DNA of 64,000 nucleotides, taken from NCBI RefSeq assembly GCF_932294415.1, contig NC_065544.1, positions 13,057,351 to 13,121,350 of the forward strand. Direction: 5' to 3'. This stretch comes from Quercus robur. Taxonomy: Eukaryota; Streptophyta; Magnoliopsida; Fagales; Fagaceae. This document shows positions 1 through 64,000 of the stretch, piece by piece. Positions within the stretch are counted from its first letter, which is position 1, and each line of letters opens with the position of its first letter. The notes beneath the pieces are model-generated. The model saw only the letters and a list, made by a program, of their open reading frames with translations. It did no database searches and was not told where the DNA came from. Position numbers and translations under genes: made by a program.

Positions 1-507
1 TATGCAAAATGGATTGCCTTTTGAGTCTATCTAACACTAAAACGATTTTAGTCTAACATTAAAAGCTGCTGAAGAATCATCATGTAATGATTTTGACAAA
101 TAATCTATTATGAACAGCCAAAAGATTCTTTGAATAAGATATAGAAATTATATGGTTTCACACACGTTGCAGCTTGGTTCCACACGGAATGTTGCATATT
201 AACCAAATAATGCATCCAAATAAAACCTCACCTGTTTAAAAATACTTGATAGTGGTAATATCAACCATAAGATTGTCCGTTTCTCATAAATATTTCATTA
301 ATTTTTGGATAATTTGATATACTGTCATAGGGGGATGGGGTTTTAAATCCTGACTATCTTAGTTGAAAATACTAAGAATTGTCAGTTGAATTACGAGACC
401 TTGGCACTTTATTAATCTCCCATGAAGCAAAGCTAATAAATTCTATTCAAGTACAGCAACCAAAAAAAAAAAAAAAAAAACCTAAAAGGATTCACTATGT
501 CGAAGGT
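1..507. other. AT-rich non-coding flank
   Basis: No exon with convincing protein similarity is visible on either strand. The stretch holds an A-run at about 463-480 and is probably the 3' flank of the minus-strand exon that ends at 508. Confidence 0.4.
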
Positions 508-668
508 TCAATAGGCATCCAGTACATCCGCCAGCGACGATAATAACCAGACCTGAAGACAATATGCAGAAAGTATCTTTCTTCCGCACCTTGCAAATCC
601 CGTTAGTTCCAACGAGGGTGGTATAAATCCAGTTCTTTCCAATATGTCCACCGTAGTGACTACATACC
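508..668 (-). CDS. Possible 3'-terminal exon, unknown protein
   Basis: On the minus strand an acceptor (atctcag) at about 669-670 is followed by an open stretch of 2 nt plus 53 codons ending in TGA at 508-510. It reads YVVTTVDILERTG, then IPPSLELTGFARCGRK, and ends WLLSSLADVLDAY. The peptide looks protein-like, with amphipathic helical character and balanced composition. I do not recognise the family. No matching upstream exon was found within the next kilobase. It could be the last exon of a gene with distant exons, a captured exon inside a transposon, or a chance ORF. Confidence 0.28.
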
Positions 669-1997
669 CTGAGATACAAAAAATATCAGGACTAGTGTAT
701 GTCAACTTAAGAAAACTAACAGGTAATTTAGGTACCAAGGAAAACCTGATTAAACCTAGATGGACTGGAATATGTAGCAATGGTACCCAACTCAGCAGTC
801 AATTGCTGAATTTACTTGTCCTGCAAAAAGGAAACAAAAAGACTATAAATTATTTTAAATTGAGACAAAGGTGCACCTATAAGGAACAAATTAAATGCAT
901 AAAGAAACAACTTAAACCTTAGTATCCATCGCCTTTGGAATTAGTTGCTAAACAGCAGCACAGAAGTGTAAATATAGTGTAGAACAACTAAAATACTTGT
1001 ATTAACTAAACTAACCTTAATAACAACAACAATTTGTAGATTAGGAGAAATGTGGAGCAAACTTTTTATCACATGCCAGCTACAATAATTAACTTTAAAA
1101 TGGACTACCTCGCAAATTACAAAACTTAGTTCAACTTATTTAACTCACAGTTGAGCCACCCATCTCAATGAGCTTCATTTCAGATTATTTAATTCAAGCA
1201 AAAAGGCTAAAATGATACTTTTCAGTGATCTCTCTTCTAGCATACGTGCATGCTCCACCGAAAGTACATCTTTGAATTAGTTGGTACTGGAGTTTGGATC
1301 ATGGCAATATTTATATTTAAATTACTCTTGGGCTGAAAAACTGCACAGTTCCAACAAGGGGAAACATCTTCGAATTGTCATAAATAACAACACAATGTCA
1401 CATCTTAAGTGATTACATTTACGTTGGATCAATAACCCAGTCTGCTGCTTTGAAAGGCAGGATTAACATCGGACAACAAGATTTTTTTTTTTTTTTAGAA
1501 GTATAGGGCAGGGCATACAAGTATAGGGCAGCATCAATCAATTAAAATTAGACTGGTGTAATCCTTTATAGATAATTTAGGGCAGGGCATACAAGATTAT
1601 TTTTTTTCAGAAGTACAAGTAAAACCATTCAGTTATATGTACTTGGCATTGTATATGAATTTATTAACTATTATGAAAAGAACAATGAAAAAATGACTTT
1701 GCAGGTTCTATCAGTAACAAAAGTTGTCAAGACAAGCAATCCTTTGAAAAGTATTCCTATTCAAAATAACTGGTAAAGACCATACTACAAACACAAATAT
1801 CACAAAACTACTGCAATGGAATAGCAAATAAGTAGCTCAATGATGGTCTCTAGACCAATGAAAACTAGCAGTAGTCCACTCATAATAAAGTATCACAAAG
1901 CAACCAATTATATAAAAAAGGTAAAAGAGTTCATGTCATCTTGTAGTTAATGTGTCCATATGAAATGGCAATGCAAACAAAATACAAAATATCATAC
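669..1997. other. Non-coding stretch with a short direct repeat
   Basis: No gene is seen. The 17-mer agggcagggcatacaag occurs at about 1505 and again at about 1579, each next to a T-run, which suggests a small local duplication. The stretch may be intronic if the flanking minus-strand exons belong to one gene, but nothing shows that they do. Confidence 0.35.
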
Positions 1998-2087
1998 CAG
2001 AAATTGTTACTGAACAACAATTAACCGGACGGATTCGGAAAATGGCTTGTGGTTGATAAACTATTGAGAGTGCCTTCTCCATAGAAA
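1998..2087 (-). pseudogene. Notchless-like (NLE1/WD40) single exon
   Basis: A 90-nt minus-strand segment is bounded by an acceptor (tttgcag, 2088-2089 side) and a donor (GTATGA, at 1997). It encodes MEKALSIVYQPQAIFRIR followed by PVNCCSVTISG. This resembles the linker between the NLE domain and the first WD40 repeat of plant Notchless (NLE1), a nucleolar 60S-assembly factor, as I recall that family. Neither the upstream NLE-domain exon nor the downstream exon that should begin the first WD repeat is visible nearby. It is therefore most likely an isolated exon fragment rather than a working gene. Within the exon the frame is open and the splice signals are intact. Confidence 0.5.
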
Positions 2088-2764
2088 CTGCAAATTTGTT
2101 ATCAAGTAAACAAACAATAGCAAAGCCTCATAATTCACCCTTTAAATGCCTCATTCAAAAAACAGGAGCAATAACTAAAATCCAATTGCAATAGCTAAAG
2201 CGTGACACTTCTACTGCCAGTCTCATTTGATTAACTTTTGTTTTTCTCTAAGTAAGTGCCAAGAGGCACAACAAGCTCCTTATATGATATATAGAAAGAA
2301 TAGGGCAACTTATCCTCCTGAAACAAGCCAAAAATATAGACACTCATTGTTATTTAATTCATAGAAACACAAACATAGTCTCTCAACATTTTTCAATTAC
2401 TAAGGCCACCATTTCTAATAAGTTGATCAATTTACCATCCTTGCTACCATATTACAGAATTCTGGGACCATAGCCCTGGCAGTTTTAGTCCCTCTACTTC
2501 CTAAATTCAAAGACCAAGAATTTCAATTATCCACAAGTCCATGTGGACCCCACTCGAGCAACAAGGATGGTAAATTGCCATGTATATTGCTCCCAATACA
2601 TGTGGTTAGTTGGCAAATAAGGAACAGGATTCAAAACATTTAGTGGGCTAGTACATTCAGAATGCGAACAACAAACAGAAAACCAACTGAACTTTACCAA
2701 ATCAAAGAAAAGGCAAAAACCATACTTTTTCAAAAAATATCTTCTAGAATGCTCCACTAAAGGT
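2088..2764. other. Non-coding, nothing recognised
   Basis: AT-rich sequence. A 76-codon minus-strand ORF at 2527-2757 has no recognisable domain and is probably chance. Confidence 0.35.
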
Positions 2765-3001
2765 GGTTTTAGGCTGCACCCTCCCCGCGTTTACTTCTTT
2801 TCTAGTCGCGTCTATTGTACTATTTGGTTGTAGGGTGAGCGTTTTAATCAGTCAGAGCTATAACCTACTCTAATGACTCATTTGGAGTTGTAACCTACTC
2901 ATAAAACTATTTTTAAGCTTATACAAAAAAAAAAAAAAAACAAAAACAAAAAAAAAAAAAACAAAAAAAAAAAAACAAAAAACAAAAAAAAAAAAAAAAC
3001 A
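2765..3001 (+). mobile_element. Possible retroelement 3' tail with poly(A)
   Basis: Moderately GC-richer sequence (2765-2920) runs directly into about 80 bases that are almost pure A, interrupted by single Cs (2924-3001). This is what the 3' end of a reverse-transcribed, polyadenylated insertion on the plus strand looks like. No reverse transcriptase coding is attached, so the parent family cannot be named. It may be a truncated LINE or SINE. Confidence 0.3.
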
Positions 3002-4190
3002 AAATCATGCACATAGAACCACAAAAAATAGATGAAATAAAAATAACAATAAAGCACTTGGAATAACAGGTGGGAACCTATGTTGCATCTCTTTGGTTGG
3101 ATGGTGCAAGTCAATTTCTGTTTGGGTGGAGCGTGAGCATTTGCATTGTGTGGCTGCTCAACTTGATCACGTTGCCCCTGCTCAACATGTCCATCATGTG
3201 GTTGTGTCGCTTGTGCAACATGCATCAAGGGAGAGAAGGAGGTAGGAGGATGTTGTGTATGACTCGGGCTGGTAGACATGAGCTCAACTTGGGGTGTTTG
3301 AAGGCTAGAGGTGGGTATAACTTTCTAGGGGGAGCTATAGGACGGGGCCATGGGCAAGTTGTGGTCAACGACGGTGGTGTGTGGGGAGGACTCGAATTCA
3401 GCATAGGTAAACGACATGGGAGATCCGGTGTCAATGGGAGGGATGGGTGGTATGGGGGGCCCAGTTGTGTCACGAGGGGTGGACAAGGGTGGATAAGGGG
3501 TCTTAGTGGCAAAATGAGGGGTGGGGGCACGTCGACGACGTGTACGCACTAGAGCAGCTGAGCGTGTACTAGGGCTTACATCTAGTGTTTCAGTGTGGTT
3601 TGCTGCTTCATCATTGGCTGTCACATCTATATGATCAACCTCATCCACATCCTCAAGGGATTTCTTAATGAACTTGTATTTGTTAGATTCTTCATTGAAC
3701 CAGTTGAGGACAGCCAATTGGTTTGCAATCTGTCATTAAATGACTGGCATTATTAAGTAGGACATGAACATGACATCGAAGACAACTTGCAAAACAAAAT
3801 AAATTTGTCCACATTACCAAAATTTCCGTTTTAGCGCTATTGCGATTGATATATAATCGAGTGATCCTATGGTACCTCACCATATATGGATGATGACGTG
3901 ACATCACCTCCTCTATCCTGTCTACATAATAGACGCACTCGGAACGATCATTCCATTTCTGAATATGGACTGCATGTTCTACCCTCCAATTTTTTTCTAT
4001 CTTGCCCCTCTTGGTTCAGGGTTTTTCTTTCACCTTGTCACCCAACTTGTTATTTAAAATGCTTGATATTCCTAGGTCTCCCTGAAGCTAAGCCTACCCC
4101 ATATCCATGGACTCTGTCCTTACTTTTCTCAATGGATTGCAATCATATTGGAGTGGTTCAAACTTCCAAGACCAATAAATTTTCTCAAGC
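3002..4190 (-). pseudogene. Plant-mobile-domain (MAIN-like) remnant
   Basis: The minus strand holds two exon-like blocks joined by a clean intron. One runs from about 4010 to 3818 and reads VEHAVHIQKWNDRSE, then VMSRHHPYMVRYHRITRLY, up to a GTAATG donor. The next starts at 3729 after an ag acceptor (IANQLAVLNWFNEE). It continues into a long Pro/Ser/Thr-rich tail with TGSPMSFTYAEFESSPHTT. The tail has an in-frame TAG at 3325-3327 and then stays open to 2899. Further upstream (about 4100) a shifted frame reads PRNIKHF. This architecture resembles transposon-linked plant mobile domain (MAIN/MAIL-type) proteins with a Pro-rich C-tail. Stops and frameshifts indicate decay. The family call rests on remembered motifs, so confidence is moderate. 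Confidence 0.42.
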
Positions 4191-4689
4191 ATAAATTTTT
4201 GAGTTGTATAATGATTTCCAATGTTTATCCTATGATTCCTATCATTTTAAGTGCCAGTTTGGTTTAGTATTTTTGGACCAAACACAAGATTTCCAAATTG
4301 TGCATTTTGAAATTGCAATTAATCCAAAAGCACATTTTGGTTATGGGCCATCTAAGATGAAATACGAAAACACACTCTTGCTTGCATTGTTACCATTGCT
4401 AGTTATGCATATTATTCCTAAATTACCCTCAGCTAAATTACCCTTAGTTTTTCATTTGTAGTTGCTCTGATTTTAAAAAATGAATCCCTGGAACATAGAG
4501 AATAAGAAGGTATTGAACATTAAAATGCCTTTCTGTCTCCATTGATGCTAATCTGCTACCTTTTTCCTTAATTTCCGTTTTATTTTTACAATTTCTTGAG
4601 TTCTGTTTGTTCGATTGTTGTATTGATTAAAATTTGTTTTTGTTAAAATTCAATATTTTCGCTTTTGTTATTATTATGTTCCATTTTTG

Positions 4690-6275
4690 TTTTAGGCCCT
4701 TTTGATGTCGTTTTTCCTGTGATGAATGTGTTGTTCATTCTGTTATGCATGTTCAATTTTTGGCCTTTTTGGTTAGTTCTGTTATGTTTTCATGGTGAGG
4801 TTTAAGTTTTGTTGTAATTGGTTTTTTTTTAAAAAAATGGTTTTATGTGTTGTTAAATCCATAAATCAGATTAATAAGACTTTGGTTCTATGCCCTCTGA
4901 TTTGCAAATGTTGGGTTCTATTGCATATGACTAATTGCAGTAGTTAACAACATTCTACACAATTTTTATATACTTAGATTATTGCATCAATCTTGATGCT
5001 TGAGTTTAAATTGGTGAATGGTCATTGCTTAATACTGCCAAGTAAAACAGATTTTGCACTTAAGTTTTTGCTATAGTAAATTTCAGACTTTGGTCTATGT
5101 TATTTAACCTAACTTATGGTCATCTTTTTTCTATATCTCACAAATGGCATATTTTTCTTTGAATTGATTGGCATTATTAAAACAAAGGTCTTGATAAAAG
5201 AAAGTTAGTTGTTGTACATCATGATGTGTCTCACATATTATCAGCATCTTTTGGAACTTCAGGAAAATTGGGAACATGTTAGAATATTTTCCTGCCTATT
5301 TCAGTTCTGCATTTTCATACTTTAATATTTACACTCATTTTTAGGTATTGAATTTCATAATCTTCACTTGATCATTTGTTGTCTTAGTGTACTATTCAAT
5401 CAAAATGCAGAATTTAAGTTTTGGGGCCATCAAAGCTGTTGGTCAACATTCTGTACTCAGGGGTATATTTATGGAATTTATTAATTTGGTTATAACAGCA
5501 AATGTTCTTTTGGTGTTACATTATATATGTTCAATGAAATTCCATTAAAATTTGATATGTAATCTTCTCATTAGATTTTTTCCCTCATCATGATAAAAAT
5601 CTGAGCAGTTATACTATGGCTGTTTAAAATCAAATTTTAATGGAAATGAATAATTTGGTTATAAATATGGAGATTAACCCAAATACTCAAAAGAAAACTA
5701 ATTCTAGACAGAACATGAGAAGAGGAAGAAGATTAAACCAATTCTCAGCAGAATATAATTTTGTTTAGGGTTGTTTGTTTTGGTGTTTTGGTAGTAGAGA
5801 TTGAAACAGTGTCACCTCACAATAAACTCTTCATCTTCTCCTACACAATAACCGGTTCTTTACAAATATAATTTCTTTGTTATAGTCAACTAAAATATTT
5901 AAATTGCTAAATTTTTTTATACCAAAGTAAGAGATTATATTAAGTTGCTAGAGTTAGTGCATCAAATTAAATATATACTGTAATTTTTTAGTAAAATAAT
6001 TTGTAAATGGTTGGCGTGGCAATTTAAAATGTGAATATTTGATGTGAGATTCAATTTGATGTATATTTTTGTTGTTAGTTCTATTATGTGTGTTTTATTT
6101 TTGGTCTTTTGGTTATGTAAAGGGCTCGGTGTTGATATTTGCCTTTCTTATTGTTAGCTCTTTTATGGTTTTGTATGGAGCTTTAATTTTTGTTGTTTTT
6201 TGGTTCTATAAATCAAATTCAGAAAACTTTGGTTTTGTGCCTCTTGAATTGAATGCATTGTTAGAGTTTTGATCT
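4690..6275 (+). repeat. Diverged direct repeat pair (4690-4925 and 6065-6275)
   Basis: Both blocks share an ordered series of T-rich phrases: a gttctgttatg-type phrase, then tttttggcctttttgg or its variant, then an aatcaga..aactttggtt phrase, ending near gggttct/gagttttga. The order is conserved but the copies are clearly diverged. It probably reflects a duplicated intron or 5' UTR of a captured gene. The intervening 4.9-6.0 kb has no recognisable coding. Confidence 0.35.
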
Positions 6276-6534
6276 CATAATGAGTTTTGAAGAGTGATTG
6301 AAATTGTAGAACTTTGAAATCTGAAAGTGTAATGTTTTTAATACAAAGTTGATTATCTCTTAGATTTTAGTTAATATTCTACTCTATCTGCATAATTATG
6401 TTTATTTTTGGGCTGTTACACCAATAAATATGGACATCTAAATGCATCCTATAGAGACCCCTTATCACTTTTTAATCTTTGTGCTTCCGAACGTTTGTTT
6501 ATTTAATTAATGACTTTTCAAGCCCTTTGGGTAG

Positions 6535-6860
6535 CCAGAAGCACTTGGTGGAGTCATGTGGAGCTCTCTATGTTGTTGGTAGATGCTTTAATAAAGAAAG
6601 GAGGAGGGTAGAACATACCAACCGGTATGTTAGAGACAGTGATGGTCCCAAAGTGGTTGATTTCAAAGTGTAATTATTGTTTTTGTTTTGGATAATGATT
6701 GTTGTTTATCGATTTTGGCTGAAGAGTTTACCGGGTATAAAAGGAATTGCATTTTCTTCAATGATCAAAATGAAACTCATGTTTTCAACTTGAAAGATAG
6801 TAGCTTTGGAGATTTACAGAATATCTATCCAGCCTGGCTTCTCTCAATTTTATTATATTT
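6535..6860 (+). pseudogene. F-box-associated DUF295 protein fragment
   Basis: Two frames carry consecutive pieces of the DUF295 (SKIP23/F-box) domain. The first reads KHLVESCGALYVVGRCF and ends KVVDFKV at a TAA (about 6671). The second starts near 6688 with DNDCCLSILAEEFTGYKRN, CIFFND and VFNLKDSSFGDL. In intact family members a short segment (a KW..V.SLGD-type motif) joins these, and here it is replaced by frame-shifted sequence. The F-box itself and the rest of the domain are missing. In the intact family the protein is a substrate adaptor of SCF ubiquitin ligases. Here it is a non-functional captured piece, likely carried by the Helitron ending at 8080. Confidence 0.6.
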
Positions 6861-6970
6861 TCTCTTTGACACTTGATTTGTTGTCATCTTTAACAACATG
6901 ATCAAATGATTAAAATAAATACATTTTCCCCTTTTGTTCTGATGCTGTATTGAGTCATTTTGGTGAATAG

Positions 6971-7057
6971 GTACAGTTTTGCTGCTGGCAAAATGCATCC
7001 ATCCGAGTCTTCAACACCAGTTGATGATGCCCAGTCTGTTTCACCTGCGTTGATTTG
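6971..7057 (+). pseudogene. SEUSS-like N-terminal exon, copy 1
   Basis: After an acceptor (gtgaatag) the sequence reads YSFAAGK and then ATG at 6993, MHPSESSTPVDDAQSVSPAL, stopped by TGA at about 7055. The start resembles the first residues of the plant transcriptional co-repressor SEUSS/SEUSS-like (MVPS..PTP..AQSVSPSL-type). That protein partners LEUNIG through an LDB-type domain, which is not present here. The downstream sequence still shows the related phrase GSQGSLLPPQ out to about 7135 if the stop is ignored. Only the first exon is present, so this is a fragment. Confidence 0.5.
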
Positions 7058-7598
7058 ATTAAAATCTGCCATTTTAGGATCTCAAGGGAGTCTATTACCT
7101 CCACAAGTAGCATTTTCTTCAGTTGAAATTGAATGTTACAATTTTTTTTTTCTTTGATTTGGTTATGAACTAAGAAATATGAGTAAGTTTTGATTTAAGC
7201 TTTTTGGTTGGGTTAGTTGTATAGTGAAAAGGCATGTCTGTTTTATTTCAATGTAATTTGTCAGGCTCCTCCATAAATACCACCAAAGTTCAATATGTGA
7301 AGTTGTATTTCTTTTGTACATTTTTATTATATTTTCACTTTGACACTTCATTTGCTGTCATTTTTAACAGCATGATCAAATGATTAAAATAAATACATTT
7401 CCCCCTTTTTTTCTGTTGCTGAAAAGTGAGAAGTATGATGTGTTGAGGTTTGAGTACAAAGTAGATTTACCTGCTAGGCTGACCATTATTTTAATTTATG
7501 TGTTCAGCTATCTGCATAAGCTCATTAGATTATTGGATATGTAAATGATGTTGCATTGAGTCATTTTGGTGAATAGGTACAGTTTTGCTGCTGGCAAA

Positions 7599-7745
7599 AT
7601 GCATCCATCCAAATCTTCAACACCAGTTGATGGTGTCCACTCTGTTTCACCTGCGCTGATTCGATCAAAATCTGCCATTTTAAGATCTCAAGGGAGTCTA
7701 TTACCTCCACAAGCAGCATTTTCTATAGTTGAAATTGAATGTTAA
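7599..7745 (+). pseudogene. SEUSS-like N-terminal exon, copy 2
   Basis: This second copy of the fragment is open for 48 codons from ATG at 7599 to TAA at 7743-7745. It reads MHPSKSSTPVDGVHSVSPAL, then IRSKSAILRSQGSLLPPQ. It lacks the TGA of copy 1 and so shows the SEUSS-like similarity over a longer run. The last eleven residues (AAFSIVEIEC) diverge where SEUSS continues into a Gln-rich region. No further exon follows before the Helitron end, so no functional co-repressor can be made. Confidence 0.5.
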
Positions 7746-8043
7746 AAGTTTTTATTTTTTCTTCCTTTCATTTGATTATGAACTGAGAAATATGAGTTAG
7801 TTTTGAGTATTTTGGTTGGGTTGGTTTTGATTTAAGCTTTTTGGTTGGGTTAGTTGTATACTGAAAAGGTTTGTTTTATTTCAATGTAATTTGTCAGGAT
7901 CTTTCGTAAATACTACCAAAGTTTGGGTTGTGATGATTGAGAATCTTTAGAATGCATGGTAATAATTTCTTACACACTTTGCAACAAATTTTTTCTTTAA
8001 AAATTGATTTTATTAGCCAAACTTCTCTTCTACTTATGAGATT

Positions 8044-8081
8044 TCAAATGATCCCGCGCATTGCGCGGGTTAAATGCTAGT
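8044..8081 (+). mobile_element. Helitron 3' terminus (hairpin + CTAG|T)
   Basis: The inverted pair cccgcgca / tgcgcggg forms a GC-rich hairpin in AT-rich surroundings. It is followed by ttaaatg, CTAG and host T. This matches the canonical Helitron 3' end in spacing and sequence. It is very similar in layout to the terminus at 27063-27089. Confidence 0.75.
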
Positions 8082-8461
8082 TTTGATAATTTCAAAGGAG
8101 GGTCGAATAATTTACCATATTTCATTTAATTGTATTCTTCAAACAGTATGATATATTTTGATATATCTCAAGGGAGTGTTATCAGTTTTACAAAATGAGG
8201 GACTCAATTGATTAAAATTAAAGTTTAGAGATTAATTTGACAATTAAAGTGAATTTAACTTTTCATTAATAATTTTGTTTCTTGAAAATATTAAGCATGC
8301 TTCTATAATTACTTGCATCAAATAGTATAAAAATTATAAATGGGCTCATTTCTCTGATATGAGAATTGCAATAAACCAAGTATATGTATGATGCATTTAA
8401 TTATCATGATGATAAGTACATTACAAGGGTTATAGGTTATAATACTTGATATTTTATACAG

Positions 8462-8616
8462 TGGAGGTGGCTACGGGAACAATCCAAGTAAATGATGCAA
8501 AGTACCTCTTGCCCTGCGTTCATTGTTGCGGACATTTTCGTGATGGAACTTGCTCTCTATGTTGCAATGACGAGACTCATAGCTTAAAAACTGAAGCTAT
8601 GGCCAAAGAAGGTTAG
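8462..8616 (+). CDS. Orphan terminal exon, glycine/cysteine-rich secreted protein type
   Basis: After an acceptor (ttatacag) the exon reads 2 nt plus 51 codons to TAG at 8614-8616. The peptide has TIQVNDAKYLLPCVHCCGHF, then a CSLCCND block. The VNDAKY phrase followed by a CxxCC...CxxCC pattern resembles the C-terminal exon of plant nodulin/glycine-rich (GRP) small secreted proteins. Those have a first exon with a signal peptide, and none is visible within the preceding 400 nt. The Helitron ending at 8080 may have been inserted into the intron, separating exon 1. The frame and acceptor are intact. Family assignment is tentative. Confidence 0.4.
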
Positions 8617-8847
8617 TTACGGCATCCATTCATATAAATCCACCTTCTCTCTTTTGATTCTCAATTTCTCACTTGTTGAATTAATTTTAGGTAAATAATA
8701 TATGTAGGAAAATGCTAAAGGCACAACAAATTTTATTAAATAAATATTACAAACTAATTTGACAATGAATTTGAGTGGTGGACTTTAACCACCTTGTAAA
8801 TGAATATTTGAATCGGCTCTCTATGATTGGTGGCATATCAGTTTGTA
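8617..8847. other. Non-coding, nothing recognised
   Basis: AT-rich 3' flank of the exon above. It may contain an eroded MITE, but no convincing terminal inverted repeat was found. Confidence 0.3.
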
Positions 8848-9639
8848 CAGTAGCGGCACTACATACAATCCAGGATGTTTCTAGGAACATCTGACCTGAA
8901 AAAAAAATTTATATATAATAATTTTTTAAAAAATTACTTGTTTACCCCTCAACCAAAATTAGGAACACCTTCAAATAAAGAAATATATATTTTGTTCTAC
9001 TTTCAAGCAGCAACCAAAAAAAAAAAAAAAAGCCCAAAAAAATTTTTGAACTGAAATATGAAGAAAAAAAATTATAATAGAGCAAGCCCATAAGAAAAAA
9101 AAGCCCAACATCAATCCTAAACAACAGATTACAAACCCAACATCAATCCTAAACAATAGATTACAAACTCAACCTAAAGGAAAAAACAAGATAAAGCAAA
9201 CCCAACGTTTTAGAAAACGGATTCTCAAAAAAATATAAAATATATAAAAAACCGAAACCCAATACACACTATTACAAGTTGTCAAAACAAATAAAAATCC
9301 TCAAATCCCTAAAATTTTTACCTTTCTTTTTCTCATTCTTTCTCTGCCTTTTTCTCTCAACTCTTGCTCTCTGCCTCTCTTTTTCTTTCTCTCCACTCCC
9401 ACTGTCAGGGCCGGCCCTAGACCAAGCTTCCTCCGATCTCTTTTTTTTTTTTTTTTGGCTGCTGCATTTGTGTTTTGATTCTATAGAACTGAAGAATGGC
9501 TGAATGGGTTTTGACTTTTGACTTTTGAGGTACTTTGATTTCTGCCATTCTGCCTTTCTCTAGACTCTTCTTTAGATTTGTTAAAGACTTAAGTTTTCTC
9601 TGGGCAGTGGGCTGGACGTTTCACCACGTTTGGGCCTTC

Positions 9640-9745
9640 AAGCTTTTTTTTTTTTTGGTTAAGCTTGCGTTTTTTTTTTTTTTTTGGTTAAGACTTTGAC
9701 TTTTTTTTTTTTGTTTTGTTAAGACTTTGACTTTTTTTTTTTCTT
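9640..9745. repeat. Short tandem repeat of T-run plus ggttaagactttgac
   Basis: Four consecutive units of a 10-16 nt T-run separated by (t)ggttaag-type spacers (ggttaagcttgcg, ggttaagactttgac, gttaagactttgac). It is a local slippage-type expansion with no coding. Confidence 0.55.
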
Positions 9746-9845
9746 TTTGCAATAGAATTTGTTTTACGTTTTTTGTGGGTGCCATCTTGGCAGGCATCCT
9801 CTGTTATAATTATTTATTATTATTATTTTTAATCTTGTGTTTTTA

Positions 9846-9849
<4 letters not shown>

Positions 9850-9876
<27 letters not shown>
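9850..9876. repeat. (TA)n microsatellite beside the LINE tail
   Basis: A run of about 13 TA dinucleotides directly abuts the T-run that represents the LINE poly(A) tail. Confidence 0.85.
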
Positions 9877-9890
<14 letters not shown>

Positions 9891-12200
9891 GATGCAAATT
9901 ACGTCACTTTATTAAAAGGATGATAAAAACAAAACATCTTGAGACACTAAGTTCTCAATAAAACTAGGATATTCCTCTAGCCAAATACTAGGATCAGATA
10001 AATTCCTAGCATGCTGCGCTAATGCGTGGGCAACTTTGTTGCCAGTCCTCCGAGTAAAGGAGAAGACACACTCATCAAACTGTGATGCCTGACTCAGCAC
10101 ACCAGAAATAATGTTGGAGATGCTAGCAGGTGGGATGGCAGAGCCAGTCAACACTTGATGCACCAACAGAGAGTCCCCTTCAAACGTTGCTGCTCTAAAG
10201 CCCCTGTCCCACGCGAACCTCAAGCCTTCCTCCATCGCCTTAGCTTCAGTTTCCAATGGTCCCAACATTGCACGGAGCTTCTTAGACATAGCTGCTCGGA
10301 CAGACCCCAGGTGATCTCGGATCACGACTCCAATTCCGACTGAGCGTAGATTCTCAAAAATAGCAGCATCCACGTTTACTTTAAAACCCGGTGCATGGGG
10401 AAGTGACCAACCGCATTCAAATTCTGCAAACTTGACCTGAACCGTATGATTGGCAACTTGAAATTCTTCCAGGTAGTCCAACGTCCACTTCACAATCGAA
10501 GACGCTGACTTCCGTGAACCTCCCGTTCGAATTTCGTTTCTGTTAGACCAAATGCCCCACGCGACCATGAAGAGTTGAGCCAGCGCTTGAGTATCCATCT
10601 GTTTTACATTCCGAGCATACCATACCAGATCTATAAATTCATGAATCTCCCCTAACACCGCCTCTAAACCAAGGTTTGAAGCTTTCCACACCTCCTGTGC
10701 TCTGCTGCAATGCCAAAACAGATGACCCGAAGATTCCACACCCACTCCACATTCTTCACATACATCATCCTGAGTAACTTTCCGAGTAAAAAGTTTTGCT
10801 TTTGTTGGCAGAATATTCCTGCAAGCTCGCCAAGCGAAAACTTTTACTTTATTCGGCATATGCATCCTCCAAAGACATCTCCAAAAAGATGTTAGATGCT
10901 GAGACGAAGAGCACTCAGCCCGATTGTGCTCACAAAAGAAATTGCGAGTGATCTTATAGGCGCTGCTCACAGTAAATTGACCCGATGACATAGGGGCCCA
11001 AATCAACTTATCAGCAGGCAAAGAAGCACTTAGGGGAATCGACAAAATAGCTTCTGCATCAAAGGTGAAGAATAATTCATGAATAAGATCTGATTTCCAT
11101 GTTGCCTCCACTGGATTAATGAGAACAGAGACAGGTGCATTCTCAGGGAAAAGACGAGGGGGAGTAACCAATCTGTATGAGGAAGAAGTAGGTAGCCACT
11201 TATCTCTCCATAATTTCGCAGACTCACCATTGCCTATCTGCCAACGACAACCAAGTTGAACCGTCTTTTGAGCAGCCATAATACTCCGCCAAGAATAAGA
11301 TGGATGTTTTCCTAAAGAAGCAGTTAAAAAATCTCCATGAGGAAAATATTTGGCCTTATACACTCGGTAGAACAAGGAGTTTGTGCAAGTCTGGAGCCGC
11401 CACCCCTGTTTTGCTAACAAAGCAATATTAAAAGCTTTTAAATCACGGAATCCCATCCCTCCTTCCTCTTTTGGATCACACATCCTATCCCAACTTAGCC
11501 ATGCCACTCCATTATGATTTTCATGCTGCCCCCACCAGAAGCGCCTCACCATACCTGCAAGCTCATCACATAAAGCATCAGGGAGTTTAAAACAACTCAT
11601 AGTATATGAGGGAACAGCTTGAGCCACAGATTTTATCAGAATTTCCTTGCCAGCATTAGATAACAGCTTCTCCTTCCACCCCGCTAATTTACTCCCTAAT
11701 TTTTCTTTTAAATCATTAAAAGTATTGCGCTTAGACCTCCCAACCATAGATGGCAGACCCAGATATTTTTCATGCTGACGGATCACAGGTGCCCCAAAAC
11801 GCCTTTGAATCTCTTCCTGAGTGGCTCTTGGAGTATTTTTGCTGAAGAATAAGGCAGTTTTATTCCGATTCAACTGTTGTCCCGACACTGACTCATACAC
11901 TGAAAAAACCTGTTGTAACACCTCACATTCCTGTAAAGTGGCTCGGCAGAAAATCAAGCTGTCATCTGCAAAAAATAAATGAGAGATACGGGGGGCACCA
12001 CGACAAACCGCCACTCCCTTGAGCCTTCCCCTCTCCACCTGCTGTCTAAGCAAACCAGATAAGCCCTCTGCACACAATAAAAATAGATAAGGAGAAAGAG
12101 GGTCCCCTTGGCGTAATCCCCTTGAAGGGATAATCCGCCCTCTAGGTTTCCCATTAATCCGAACAGAATAAGTAACAGTGCAGACACATCTCATAACAAC
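9876..12200 (-). mobile_element. 5'-truncated LINE (L1-like non-LTR retrotransposon)
   Basis: On the minus strand a single open frame of 760 codons (12194-9912) contains the second half of a plant LINE polyprotein. The reverse-transcriptase palm starts at residue 18 with RGLRQGDPLSPYLFLLC and has the catalytic FADD at about residues 75-78. A zinc-binding zf-RVT domain lies near residues 440-520 (CEECGV...HLFWHC). A C-terminal RNase H-like RVT_3 domain lies near residues 610-735 (VNVDAAIF, ETEAKAMEEGL, FEGDSLL). The endonuclease and the N-terminal part of RT are absent, and an upstream in-frame TAA appears within five codons of the first Met. This is 5' truncation, as happens in target-primed reverse transcription. 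The tail is the T-run at 9876-9890. The long open frame implies a young insertion. It cannot move on its own. Confidence 0.9.
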
Positions 12201-12924
12201 TTGTTATTGTTTGGTGAAACTACAACAATACTTTTTATATAAATCAGGTTTAATTTCTCATTTGCTTTACACCTGAAAGTTATTTTTTATTTTAATTTTT
12301 ATAAATATATTGTATGATTAGAAATGTCTACTAAAAAATATTCATATGGATATGAAACATTTTAAAAAAGAAAAAAAAAACTAATTGAGGCTCAAAAAGG
12401 ATCAATGGATAAATTTGTTATTAGTAATAAATAAAATATAACACAAAATTTAGATGAATAAATTTATTATTAGTAATAAACAAAATATAACACAAAATTT
12501 AGATGAAAATATCACAAATGAGCAAGAAATTCACAAAAAATAGATATTAAATGAAATATATTATAATATAAAAATATTAAATAAATATTAATTTAATTAA
12601 TACATAAGTATAAAAAAATAATCTAATTAACCAATAATTAATTGGGGGAAGCAACTAATAAACAATAATTAATAATTTAATTAACCAATACATTATAAAA
12701 GACAAACAAATTAAATTATGTTAGGCTAAACAATAATTAATAATTTTATAATTAATGAAACAACAATATAACAAATTATAGTTTATAAAAGACAAACAAA
12801 TTAATGAAACAACTAAACAACAATAATTAATGATTTTATTAATATTTCAAATGAACTTATAGTTTATTGTTTATTCTTTTACTAGAATTATGGACAAATA
12901 TTTGATAAGAAAACCACATAGAAG
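12201..12924. other. AT-rich interior of the hAT remnant, with a tandem repeat
   Basis: No gene is present. A 47-bp unit (aatttgttattagtaataaa, then an aaatataacacaaaatttag phrase) is present twice in tandem at about 12412-12505. Otherwise this is low-complexity A/T sequence. Confidence 0.5.
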
Positions 12925-13017
12925 ACAATTATAAACTTTATGTATTTGCGTGTTTTTTTATTGTTGTTGTCAATATACAAAATTTTCTTTTTATTAGATT
13001 GTGTAATTTATGCTTGT

Positions 13018-13228
13018 TGAGGAACACCCTGAAAAAAATTCCTGGAGTCGCCACTGTTGAAAAGCAGGCTACATTTGTATTTGGGTTCTTCACCAAAAAA
13101 AATTAAAAAAAAAAAAAAAAAAAATTGTATTTGGGTTAGTTGAGGAACACCCTGAAAAAAATTCCCGAAGCCGCCACTGTTGAAAAGCAAGCTACATTTG
13201 TATTTGGGTTCTTCACCCAAAAAAAAAA
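13018..13228. repeat. Tandem duplication of a hAT end plus flank, about 123 bp x 2
   Basis: The block gttgaggaacaccctgaaaa through tatttgggttcttcacc is present at about 13018-13098 and again at about 13139-13219. The spacing is about 122 bp, and A-rich spacers follow each copy. Both units include the hAT right terminus (gccactg) and the flanking ttgaaaagca, so the duplication postdates the insertion. Confidence 0.65.
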
Positions 13229-14574
13229 AATTATATTTGGGTTACTTGCATTCAATTTTTTTTTTTTTACCCGACATTGTATAATTCACATTGATAAATA
13301 AAAATAAATTGGCATCACTGAATCACTTCTTGTTTGAAGACAGTAAAATCATCATAGCTAGGTCTTAAGAAAGGTTGTCAATACACCTGTGTTTTTATCT
13401 AGATGTTAAAAATAATATCATTTAAAACAATGTCTTAAACAAAACATTGTATAATATTTAGTTCTACCTTTTATCTAAATGAAGGTTTGAATAGGATGTT
13501 TAGCACATCTAGAACATTCAGATTTTATGCATGTTGCAAAGAAATTATATGTAGTTTCGTTAAACCAACCCAAAAAATATTAAAATTCTCTCAATGGATA
13601 TCTTCTCTTTTTCTTAAAATTTTTACAAACCTATACCCATTTCACCAAAAAAATAAAATAAAATTGCAAACCTATAAGCAGCAGGTTGACGAATTGAAAT
13701 TGTTTAAAATTTGTAGATGTCTAACATTATTTTCTGAAATTATATTCATCATTTGTGTCATGCTATATAACATTAATTTGTTCCATATGATGTTGATGTT
13801 GTGAAAACTAGTTTGAGCTTCTTCTTTTTTTTTCAAGTGAACTTCAAGGAGAGAATCACACACTCTCAATAAGGCACCTTCACAAATATAAGTGACCATA
13901 AAAGTAGAATTGGGCCAAATTTAAGCAAAAATGAGAAAATGATTACAACTTTTTGTCACCCATTTTTTCACTTCTCCTTGCCATACAAAAGGATCTGCCA
14001 TCAAAGTTATAAATTGTTGTTCTAACTTATTTTGTCATATTGTCTTGGTTGAAGTGTTCTTTTAAGTCAAAAATATTAGCCATACCCAAGCATATCAATA
14101 GGCTTTGCACAATTCATAAATACAATAGTTCCATTTTGAGTAAAACACCCTGAAATCCAAATTAAATTCCAGTATTATGCATTTAGCATTCCTCTATTAA
14201 ATCTTTATGGTTAAACTTAGTAAATTTCACACCAAAAGAAAAGATCTTTGTAACTTTGGACATCTTGTTCTGAAAACCAATGAAGTTATCTCCACAAAAC
14301 ATATATATGCAGTTAACTTTTTGTATATTAATTTCAGAAACTACTTGAAAGAAAAAGCTAAAGGAGATGGTAGTGATTTCATCACAAGTTTTGGACAATC
14401 ACAGTTTGTGTAATATTATATATTATCTTCTTTTTTGTAATAATTTATGGTGCATACATTATGTTCAATTGTTCATACCAAAAAAAAAAAAGGGTAATGT
14501 GGAGTAGACATAGAGTAACTCAATCCTATGTTGTAATGGAATATTTGTACATTTGCTACAAATAGTTTGGGGTT
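13229..14574. other. Downstream flank of the receptor kinase; no gene
   Basis: Only short, compositionally biased ORFs occur on both strands and none has a recognisable domain. The last few hundred bases next to 14575 are the expected position of the receptor kinase 3' UTR. Confidence 0.45.
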
Positions 14575-15342
14575 TCAACGACCGTCAATTTTAGAAAGTG
14601 ATATTTCATTTACTAAATTAGATGTTGCACTCGTTGATCTGTTTGTACTATTGTAAGTACCCATCAAAATAAATGCAGGTCGTTTTGGAGAAGGAAGATG
14701 AGTGTCATTACCCAACATGAAAACAACAGTTGACATGGTTGGCCGGTCTGTTGCATGTTCTTGCATGCACAAAAGTCCAATTTGAATGCATCTTGAAACT
14801 TCATTAGCAGGGTATGCCTCATCTAGTAATGGGTCGACTATTTTCATGGAATTGTCTTCTCTCCATAGGTCCCAAACCTGAGACAAGATATTGATCATAT
14901 TAGACTCAACAATATAGGCTTAATTTTGTAGTCATTGTTTGCACGTGTACTTACATGTCCAATCAAATTTGAGGAAGGACCATCATGATGGTAAGTACTG
15001 TTCTTTTTACCAGTAACGATCTCTAGCAGCAATACCCCAAAGCTATATACATCAGACTTTATTGAAAATAGTCCTTGCATTGCATACTCAGGTGACATAT
15101 AACCACTGTCATAGCACAATAAAAAGGAAGATATTGAACCTCAATATAAAATGATCGAAGATAGCCCTTTGGGCGCTAACATACATGTAAAATTTGAAGT
15201 AACACAATATGAAAACGAATTATAGAGATATCCTTAATTTTTTTTTTCTTACAAATGCTTGTAGTTTGGACTCTCCTTAGATGTAAAAATGGTAGTCAAG
15301 TAATCGGTTAAAAAAGTATATCTTTGTTTTCTAGCATACTTA

Positions 15343-15606
<264 letters not shown>

Positions 15607-16589
15607 TTAGATTGCATTGCATTCGTGCTTTTTTACTTAGGTATAAAATCTTGCTACTTGGAACTGATATGTTTGTAATGGGAGGATCGTTTTCCAGTGA
15701 TGATGAGTGAGGTTAATATGAAAAAGAAGACATACCAAAAATGAAAGAGTCCAAGCTTTTATTTGGCAAGTACTCATAGATCAACATCTTCTCTTCTTTG
15801 TGAATGCAACAACCTAAAATTCTCACAAGGTTTCTATGTTGGAGTTTAGCAATTAGTGCAACTTCTGTTTTGAATTGTACTATTCCTTGTCCAGAGCATT
15901 TTGATAGTCTTTTTACTGCTATTTCCATTCCATTTTGTAGCAAACCCTGCAATTAAAGTCCAAATATCATTGTCATGGTGCACAATTGTTGAAAGAAACT
16001 CAACTTGGTGAATTATTTGGGGAAGCCCAATTGCACACCACAAATTCATACTCAATGAGTACCCGTAAACATTCATGATGGAATTTATGATGCATAAACA
16101 CACTTGAAATGAGACTACCTTATAAACTGGGCCAAAACCACCTTGGCCAAGCTTGTTAGCAATAGAGAAGTTATCGGTAGCTGCAATAATGGTTCTTAGA
16201 TCAAATAATGGAAAATTTGAATTTCTTCTAGTTCCATCAAGGTCCCTTCTACTCGGAGAGTCCTCGAAGTATGTTAAAGTGGACTCAGCACTATCTAAAT
16301 TTGTGCTATGCCTCATCCCTGTCATAAAACAAGTAATTAACAATGCTAGCAACCATTTTTGTCCAATTAGGAATTCTCACACAAAAGCCTAATTTAATAA
16401 AACTGAGAAACACACTAAAATAAAGAATGAAACAGAGGAAAATAAGAGGAAAAATTGAAGTTTACAATTTTCTATTTATCATTGTCAGGAAATCCCATTT
16501 GGTTAAAATGCACTTTTCTAAGAGGTAAGTGCTTATGGGAGGTGAAAGTTCCTCAGGCCTACTAATGGGGCTAGAGAAAATCTTAAAAT

Positions 16590-17430
16590 GTCAGGGAATT
16601 GGTTGGGCCATTCATGAAGCTTTTAGTTGAAAGGGTGAAAAAATTATCCATGTGGCATGATAATTGACATGCTAAAGGTGTTTTGATCCCCAACTTTGTC
16701 CAAAAGGTGGTGTATGATACTGCAATTTCTGAGTTTGCAGAAGTATCCAGTATTCTGAAAGAAATGCAGTAGCCTTGGAAACTTATCAGATCAAAAGATA
16801 CTACCCTACAAGCTAATTTTCATCAATTAAAATTAGCTAAGACAATTAGACAACTCAATGTACTGGATTTCATCTAAATACGGAAAAGTCACATGGAATT
16901 CAACTTGGAGTGAAATAAGAAACAAGATGGATATAGCTAAATGGTGGAAAGTGGTATGGTCTAAAGCAGCTACTTCTAAGCATTCCTTAATACTTTGTCT
17001 TTGGCTGGCAATGAAGGACGAATTGCAATTCAGAGTAGAATTAAATAAGAAACATGTATGTCTCAATGAATGGTAGAAACTGGAATGGTCTAAAGCTGCT
17101 TTTCCCAACAAGTCCTTCATATCTTGGTTGGCAGTGAAGGACAGGTTTCCCTCCCAAGAAAGGCTTGTAAAATGGGGTACAATGGTGCTCATGTATGTTT
17201 TCTGTAGAAGTCAAATGGAATTTTTGATCTTGTCATCTTCGAGTGTTCTTTCTTTTGAATTTAACATTTGTGTATGGTAGATATAAGAATGTGCAAATGG
17301 AATGAGCTAATGCATTTATTCGTAGGCTGAAAAGCAAGAAGTTTAAGAATAGCATTTGAAAAATTTCCTTGGCTGCTTCAGTATACCATCTTTGGATCCA
17401 AAGAAATGATTATGAGTATAATAACAAAAT
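16590..17430 (+). mobile_element. Degenerate LINE fragment inside kinase intron 2
   Basis: The plus strand, opposite to the host gene, carries pieces of a LINE RT-to-RNase H linker and zf-RVT domain across several frames. They read NFGQKVVYDTAISEF (about 16.69 kb), YWISSKYGKVTWNSTWSE, and AKWWKVVWSKAATSKHSL (16.93 kb). A second zf-RVT-like block, KAAFPNKSFISWLAVKDRF with ERLVKWG, lies at about 17.09-17.17 kb, and AASVYHLWIQRNDYEYN at about 17.37 kb. Many stops are present. The two zf-RVT-like blocks suggest an internal duplication. It has no role in the receptor gene beyond lengthening the intron between exons 2 and 3. Confidence 0.65.
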
Positions 17431-18734
17431 ATATCTAGTTCTTTTTCATTTTTTCTTTTATCAACTTCTACGCTTGAAAAATATATCAAGTTCCATTCCA
17501 TTTTATTCAGTTTTATTTCATGATTTACGTATTCTGCCTATTCTTTTATAAACTCTAAAACATAGCCTATTCTTTTATAAACTCTGAAACATAGTGTTGG
17601 AGTAATCTTGGGAGCATTTGTTCACTAGCCTTAGAAGTATAGAAATAGGTTTAAAAAAATTGCTCTAAATTTCCTTACCTTTCTTCTTCTTCATTACAAA
17701 ACAATACACAACTGAGACTATAAGAAGAAACATTATAGCAACAGAAACTCCCAGAATTGCCAGCATCCTCTTTTTTTGAGTCAGACCATTTTTCTTAGCA
17801 TATTGAGCTGAGTAAAAAAAAAAAAAAATTATTCAAATGACATCATAATTTTAGAAGTTGATTGAACATAAATATTTATTGATGCAGTTTTGCAAGAAAA
17901 TGAGAGTAGGGATGGAACAAGGGTTTAAGGAGAATATGTGATTTTATTTTTTATTTTTTTAAAGGAGAAAATGCAATTCTCATTTTGAGGTCCAACTTAT
18001 CAAAAGAACAAAACAAAAAAACAAACATGTTCTCACAACAATGTCAAGTCCATATGTGATTCTCTTTTTTGAGGTCGAAAACATGTTAAAAGAAGAAACA
18101 AAAAAAACAAATATTGCAAACCTATTTTTGTAACAACAATGTCCAATGCCAAGAGAGTGTTTCTTATTAATATAAGTAGAATCACAGTTCAATTTCTCTC
18201 TCTCCCATTATTATAATAACTATATAAAAATAAAATGAAACAAGTATTGCATAGTAGGACCTACTACGAGTGATGAATATAATTGTAGAAATCTTGTGTT
18301 ATAAGGGTATACAACTCTTAAATAATTTTGACTTCTCCACACATCGTTTGAGTTTTGAATTAGTATGAAATAGATAAAAGGTATAATTGTGAAAATTTTG
18401 ATATTTTTAGATAATTTAACAAAACCATATATAAATTCTTTCCCATATGGAATGTAATACTCGTTTAGATTTGTAATATATAATTTGAAATATGAAATAG
18501 ATCAATTTTAAATAGAGAAAATCATTTTTCAATAATGTGACCTAAATCAACTTTAAGGTTAGTACCATAGGGCAAATTAGATGTTGAACTAGTATTCTGT
18601 ATAAATTTCAGACTAATATAATACAATAGACTTGAACTTTGACTAACACTCTATTTGTTTTGAAGTAAAACAAATAAAATTTTAAGGTGTTTTGTATGAC
18701 CAATAAAAATTTTCAAGCAAACAACTAAAATCAG

Positions 18735-19030
18735 TAGTTGAGTCACCAGAACCGCTAGTGTAGGAGGTCTAGTAACCTGACTATTGGAATTTTAGCTTGA
18801 ACGATGTCTCCAACAACCAGACAGGGGCCAACTACCGCTAGGGTGATGTCTCCGGCCACCAGAATGGTGGTTTCGGTAATCAAACCTTTAGCACGCAGCT
18901 TTAGTGACCGGATTACCAGTATTTGTTGCCAGAGTGATGGCTCTAGCCACCAGAACGTTGGCACTAATTGTTAGAGTGGTGGCTCTAACCACTGGACTAC
19001 CAACATCATTTGCCTAGCTCATCGAACCGA
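18735..19030. repeat. Imperfect GC-richer repeats in kinase intron 1
   Basis: Loose repeats of about 35-45 nt carry the phrases gccaccagaatggtgg, gtgatgtctccggccacc, agtgatggctctagccacca and gagtggtggctctaaccact. They stand out from AT-rich intron sequence. Reading frames through it are short and I see no protein family. It is probably a decayed minisatellite. Confidence 0.4.
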
Positions 19031-20616
19031 TGACCTAACCACCAAATGGGGTGAGGGAACTCACTGTGTATTTTTGTAAAATGTTTTATCAAAATTTTAA
19101 GATGAAAAAGTACCTAATACAACCGGATCCACACGTATGTATAAATCTTGTCCTGCTTCAGGATATGTTCTTGCGTCCACCAAGTCCCCTTGCCATGTCA
19201 AGCAACCAATCCCTCCCTCACTCTCATTTGCACTTGCGTAAGCCATACAAGAACAATTCCTCAAACACTTTTGCTCACACTCTTTCATACTCAAACTCAT
19301 GTCCGCATGTGCTATTGAAGTATCTGGCACCTTCATATGTGCCAACTTCACGAACCCTTCTCCGTTATTGCATATGGACACTCCTTGCTTTTCCCTCATG
19401 CAATCATGAGATGACTTGGGTTCAAATCCGGGAAAGCACTTGCACTCAAAAATGACAAAATTGTGTGGGTCACAATAACTATTTGGACCACAATTCAAAT
19501 ACTTATCGCACAACTCTCGTGGGGCAGACCAATATTCGACCCATGTAGTCTCCTGCCATAAAGACCGTCGCATAATTCCTGATTCATCCAACACCATTTT
19601 AACAGTAACTTTGGGGTCAACTGAATTTGAAAATATATTGTACATAATGGTGGTTTCATCTTGATTATTCACAAAGCTAACATTGAAGTAATTTGATATC
19701 ATTTCGGGAATACCGCTCCATCTTAGGCCAGTCCAAGATCCAGCACGCCATAATAGAGTCCGACCCATGTATAAGCATGCCTGAGGATACCCAATTGGAA
19801 CCATTTGATATGAGTAGTCGCCAATTTCTGGGTCATCTTTGGACTTCCAAGATGTTAGGAACCGGTTCAACCCAGTTCACCGGTCTAGCCCAAGTTTCAT
19901 GAGCGGAAGCAGAGTATTGGTGGGATAATCAAAACTTTGCCATGTAAAACGTTGGCTGTCTTGTTGAACCAAAACAAGATTTCCTATATCTAAGAGCTTA
20001 GCCATAGAATTATTTGTGGATGAGACAGAAAAAGAAACATTGGTGGACCAAATAGGAGTGGTTTGATTTTGGGTGTGGAGTACAAGGTTTCCCTTACCAT
20101 TGATGGAGAGGACTCCAAAGGCATCATTGAGAGGAGTGTCTCTGTTTGCAACCCACACAACGGTTTGTTCAGTGATTTGGTTATACCAAATTCCAACATA
20201 ACGGTGACTGGAACTGCCAAGGCTTAAAAACCCAAGCGCAAAGGTTTTTTGGTTTGAGAGTAGAAGTTGACCGTCACCATCCTTAAGGGGTTGGTTTGGT
20301 GTTATGGAGTCAAGGGAAGTGCAGATTGGGCAAACAAGAAGAAGGGAGAGAAGAAGCAATGATGTATTCCCTTTAGCAGGATTCATGGGATTTCTAATGA
20401 AGAGTACAGTAATACGACTTGTGGCTGATGGGCTAGGATAGACTATAGAAAGCTTGATAGCCATATAAAAAAAATAGTTGTTCTTCTTTTATAAATAAAG
20501 TTAAATGAGTTATTCGACGTATGCAAGGTGTCGTCCAGTTATCAAGGACCCACACACTCAAATCATGTTTACCTTGAAAACCCGTTCACATTAGTGAAAG
20601 ATGAGTCATGCGATGG

Positions 20617-20767
20617 TGACATAAAAAATGCATAATTTTGTGCTACAACTTGTGGCAAGTTGTAAGTAGTGGAAGTTTATCTCCATATAACCCACAATCA
20701 TACATTTACTAATCACAACTCGCCACATGGCAAATTGTGGCACAAAATTGTGCATTTTTATGTGTCA
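20617..20767. mobile_element. Foldback MITE, about 150 bp
   Basis: The left arm tgacataaaaaatgcataat, then tttgtgctacaacttg, is matched in inverse by the right arm ending gcacaaaattgtgcattttt then atgtgtca. The arms are roughly 45 nt with a few mismatches and an AT-rich loop. It lies just upstream of the receptor kinase start. The target duplication is not clear. Confidence 0.65.
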
Positions 20768-20854
20768 ATAGTATTACTCAATGAAAGATACTTGACAAAA
20801 CTTTGGTCTTCTTTGGCAACTTTAATTTAAGTCTAGGTCACAATTTTTGACCAG

Positions 20855-20871
20855 GGCCGGCACCACCTTAA

Positions 20872-20908
<37 letters not shown>

Positions 20909-21205
20909 AAAATTTTTTATTTGTGTAGCCTTCAAAAAAAATTTGAGAATACCTTCAATTTTTTTTTATGCCAATAAAATTAAATTTTACTTCATAATTT
21001 GTTATATATTCCGTGGATCAAGGATTGTTTTGTTGTGTACACTGAAAGATATGTAGTTTATAGCATTGATAATGAGACTATTATGCACCGATTTCAAAGT
21101 ATAAAAACTCGTAGAAGGAAATTGTAAACTTTATGTATCTGCGTGTTTTTTTATTGTTGTTGTTGTCAATATATGAATTTCTCTTTTTATTAGATTGTAT
21201 AATTT
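20855..21205 (+). mobile_element. hAT remnant with transposase C-terminal tail
   Basis: The left end reads cagggccggcaccacc, a hAT-like terminus. A (TA)n run (20876-20904) follows. At 21035-21127 an open stretch reads VYTERYVVYSIDNETIMHRF then QSIKTRRRKL and stops. This matches the end of the dimerisation domain of ZMYM1/TTF-type plant hAT transposases (..I.N..I...F...K.R...L). Everything upstream of this tail is missing. The post-stop phrase ctttatgtatctgcgtgttt is shared with 12.93 kb, tying both to one family. Confidence 0.6.
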
Positions 21206-21859
21206 GAACGAAAATGCACTTTTAATCCTTACATTTTGAACAAATTCTCATTTTGGTCCTAAAATTGATTTTGCTACTAATGCAGTTCCTAAAAAAAGAA
21301 AATCGATTTTATTTTAGTCCATGTCATCAACCCACTAACAGAAATCTCCTACGAGGCAAAAATAGTGTCCTGCTGGCTGACATGGTGTTGACGTGACCAT
21401 TAAAATATTATTTAAAAAAAATTCTTTGGCAATTTGTTAATGCCTCGTCTGATTTAAATTAATAAAACATTAAAAAAAGGTTAGATTAGAAAATTAAAAA
21501 AAATTAAAAATAAACATTAATATAATTATATTTTATTTTATTTTATACTTTTTTTTTTCCGTAAGAACATTTCTTCTTTTCCTAAACATGAACTTCATGT
21601 TCTTCCCCGGCAAACAAACCATAGCAAACCCAAAAATTTTCTTAAGAAACAAACACACAAAAAAAACCCCCAAAAATTCAGCTCAAAAACAAAATCATAA
21701 ATCTCAAATCCACCATTTTTTCAAACACCAGCAAAATCATCAAATCCCAAAGCCCCAAAGTACCAAATTAATCCAAAAATACAACATAACCAACCCAAAA
21801 AAAAAAAAAAAAAATCTCAAACCCAGAAAAACCCATCTCGGGCAAGTTAAACCTAGAAA

Positions 21860-22105
21860 ATCTAGCAATCCCACCTCAGAACCCAGAAAGTCGAACCAAG
21901 AAATCCACCTTAGAACCCAGCAAACCTACCTCAGAACCGAGCAAATCCCACCAAGTCGAACCAAGAAATCCACCTCAGAGCAAACCCACCAAGTAGAACC
22001 CAGCAATCCAACAAGTCGAACCAGGAAACCCACCTCAAAACCCACCAAGTCAAGCCCAACAATCCAGCAAGTTGAACCAGGAAACCCACCTCAGGGTTTT
22101 CCACA
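21860..22105. repeat. Minisatellite of about 30-nt units in MULE cargo
   Basis: Imperfect repeats of agaaatccacctcagaaccc and its variants (cccacctcaraacc, gtcgaaccaagaa, cagcaa..cccaccaagt) run from about 21860 to 22105. They translate into low-complexity Pro/Ser/Thr/Glu-rich strings in all frames, so the long ORF through here is not evidence of a protein. The position, just 5' of the ATG3 start, suggests an expanded 5' UTR. Confidence 0.6.
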
Positions 22106-22124
22106 AAGAGAGAGCAAGAGAGAG

Positions 22125-22279
22125 ATGGATCTGATGCAGAAGCTTCATAAAGTGTTAACGGTGGAGAGAATCACAGGTCCTCGCATCGTCTCTGCCTTCA
22201 AAGAGAAAGGCATTCTTAGCGTCTCCGAGTTCGTTATCGCCGGTGATAACCACGTCTCCAAATGCCCTACCTGGTCCTG
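22125..22279 (+). pseudogene. ATG3: ATG3 (autophagy E2) first-exon fragment captured by MULE
   Basis: From ATG at 22125 the frame reads MDLMQKLHKVLTVERITGPR, then VSAFKEKGILSVSEF, then GDNHVSKCPTWSW. This is the N-terminus of plant ATG3, the E2-like enzyme that transfers ATG8 to phosphatidylethanolamine. Compared with the family the helix after KLH is about three residues shorter (KVL in place of EAFKG/S). The exon ends in a proper donor (tcctg|gtacta at 22279/22280). The sequence then becomes intron-like, and no further ATG3 exon (ubiquitin-like fold, catalytic Cys) is seen. It is a 5' fragment, including 5' UTR-like sequence and part of intron 1, between MULE arms. It could at most make a truncated peptide or antisense/siRNA against the parent. 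Confidence 0.75.
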
Positions 22280-22441
22280 GTACTACATCATCTTCCCGTT
22301 CCAAAAACCTAATCAAAATTTTCCAATTTCCAAAATCCATACCTCAATTTTACCTTTTTATACAATACCCAGCAAATCCACCGAGAGAGAGAGAGAGAGC
22401 TTCAATATTTTTGGGTGAACAGAGAGCTTCAATCTTTAATT

Positions 22442-22483
<42 letters not shown>

Positions 22484-22587
22484 CCGGAACTTTTGAAACT
22501 TCCACAAATTTTCACGTCAGCACGATATTAAAAATAATAATAATAATAAAATAATAAAAATAATAAAATTTTTTTAAAACCCTACCC

Positions 22588-22821
22588 GATGCTCTGCGTT
22601 CTCTCACTGTTTTATTTTTCTTTTTATTTTAGGCTCCAGAGAGACCGAATACTTTCTTCTTTGCCGTTCTCTCTGCTTCTCTCAATTCTCGGAATCCCCA
22701 ACCCGATGCTCTGCGTTCTCTCACTATTTTATTTTTCTTTTTATTTTAGGCTCCAGAGAGACCGAATACTCTTTCTTCTTTGCTGTTCTCTCTGCTTCTC
22801 TCAATTCTCAGAATCCCTAAA
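22588..22821. repeat. Tandem duplication, 117-bp unit x 2
   Basis: gatgctctgcgttctctcac through the end of unit (ggaatcccc) is repeated at 22588 and 22705 with a few substitutions and a small indel. It follows the Helitron 5' end and looks like duplicated 5' UTR sequence. The ORF across it (repeating MLCVLSLFYFSFYF) is a by-product. Confidence 0.75.
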
Positions 22822-22933
22822 CCATAGCCCATGGTCACTCTCTCACTCCTTCAGTGGCAAAAAGTGCCAGCCTCCGGTCGCCACCGTCATATATCGCCAA
22901 AGCCACTACCAGTGCAGGTATTTTATGATTTAA

Positions 22934-25121
22934 TTTTTGCTATCTTAGATTTAGGTACTTGGATTTGGTTTGATTTTCTTTAATTTAGGTATTTGGATAA
23001 TTGGTTTTGATTAAGGTTGAACCTGTGCAAAATTGAAGATATCTGCTTCTTCTTCAACTCTCTCTCAGCCTCCATCTTTTCCCTGAAAAACACAAAACAT
23101 GAACTGACCTCTGACCTCTAGGTTATTGGCGTTAAATTTTTTTTAAAAAATTAAATATGAATTATTGAAGCTTGGCTTAGACTATATGGGAGTGAAACAC
23201 AAGAAAATGATGGGAAAGTTAAGAAGATTCTGCCGTGCGAGCCTTTTCAAAGGCAATTTTGACTTTGTTGGTGTCATGGTGGGTTAACCCCTGAAAATCT
23301 GTCTTTATTAATCTTAATTTTCTTAATTTGTTTTTTTTTGTTTTGTTTTTTTTTTTTTTTTGGTTAGTAAATGAATTATGAATGAATATTGGCCTCAGTG
23401 TTGTATCAATATGCCTCTCTTATATTTTAGGTTTGATTTGTTCAAGTTTAGTTGAAGCTGCTAACTCTGTTGGTTGACCAAATTTGTTGATTTAATGATT
23501 TTAGCATCATCTTCTTAAATCGTTTTCTAGGGAGGGTTTATTACTTTTATTTTATTAGTTATTGAAGAAGACCTTTGTTCATGTTAGGCACACATTCACG
23601 CAATGTTTGAACCAATCTTAGATGCCTAAACCGTTCTTTCCTTTTTTTGGGGTTTACAATAAATGGATTATAGGAATTCAAACCTAAAGTCTTTCTAGAG
23701 AGAAAATTGAATAACACCATTTACTTATCATTGGAGAGTATGTTGTTCCTGTGATACAACCTCATAATTACAAATAGCTACTTTTCATCTGTAAGGGCAG
23801 GAAGAGAAGATGTGGAAATTTATGGTGCTTTGGTCAGCCAAAACTAAGTTATTGGTGAAGGATCTGTCAATTGCATGCCACAAAACCTGCATAAGTTTGC
23901 ATACTCCTAATTTGGCTTTCAATATTGGTCATTGTCCCTAGCAGAAGATACAGCAAGACTTCTTTTGCATCTCTCACGCCCACATGAACCACATTGTGAG
24001 TGTCCTTTCTGTGTTTTTCTTACTTTCTCTTTGTTTATATTGCTCTTGGTATTGGAAATTTTTTGTATACTTCATTGTGTGTGTGATAAATTACAGTGGT
24101 TAGATGTTAAATACTTAGTAACTATTTATACATTTGTATTTTGTTTAAAGTTGTACTACAAGTTGAAGATTTTGGTTGGTGACTATGTTATTTGCTCCCC
24201 AAAGCATTTGTAAAAATGCCTAAACCAAACTTTCCATCACTTAGGAAGTACAAGGAAAAAAAATCTAATAGAAAACTTTCCATCCTTACTGAAAGTTATT
24301 TTGAATCTTAACTTCAATGTGAAGGGTTCACTGAATTTTTTCAGATAAGCTTTCACTTTGAGGAAAATATTTCCTATTAATATAGCAGTCCTACACTCCT
24401 ATTGTTTAGTGCTCTGCTTATGGGGATATTTAGATTTGCTTAGGAATTTTGATTCATGGGAACTGTTTTTGTTAAGGTGGTGCTGTCTTTGTTAGAAAAA
24501 GAGGAAAAGGAAGTTTATAAGAAGCCTAAATCTGAGATAAAGAAAGGGAATTTCTTTCCCCATTGTTACTTCCCAGAAATGCCAAAAATAATTGTTTCAC
24601 TTGAACTTGGGACCTATATGGCTTGAATTGTTTAAGAACTTTGTATGTCTGGAGTAATTTAGTAATAATTTTCATTTTTTAATCCTACTTAGTTTCTGAA
24701 GATATTTTTTTCATCTATTCTTTGTTTGCCGATATCTATTTCTTTCAAATGGTAAATGTTTTAGTGACTCTACTTCTTTACACTATCAATGTTAAAGTTG
24801 TTCTCTATATATGAGTGAAAAGGCTCCACATGTGAGGCTGTACTAACACTTGCATATATATAGTTTGAATGGGGCTCTCTTGATTTTCCTTATCTTATTG
24901 ATGTAATTGAAATATTTAACTTTCTCATCATTGATGCAAAATTTCATAGTCTTCTCTTTGGTTATATTAGTCCTAACTTTGTATTGCTTTGTTTTGTTTA
25001 TTTTTTTTAAAAATCATTTATTTGTTTCTTTTGTTACAATTTTATATAGTGTTGAGGTTAAGGTGTATATGACCATATCTACATTACAGCTAATTTCACA
25101 TCATGTTTTCTTGGCTTACAG
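22934..25121. other. Helitron interior, exon-like bits not identified
   Basis: Intron-like T-rich sequence. A segment at about 23800-23990 has a frame reading EDVEIYGALVSQN then EGSVNCMPQNLHKFAY, with one stop and one frame change. It looks like captured coding sequence but I cannot name it. Nothing else is recognisable. Confidence 0.3.
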
Positions 25122-25213
25122 AGGGCTGAGACCTTGGGAATTGCTGAATTCCCAATACTAGGCTGCATCAGGAATATCCAAGTTGGGGTTAAAGATACAA
25201 TCTTTTCATCAAG
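25122..25213 (+). other. Exon-like segment of unknown origin
   Basis: A good acceptor (ggcttacag) and donor (AAG|GTAAAC) bracket 92 nt. One frame is fully open and reads RAETLGIAEFPILGCIRN then QVGVKDTIFSS. It sits inside the Helitron and is probably another captured exon. No family is recognised. Confidence 0.35.
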
Positions 25214-26629
25214 GTAAACATATTACACATGTTTGTATTATTTTATTGTGAACAAAATAAATTAAGAACTTATTATTGTCACTATCTAGAATAATTTGTG
25301 CATCATGTATCATAAAGAGCTTAATTGTGATCATAAATAAAACTGTCTTTTAAATATATATTGGAAGACTCCTAGAATAACCTACCGTAGATGGGTGGAA
25401 TCTCATTAAAAATCTTGAGGTGAATGGGATGTATGGTCCACCATGGTTAATAAATAGATTTTAACAGGCACATGAATCAGTAATGAAATTGGTCTGTCCA
25501 GTTCACACTGATTTGTTACTGTGATGATTTCCTTGAAACTTCAATATTAATGAAATGGTAGTGAAGTGATTTGTGTTGTTGCCTTCCATTTCTTTGTGTA
25601 TTGGCAGAATACACACACACACATTACACTTCAATCAATAACTTCCATGGGAACGTCCTGTAACTTCTGTTTATGTAAGAAATATGAAGTTGAAATCAAA
25701 AGCTGCTTTTAAGCAATAAATGAGTAATCCATCCAATGCTAGGTAACAATAAGAAATAAAGAATTGAAGGAAAATTCAAGTCTAAAACAATATAGCTAAT
25801 CAAAATCGTAGAAACCCCATAAGAGATTATCCTAAAGAAAACAAAATAATTTTCTCTCAAAGACTATTTCTTTGGCTACTGATTTTATGGCTACTAAATT
25901 GGATATGTCACTTGATGATCTTATTAAAAATAGAGGTTCCCGTGAGAGAGTTAGATAAGTAACAGCTATTTGATTTAGTTTTATAGATTTTTGTAGATTA
26001 GGTATTTTGTTGTATATTTGCTTCTCATAGTGCTTATTAAAAGTGGCTGTATTGGATATTGCATGATGGTGGTAATATTTTTTAGAGACTTTTAATTATT
26101 GATTTTGTCCTTTTCAATGTTGGGCTTTTCTGGGTTTTACATGTAATGCTATTCTTAAAATTTTAGTTGATAATCTGTTTGAGTGATGAGGGGAGAAAAT
26201 CAAACGTCTTGATTTGAATTATATGGAGTAGTAAGTATGGTTAAGCTATATATAGGTAAATCATTCCAAATTTTTGCAGCATTCCCTGTTTTAATGTTTT
26301 GAAGATAAAATGTTAAGGATAGTCTTTTTAAAAAAAAAAAAAACCATGCAGAGGGTTGTAATTTACTGCTTCAATTTTTTAATCACATTTATGATGAGTA
26401 TTTCTAATCATGGCTTTTGATTGAAATTTAATGGCCAAAATTGCACCATATTTGTCACAAATAAAAAGATATATGTGGCAACTAACAATGGCAAAATTGC
26501 TAATTGATGTGCATCATAAAATGTTGAATTTTGGTTAAAAGGCTGATATCAACCTAATTTTTAGCATCTTTCACAATTTTACGTGAATACATGTAAATTT
26601 GTTCAAAAGTTAATTTTTATGCCTTACAG
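25214..26629. other. Helitron interior, non-coding
   Basis: AT-rich, intron-like, with a short (CA)n run at about 25610-25625. No coding is recognised. Confidence 0.4.
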
Positions 26630-26707
26630 GGTTTTGAGGAGTATATAAATTTAATTCTAGATGATGCTGGAAAAGTCAACATCAAGAGGAAGAGCAAAAA
26701 ACTTTAG
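26630..26707 (+). pseudogene. SmE (snRNP core) exon fragment captured by Helitron
   Basis: After a strong acceptor (gccttacag) the frame reads GFEEYINLILDDAG then KVNIKRKSKKL and TAG at 26705-26707. This is the Sm2-region exon of small nuclear ribonucleoprotein E (family pattern GF.EYMNLVLDDA..V..K.K). SmE is a core ring subunit of the spliceosomal U snRNPs. The conserved continuation that should follow the KK(S)RKP stretch (LGRILLKGDN-type) is lost after a frame-breaking change, and the upstream Sm1 exons are absent. It lies about 380 nt from the Helitron 3' end, so it is cargo rather than a gene. Confidence 0.7.
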
Positions 26708-27060
26708 ATGGGTTCATTTTCCTTTACTTTTAATCTCTCAAATGTACATGCTTTGAACATGGTACATCTATTTTGTTATAGATACATCTTGGACATCAAG
26801 AATGATTAATATAATTTATGAAAGATATTTGGTTGAATGAGTATGAAAACTATATTTGTGTAATTAATTGTATTGGATAGTACTTATATCAGTTATATAT
26901 TTTTTAAATATGATTTCAAGCTCTTGGTTATCACGATTTCTCAGTGCATGTGATAAATTTTATTATCATGCAAGTGATAGATTTTATTGGTTTGGTATAT
27001 AAATTACATCATGATATTGATTTTTTTTTTTTTCATATTAGGGAAGTTATCAATAGCTTT

Positions 27061-27089
27061 CTCGTGTATCGCACGGGTTAGCGACTAGT
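27061..27089 (+). mobile_element. Helitron 3' terminus (hairpin + CTAG|T)
   Basis: ctcgtg-tatc-gcacggg hairpin, a 7-nt spacer, CTAG, then T. It has the same geometry as the 8.08 kb terminus. Confidence 0.7.
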
Positions 27090-27499
27090 TAAAACTAAAA
27101 TTGAGGAATTAAAATTTTTTTGAATTTTCTAATCTGGCCTTTTTTTATTGTTTTATTAATTTAAATCTCACGTGGCATTTAAAAAATGTCAAATAAATTT
27201 TTTTAATAATATTTTAATTATCATGTAAGCGTTATGTCAGTCATCAGGCACTCCATCAGTCACATAAGAAATTTCTTCTAGCGGATTGACGGTAAAGATT
27301 AAAATAAAATTGTTTTTCTTTTTTAGAGACTACATTAGTAGCAAAATCAATTTAAGAAACAAAATGAGAATTGGTCCAAAACGTATGGACTAAAATGTAT
27401 TTTTGCCTATAATTTATACTTTTAAAGAACATCAAGACCTAGATTCTAAGCTCAATGAAATCTAGATTCAAACCATCAAATTTTGTCTTGTTTGGCTAA

Positions 27500-28211
27500 G
27501 AGCATTCACATCAGCTCGTTTAAAAGATTCCGTCTATTTTATACCAAAAACCTACTTTTTCTATTTTACACTATCACTTTTACAAAACACCCACATCAGT
27601 TCATCTATTCTATCACCCCACTTATTTAAATAATCAATTTACTTAATTATTTTATTATTTCTCTCACCTCACCGGTTTTAATACGCGCTCTCTCTCCCTC
27701 TCCCTCATATTTTCTGATTTCACTCTCTCTCTTCTATCTCTCCATCCCTCATATTTTCTGATTTCTCTCAAATCCCTCATATTTTCTCCATACCCGGTCT
27801 CTCCTTCTCGGTCTATCTCTGTCTCATCTCTCTCCCTCTTGGTCACAAACCAATCCACATCATCACAGCTCCGATCACAGCTCTGATCACCGATCCACAG
27901 CTCCGATCACCGATCCACAGCTCCGATCACAAGCATCGATCCACAGCAGCACCGATCCATAGCTCCGAGCTCCGATCAAGACCCATACCCACGAGCTCCG
28001 ACCAAGCGAGACCCACGAGCTCCGATCGTGAAGATAAGCACCGATCTGTCTCTTTTTTGTTTTTCCGTTTGGGTTTTTTTTTTTTTTTTTTTTAGCAAGT
28101 ATATCTCTGTGTTGGTTTAAGCACCGATCTGTCTCTTTTTTGTTTTTCCGTTTGGGTTTGTTTGTTTTTCCGTTTGGGTTTTTTTTTTTTTTTTTTTTAG
28201 CACCGATCTGT

Positions 28212-28249
<38 letters not shown>

Positions 28250-28526
28250 CCGTTTGGGTTTGTTTGTTTTTCCGTTGAGGTCGTTGTGCACGGAGAAGAG
28301 AGAGAAAAATTGGTGCGAATGGAAATTAATAAAAAACTAAATACACATGCTACAGTGCCCGTGTAAATTTACACGGGTACTGTAGCTCGTGGAAAATTTT
28401 AGAAGATTATGCATGATTTTAGCTGGACTGATGTAGTGTGTTTTTTGCTTCAAAATGTGTAAAAACGGTCAAAATGTGTATTTTACACATTTATACACAA
28501 TTATACAAGAGCTGATGTGAATGCTC
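27500..28526. mobile_element. PIF/Harbinger-type non-autonomous element, 1,027 bp
   Basis: The left terminus GAGCATTCACATCAGCTC (27500) is matched in inverse by GAGCTGATGTGAATGCTC ending at 28526. TAA flanks both sides (27497-27499 and 28527-28529), a 3-bp TSD typical of the superfamily. The interior holds CT-rich sequence, imperfect repeats of gctccgatcaccgatccaca (27870-28030), and three units of a gcaccgatctgtctctttt / ccgtttgggt module with long T-runs (28038-28255). No transposase is present. The ORFs here are low-complexity artefacts. Confidence 0.72.
28349..28386. repeat. 38-bp near-perfect palindrome
   Basis: gctacagtgcccgtgtaaa is followed by its inverse, with one mismatched pair (g/t). 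It sits inside the Harbinger-type element about 140 nt from its right end and would form a strong cruciform or RNA hairpin. Confidence 0.85.
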
Positions 28527-29104
28527 TAACAATGCAAAACATTAAACAAAAAGGTGGGGCCAGCTACCTTCGGACCTAGCTCACCAAATCATTTCTTTCC
28601 AAAGCTAGAAGAAGACTATGGTGAAAACGGATAGGTAAGTCAAAATGACTTAATTGTCCTTGCACACCAAGATATATATTTTTTTTTTCTCATCTATTAC
28701 CTCCCCCTTACAAGTGGCCACCAACTATCATTTTTGTCCGATTCCAAAAACTTTTCAAAAAATTCATACAAATTACATTTTTCATTCTCTTGTTTTATTT
28801 TTTAGCAAGAAGGAGGAAATTTTTGTATTTATTTTTCATCATTTTAATTTTCCATCATCCAACCAAACACACATGACGATAAACTAAAGTATTTTCTATT
28901 CTTCTACTTTTTCATCTTTTCAATCAAAGAGAGCCTTAATAGTTTTGTATTTTAGTGATATGGTTGGATTCATTCTTTATAGAGAACATGGATTCCCACT
29001 CTTTAAAGTGAAAAAAAGATTAAAAATTGAAAATATTCATAATACAAAGATTAAAACTCAATTGAATAGCTCATTTTACTTGTACAAATGAATGCTTCAC
29101 ACAG
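28527..29104. other. Non-coding, nothing recognised
   Basis: AT-rich sequence. The plus-strand ORF at 28654-28887 is T/F/S-rich and has no domain. Confidence 0.35.
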
Positions 29105-29228
29105 AAGGATCAAACCAGGTAGATGACACAAAGAATGTTGGACATGGAGGAGGCCATTAAGGAGGAGGGAGGAGGGAGCAGGGAGCAGTGGCAAGGGTGG
29201 AGGTGACAAAGGTCATGGTGGAAACTAA
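29105..29228 (+). pseudogene. Glycine-rich protein exon remnant
   Basis: After an acceptor (tcacacag) the frame reads EGSNQVDDTKNVGHGGGH and stops at TAA. A +1-type shift then gives SGKGGGDKGHGGN and TAA at 29226-29228. Both halves look like the Gly/His-rich C-terminal exon of small secreted GRP proteins (VDD.K then G-rich). The stop and frame change mean it is broken. Low-complexity sequence makes the call weak. Confidence 0.3.
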
Positions 29229-29749
29229 AGCCCAACTCTAGAACTCGAGCTCAAATATATGTTTGGCTTTTGTAATGTAATAGAATTAATAAATATGCAT
29301 GCAAAATTTCGGGCAACCAGATTTCGATGCTAAGTGTGTGATGCTTTTGAAATGCTTGAGATTTTGTTTTTGTGAATTGTCTATGTGAGTGCATCCTTTA
29401 TCATTTTATCGTTTTTAAGAAGTCTCCACCTACCATTGGTTTTCTAAGGAGTGATTAGTCACATATATCTATGGACTAAGGTTTTCTCAACTAAACTAAT
29501 AACTTTTATACTTGGATTAGCTAGTGGACCATCTTACATGGGCTTTTAGAATGTGACTTAAGGTGGGACCAAAGAAAAAATAAAAACACTAAGGTGGGAC
29601 CAAAGAAAAAATAAAAACACTATCTCAAATGGGCCTTGAATCTCCTTGTAACTAATGACTAACCCAAAGTTACAATTAATCATAATTTATTTTACTAAAA
29701 ATTTATGGTTGCAATCTAGGTTGTTATTAAATCAAAGATTTATACCAAG
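29229..29749. other. Non-coding flank of the segmental duplication
   Basis: No gene. A short tandem repeat (aaggtgggaccaaagaaaaaa, two copies at about 29551-29610) is present. Confidence 0.4.
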
Positions 29750-29759
29750 ACTCTATTAT

Positions 29760-32106
29760 ATTCACATTTTCCCCCTCCATAAAATCATTTATAGTGAAAC
29801 AAAAAAAGTCTACAGTTTAATCTTTTGATTATTCTTACATTTATGAAATTTATATTTAGAAACTCTTAATTAAAGTGGTCGGACCCAACACACTAAATAA
29901 CCAATTCTCATTAAACCTATCTCAATGGAATGTTTTGTGTCTCTAAAAACAAATTATGGATTCCATCTTGAGAATATGTGTTCTTAGAACACTGTGTAAT
30001 TGCCTAACATCTAATGTTTTGACCATGCAAGATCTCACTCCGGTATACATCAAAGCAAGCAAAATTCATGTTTGAATTCATCATCCACTCAAAATTGAGA
30101 GTCTATGCAAATAGTAGTCATGATATATATATTTGTTCACATGGCCATATTAATAGAACAATAAATCTCATAGTGGTCTAGTTTAATGTATCCCACACAA
30201 TTTAAAAACACCAACATATCAGTTAATCATAATTCTCCACTTTCATGATTAAGACAAATCCTCATAATTTATATGCTTTAGTTTTTGCAGATGAAATGCC
30301 TAATTTCATCACCAACTTCGAACATAGGTTAATAAGTTTATGAGAAACTTATGATTTAGATCTTCTATATGCAGATTTCATTATCATACCTAGATCACAT
30401 ACAATGCATCTCAAAGATTAGAATATATAAAATTCAAATATTCATGCAAAAAACAATCTCAGAAAATAAAACAACTTTTATTATTAAAAAATAATGCTAC
30501 TCAATTGAGTTTTAAGGCACTACTCCTAATAGTGATTATCTCAATATGATGATGTTTCTATGTTTGGTTAACAAATTTATCAATTAAGGAAGTAATTGAG
30601 AATATTCTTTCAAATATAATAAAATGGAGGAAAAGAATACATGTGACTGGCCTTGTTCCTAATTATATGCTGAGGATCCATAGTTAACTCCAAAAATTTG
30701 GAATTAAGGCTTGTTGTTGTATGATAGAGGCTTGGTGAATGTGTCAATCGGGTCAAAATCATGTACAAGTTGAAAATAGGTCTGACTAAAATAAGTTGCT
30801 ATTTGAGGCCTTCTCATAGGTATATATTTATAGAACAACCACACCCTTTCAGTAACAAGTATGTCTGAATATGTGACCCCCCATATCAAATTTGGATATT
30901 GTCCAAATGTGTGTTGTGTGGGTGTGTGATGAGTCCTATATTGGGCATTTACTTGGTAGATTTGAGCTTTATTAACAACTACAAAAATCCTCAATTTTGA
31001 CTAGTCCCTTCGAGGTATAATGCATATAGGTAGTAAGCAAAGACCCACCCAACCCAAAGGGTTAGTTGGATGTTTGGGCTGGGTTCAGTTCCAACGAGTG
31101 GGTCTTATTCAGATTTCAAGTCAGTATCACGTTAAACCCGACCCACTTGATCTAATTTTTTTTCTTTTTTAAATACTAGTTAACAAATTGTTGGGCTTGA
31201 ATAATTTTAGGGGTGTAATTTGCAAATTTAGGAATGTAATTTGCAAACACCCTAAACTTTAGGGTGTAATTTGTCATTTACCCTAATTTTAAATAGAAAG
31301 AATACAAAGTCCAAAACAACCCCCTCCCACACAAAAACACACACCCAAAAATAAAAATAAATAAATAAAAGAGGAAGAGTCCCACAATCTAACCTGAGAC
31401 TCAACTGACCCGCCCATCAAATCGAACTTTTGGGCCAATTAAAAAGTACAGGTCTGAGTTTTATCAGGTTGAGGTGTAGGTTGGGCCTGAAACCGACCAG
31501 TACTTAGCCCTAAACACAAATACGGCAAACACTTTTCTTTGAATCGTTACATAATATTTTGATACTTATAAACCACTCAGAATCCATTTTGTTTGTTGAA
31601 TTGTTATGCTTGTGTTTTAAATACCATCTTTGTATTCTTATGTTATAAGTATCTTTCTCTAATTCTGGTTCATCCTGATTGTTAGGAATCCAAATGTGAT
31701 GTACTGAAGGTTATCATGTATTGCAATGTATGTTAGGAATTCTGATGTGTTTGTTTAGTTAGTGAGATAAGCTGAAGCTGATGTCAGTTAGTTATGCTGA
31801 TGTCAGAGTTTCAATTAGTTAGTTAGTACTCTTTAGGCAGGAAATTTTAAGAGTTGGGGAGGGAGAACTGTATATAAGAGGACTAAGAATGAAGGATATC
31901 CAGAAAATTAACCAAGCTTGTTCTTTCTATTCTTCTCAAGTTCTCCCTATTGCTCAGGAGGTGGTTACCCTCGAAGTAACTCTCATTTTCATCCTTCTTT
32001 TCATCCATTTCTGAATTGCAAAGAACTTAACACTGATCTTCATCTTCTAGATCATGGATTAGTTATTGAATCGTTGTTGATGATATCATGACTGCTCTAC
32101 TGTACA
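29760..32106. other. 3' flank of AAH copy A, no gene
   Basis: Shared with 51.58-53.98 kb. It contains a compositionally unusual block (31.03-31.5 kb) rich in gggttgggc / cccgaccca-type phrases that pair imperfectly in inverse, probably an old foldback element. On the minus strand a TATAAATA motif lies near 30.83 kb with CT-rich sequence after it, which may be LTR-derived. The 96-codon minus ORF at 30704-30994 is broken by a TAA in the other copy and is not treated as a gene. Confidence 0.4.
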
Positions 32107-35100
32107 TTAATGACAAAAAATGTTCAAACTATACAATTGGGTCTCCAGAAACGCCAAGATTGCCAAACCAGCAGCACAAACATCTTTGTCCAATACATGC
32201 TCTGCAGGGGAATGACTTAAGCCTCCACGACACTGGACAAACAGCATTCCAACCTGTTCAAGTTTTTGCAGATTATAATCATTTAACATGAAATATCACC
32301 TCCTAAAAGTCGATGATGAAGCAAAACAGGACAAACCTTTGTTAAATGAGACATGGCCATTGCATCATGTCCTGCACCACTCATTAAGGCAGGTGTTTCG
32401 TCTTGAATGTCACTGGTCATTTTCCTGAGTGCAGAGTAAGCCGCAGACTTCAGCTGAGAACTCAATTCAGAATCACAAACCACTGCATTCGCATCATGCT
32501 GAAATGTCCACAGCAAACCAGGTTATTGATTATGAGGGTTACAAAAGAAATGCATAATGAGATGAAGTCCCAGACCTTACAATTGATGATACATGAAACA
32601 GAGCGCCTCTCACATATTTTATACATCTGATTAGATAATTCATAGATAACAGCTTCACGTCCCATGTCATCAATTGCTCGTAAATCCACAGTGAATGTCA
32701 CCTTTTTCCAATAAGTCCATTGTGAATTCAGACATAATCAATAAACAACAAGGTATCCCAATTTGGGCATTGTAATCAAGATCAGCATAGTCATAGATAA
32801 AATTTCTTACCTGGCCTGGAATGACATTGCTTGCACTTGGCCATGTTGATATCTCTCCAACAGTACAGACTAGAGAACTGGAAAGTGATTCCAGTGATAT
32901 ATCATTGCAATGATCATCATAAGATAGAAAATCTTTAGGGTTTTTACAGGCACTTTCCAACAGTGCTATTAATTCAGCAGCAGCAACCATAGGATCCTGA
33001 CGCATAGACATAGGAACAGTTCCAGCATGCCCCTGTGAACCACTCACTGTAACCTGCAATTATATATGTGGAACAAAAACATCAACAACCAAAGATCATA
33101 TCAATTCTGATATAAGATCAGCATGTGCATATTATCATTGATTTACATTTATCTTTACATGCTCCAGGCAGAAATGTGTAGAGTTGAAAATTCCATACAA
33201 AAATTAACTTTAGCCTATCCTAGGTGTTTTGTTAAAATTCCAAAAACAAGACACTATGCTTCCTCTTCATTGTTTTCTTTATATCTCAATTTGTTTAACA
33301 AACTACCGTTTGTAGTTTCGTGTATTTAAAATATAGACCTTACAAGACCAAGTTCTGGTATAAAATCCTGAGCTGGTAAAGAAAGTTTCCATCTGGCACT
33401 CCAATTCTTACATGAGCTTGGCGAAACTCATACTCAAAATAATAAAGGCACAGTAAAAGCCTCACCAAAATCAAATCTGTCTGTTGTAAAGAATTGGAAC
33501 ACTGGTGCCGTACAACTGCAGGAAAGTTCTGAATAACAATAACTATTGGTATACTCCTTCACGATTGTTATATGGGCTGTACTCAAGAAAATTCACTAAA
33601 TATTGCCAAAAGGATGGAGAAACAGAACCAAATATCACAAGAAGGTGATAGGGAAGAAAGAGGATCACTATGAGTTTATATATTAACCCAAAAAAAGGTT
33701 TTGATTTGGCATGGAATAGGACTGATATGGGAGCTAGAATGATTATAGAATAAAATTCACTTAGCTCAGACTCATATGCAAGTCATCGACATGCACACTT
33801 AAATTTGTACAATCATACAACATTTTCTCCGTTCCATTTTATTGATCTTATCTAGAAAATACAACTTTTTTATGGGAATATCATTTAATGTATTGTCTTC
33901 TGATAAAAAGGTATAAATTTCCAAAACTATGCTACATAATTTAAACTCAAATAAAGCTAATGGAAAAAAGGGTATTGACTTTTGAATAAATGCAAGGGCA
34001 AGTTGTTTCTATTGACATATCAATGTAGACAATATTTTGAGACATCCCAAAATGGACTTGAAACCAATAAAATGGGATGATGGTAGTATATATGACAATC
34101 TTTTAGCAAGATTTAAAACTTTACAAACACTGAAAAGAAAATAAGCATAACAAAGGTAAGGAACTTATATAATAATGTAATACAAAGGAGAACACAGGAA
34201 AAAAAAAAACCAGATAGGAGAATTGCAAACATTTTAGATGGCAATATCATGCAAAATACAAGTAAACCTCTTTTCCTGTAAAAAAATAAAAAAATAAACA
34301 CCGGAAGAATTTTATATACCTTTAGTCTTGTCTGGCCAGCTATGCCTTTAACCACACCAAGAGGAAAACCAAGCCATTCTAGTGCTGGACCCTGTTCAAT
34401 GTGAACCTGCAGCATCAACCCAATACAAGAACTGAATATGCACACCCAGAATACTAGAAGCTAAAATAACATAATTTATTGCTGAATACGAAGAGGATAT
34501 TCAATACATCCTGGTTCACAAGATAACTGGTGTAGACTGTTATACCTCAATGTAACCCCAGACAGACCCTGGGTCATACTTGAGCTGTAACAAGTTTTCC
34601 TCTGTAATTTCTAGGGGGTTTTCCTTCAGAGCATCTTGCACTGTCACGCCACTAAAAAAGGATTATGCATGAATAAACTGATAATAACAGAATCATGAGT
34701 AGATATAAGCTCAAAGTTATTCAAGAAAACCTCTTGTCAGATATCTGCAAGGCTGTAAGTGGTAAAACACCAGCTAAAGCAGCACTGCCCAAGAAAGTAG
34801 GGTGAAACCTCACTCCCTCCTCATCACTAAATGCAATCACCTGCAATAGTAGGAAATTCATTGACATCTATAATCAGAATTGTTGCATAGCCACCACCTC
34901 CAACATATAACAAATCTAAATTTACAGCTGAATCAGATTGCAGTGCTGTAAAAACAATTCAGGACAAGATTGAGTCTACATCAATTAAAGCTCTAGATGG
35001 AGAATAGAGTCAAAAATAAGAACTGATGTATTCAAGAGATCAGGTCTCACATATATGTTTCAGAGTCTCAAAATATATTTCCTTTGTATTTCATCCATGT

Positions 35101-37638
35101 AATCTATTTGTTTCACCAATAGCAGGATTTTAAATCTCTTCCCACGTTGTAACATGCTTCTCTTGCACATGAATGAGACTATACCATAATTTAAGCCAAT
35201 GGAACCCAAAAGATGGAAAGCATATCCTAAATATTTTCCCTACAAGTTAAAAGGCAGATATAAAAAGGTTTTCCCAGATGTTACTGGAGACAAAGATTAA
35301 TCTTCTTCCACTAAATATCAATCAAGACAAACAAAGTAAATATAATGTTTCAAAGTTGTTATCTTACTGACCTCAATCGGCCGCCTTAATTTTCCCATCG
35401 TCCCATTGACATTCAAAACCTTCAGAGCAGATAATGCAGAGATTATGCCTAGCGAACCATCAAATATACCAGCATCAACAACAGTATCCTATCATAAAGA
35501 AGGAATATCCCATATCAATATTGATGAAATATGTCTACGTGGCATGTTCTCTGTGTGTGGGCGTGTATTTATGTATTTGTATGCAAACTAAATATTAAAT
35601 TAAAAAATAGGGGGAAAAAAAGAGAGCATCACCAGATGAGAACCAATCAACAGAGCCTCAGCACTTGCATTCATTCCCTCAACTCGACCGTGTAAATTGC
35701 CCAACTGGTCTACCCAACTGGAAATCAACATAAACATCAGTCGAACTTCCAACACAGTTTACAACATAAAAAGGTAGAGAGCTAACGTTCTCAAACCAGC
35801 ATCCTCCATCCATCCATGAATAAGGTTACCAGCCCTCAAAGAAGCTGGACTCACGAATGTTCTCTCAAGATAGCCATCTGCGTCACTTACCTGCTTATGC
35901 AGGCAACAACATTAACATTCACAAATAACCACACAACACAAGTTACATATTGAGTAAAGTAAAGCCGAGGAAAATTCAATGCAGCTTTTTTCTTTAACTT
36001 ATTGCAGTGGCCAGACTCAAGGGGTGATTACCATTTGAATGCTGATTATAGAAACTTTGAAAGTTGAGCATTTTAATCTTAGGGGCAGGAGATATATGCG
36101 ATGGTGTGATACAGACTATGTTTGATTGCAGACATATAACATATTTGTTCTGATTTATGCAAAATCATAGCTGTTTGAGAGGCAGCAAAATTTTAAGAGG
36201 ATGTAAAAAAAAAAAAAATCAACATTCAACATTGCCCAATTGGCTGAGAAAAAAGGTATTGAAAACCTTGAATGTTGTTGCAAAAATTGGATTCCTGTAT
36301 TCCTTTCAGCATGTAACAGAAATTCAACTCGTATATCATTGAAGAAGTACATCATCTATAAATAATAATAATAATAACATACATCTTGCACCGTCACGCC
36401 ACTAAAAAAGGATTATGCATGAATAAACTGATAATAAACAGAATCATGAGTAGATATAAGCTCGAAGTTATTCAAGGAAACCTCTTGTCAGATATCTGCA
36501 AGGCTGTAACTGGTAAAACACCAGCTAAAGCAGCACTGCCCAAGAAAGTAGAGTGAAACCTCACTCCCTCCTCATCACTAAATGCAATCACCTGCAATAG
36601 TAGGAAATTCATTGACATCTATAATCAGAATTGCTGCATAGCCACCACCTCCAACATATTACAAATCTAAATTTACAGCTGAATCAGATTGCAGTGCCGT
36701 AAAAACAATTCAGGACAAAATTGAGTCTACATCAATTAAAGCTCTAGATGGAGAATAGAGTCAAAAATAAGAACTGATGTATTCAAGAGATCAGGTCTCA
36801 CATATATGTTTCAGAGTCTCAAAATATATTTCCTTTGTATTTCATCCATGTAATCTATTTGTTTCACCAATAGCAAGATTTTAAATCTCTTCCCACGTTG
36901 TACCATGCTTCTCTTGCACATGAATGAGACTATACCATAATTTAAGCCAATGGAACCCAAAAGATGGAAAGCATATCCTAAATATTTTCCCTACAAGTTA
37001 AAAGGCAGATATAAAAAGGTTTTCCCAGATGTTACTGAAGAGACAAAGATTAATCTTCTTCCACTAAATATCAATCAAGACACACAAAGTAAATATAATG
37101 TTCGAAAGTTGTTATCTTACTGACCTCAGTCGGCCTCCTTAATTTTCCCATCGTCCCATTGACATTCAAAGCCTTCAGAGCAGATAATGCAGAGATTATG
37201 CCTAGCGAACCATCAAATATACCAGCATCAACAACAGTATCCTATCATAAAGAAGGAATATCCCATATCAATATTGATGAAATATGTCTTCGTGGCATGT
37301 TCTCTGTGTGTTTGCGTGTATTTATGTATTTGTATGCAAACTAAATATTAAATTAAAAAATGGGGAAAAAAAAGCATCATCAAATGAGAACCAATCAACA
37401 GAGCCTCGGCACTTGCATTCATTCCCTCAACTCGACCGTGTAAATTGCCCAACTAGTCTACCCAACTGGAAATCAACATAAACATCAGTCGAACTTCCAA
37501 CACTGTTTACAACATAAAAAGGTAGAGAGCTAACATTCTCAAACCAGCATCCTCCATCCATCCACGAATAAGGTTACCAGCCCTCAAAGAAGCTGGACTC
37601 ATGAATGTTCTCTCAAGATAGCCATCTGCATTACTTAC
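32107..37638 (-). pseudogene. Allantoate deiminase (AAH) pseudogene, copy A
   Basis: Minus-strand exons homologous to the intact gene at 54-59.5 kb. First set: exon 12 (32253-32107), 11 (32498-32337), 10 (32701-32576), 9 (33053-32811), 8 (34406-34320), 7 (34651-34546), 6 (34840-34731), 5 (35488-35372), 4 (35717-35633), 3 (35890-35787). A second tandem set follows: exons 6 (36591-36482), 5 (37241-37125), 4 (37465-37381) and 3 (37638-37535). Exons 1 and 2 are absent. The normal stop after ETQL is lost (TAA to TAT), which extends the protein by nine residues. In the second set exon 4 has a CAG to TAG nonsense (WVDQ becomes WVD-stop) and its GT donor has changed to GA. Metal-site motifs (DEEGVRF, VHIEQGP, SHSPAEH) remain in the first set. 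With no start exon and duplicated middle exons it cannot encode a normal enzyme, though it might be transcribed. Confidence 0.88.
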
Positions 37639-38098
37639 CTGCTTATGCAGGCAACAACATTAACATTCACAAATAACCACACAGCACAAGTTACATATTG
37701 AGTAAAGTAAAGCCAAGGAAAATTCAATGCAGCCTTTTTCTATAACATATTGCAGTGGCCAGACTCTAGGGGTGATTACCATTTGAATGGTGGTTATAGA
37801 AACATTGAAAGTTGAGCATTTTAATCTTGGGGGCAGGAGATACATGCGATGGTGTGATACGACTATGTTTGATTGCAGACATATATAACATATTTGTTCT
37901 AATTTATGCAAAATCATAGCTGTTTGAGGGTAAGGCAGCAAAATTTTAAGAGGATTTAAAAAAAAAAAAGTCAACATGTTGCTGCAAAAATTGGATTCCT
38001 GTATTCCTTTCAGCATGTAACAGAAATTCAACTCGTATATCATTGAAGAAGTACATCGTCAATAAATAATAATAATAATAATATCATACATCTTATTT
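34633..38098. repeat. Tandem duplication of AAH exons 3-6, about 1.75-kb unit
   Basis: Unit 1 is 34633-36383 and unit 2 is 36384 to about 38098. The junction at about 36381-36389 joins intron-2 sequence (aataataacatacatctt) to the inside of exon 7 (gcatcttgca-type). The shared catctt is a 6-nt microhomology, as in unequal or end-joining duplication. The units are near-identical in introns too. Unit 2 carries its own degenerative changes. Confidence 0.85.
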
Positions 38099-38362
38099 AA
38101 TGGAACATTGACAAGGTGCTCAAACTCTTTTTTTTTTTTTCAAATCATGCTTTTACTAACAGAAAAACCTATTGATGACAGCTAAATTAGTACTCCAAAT
38201 GACACACCCAAAGTTGAGGTCATAAACACTAATTTAAAAAATATATATATATATATATATATTTAAAAAAAAATTGGCAAACTATTCTCCACATTGCTAT
38301 TGCAGCAAAACCCACAAATATTTTTAATTCAGTAGTAATTATATTAACATTAGCAGTACTAT

Positions 38363-38460
38363 ACCATAATTTTAAATCTCTTCCCACGTTGTAACATGCT
38401 TCTCTTGCACATGAACGAGACTATACCATAATTTAAGCCAATGGAACCCAGAAGATGGAA
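38363..38460. repeat. Displaced third copy of an AAH intron-5 fragment
   Basis: taaatctcttcccacgttgt through caatggaacccagaagatgg repeats the intron-5 sequence found at about 35131-35218 and 36880-36970. It is spliced directly onto the intron-2 sequence where copy A loses homology to B. It marks the breakpoint that removed exons 1-2. Confidence 0.75.
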
Positions 38461-41398
38461 ATCAAATCCACACCAAATACATGTTCTATTACACAAGATT
38501 ATTTAAATACGATTATTATAGAGAAAATAAACAGCAAGAATAAAATGAACAAGGTGTCCTGTACATAATCAACAGTATGCAACAAGACAAAATGAAGTGC
38601 AGAAAGCTTCAAGCAAGTGCTTAATAACCTCACTTGAAATGGCAAAGTCCACGGCAGCAACAAAAGGAAGTGCAGAAGCCCGTCATCTTCTCTTTAAATC
38701 CCATCATCTTTGACCCAATTCTCCTCCCATACCACAAGCTTCCCTCATCAATATAATGACATTCTTCTTCCATACAACTTTTAAAAACAATCAAATCATC
38801 AAAGCGCAATAATTCAAGAAAAATTGAAATGATGTTGCTGTCTTGTTTCTCAAATTCACTGCCCATGATGAAACCTGTTTCACAAGGTTTTCCGCTTAGA
38901 ACCACTGCACATGGAAATCACACTCTTCTCAAACCTTCAATCAGTCTCTCTCTACAAAATTTGAAACAAATATAGGATTCACAAATGCTGCTCCCGAAAC
39001 TAAATTGCCTACTATAATAGCAGATACCGATATCAGAGTTAAGATTATAACCTAAGACTAAAGCTCAAGTTGATCTCAAACTGGAGGATTTTAGAGCATT
39101 AGAAGGAAAACTGGCCACAAAATATGAACATATGATAATGAATAAGTACAGAGACATGAGTCGAAAGAGACATAACAGCAGAAAGCATTTGGACATATTT
39201 GAATAAATCCTCACAACATAATGTCTAGAGAGACATAACAGGCCACAACAAAGGAACATGTTTGAATAAATATAGAGACAAAAGTGAAGGACCACAAACC
39301 TAAGCCATGAGTTCCATATATGCAATCTCTCTCTGTCTCTCTCTCTCTCTCCCCACACACACACATTTTGCTTTGCTCTGTAGAATTTTAACCACAACCA
39401 GCTATTTCTTAAGTCTGATTTCAGCCTTAAAATCCCTGACAGTTCTAATTATTAATGCAGGACAATGCCTGATGGTGTTAAGACTAACTCACATACCTTC
39501 TAAAATTATATTCACAATTATGAGAATCAAATTTATTGGAAAAGGCCTATGAATCTCTAATGCAACACCAAACCAAGAAGAAATCCCCAAAGTCAAGAAA
39601 TTTATGGATGACATAAAAGGTCTACCTTTGGATGGAGCCTAAAGGACACTATAACCTTGCTTTTATCCTGCATAAACTTCATTGTTCATTACTTCTATAA
39701 TTTCAAGTCTTTTTCTTATACACCTTATGAACCAAGCTACAATTGTAAGCTAAAAACCTTGATTTCCCTATGCTTCATTATCTGACTTGTTGCCTGATTA
39801 CAGAGCCCTAACGTTTGAATAAGCACCAATTCTGACACCTAAGTTTTCCTATGCCTCAATTGGTTCTGCATATGAGATCAACTGAGATGTTCACATCATA
39901 AGAAAACAGCATAGAATAAAGAATTAAGCACATACCTAGGATGTTAGAAGTTTTTAGCAATCATCTCCTGTTTCCTGCTGGCACTCTTTCAAAAATTTTC
40001 TTTGCACTTCAAAATATCCCTGCGTAAAGAAATAGTAAATAAATTTTCCAAAACATCAGCATCAAAATAAAATAAAACAATATGAAAATGTCATTTCCGT
40101 TAAGCAAGAAATGGAAACAACTAAAAACTCCAAAAAGGCCTTTGTCTGATTCTGAGGCAATCTTGTCTCATCACTCTCTCTCCCTCTCTATTTTTTTTTT
40201 CTTACTCTTCTTTTTTACTATCCATTTTGCATTTTTTCTGCAAAGTTTATAACCATATCTAGCTTTTCTTTAAGCTTAATCTCAACCTAGAAATCCTTAA
40301 ACCCAATTATTAGTGCAGTGTAAGATGCCCCGAAATGACCAACTTGCAATATCTTCTTCAAACAGTATAATCAAGTTCATGATACCCCAAAATCATTGGA
40401 AATGGTCTGTGGATAGTGCAACGGATAAGAAAGAAGAAACAAGCAAATTTAGAACACTAGGGACATTAAAAGAGGAGAAGTACCTTTGAATGCTATCTAA
40501 AAGACACTGTAACATTAATCTTGCCTTAGATAGTATGCCCCTCCTTAATTCATTAGTTCAATAATTCAAAATATTTCCTTATACCCATATGAACCAAGCT
40601 ATTATTGTAAACTATAAAATTTAAGTTTTGCCAAAAGACACAATAGCTCAATATTTTTCTTCACATGCCAACTCTTGTTTACCAAGAGAAGGTTGAAAGT
40701 GGGGTATCAACAGTGGTTCTAGCACACTGAAGGAGTCAAAAGCCATAGTTGTAACCCTAATAATGCTACAGCTGATCACACAGGGCAGGAGGAGGTTATT
40801 AATAGAAGTACACGGATCATAAACATATTCTTAGAAAAAAAAAAAACGCACCGGTGCTACTTTTTTGTCTTTTCATCATCCATGTTTGAAACGTCAAGAA
40901 TAACTGCAAACATGCCCATCAAATGGAACCCAGCAAGTAAAAAAAATGTATATTTTTAAATGAAACCCAGAAAAGATTTATATAAAATTTCATATTTTTA
41001 CATAAAAACAACTAAAATCAAAACAAATTAACCAAATCCCAATTTCAAAGAATATATATATATATAGAGTTTTGCTTATATAATACTTACGCTTTCTTCT
41101 TCTTTCCTGTCTTCCCATTTGAAATCCTCTTGTTCTTTCTGCAATTTGAGCATCAATTACACATTCAGAAAGCCAGGCTATTTCTAGGCGAAGAAAAAGA
41201 AACTGGGGAAAAAGAAAACCTAAAGTTCTGTTTTTTAATTTTGTGTATGGAAAAAGAAATTATAGAGTTTTTTAATTTTGGTTTTGCTTGTGCTTTGAAA
41301 ATCTTGCGTCTGGAATTATAGAAATTATAAAATAAGTTTAAAAAAAAAAAAAAATCAGAGAAGAGTGAAGAACATACCAGGGAAGCGTATGCAGTAGT
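38461..41398 (-). other. NLR 3' region with probable spliced 3' UTR
   Basis: No coding. Splice signals on the minus strand just after the NLR stop fit a spliced 3' UTR. There is a donor (CTG|GTATGT) at 41378/41377, and a small exon-like block 41138-41091 with ttgcag acceptor and GTAAGT donor. A second block lies at 40019-39936 with tacgcag acceptor and GTATGT donor. The distal part (about 38470-38900) is similar to 45.88-46.33 kb, as expected if both are 3' ends of related NLR genes. The 91-codon ORF at 38630-38905 lies in this distal part and has no domain. Confidence 0.38.
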
Positions 41399-44300
41399 TC
41401 AACTTTTCAATCTCTGATGATAATTTGGAGAGAGGAGAAATCTTATCCCATCTGAGATTCTAAGATTTGGGATGTGAGAAATCTTATCCCAATCCTCTCC
41501 ATTTTCCTTCTCGCATCTTTGCTTTAATTGGGGACAGCCCTGAATACTCAGTCTCTGTAAAGAGGTGAGGTGACTCATCCCTTCGGGAAGTGACGGCAGA
41601 TTGGGACAATTGGTGATACACAGGATCTGTAAAGAGGTGAGGTGACTCATCCCTTCGGGAAGTGACGTCAAATTGGGGAACTGCCCAATCTCTAATCTCT
41701 CAAGAGAAGTTAGGTTTTTAAACCACTCCTCTGGCAGAGACTCCAACTCCTCTATATTCCTCAACTTCAATTTCTTTAATTTGGAAAGAGGAGGGGAGAA
41801 GGAGGAGGAAGAGGAAGAGGAAGAGGACGGAAATGAAGAAGCCCTTCCTCCCCTATTATTCATCTCTATTGTCTCTTCCAATGCCTTCAAACTGCTATTA
41901 CTCAATTCAAGAATTCCTTCAAGATTTGGAAATAGCGGCATGCAAGTCATCTTAGGGCAATTAAGGAAATAAAAAGAAGAAAGACGCGGAAAGTACGGCA
42001 TGTGTTGGTGATAGTGATTAGTTGATGATGATGATATTGTTGATGTCGTTGTTGCCTCATTCCCCTTATCCACACTCCTCCACCATCCCTTTAGATTGAG
42101 GCAAAGACTGATATAGAGTCTCTCAAGGGATGGGAAAAATGTTGATGGTGATGCCAGTGAAGCAGATATCTCATCATTCATATCCCTGTCTGTCATGTAC
42201 TCCAGACCATTCATATTTATAAGACTTAGTTTTCGGAGAGATGGGAGTCGATACAACGGTGGCAAATATTGGCACTTCTCACATCCGACTATATCTAATT
42301 TGACCAGATTTGTTAAGAATGAAAGCCAACTTGAAACTCTCACACCCATGTACCAATACACTGACAAAGATTTTAAACTTTCGTGTGGGCGGAGGCTATC
42401 CATGGAATTTTCATCATCACCTTTTGAATTCCACTTTAATATCAACTCACTGAGACATTGCTTCTCCTTCAAATTTGCAGCTTTGAATTCTGGGGTGGCA
42501 TCTTTCACCCGTGCCAAATTTTTAATCACTAATTTTCCTCTCAAGTCATTTAGCTTGTTTAATTCCGCTAGCCCACCACAATGCTTGGAAGAACCTACAG
42601 GACCCTCACTCAAAACAAATAAGTTTAATGTTTGAAGAGAAGTCAATTGCCCTAATCCATGTGGCATATGAGTCAAATTCTCACAATCTTCTAAGTCAAG
42701 ATGCTTGAGGCGGACCAATTTTTGAATATCTACCGGTAACTCCTTAAGTTTTTTACACTTACTGAGTTTTAATGTTTGCAAATTCACCAATTTTGTAATA
42801 GAACTAGGGAGAGCCTCAATATCATTAGATTCAAAATCATCACAGGAAACGTCAAGGTGCTTAAGGCTGACCAGTTTTTGAATATCTACCGGTAACACCC
42901 TAAGCTTTTTACATAAGCAGAGCTTTAATGTTTGCAAATTCACCAATTTTGTAATAGAACTAGGGAGAACCTCAATATCAGTAGAGGAAAGGTCAAGGTA
43001 CTTTAGATGCATCAAAGTACCTATGGTATTTGGTAACTCCCTAAGCTTTTCACATGAAGAGAGCTTTAATGTTTGCAAATTCACTAATTTTGTAATAGAA
43101 TTAGGGAGAACCTCAATATCATTAGAGGAAAGGTCAAGGTACTTTAGATGCATCAAAGTACTTATGGTATTTGGCAACATCTTCATATTTAAACCATGTA
43201 GGTCTAATGCATGCAAGTATCTAAAAGTAGAAATAAGTTTTTTGAGAGTTGATTCTTCAATTGTTCCCTGATCATATTCCCACTCGTTATATGCCAATAT
43301 AAATGTCCGTATCTTGTTTGCTTTAACCAACGTGTTTAAATTCTCCTCAAAGAATGACACATTATAAAATGGAAATGATAGATGGTGTCCTGTTTCTTTC
43401 ACATTTTTTGCACTAGTATCAACCAGTGTACAATTAGTCTCTGATACATACTGTGCAAGATCATGGATTAAATCATGCATTTTAAACCTTCTATTCCCGC
43501 CTCCATCTTCTTCTGCTTCTTGGAAGAAGGATCTCCAAAGTAGCTCCATGAAGTACTTATTAGCAACATGCTCTACTTCATGGCTCTCCTCTGATGATTG
43601 GACAAAACCTTGTGATATCCATAATTGTATCAATGTCAACTTATCAATCAAATAATCTTTGGGAAACAATGAACAGTATGCAAAACAACATTTTAAATGT
43701 GATGGGAGATAATCGTAACTCAATTTTAAAATCGGCATAATACCATCTTTTAATTCAGTTACATCTGTGAGTTTAGTATTCTTGATGTATGACCACTCAG
43801 CTTCAGTTTTTTTGAAGAATAGGACTTTTCCTATCGTCCTTATAGCAAGAGGCACTCCTCGACATTTTTCTACTATGTCCATCCCAATTGCTTCGAGGTT
43901 AGAATTGATGGTCTCCTGGCCTTTTTTAAATGCCATTTTCTTTAATAATGACCAGGATTGATCCCTTGACAAGCCCTTTAGAAAATAGGATGAGGTACTA
44001 GTAATCTCCACAACCTTGTTGGATCGTGTAGTTATCACCACCTTACTTCCCTTTACACCACCCATTAATAAAATTTTCAAATTTTGCCAATTTTCACTAT
44101 CCTCATTCCAGACATCATCCAATACAAGTAAATACTTCTTTTGGTTGAGTTGTTCCCGAAGTTTATTTTGCAGTAGATCCATCTCAAGATTCTCAGGTTT
44201 GCTTTTAGTTGCAGATTCAATTATCTTTTCAACAATTTTTTTAACATCAAAGTCATCAGATACACACACCCACATCTTCAACTCAAACTTAGTTTGGACC

Positions 44301-44950
44301 TTCTCATCATTGAATACATATTGGGCCAGTGTGGTTTTTCCTAGCCCACCAATTCCCACTATTGATATGAATGAAACATTATCTTCCACATCAAAGTCCA
44401 ACAACAGATCTATGATGGCTTGCTTATCCTTTTCTCTCCCGATAACATCTTCATCAGGTACAAAAGAGTGAGTTTGATCCCTCCCCCTAGTCACAACTCG
44501 TCTCTCTAAAGGACAATCTACCAACTTCAACTGAAATTGGTGTCTATCATTTGATATATCATTAAGCCTCTCCCTCATAGCTTTTATTTTGCAAGCCATG
44601 TTAAGACTAAAAACGAGTTGGTTTGAACTTGAAAAGAAAATACGTACCTTCTTTGCCATTTTATCACCACCCATCACCTTACGCCGAAACACATGAGTGG
44701 AGAACTCGCTCAGCAAGTCATCCGCATCAAAAACTACATCTCTGAGCCTGTTGAGCCAGTGCTTGGCTTGGTGGTTCTGGACCTGCTGCTCCTCTGCATC
44801 CTGAAGTACAGCTTGAATAGTGCGAACAGTGTTGTTCATTTTTTCGAGATCATTTTTGACACCCCAGATCGATCCAATCTGTTTGAGAGTGGAGGAGCCC
44901 AAGCTTTCAATGATCTTCTGTACAACGCCATACAGGATTGCATCGGCCAT
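41399..44950 (-). CDS. CC-NB-LRR disease-resistance protein (RGA type), 1,183 aa
   Basis: One uninterrupted exon from ATG at 44950 to TGA at 41399. Residues 1-150 form an Rx-type coiled-coil domain (WLNRLRDVVFDADDLLSEF at about 65-83). The NB-ARC domain has the P-loop GIGGLGKTT at 199-207, RNBS-A (FELKMWVCVSDDFD) at 222-235, kinase-2 LLVLDDVW at 274-281 and RNBS-B GSKVVITTRS at 301-310. GLPLA appears as GVPLA at 365-369, RNBS-D CFAYCSLFPKDY at 422-433, and the MHD triad at 491-493. LRRs fill about 555-1160, including three recently duplicated two-LRR modules near 600-760. No TIR domain or signal peptide is seen, so it acts inside the cell as a pathogen-effector sensor or ADP/ATP switch. All switch motifs are present, so it looks functional. 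The Met at 44950 begins the standard MADA-type start. Its transcribed 3' side probably continues as spliced UTR. Confidence 0.93.
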   Translation of the reverse strand: MADAILYGVVQKIIESLGSSTLKQIGSIWGVKNDLEKMNNTVRTIQAVLQDAEEQQVQNHQAKHWLNRLRDVVFDADDLLSEFSTHVFRRKVMGGDKMAKKVRIFFSSSNQLVFSLNMACKIKAMRERLNDISNDRHQFQLKLVDCPLERRVVTRGRDQTHSFVPDEDVIGREKDKQAIIDLLLDFDVEDNVSFISIVGIGGLGKTTLAQYVFNDEKVQTKFELKMWVCVSDDFDVKKIVEKIIESATKSKPENLEMDLLQNKLREQLNQKKYLLVLDDVWNEDSENWQNLKILLMGGVKGSKVVITTRSNKVVEITSTSSYFLKGLSRDQSWSLLKKMAFKKGQETINSNLEAIGMDIVEKCRGVPLAIRTIGKVLFFKKTEAEWSYIKNTKLTDVTELKDGIMPILKLSYDYLPSHLKCCFAYCSLFPKDYLIDKLTLIQLWISQGFVQSSEESHEVEHVANKYFMELLWRSFFQEAEEDGGGNRRFKMHDLIHDLAQYVSETNCTLVDTSAKNVKETGHHLSFPFYNVSFFEENLNTLVKANKIRTFILAYNEWEYDQGTIEESTLKKLISTFRYLHALDLHGLNMKMLPNTISTLMHLKYLDLSSNDIEVLPNSITKLVNLQTLKLSSCEKLRELPNTIGTLMHLKYLDLSSTDIEVLPSSITKLVNLQTLKLCLCKKLRVLPVDIQKLVSLKHLDVSCDDFESNDIEALPSSITKLVNLQTLKLSKCKKLKELPVDIQKLVRLKHLDLEDCENLTHMPHGLGQLTSLQTLNLFVLSEGPVGSSKHCGGLAELNKLNDLRGKLVIKNLARVKDATPEFKAANLKEKQCLSELILKWNSKGDDENSMDSLRPHESLKSLSVYWYMGVRVSSWLSFLTNLVKLDIVGCEKCQYLPPLYRLPSLRKLSLINMNGLEYMTDRDMNDEISASLASPSTFFPSLERLYISLCLNLKGWWRSVDKGNEATTTSTISSSSTNHYHQHMPYFPRLSSFYFLNCPKMTCMPLFPNLEGILELSNSSLKALEETIEMNNRGGRASSFPSSSSSSSSSFSPPLSKLKKLKLRNIEELESLPEEWFKNLTSLERLEIGQFPNLTSLPEGMSHLTSLQILCITNCPNLPSLPEGMSHLTSLQRLSIQGCPQLKQRCEKENGEDWDKISHIPNLRISDGIRFLLSPNYHQRLKS
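42740..43175 (-). repeat. Tandem LRR modules, about 141-nt units
   Basis: The phrase gctttaatgtttgcaaattc recurs at about 42763 (variant), 42920 and 43061. The 141-nt spacing corresponds to 47 residues (two LRRs: LMHLKYLDLSS.DIEVLP / SITKLVNLQTLKL). The nearly identical nucleotides indicate recent in-frame amplification inside the receptor. Confidence 0.75.
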
Positions 44951-45104
44951 TTCTTCTTTCGGATGAGAGAAAACGCTGAAAGACAGAGAAGAAAGCTGAA
45001 GGCAATGATGAAATGCGGGAGAAGGAAGATTAAAGTTGATATGAACTCAGGAAGGAATACAATGCTTGCCTTCACCACGGCACCGCTGCTCCATAATTTA
45101 TGGT

Positions 45105-45205
45105 TCCACGAAAAGAATAAAGAGCCTATAGTAGCTTCTTCTTTTTTTTTTTTTTTTTGAAATGGTTCCACGTAAAGAATAAAGAGCCTATAGTAGCTTT
45201 TAGTT
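45105..45205. repeat. Short direct repeat upstream of the NLR
   Basis: ggttccacgaaaagaataaagagcctatagtagctt-type sequence occurs at about 45102 and again at about 45165, separated by a T-run. It lies 150-250 nt upstream of the NLR start, probably in the promoter or 5' UTR. Confidence 0.65.
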
Positions 45206-45875
45206 TAGGCCCCACTGCTCCACAATGGTTAGAATAAAGAGCTCCATAGCTTTTAGTGTTTTACAGATTAATATACAAGAGAAAGGGACATAAGTCTTCC
45301 ACACATATTCAGTACACACAAGCTTGTTTTTAAACTTCAAGTTATTTTTTTATTTTTGAGAAGATTAAAATTTAAGTTATGATTGCCCTACATAACCATT
45401 GCTCTATATAAACAAGCATATGTGTAATAACCATTGTTCTATATAAATGTTTTTAGTTAGCAAAAAATTGTATAATTTTTTTTAACTCAAATTAATATAT
45501 GAATGTGAACATTAGTGATTGCTTTAAAAAAAAATAATATATATATACACACACAAGAAATGAACTTATGATGGGAAAAAAAAAACATGAACATATGATA
45601 AGTTCCTTAAGTTACATGATTCTACAATAATCATTGGTCACAAATTAGTAGCAACTAGTTGTAACCAGTAGATTAAATACCAAAAAATAGAAATAAAAAA
45701 AGTTGTAGCCTTGTATTTCAGGGGAAAAAAAAAAGAATAGTTGTAGCTAGCCTCGTAGCCCGCACTAGATAATTTAGTTAAATTTTGTTTTTATACCTCT
45801 AAATTTTATAATTAATTGTAAATTTGTAACTATTGAATTATAAAAAATAAAAGTAAAATAAAAAATCATTCCAAA
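45206..45875. other. NLR upstream region, no gene
   Basis: AT-rich sequence with A-runs. No coding and no clear core promoter motif that I could defend. Confidence 0.35.
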
Positions 45876-46330
45876 TATATACATGTTCTATTACACAGTA
45901 TTACTTTAAATACAATTACATAGTCAATAAGAATCAAATTAAAATGATCTACATAGTCAAAAGTATATATGCAACAAGACAAAATGAAGTGCCGAAGCAC
46001 CAGAAAAGAGCAGCTTAATAACCTCAGCTAAAACAGCAAATCCTCTAGCAGCAACACAATGAAGTGTTGTGGTACATGGAAGCCACAAGCGTTGTTAACT
46101 TCAAGACAACCGGTTTCAACTTTCAACTCAAGTTTCAAGTATATAATTCAGCTCACCCTTTCTTCGAAACATGGTTTTAGTCATGAGGGCAATCCTCTCT
46201 TCAAACCCCTTCTTTGACCCAATTCTGCTCTCATAATTCATAACACAAGCTTGCCTCATCAACATCATGACTCTTTTCTTCCACAACATTTTTGAAATTG
46301 TTGCAGCAATTTGTAGACATTTTAATCATA
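45876..46330 (-). pseudogene. Relic of a second NLR 3' UTR
   Basis: It matches 38.47-38.90 kb in order and orientation: tacatgttctattacac, then gcaacaagacaaaatgaagt, then agcttaataacctca, agcagcaaca, tttgacccaattct and cttcttccat/cttttcttcc. The similarity is clearly diverged. Since the 38.5-kb copy lies downstream of the NLR, this one probably belonged to a neighbouring NLR whose coding region has been lost. Confidence 0.45.
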
Positions 46331-46781
46331 CTAGAAAAAAGAAATGTAGTGATTCAATGTGTAGTTGTGCTTTATATTTAGAATGATAATGCATAATGAG
46401 CTTTTCAAAAGTAATCTTACTAGAATTTTAGGAAACAACCATACTCAGTCCGGAATAAGACATTATTTTATTTGTTTTGTACTCTACCAATCTCATAGTT
46501 TTAGAAAGCATTATTCTAAGGGTGTTTCTAACATCTTCGACCAAATTTAATGTAGTTTTGTTATCTAAAATTTATTGAAGATAATTTGTTCTCTCTAAAA
46601 AATAAACAATTACTAAAAGTATATATTTTCATCTTTCTATCTCTACAAATATATCATTGTATTATTTTTCGTGTGTTTGATTGATGTTATTCTTGTTTGA
46701 TGTGGTCCATATTCTTTCAACTTTTGTTATAGTGTGTTTTGTTTTCCTGATTTTTTTTAGTAGAACTAAACTTTTTAAGCT
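46331..46781. other. Non-coding, nothing recognised
   Basis: AT-rich sequence leading into the LINE fragment. Confidence 0.3.
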
Positions 46782-47130
46782 TTGGAGATCAAAGCCATGG
46801 CAGCTTCTCAGGCTCTGGAGTTTGGATTGGAGATTGGAATTGATCAAGCTGTCGTGGAAGGTGATTCTGAAACTGTAGTGAAAGCTTTGAAATCAAATGA
46901 CTTTAGTTTAAACTATTTTGGTTTGTTAACAGAGGACGCAAGTTTTTGTGCTTCTTCTTTCTCTAAATTGTCTTACTCTCATGTTAAGACAAAGTTGTCC
47001 ATGGTTTGGCTAGGCTAGCTATGTCTATTATAGATTATAAAGTGTGGATGAAGGATATTCCACCATAAGTTTATCCTGTTTTTCAGGCCGATAAGGCCGC
47101 TCTATCTTAATAAAGCTAAAAGTCTTTTCT
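46782..47130 (+). mobile_element. LINE 3' fragment (RNase H-like C-terminus)
   Basis: The frame reads EIKAMAASQALEFGLEIGID then VVEGDSETVVKALKSND, the RVT_3/RNase H-like domain at the end of plant LINE polyproteins (E.A, EGDS). After HVKTK the frame shifts, but the family continuation is readable (VVHGLARLAMSI, IDYKVWMKDIPP). A (t)taataaagctaaaa end and A-rich tail follow. Only the last 350 nt remain. Confidence 0.72.
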
Positions 47131-48131
47131 CTCTAAAAATAAAATATAAATAAATAAACTTTTTAAGTTTTAAATTTATTATTAAAATTTTTTTTATTCC
47201 CTTAAAGAGATTATCATGATAATCATAACTTATTACAAAATTATACTTGATATTACTCAAATAATAGATAGATATATTCAAATCCATAGCCAAGATTGTA
47301 TTTTAATATAAATTTAAATTCTCGCTTCCAAAATAATTAAGTATTAACTTAAACGAAAATCATACCAAAGCTATAAGAGGGTGAGAGATGACTTGTGATG
47401 GGGGAACACAAAAAACAAAACACCAAAAAACATGAGTTATAAAAAACACAAAAATTCATTCTCCTAAGATAGAGTTGCAAGAAATAATAAAAAATCAGAG
47501 AAAGAGACAGAGACAGAGAGTGTAATCACCCTATATTGGAGAGAATATGAGAGAAAATAACAAATTTATATAAAATAAGATGAGAAGAAGAACCAAAATA
47601 AAATTGTATAGTTGTAAATACCATATTATCCAAGCTATACTATGTAATAAAATAACATTATATATTTATATGCTATCTTTATAATTGTGGTAGTAGGATA
47701 CCATCTAACAATCAAAGAAAAATAAAATAATAAAAGCTTGAAAACATTAACCCAAAGTAGAGTTCTAAAGAATACAAAAATTCATCAATCTAAAGTAGAG
47801 AAAGATGCAAGAAAGAATAAAAAATTCACCAAAAGAAAGAAAATTTTTGAGAGAGAGAGAGAGAGATGGTAATCACTTTTTTTTTTTTTTAATGTGGGAA
47901 AAATAAGAATTTAATGGGAGAGAGAAAAACTAATTTTTAGTAAGAATATGGAGAGAAGAAGAGCCAATTACCAGGAAGGCAAGAAGAATGCAGAGGCAAT
48001 TACATAAAATCAAAAGGTGGTTGGAGATGATAACATAAAAATTAAAATGGAAGTGTTAGCTAGATGGTATGACTTAAATATTCATATTGAGTAAGGTGGT
48101 TAAAACACTCAAATGATTTTGGTATGATCAT
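47131..48131. repeat. AT-rich stretch with a diverged direct repeat
   Basis: acaaaaattcattctcctaa... (about 47450-47590) and acaaaaattcatcaatctaa... (about 47775-47970) share order: gatgcaagaaa-type, aaaaatcagagaaag-type, (ga)n, gtaatcac, aatatggagagaag and aagagcc. The second copy has a T-run insertion. They are probably two copies of one small non-autonomous element. No gene. Confidence 0.4.
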
Positions 48132-50650
48132 CTATATATATATATATATATAAAACCGAAGTTTTTGAAGCTCCCACAATTTTCCACATCAACATAATAT
48201 TAAAAAATAAAACTAAAAATATAAATAAAAATATAATAAAACCTTTAAAATATAATAAAACCTTTCTAAAACCCCCGATGCTTTGCCTTCTCTTTCACGA
48301 TGCGCTACCCTTTCTTTCACCAAAACATCTTCTTCCTCAGAATAGAGACAAAAAAAAAAGGAGATTGAGAAAGAATCGTCGGAGTGTCAGACTATCATCC
48401 ACCAGCAAGCCAGTCGCTCATCAACATCGGGCCGCCTAAACCGCTACCGATAATATATATATTTTTTCTAAATCTGGTACTCTTTTTTTCTCCCAAAATA
48501 CCCGATGCCCTCCACTCTCTTTTCAGATTCTTTCATGCAACCCTCTCCTTCCTCGAAAATCAAAACCCTCTCCTTCCCCAAAATCAAAACTCAAAAACCC
48601 AAAACTCAGATGCTGCCGAAAAATCAAAATTTCTTTTTGTGGGTATTGTTGAATATTGCTATATGACTGAAATATTTGTTTTGGGTTTGTCTTTATTTTC
48701 TATTTCTATTTTCGTTTGTGGAATGCAAATTATGTGTTTGATGAAATGCTTCAATGAACTGTCTATGAGTTGTGAAGTAATAAGTAATTGATTTAATTAG
48801 TATGTGAGGTTAGGTTATGATAAGTTGAAGATTCTTATTACTTTGTATCTAAAAGTTTGCGTTCTTATTTTATTCTGTATGTATTGGGTGAATTTGTTTA
48901 GGTAGTGAGTTTATCTATCTTTATGAATACGTATTTGTGTCCACTTCTCACTCTAGGGAAAAAAATGTGTCAATTTATTCATTCAATAATTGTCAAAAAA
49001 AAAAAATACAGAACTTGTATTCACATGAAAAGATAAAAAACCTGATTTGAATGGTGCCAATAATTGCTCACGGACTATCTATTTCCAAACAGGATTTGAG
49101 AGCTAAGAAATCTGGGGATCCGATGGTAAATATTTTCACCTGTTTGCTCTAAACATTGTGTTGAACAGACACTCTTTTTGTTTCACCGACAACTGGGTGG
49201 GTTAAGGCAAAAACACTAAATCTTAGCTGTTGAAAAGCATGGCATGACTTTTTTATGTTACTTCACAGTAGCAATTCCAAATCTTCAGGCCACTCCACTT
49301 ATCCCCTTCCTACATTACCACCAAAAATAAAAAAAACCTTGCAAAAGCCATAAATGTGAGAATTAGTTCTCTTATCACTCTGCACATCCAAAGAGCTCTT
49401 GACATCTATTTGATCAACTCGAATGTCATCTCTGTTTCACTTTCTATTCTATAGAAGTTGTTATTTTTGGATGACATTTTAATTATCTATATCGATTAAT
49501 TATCCTACTTATCTCTCAAATTTTGAATGGTGGTTGTGCTTTTATTCGACAAAATGATAAAAAGAGTCTCTATAATAGTGCCTGTGAGGTGTTTGATGCT
49601 AGGTCTCAATGGGATTCTGCATATGGGGAGCAATGATAAATTTGACAGAATTACAACAATTTTGACTTTTAATTTGCTTAACATCTGAACTTCGAAAAAT
49701 AACAGGCTTGACGTAGGAGAAGGAAAAAAGGTCAATCATGAGAGATGTTCTAGATCGAAGCTTCAGCTGCAATGCATCAGATATCTTGGTCCAGTGAGTC
49801 TCATGTCCTTGCTTTATGCTCCCTAACTAGGAAGTAGAATTTTTATTTTGATAAAAAGCAATCATGCATCATGGAACAAACACCATACTTAATTTGAAGT
49901 TCAATCATCATGCATTGCAGGCAAAAAGGAAGGCTTATGAAGTTGTGGTTCAAGATGGGAAACTTATCTTCAACCATAGTGGTGAATTCCTTCACACAGT
50001 AGGAGGTATCAAAAGTTCATTCTCTTGGGTAAGTATCTTTGTCTAAGCCTTTTTAAAGTGGTAGATGTGAAAGCATGTTATTTAACTCTCTGCTTTCTCT
50101 TTGCCCATTAAATAATAAGTTTAGGGATATAAATTTTTTTTTATAGCATAATATGAACGTATATACTCCATTCTAATTTGATCATAGATTGATCAAATCA
50201 GTTGGTGTTTGTTTGCAATGCATCTATGATTTTGTAAATTTTATAGACCCAAAAAAGTAGGAGACTAAACTTGCATTTAGAATTCATCTCTATCTAAACT
50301 GCACTATGATTATTACACAATCATTGATTTAACTCTCTCCTTTTTTGTTTTTGTGTAGGTGATTTTGTAGATTTCCATGCACCAATGTATATCTTACATG
50401 CCCACATTGTGTGCTACAAATAATAAAATAATGATATGAACAATGTTAATGTTGTAGCTTCATTGATGGTATGTACTTAAAATGATTTCAAGCAACTTCA
50501 TTGATGGCATGTACTTAAATGATTTCAAGCAATTGCTTCAAATATTTTTTTATTTTCTTGCTCATAGAAATAGCTATTGATACATTATTGCATTGTCTCT
50601 ATTTAAATGCAATATTTTAAATTTTTTCCATAGAGAGTGGCTTGGCTGAG
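48132..50650 (+). mobile_element. Helitron of the 22.4-kb family (3' end not found)
   Basis: The left end is atcTCTATATATATATATATAT followed by aaaccgaagtttttgaagct and cccacaattttccacatcaa, the Helitron-type TC start. It is nearly the same 5' sequence as at 22.48 kb, and both are followed by cccgatgctttg/cccgatgctctg. No hairpin plus CTRR end was found before the hAT-like element at 50.76 kb, so the right boundary is a guess. Cargo includes two consecutive exons of an IQM-type gene. Confidence 0.5.
49706..50028 (+). pseudogene. IQM-type calmodulin-binding protein, two-exon fragment
   Basis: Exon a (49706-49793) reads [19 protein letters not shown] then [10 protein letters not shown], with acceptor aacag and donor GTGAGT. 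Exon b (49921-50028) reads AKRKAYEVVVQDGKLIFNHS then GEFLHTVGG and SSFSW, with acceptor ttgcag and donor GTAAGT. Together they match the conserved core of plant IQM (IQ-motif calmodulin-binding family) proteins: WLD.GEGKE.. / QC..YLGP.ER..YEV.VE.GKL.YKQSG. The adjacent order and intact introns show capture of genomic DNA, not cDNA. The IQ motif and the following WIFVLST-type segment are missing or diverged. It is most likely Helitron cargo. Confidence 0.65.
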
Positions 50651-50763
50651 CCTAATAGCACTACTTCGAATAATTGTGTATTACTTTCAACCCAACATTT
50701 GGTATTTTTGAAATTGATTGTATGTCTTACTTAAGATGTATCCAAAGAGTTTATGAAAGGCAA

Positions 50764-51570
50764 GTTAGGCCTAGGCCTAAGGCCCCACTAAAAAACAAAA
50801 TTTTCTTTGGGAAAAAAACCCCATTTTTTATAGTTAAAGACCTAAATTTTTATAAAATTATATATATTTTCTAAAGGTTATACATTTTTTTTATTAGTGA
50901 TGTACAAATTTTACTATTAGCTTACAAATTGCCATGTTATTAATCACAAAAATATGATATAAACATTCATTAGTTAGATTGATGAAGTTCATCAATGAGA
51001 AACAATATCACATTATATTTTGAACATTTTATAGTACTTTTAATTAGCGTATTTTTCTTTTTCATTTCTATTAAGACTCTCAAAGTACGAGACAACCTTA
51101 ACTCAATTGAAACCCTAAAATATTTCAAAATGATGTTGCAAATGTGTTAAATCATCAATTATAGATTAATCTACCCTATTAGTTTGAGACTTTGATTTTT
51201 GTAAACTAATATCCTACAAAACCATACACCAAATAATATCTATCTATCTCTCTCTTAAAATCAAAATATAAAATTAAAAATTAGATTACAACTTTATTTA
51301 ACTATGCATCATCTTATATCCAAAATAAAGTATCTTTTTTAATCGCAATATATTTTTATTTCTTTTTATTAATATTTATAATTCAACTATGATATTCAAT
51401 TCTCTATATGAAATTAACATTAGTCTAGTTGGTATTATTTATGTATTTAATGTATCAAATTAACCTTAATTTGATTAGTATTAAATAATTTTGTTTAATT
51501 AATATTTACATATTAAAGGCCCCGCATAAATTTTTCGCCTTAAGTCCCAAATTATGTTGGGCTGCCCCTG
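50764..51570. mobile_element. hAT-like non-autonomous element
   Basis: The right end, read on the minus strand, is caggggcagcccaacataat then ttgggacttaaggcgaaaaa, a common plant hAT terminal sequence. The left part (aggcctaggcctaaggcccc) gives a partial inverse match to its aaggc..ggggcc portion. The interior is AT-rich with no transposase. The right end coincides exactly with the left boundary of segmental copy B. Confidence 0.45.
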
Positions 51571-51579
51571 ACTCTATTA

Positions 51580-53979
51580 TATTAGCATTTGGCCCCTCGA
51601 TAAAATCATTTATAGTGGAACAAAAAAAGTCTATAGTTTAATCTTTTGATTATTCATATATTTATGAAATTTATATTTAGAAACTCTTAATTAAAGTGGT
51701 CAGACCCAACACACTAAATAACCAATTCTCATTAAATCTATCTCATTGGAATGTTTTGTGTCTCTAAAAACAAATTATGGATTCCGTCTTGAGAATATGA
51801 GTTCCTAGAACACTATGTGTAATTGCCTAACATTCTCATGTTTTGACCATGCAAGATCTCACTCCGGTATACATCAAAGCAAGCAAAATTCATGTTTGAA
51901 TTCATCATCTACTCAAAATTGAGAGTCCATGCAAATAGTAGTCATGATTTATATATATATATATATATATATATGTTCACGTGACTATATTAATAGAATA
52001 ATAAATCTCACAATGATATATTTTAATGTATCCCACATAATTTAAATACACCAACATATTTGTTAATCAGAATTCTCCACTTCCATGATTAAGATAAGTC
52101 CTCATAATTTATATGTTGTAGTCTTTGCAGATGAAATGCCTAATTTCATCACCAATTTCGAACTAGATTAATAAGTTTATGAGGAACTTATGATTTAGAT
52201 CTTCTGTATGCGGATTTCATTCTCATACCTATATTACATACAATGCCTCTCATAGATTAGAATATATAACGTTCAAATATTCATGCAAAAAACAATCTCA
52301 AAAATAAAACAACTTTTATTATTAAAAAAAAATAATGCTATTCAATTGAGTGTTAAGGCACTACTCCTAACAGTGATTATCTCAATATGATGATGTTTCT
52401 GTGTTTGGTTAACAAATTTATCAATTAAGAAAGTAATTGAGAATACGCTTTCAAATATAATAAAATGGAGGAAAAGAATACATGCGATTGGCCTTGTTCC
52501 TAACTATATGTTGAGGATCCATAGCTAACCCCAAAAATTTGGGATTAAGACTTGTTGTTGTATGATAGAGGCTTGGTGAATGTGTCGATTGGGTCAAAAT
52601 TGTGTACAAGTTGAAAATAGTTCTGAGTAAAACAAGTTGCTATTTAAGGCCTTCTCGTAGGTATGTATTTATAGAACAACCACACCCTTTCAGTAACAAG
52701 TGTGTCTGAATATGTGACCCTCTAAATCTATTTTGGATATTGTCTAAGTGTGTGTTGTGTGGGTGTGTGATGAGTCCCATATCTGGCATTTACTAGGTAG
52801 ATTTAAGCTTTATTAACAACTACAAAAAACCTCAATTTGACTAGTCTCTTTGAGGTATAACGCATATAGATGGTAAGCAAGGACCCACCCAACCTAAAGG
52901 GTTAGTTGGATGTTTGGGCTGGATTTGGTTCAAACAAGTGGGTCTCATTCAGGTTTCAGGTCAATATCGTGTTAAACCCGACACACCCTATCTAATTTGT
53001 TTTTTCTTTTTTAAATACTAGTTAACAAATTATTGGGCTTGAATAATTTTAGCATTGTAATTTGCAAACACTCTAAACTTTAGGGGTGTAATTTGCAATT
53101 TACCCTAATTTTAAATAGAAAGAATACGAAGTCCAAAACAGTCCCCTCCCACACAACAACAAACACACACCCAAAAAAAAAAAGAAAAAAAAAGAAAAAA
53201 AAAAAAAGATGAAGGGACCCACAAGTTAACCCGAGACTCGACTGACCTGCCCATTAAACCGAACTTTTGGGCCAGTTAAAAAGTACAGGTTTGAGTTTTA
53301 TTGGGTTGAGGTGCAGGCCGGGCTTGAAACCGACTTGTTCTCAGCCCTAAACACCAATATGACTAACACTTTCCTTGAATCATTGCATAATATTTTGATA
53401 CTTATAAACCATTCAAAATCCATTTTGTTTGTTGGATTGTTATGCTTGTGTTTTATATACCATCTTTGTATTCTTATGTTATAAAATCAATATCTTTCTC
53501 TAATTCTGGTTCATCCTGATTGTTAGGAATCCAAATGTGACGTATTGAAGGTTAACATGAATTGCAATATATGTTAGTACTTCTGATGTGCTGGATTAGT
53601 TAGATAAGCTGAAGCTAATGTCAGTTAGTTATACTGATGTCAAAGTTTCAATTAGTTAGTAAGTACTCTTTAGGCAGGAAATGTTAAGAGTTGTGGAGGG
53701 AGAATTTTATATAAGAGGACTAAGAATGAAGGATATCCAGAAAATTAACCAAGCTTGTTCTTTCTATTCTTCACAAGCTCTCCCTATTGCTCAGGAGGTG
53801 GTTACCCTTGAAGTAACTCTCATTTTCTTTCTCATTTTCATTCTTCTTTTCATCCATTTCTGAATTGCTAAGAACTTAACACTGATCTTCATCTTCTAGA
53901 TCATGGATTAGTTATTGAATCGTTGTTGATGATATTATGACTGCTCTACTGTACATTAATGACAACAAAGGTTCTAACT
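51580..53979. other. 3' flank of AAH gene, no gene
   Basis: Same content as 29.76-32.1 kb, with a (TA)n run at about 51951-51974 and an A-rich block at 53170-53210. The ORF seen in copy A is stopped here. Confidence 0.45.
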
Positions 53980-56900
53980 TTACAATTGGGTCTCCAGAAA
54001 CACCAAGATTGCCAAACCAGCAGCCCAAACATCTTCGTCCAATACATGCTCTGCAGGGGAATGACTTACACCTCCACGACACCGGACAAACAGCATTCCA
54101 ACCTGTTCAAGTTTTTGCAGATTATTATCATATAACATGAAATATCACCTCCTAAAAGTTGAGGATGAAGCAAAACAGGACAAACCTTTGTTAAATGAGA
54201 CATGGCCATTGCATCATGTCCTGCACCACTCATTAAGGCAGGTGTTTCGTCTTGAATGTCACCGGCCATTTTTCTGAGTGCAGAGTAAGCCGCAGACTTC
54301 AGCTGAGAACTCAATTCAGAATCACAAACCACTGCATTCGCATCATGCTGAAATGTCCACAACAAACCAGGTTATTGATTATGAGGGTTAAAAAAGAAAT
54401 GCATAATGAGATAAAGTCCCAGACCTTACGATCGATGATACATGAAACAGAACGCCTCTCACATATTTTATACACCTGATTAGATAATTCATAGATAACA
54501 GCTTCACGTCCCATGTCATCGATTGCTCGTAAATCCACAGTGAATGTCACCTTTTTCCAACAAGTCCATTGTGAATTCAGACATTATCAATAAACAACAA
54601 GGTATCCCAATTTGGGCTTTGTTATCAAGATCAGCATAGTCATAGATAAAAGTTCTTACCTGGCCTGGAATGACATTACTTGCACTTGGCCATGTTGATA
54701 TCTCTCCAACAGTACAGACTAGAGAACTGGAAAGTGATTCAAGTGATATATCATTGCAATGACCATCATAAGATAGAAAATCTTTAGGGTTTTTACAGAT
54801 ACTTTCCAACAGTACTATTAATTCAGCAGCAGCAACCATAGGATCCTGACGCATAGACATAGGAACAGTTCCGGCATGCCCCTGTGAACCTCTCACTGTA
54901 ACCTACAATTATATATGTGGAACAAAAACATCAACAACCAAAGATTATATCAATTTTGATATAAGATCAGCATCTGCATATTATCATTGATTTACACTTA
55001 TCTTTACATGCTCCAGGCAGAAATGTGTAGAGTTGAAAATTCCATACAAAAATTAACTTTAGCCTATCCTAGGTGTTTTGTTAAAATTCCGAAAACGAGA
55101 CACTATGCTTCCTATTCATTGACTTCATTATATCTCAAGTTGTATAACAAACTACAGTTTGTAGTTTTGTGTATTTTGGATATAGACCTTACAAGACCAA
55201 GTTCTGGTATTAAATCCTGAGCTGGTAAAGAAAGTTTCCATCTGGCACTCCAATTCTTACATGAGCTTGGCGAAACTCATACTCAAAATAATTAAGGCAC
55301 AGTAAACGTCTCACCAAAATCAAATCTGTCTGTTCTAAAGAATTGGAACAATGGTGCTGTACAACTGCAGGAAAGTTCTGAATAACAAGATTATAATGAG
55401 CCTACAAGTGATGAATAACTATTGGTATACTCCTTCGCGATTGTTATATGGGCTGTACTCAAGAAAATTCACAAAATATTGCCAAAAGGATGGAGAAACA
55501 GAACCAAATATCACAAGAAGGTGATAGGGCAGAAAGAGGATTGCTACAAGTTTATACATTAACCCAAAAAAAAGGTTTTGTTTTGGCATGGAATAGGACT
55601 GATATGGGAGCTAGAATGATTATAGAATAAAATTCACTTAGCTCAGACTCATGCAAGTCATCGACATGCACACTTAAATTTGTACAATTATACAACATTT
55701 TCTCCGTTCCATTTTATTGATCTTATCTAGAAAATACAACTTTTTTTTATGGGAATATCATTTAATGTATTGTCTTCTAATAAAAAGGTATAAATTTCCA
55801 AAACTATGCTACATAATTTAAACTCAAATAAAGCTAATGGACTTTTGAATAAATGCAAGGGCAAGTTGTGTCTATTGACATATCAATGCAGACAATATTT
55901 TGAGACATCCCAAAATGGACTTGAAACCAATAAAATGGGACGATGGTAGTATATATGACAATCTTTCAGCAAGATTTAAAACTTTACAAACACTGAAAAG
56001 AAAATAAGCATAACAAAGCTAAGGAACTTATAAAATAATGTAATTCAAAGGAGAACACAGGCAAAAAAACCAGTTAGGAGAATTGCAAACATTTTAGATG
56101 GCAATATCATGCAAAATACAAGTAAACCTCTTTTACTGTAAAAAATAAAAAATAAAAAATAAACACTGGAAGAATTTTATATACCTTTAGTCTTGTCTGG
56201 CCAGCTATGCCTTTAACCACACCAAGAGGAAAACCAAGCCATTCTAGTACAGGACCCTGTTCAATGTGAACCTGCAGCATCAAGCCAATACAAGAACTGA
56301 ATATGCACACCAAGAATACTAGAAGCTAAAATAACTTAATTTATTGTTGAATACAAAAAGGATATTCAGTACATCCTTGTTCACAAGATAATTGGTGTAG
56401 ACTGTTATACCTCAACGTAACCCCAGACAGACCCTGGGTCATACTTGAGCTGTAACAAGTTTTCCTCTGTAATTTCTAGGGAGTTTTCCTTCAGAGAATC
56501 TTGCACTGTCACGCCACTAAAAAAGGATTATGCATGAATAAACTGATAATAAACAGAATAATGAGTAGATATAAGCTCAAAGTTATTCAGGGAAACCTCT
56601 TGTCAGATATCTGCAAGGCTGTAACTGGTAAAACACCAGCTAAAGCAGCACTGCCCAAGAAAGTAGAGTGAAACCTCACTCCCTCCTCATCACTAAATGC
56701 AATCACCTGAAATAGTAGGAAATTCATTGACATCTAAAATCAGAATTGCTGCATAGCCACCACCTCCAACATATTACAAATCTAAATTTACAGCTGAATC
56801 AGATTGCACTACTGTAAAAACAATTCAGGACAAGATTAAGTCTGCGTCAATTAAAGCTCTAGATGGAGAATAGAGTAAAAAATAAGAACTGATGTATTCA

Positions 56901-58426
56901 AGAGATCAGGTTTCACATATATGTTTCAGAGTCTCAAAATATATTTCCTTTGTATTTCATCCATGTAATCTATTTGTTTCACCAATAGCAGGATTTTAAA
57001 TCTCTTCCCACGTTGTAACATGCTTCTCTTGCACATGAACGAGACTATACCATAATTTAAGTCAATGGAACCCAAAAGATGGAAAGCATATCTTAAATAT
57101 TTTCCCTACAAGTTAAATGGCAGATATAAAAAGGTTTTCCCAGATGTTACTGAAGAGACAAAGATTAATCTTCTTCCACTAAATATCAATCAAGACAAAC
57201 AAAGTAAATATAATGTTCCGAAGTTGTTATCTTACTGACCTCAATCGGCCGCCTTAATTTTCCCATCATCCCATTGACATTCAAAACCTTCAGAGCAGAT
57301 AATGCAGAGATTATGCCTAGCGAACCATCAAATATACCAGCATCAACAACAGTATCCTATCATAAAGAAGGGATATCCCATATCAATATTGATGAAATAT
57401 GTCTTCGTGGCATGTTCTCTGTGTGTGGGCGTGTATTTATGTATTTGTATGCAAACTAAATATTAAATTAAAAAATAGGGAAAAAAAGAGAGCATCACCA
57501 GATGAGAACCAATCAACAGAGCCTCAGCACTTGCATTCATTCCCTCTACTCGACCGTGTAAATTGCCCAACTGGTCTACCCAACTGGAAATCAACATAAA
57601 TATCAGTCGAACTTCCAACACTGTTTACAACATAAAAAGGTAGAGAGCTAACGTTCTCAAACCAGCATCCTCCATCCATCCACGAATAAGGTTACCAGCC
57701 CTCAAAGAAGCTGGACTCATGAATGTTCTCTCAAGATAGCCATCTGCATCACTTACCTGCTTATGCAGGCAACAACATTAACATTCACAAATAACCACAC
57801 AGCACAAGTTACATATTGAGTAAAGTAAAGCCGAGGAAAATTCAATGCAGCTTTTTTCTTTAACTTATTGCAGTGGCCAGACTCAAGGGGTGATTACCAT
57901 TTGAATGGTGATTATAGAAACATTGAAAGTTGAGCATTTTAATCTTAGGGGCAGGAGATATATGAGATGGTGTGTGATACAGACTATGTTTGATTGCAGA
58001 CATATAACATATTTGTTCTGATTTATGCAAAATCATAGCTGTTTGAGGGTAAGGCAGCAAAATTTTAAGAGGATTTATAAATAAATAATTAAAAAAAAAA
58101 ATCAACATTCAACATTGCCCAATTGGCTGAGAAAAAAGGCATTGAAAACCTTGAATGTTGTTGCAAAAATTGGATTCCTGTATTCCTTTCCGCATGTAAC
58201 AGAAATTCAACTCGTATATCATTGAAGAAGTACATCATCAATAAATAATAATAATAATAACTTACATCTTATTTAATGGAACATTGACAAGGTGGTCAAA
58301 ATCTTTTGTTTTTTTTTTTTTCAAATCATGCTTTTACTGACAGAAAAACCTATAGATGACAGCTAAATTAGTACTCCAAATGACACCCAAAGTTGAGGCC
58401 ATAAACACTAATTTAAAAAAAATATA

Positions 58427-58464
<38 letters not shown>

Positions 58465-59494
58465 GCAAACTATTCTCCACAATGCTATTGCAGCAAAACC
58501 CACAAATATTTTTAATTCAGTAGTAATTAAATTAACATTAGCAGTACTACCTGATAAAACTTATTAGAAATATGTCAGAAATTTAATTTGGGTCTAGAAT
58601 TTTATACCTTTCCAAGCTCATTAAGCCTTGCCACTGCCTCATCCCTTAAGATTTCACGAAACAAATCATTCCTACTGCTTATTTCACCATCTTCAATAAA
58701 CAAACCATTTCCATCATCATCATCATCATAACATAGGCTAAGCTAATAACCATTATTAAACAAGAAAATTATTCAAACCCCAACAATAAAAAACGTCACT
58801 TTCATGGACTCAATTCAAATGCAGAGGAAAAGGTCAGTATCAATAACCAAGCAAAATTATTAATCAAATAAGCAAATCTTTGAACTTGATGTGAATATTT
58901 ACTCTTCGCCAACATACATTAAAAAAATGTGTATTGTCAAGAAAAATTATTAATCAAGAAAAAAATTTGAGCAAATTATATGACTAAATTAAAAGAACCC
59001 ATTTATGACTTTGATGTGAATATTCACTATTTGCCAATATAAATTTTTTTTTTTTTAAAAAATGTCTATTGTCTAAGCAAAATTATTAATCAAGAAAAAA
59101 ACAATAAGCAAACCATAAGACTAAACTAAAAGAACCCATCTTTGAACTTGATGCGAATATTCATTTTTTGCCAATATTGTCTTTTGTCCAAGGCAAAATT
59201 TTTAATCTAAGAAACAAACAATAAGTAAACCATAGGACTAAACTAAAAGAACCCATCTTTGAATTTGATGTGAATATTCATATTTTGCCAATATACATTA
59301 AAAAAAAATTGTCTGCTGCTTTTCTTTTCTTATTTTATATGTATATTTGGAGTGATATTGAGGAAGAAAAAGAAGAAGAGAATGGAAATACCAGAAAATA
59401 TATAAGCTGAAGCAGAAGAAGAAATAGATAACGGTAACAGTAAGAGAGAGAGTAGCAGATATTTGAATTGAATGAAGGAATAGAGGGTGTTCAT
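53980..59494 (-). CDS. AAH: Allantoate deiminase (allantoate amidohydrolase, AAH)
   Basis: Twelve minus-strand exons: 59494-59392, 58737-58608, 57756-57653, 57583-57499, 57356-57240, 56706-56597, 56516-56411, 56271-56185, 54902-54660, 54550-54425, 54347-54186 and 54102-53980 (TAA), about 498 codons. Exons 2-12 join in frame with GT-AG signals. Exon 1 begins MNTLYSFIQF and has a hydrophobic signal segment, fitting an ER protein. The exon 1-2 junction as drawn is out of phase, so its boundary is uncertain. The product is an M20-family Mn-dependent hydrolase that turns allantoate into ureidoglycine plus NH3 and CO2 (EC 3.5.3.9) in purine-nitrogen recycling. Metal and active-site motifs visible: LIGSHLDTVVDAG across exons 4-5, FDGSLGI, FSDEEGVRF, VHIEQGP, GSQGHAGTVPMSMR, GAGHDAMAM and SHSPAEH. 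Ureidoglycolate hydrolase is a relative, but the QGHAGTVPMSMRQDPM and SLVCTVGEISTWPSASN segments fit AAH better. No disabling change was seen. Confidence 0.88.
58424..58459. repeat. (TA)n microsatellite in AAH intron 2
   Basis: A TA run interrupted by one tg. The equivalent spot in copy A (38243-38262) is shorter. Confidence 0.8.
58870..59310. repeat. Tandem repeat, about 120-135-bp units, in AAH intron 1
   Basis: About 3.5 units start at 58874, 59001, 59138 and 59256. Each has (t)tgaacttgatgtgaatatt, then tgccaatat, aaattattaatcaagaaa, aagcaaaccataagactaaa and aaaagaaccca. Units vary by small indels. It is non-coding. Confidence 0.75.
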
Positions 59495-59819
59495 GATAGT
59501 GATGAAGATGAAATTGAAATGGGAAAAGCTAGAAGCGTAGAAGGGTCTTAATAAGGCAGAGAAGGAGAAGGAGGTAGAGATAGAGACAGAGACAGAGAGG
59601 CGGCCAATAAATGGAATGTGAGTGTGTTTTTTTTTTTGTCGTGAGTTCTGAGTATTGACGCATCCTCCATTTGAACGCCAGCCAAGCAATGCGTGAGAGA
59701 TCATATAGTGGTGGAGGCTTGCTCCCTCGTGACTCGTGAGTCGTGACGACTGACGTGATTTCATATTCTGCTCTAAGACTAATAAGGGTGGGGGCAGTAG
59801 GGCCCATCTTTTGTGAGTC

Positions 59820-59821
<2 letters not shown>

Positions 59822-59862
<41 letters not shown>
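59822..59862. repeat. (TA)n microsatellite upstream of AAH
   Basis: About 20 TA units followed by a T-run, 330 nt upstream of the AAH start codon. It could affect promoter length polymorphism, but no defined promoter element is visible. Confidence 0.85.
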
Positions 59863-59869
<7 letters not shown>

Positions 59870-60178
59870 TTCATTTTTTGTGATTCCCATATTAACAAAG
59901 AAATTTGTTTCACATTAGATTATAGTTTAGTTTTTGTTATTGGTGTCGGCACACTATTTTATTTATTTTTTTTTTTTTGAGCAGATGTTGGCACAGTAAT
60001 TGAGCGAGTCTCATTGTAAAAAAATAAAAAATAAAAAAATAAACATAGCAGAAGTTAATAAATGAATTCTAAACTGATTGATTGTAGTAATAAAAATTCA
60101 GTCTTAATCAATATACTTTGACACTTATTAATCAGACTCATTATAGTTATTATACATTTCTGGAACCTATATATTGTG

Positions 60179-60211
<33 letters not shown>

Positions 60212-60220
60212 AACATACAC
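59870..60220. other. Non-coding, nothing recognised
   Basis: AT-rich sequence with a (TA)n run at about 60180-60205. Confidence 0.35.
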
Positions 60221-60950
60221 TAGCGCGTGGGATTAGGAATTAAGGAAAACGAAAATTTAAAAAAAAAATTAAATAAGAGAAACCGGTGAGTCTTGCTAAA
60301 GTAAAATAAATAAATAAAAAGTTTGAACTTAGTTTTGAGGGGAATATCAAAGTGAACTAAGAAGTTTTTTTTTTTTTTTTAATTTTAATTTTTGGATAAG
60401 TTTATTTTGAAGACATAGATTAGTAGGAGAGTGTCTTATTTTGTAGGCATTTTACGTAGAGTTGGAGATATATTTTTATCAGGTTGTCCTTAAGTTTTGT
60501 TTCTATTAAACGTAGAGTTTAAGGGTATTTATTAACCACATCAAAGTCCAGTTCAAAGAGGAGAGACTTTTTTTTTTTTTTAATTTTATCTAGTGTACGT
60601 GGGATTAGGAATTAAGGAAAATGAAAATTCAAAAAAAAATTAAATAAGAAACTGGTGAGTCTTGATAAAGTAAAATAAATAAATAATTTGAACGTGGTTT
60701 TGAGGGAAATATCAAAGTGAATTCAGAAGTTTTTTTTTTTTTTTAATTTTAATTTTTGGATAAGTTTGTTTTGAAGGCATGAATTAATAGGAGAGTGTCC
60801 TATTTTGTAGGTATTTTACGTGGAATTGGAGATATATCTTTATCAGGTTGTCTTCAAGTTTTGTTCCTATTAAATGTGGGATTTAAGGGTATTTCTGAAC
60901 CAAATTAAAGTCTAGTTTACAGAGAAGAATCCTTTTATAGATAGTATAAA
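60221..60950. repeat. Tandem duplication, about 370-bp unit x 2
   Basis: Unit 1 starts at 60221 (tagcgcgtgggattaggaat) and unit 2 at 60591 (tagtgtacgtgggattagga). Both contain ggtgagtcttg, a long T-run, ggataagttt, ggagagtgtc.tattttgtag, ttggagatatat and aaagt(c)(c/t)agtt. Unit 2 ends cttttatagatagtat. The unit resembles a small non-autonomous transposon present twice, but no clear terminal inverted repeat was seen. Confidence 0.7.
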
Positions 60951-61219
60951 TATATGTTTGAGAAACTATGTTGTGAGATATTAGTTGCATACAATTAGGG
61001 AAAATAGGGAAAAATTAAATCAGATATATAGTATTATTTTTCGTTATAGGGTAACCTAGAGTTTAAAATAGGAAAAATAGGGAAAAATTAACCAGGCATT
61101 TACATCCGTGGATCCTATATGCTTTGTGCACGTGCTTTGTAACATTGACTGCAGGTGGCTAAAGTTCAAAATACTACCTCCATATGAATAAGAATAAAAT
61201 TATATATATATATATATAT
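60951..61219. other. Non-coding, nothing recognised
   Basis: A short gggaaaaattaa repeat occurs at about 61006 and 61080. Otherwise plain. Confidence 0.3.
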
Positions 61220-61616
61220 GAGTTGGGTTCAAATTACACTTGATGAAATTTTAAGTAATGTTACACCACTCAATATTTTTTAATTGGATGTGAATTTTTA
61301 AAAATCTATTGTTAGATTACATTATATTCATATATTCTTCATGCTTTTAAATTTTCAAGGTGATCAAAGATTAATAGCCATGACATCAATCAATTATTTA
61401 AATTCAAATTTTTATAGTTTAAAATAATGCATAAAAAATGAGTTTATGGATCGAATGGTAAATAACAACTAATTGACATGAAAATTGGTATGAATGTTAA
61501 GAACATATAAAACATGTAATTCAACGGTGAAATTTTCAAAATATAAATTATATAAAAAGTTATTGGGTGGTGTAATATTACTTAAAATTACACCAGGTGT
61601 AACTTGAATCCAGCTC
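61220..61616. mobile_element. MITE with about 55-bp terminal inverted repeats
   Basis: The left arm gagttgggttcaaattacac, then attttaagtaatgttacacc, is mirrored by the right arm attacttaaaattacaccag, then aacttgaatccagctc. The element is 397 bp, flanked on both sides by tatatat. No coding. Superfamily unclear because the flank is a TA microsatellite. Confidence 0.72.
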
Positions 61617-62370
61617 TATATATGTATATGTGTTTGCGTGTGTGTATCTTATTATGAGAGTCTCACTTCATTCTCAAAAAAGAAAAAGAACAAAAAAAAG
61701 AAACAATGACATGTATCACATACGTTGTGAGAAAGTGATTGCATAAAGTCGATAAAATCATATATCATTCTAAGTGTTTCCCTTTATATTCCATCGATGA
61801 CAACATATTACCCATTTGTTTTTCCTTATAAAGTAACTGAGTTTAAAATAGAAAAAACAAAAAAACAAAACAAAATCAGACATATAACTTGGTGTAGTCA
61901 TTGGATTATTAAGTGAAACAAAAAAAAACAAAAAAATTTGTTTTTTTTTTTTCCTTTCCATACTATGTGGTTTTCTTTAATTTTGAGTTTTGATTGTTTC
62001 AAAAAAAAAATTCAAATTTTGATTATTGGGTAAATTTAGTCAATCAATTTTTAGTCTTTGCTTGGTTAAAATTTAATTAAAACATAAAGTGTAAAAATTT
62101 CAAATGTAAATTTGTATTGTTGTTGTTGTTGCTGCTGCTACTACTGCTAATGAAGGTCTCTAGATTTCTTCTAGCACATGAAATTATGTTTCATTTGACA
62201 TATTAATTAATTTTGTTAAAATCTAATTGACATGAAATCTAACCATGAAATTGAATTTTATTTTTAAGATAAAAATAAAAAGAAAGAAAGATAGTAATTT
62301 TATTTTTGTACATTTGTTAAATCAAAATACAAAGATATGTTTTTATCACAAGGGGCATATTGCCCATCCA
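61617..62370. other. Non-coding, nothing recognised
   Basis: AT-rich. It has a (TTG/CTG)n-like trinucleotide stretch at about 62117-62145. Confidence 0.35.
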
Positions 62371-62500
62371 AACATATTTTGTTATGGGGGGAGATAATTT
62401 GACAGTTACAAGAATGAGACAGTGAGGATTTGAACTCTGATTCTCCTAATGAAGAGAGCAAGTTATGCTATGAGTTGCACCATCTAGTTCTTTGGCTAAT
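62371..62500 (-). mobile_element. Possible tRNA-derived SINE
   Basis: On the minus strand gaactagatggtgcaactca (A-box-like TAGATGGTGCA) is followed about 45 nt later by gagttcaaatcctcac, a good B box (GTTCAAATC). This is the internal Pol III promoter arrangement of tRNA-derived SINEs. The intervening sequence does not fold as an obvious functional tRNA, so I do not call a tRNA gene. The tail end is unclear. Confidence 0.42.
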
Positions 62501-62921
62501 TGGGCAAAATTAATAACTAATAAATTAAGATGACTTGATTTTGAAGGTTGAAAGATAAGATGGAAAATTTTTACTAAGGAATTAAATTGATAAAATTAAT
62601 AGTTGATGGATTACATTGAATTTTATTATCAAGTTAATAATTTAACCAAAGCTTCATGTAATCATTAAAATGATCATAAATATTCACATATACTTTTAAT
62701 TATAGGATAAATGTGATTGATTTTGATAATTTAATCAAGTATATAATTTTAACTAAAAAAATCATTTATATAATTAAAATTAGTTTGTAACATGTGCTTA
62801 AACATTCAATAATAGTGATTGTGAGATGGTTGCTTACTCTTACTCAGATGTGTGAGATGATTATCTAAGTTTTCATATTGAGTAATACCAAGATTAAGAC
62901 AATTTTTTTTAGAAGAAAAAT

Positions 62922-63090
62922 TAAGACAAAATTGAAATAGACTATCTAACTACGATTAGAAGCTCATTTGAACTCGATTTTGATTCATGAACGAATTAAT
63001 CAATACCAAAATTAAGACAAAATTAAAATAGACTATCAAACTACAATTAAAAGCTAATTTGAATTTGATTTGGATACGATAACATGAAAC
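62922..63090. repeat. Tandem duplication, about 85-bp unit x 2
   Basis: taccaagattaagacaa/aaattaagacaaaattgaa, then atagactatctaactac, gattagaagctcatttgaa recurs as aaaattaagacaaaattaaa, atagactatcaaactacaat and aaaagctaatttgaattt. It is diverged and non-coding. Confidence 0.6.
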
Positions 63091-63558
63091 TTCCAGTGTC
63101 CCACTGACGTGCTGCAATATTTTTTGGTGGTAGTGACATTTAGTGGTGGAGGCTGCTCGGCAAAGTTAATGATCATAGGATGGGATGGGTGGGTCCTAGG
63201 TTTTAAAAAATAGGTGTAGGCACGAATTTGGGGTTGCGGTGAGGTTCAAACTTGAAAGCGGCCATGCAAGTGGTAGATGGGCCATGTGGAATATTCAACT
63301 GATCTAGCCACTCCACATACAATTATTGGACATCAAAACTGTGGAATCTTGATGAATATTCATATTCTTTTTTTCTTTCTTTTATTGATTTTAATATTCC
63401 TATACTTAATTCCGTAACCATTTTGCCTTTCTATTCTTTATTTACACTACTTACCATACAAAGCTTTAAATTACAATTTTCTCCCTAGAGACTATAGTTT
63501 AGTATTAAAATATAAGCAACTTCCATATCTTGTTTATTTTTTGATTAGATTTTTTTTT
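63091..63558. other. Non-coding, nothing recognised
   Basis: No coding of note. Confidence 0.3.
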
Positions 63559-63911
63559 GGGCAAATTACAATTTACTCACCTGTTATTTAGCTAAGGAAA
63601 TTTGATATTTTACCCACCTGAAGTTAGTTCAATTAGATTTCTCTAACCTATCTCTAGTAAAAACATAGCTAAATATGTGGTTCTTCTTCACTTTTATATT
63701 TCTCTCCTCCAAAAATACAAAAAAAAAAACATAAAAATACAAGATAAAATAAGATAAAAAAGAATCCAACGAAACACTTGTATCATAGGATTTCAAACCA
63801 CAGGTAAGCAATTTAAATTTTGGTCAAACCTTTGGTGGGTAAAATTTTAAATCACAGGTAGGCAACTTAAATTTCAGCTAAACCACAGGTATGTAAGATG
63901 TAATTTGCTCC
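63559..63911. mobile_element. MITE with about 33-bp inverted ends
   Basis: The left end gggcaaattacaatttactc then acctgttatttagct is mirrored by the right end agctaaaccacaggtatgta then agatgtaatttgctcc. Inside, the motif accacaggta(a/g)gcaa.ttaaatttt recurs. No coding. Target duplications are masked by T-rich flanks. Confidence 0.68.
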
Positions 63912-64000
63912 TTTTTTTTCCTTTAACTTTTATCTTTCTTTTGTACAATTTTTTATATTTTTATTTTTCTTTACTTTTTCGAAGTATAAGAACTTTAACC

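Follow-up and report, generated by a model that had tools for sequence, protein, structure and literature searches.

How did pieces of two host genes, ATG3 and SmE, come to lie close together on the same strand of an oak chromosome? The locus is part of a 64,000-nucleotide stretch of Quercus robur DNA, which we call the window (C40:13057351-13121350); the genome searched comprises 786 Mb in 42 contigs. An initial annotation had proposed that the two pieces were brought together by stacked transposons, a Helitron with an SmE exon nested inside a MULE with an ATG3 fragment. That nesting is borne out by Helitron siblings that share both ends and by two empty sites.

The outer element is defined in the window by four features.
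21198..21206, no strand: left target-site duplication of the MULE, TATAATTTG
21207..27407, plus strand: Pack-MULE, 1563 bp without the Helitron, with copies L037 and L038
22086..22366, plus strand: captured ATG3 piece, with 39 bp of 5'UTR, exon 1 at 22125-22279 and about 87 bp of intron 1
27408..27416, no strand: right target-site duplication of the MULE, TATAATTTA
The TIRs of this element are long, with 21211-21505 pairing with 27113-27403 over 295 bp at 79% identity. A 9-bp target duplication is characteristic of MULEs; here the two 9-bp flanks agree at eight of nine positions, an imperfect duplication, and the L037 copy is flanked by TATAATTTA and TACAATTTA. We also considered 12910-13009, which matches the left flank, as an empty site of the MULE and rejected it, because the match ends at the insertion point and does not continue into the right flank.

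The cargo of the MULE has its parent elsewhere in the genome: 22086-22366 is 83% identical to an ATG3 gene on C4 (L039), and exon 22125-22279 matches ATG3 in the PDB (best E 1e-12). The exon 1 donor, a GT at 22280, is identical to that of the parent over GTACT. Homology crosses the border between exon and intron, which points to capture of DNA rather than mRNA. Searching the genome with 21880-22430 yielded 10 matches, namely four MULE rows, two ATG3 genes (on C4 and C2) and four short matches; the MULE rows are the window itself, one at C40:12.94 Mb (97%) and two at C1:14.26 Mb (90% and 98%). Pack-MULEs with long TIRs and a captured gene fragment are described for rice and other plants (PMC8903248, PMC13317346). 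The window MULE resembles them in its TIRs and its captured fragment, shares the 9-bp target duplication usual for MULEs, and differs from them in its ATG3 cargo and in its later interruption by a Helitron.

The inner element and two of its internal features can be placed as follows.
22451..27088, plus strand: non-autonomous Helitron of 4638 bp between A22450 and T27089, delimited by empty sites, siblings and ends
22580..22823, plus strand: tandem duplication inside the Helitron, with a unit of about 125 bp and 94% identity, found likewise in several siblings
27061..27088, plus strand: Helitron 3' end, hairpin CTCGTG-TATCG-CACGGG, then TTAGCGACTAG
These limits agree within one base with the interval 22450..27089 proposed at the outset. 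The 3' end, expected about 20 nt inside the right arm of the MULE, lies 24 nt from the inner edge of the aligned right TIR. A CTRR terminus preceded by a GC-rich hairpin is characteristic of Helitrons; here the terminus, CTCGTGTATCGCACGGGTTAGCGACTAG, ends in CTAG, and a hairpin with a 6-bp stem stands just upstream. Taken by itself, the fold of this hairpin is modest evidence for a Helitron (z of -1.78, with 9 of 200 shuffles equally good), and the genomic evidence is stronger. No open frame overlapping 22451-27088 is longer than 131 aa, and there is no RepHel gene, which is expected in autonomous members only; we therefore class the element as non-autonomous.

The 5' end was only partly as anticipated. 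A 5' end of the family does follow the ATG3 piece, and its TC is present in seven of eight siblings, but the window copy itself terminates in TATATA, starting TATATATA within an AT run. Because the window copy is only 1.2-3.3% diverged from its siblings over its length, we take the missing TC as decay. Helitron ends running from TC to CTAG, a 3' hairpin and insertion at an A/T target are described in the literature (PMC6591975). Compared with the gene-fragment-carrying Helitrons of maize and other plants, the window family is alike in its ends (with TC in the siblings), its hairpin, its A/T insertion, its host gene fragments with introns and its many copies; it differs in its cargo, which is part of SmE and a probable ALYREF-like exon.

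Other Helitron-like ends occur in the window. Within 48130-50031, a related 5' end (TCTATATA...AAAACCGAAG), 74% identical to 22458-22604, is followed by exon-like pieces, one of which resembles IQM proteins and had no Pfam match. The best hits of a window scan included no close 3' end for this element. A second Helitron-like 3' end lies at 8053-8080 (CCCGCGC-ATT-GCGCGGG, then TTAAATGCTAG, then T). The stretch 9825-9876 was rejected as a further 5' end, its match being mostly AT repeat. A 20-base piece of the Helitron 3' end had no match in a viral contig collection.

To define the family, we searched the genome with window 26600-27089 and scored 40 of 193 candidates, so that copy number is a lower bound. 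At least 66 matches were found. Besides the window itself, 39 cover the last 310 bp, 25 fall on the SmE stretch and one more is a partial 3' match. Of the 39, one stops at query position 460, 30 bp short of the end. Among the 25 SmE-stretch matches listed, one is 33 bp only, and each of the other 24 is some 185-245 bp away from a member of the 39; the SmE stretch thus stands upstream of the Helitron 3' end in 24 of the 39 further 3' matches listed. CTAGT closes 17 of the 20 loci that we fetched (the exceptions are L015, L020 and L025).

Siblings with both ends, which the initial annotation had called for, were recovered as eight near-full-length copies among the 20 fetched loci (L009-L013 and L016-L018), and their 5' ends were read directly. 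L012 lacks 165 bp of the element, and L018 lacks 79 and 27 bp. Divergence is 1.2-3.3% from the window copy and 0.6-3.5% among the siblings themselves, gaps excluded. All eight end in CTAG followed by T; seven begin with TCTATATA, and L018 begins with TATATATA like the window copy. We located the 5' ends by seeking TCTATATA within 90 bases, so the independent observation is the base that precedes it, which is A in seven of eight and C in L017, where it falls in a CT repeat. The remaining twelve fetched loci (L014, L015 and L019-L028) are rearranged, more diverged or matching near the ends only. At one of them, L021 (C4:51.70 Mb), about 5.4 kb of other DNA lies between the SmE part and the 3' end. 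The place on C4 that also gave an SmE match (L045 with L046) has a 3' end similar to that of the family and looks like an old, decayed member. Across the genome, PF14214 (Helitron_like_N) has 126 matches, including several open frames of more than 1000 aa, the longest exceeding 1400 aa; no match falls within any of the 20 fetched loci, and no autonomous element was tied to these ends.

Empty sites had been suggested as a check on the insertion, and two Helitron-free copies of the MULE, L037 and L038, supply them. In both copies the sequence runs GTTTGTTTTTAATTAAAACT through the site, whereas the window has 4638 bp separating the AA from the TT of that sequence. The Helitron therefore sits between A and T without a target duplication. 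Immediately left of the insertion, the window lacks 25 bp relative to L037 or 27 bp relative to L038, so that on this side the empty sites do not match it base for base.

The surroundings of the two copies bear on the order of events. L037 (C40:12.94 Mb) belongs to a paralogous segment. Its identity to the window is 96.3% for 12194-22440, over 10,370 columns, and about 93.5% for 28527-29800, in a comparison that covered window 8001-29800 against C40:12932000-12949900. Right of the MULE, L037 has about 4.2 kb of different DNA. The query included both flanks, yet the long alignments of L038, on C1, are confined to the MULE, the other matches being one of 36 bp and a low-complexity one of 55 bp; we therefore take it as a separate insertion. 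Since the MULE in the duplicate segment has no Helitron, the Helitron most likely arrived after the segmental duplication, and precise loss from two separate copies is less likely. Identity between the window and L037 is 98.4% in the middle of the MULE and 91.9% in the left flank, compared with 83.2% in the left arm and 85.8% in the right arm; the arms (21207-21505 and 27089-27407) are 83-86% identical in all three pairs of the window, L037 and L038. Such low values could stem from faster decay of the arms or from their exchange with those of other MULEs.

Viewed as a whole, window 12194-29800 and C40:12.932-12.949 Mb, some 137 kb apart, form a segmental duplication with 93-96% identity. Within it, 27500-28526 is an element of 1027 bp whose inverted ends read GAGCATTCACATCAGCTC and which is flanked on each side by TAA; we take it to be PIF/Harbinger-like; the sequence near 6970 of L037 resembles its empty site.

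The Helitron brings cargo of its own, for which three features were recorded.
25122..25214, plus strand: candidate captured exon, an open frame with AG before and GT after
25887..25955, plus strand: probable ALYREF/THO4-like N-terminal exon, MATKLDMSLDDLIKNRGSRERVR then a stop
26490..26815, plus strand, limits approximate: captured SmE 3'-half part, comprising an intron, exon 26630-26707, an intron and a 3' remnant
An SmE exon with an intact acceptor had been predicted about 380 nt from the 3' end. It is there, at 381 nt and with the acceptor ACAG, but it is not a lone exon; it is what remains of a larger capture. The exon matches SmE in the PDB (best E 4e-5) and LSM in Pfam at E 0.022, under the curated cut-off, and is present in 15 of the 20 fetched loci. 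SmE loci were found elsewhere in the genome (L043 and L044), with two exons matched at each of those on C37 and C2 and a third SmE match on C4. Aligned with the C37 and C2 genes, the siblings show an intron followed by exon GFDEY...SLG and a further intron, after which come a decayed piece, a CT-rich stretch and the gene end; the decayed piece, read by eye, occupies the expected place of SmE exon GRILLKGDNITL. About 200 bp of this capture is missing from the window copy at 26778/26779. The piece was captured as DNA: in the siblings, intron and exon of SmE are accompanied by decayed remains of its later parts.

The ALYREF-like stretch, which the initial annotation does not list, is a probable second captured gene of the Helitron. 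Four of its five PDB hits are the N-termini of REF2/THO4 (ALYREF), at E 0.039 to 0.13, matches that are suggestive and not proof; its Pfam match, DUF1409 at E 0.084, is below the cut-off, and a homologous stretch occurs in 12 of the 20 fetched loci. The candidate exon at 25122-25214 had no match in Pfam or the PDB. Ten conceptual pieces in all were compared with Pfam. Seven, ATG3 among them, had no match, and besides LSM there were weak, below-cut-off matches for two, the ALYREF-like piece being one.

Taken together, these data leave us with little doubt that a Helitron moving as a member of an SmE-carrying family inserted into an ATG3-bearing Pack-MULE, most likely after the segmental duplication. 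One could instead suppose a single Pack-MULE with a long composite cargo, captured from a stretch of chromosome that already held the Helitron. The Helitron does lie wholly between the TIRs and does lack its 5' TC in the window copy; yet it reaches both ends of its family, is 1.2% diverged from a sibling elsewhere, and is absent from two MULE copies that carry this ATG3 cargo and show the site with both its edges. Survival of this account demands that both copies lost the Helitron precisely, and we regard it as extremely unlikely. The chance that the SmE exon marks a resident pseudogene, with no transposon involved, is negligible. Remnants of an intron and later exon beside the exon in siblings might suggest one, but the same block stands upstream of the same Helitron end in at least 24 other places, and tblastn of the window with a plant SmE sequence turned up no other convincing SmE exon (the next best hit had E 0.65). 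Flanking SmE exons had been named as grounds for refuting the nested reading; the later SmE remnants lie inside the Helitron, so no resident SmE gene is indicated here, and two-exon SmE loci are on C37 and C2.

A further alternative concerns function and holds that ATG3 exon 1 is spliced to Helitron exons to give a functional chimeric product. The ATG3 donor matches its parent over GTACT, the SmE acceptor of the window copy is intact, and chimeric spliced transcripts from maize Helitrons are reported (PMC4528327). A chimeric RNA is possible. A direct splice would nevertheless run out of frame (...CPTWSW VLRSI stop) and end after five new residues, and a fused ATG3-SmE protein would therefore not be possible by that route; a splice to 25122 would stop immediately. 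The ATG3 homology begins 39 bp upstream of the ATG, so the piece may have come without the ATG3 promoter. Furthermore, the SmE donor is AT instead of GT in 15 of 16 copies, the window included (GT is found only in L025), and a frame-shifting difference of one base is common to 15 of 16, L014 being the exception. Variable sites in the 16 copies fall on the three codon positions alike (8, 5 and 9 of 23 each) and total 22 of 69 in the exon versus 39 of 102 in the flanks; there is thus no clear sign of selection on a protein, and the copies may have decayed neutrally since capture. We find the idea of a chimeric gene weak overall and very unlikely to be correct. It is similarly improbable that the SmE Helitrons, present in dozens of copies, act back on their parent gene through transcripts or small RNAs that alter SmE dosage, or that the nested pair yields a short ATG3 N-terminal peptide competing in autophagy. 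Both gene pieces look decayed rather than parts of a useful new gene.

Insertion of the Helitron into an existing Pack-MULE can accordingly be set out as a sequence of events. A Pack-MULE that had taken the start of a host ATG3 gene would have inserted into this chromosome and then been copied along in the segmental duplication. Later a Helitron, with the SmE 3'-half part and probably the ALYREF-like exon already aboard, would have inserted between A and T inside the right arm. Rolling-circle transfer is the model for Helitron movement, and this one presumably moves by that usual route; the 3' hairpin would serve as its stop signal, and autonomous relatives would supply RepHel in trans. The two empty sites and eight siblings suggest this order, from MULE capture through segmental duplication to Helitron insertion, and make the locus a clear and relatively datable case of stacked gene pieces. 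At this locus the ATG3- and SmE-like exons belong to the cargo of transposons, and annotators should not count them as genes.

The kind of event and its mechanism are already known, and it is the two empty sites that make this example unusually clear. In a 22-Mb region of maize, elements are nested in each other, and the published account lists MULEs as well as Helitrons that carry gene fragments (PMC2773423). The window is alike in having one element inserted into another; it differs from that region in that both nested partners carry gene fragments and in that their order rests on two empty sites.

Further repeats and genes lie elsewhere in the window. A 6.7-kb direct duplication, 93% identical, links 29749-36387 with 51570-58270, and there is in addition an inner tandem copy (34632-36387 / 36382-38094). 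A long open NB-ARC/LRR resistance-like gene occupies 41399-45046 on the minus strand, and other window genes include pieces with S-locus glycoprotein and B-lectin domains and a reverse transcriptase.
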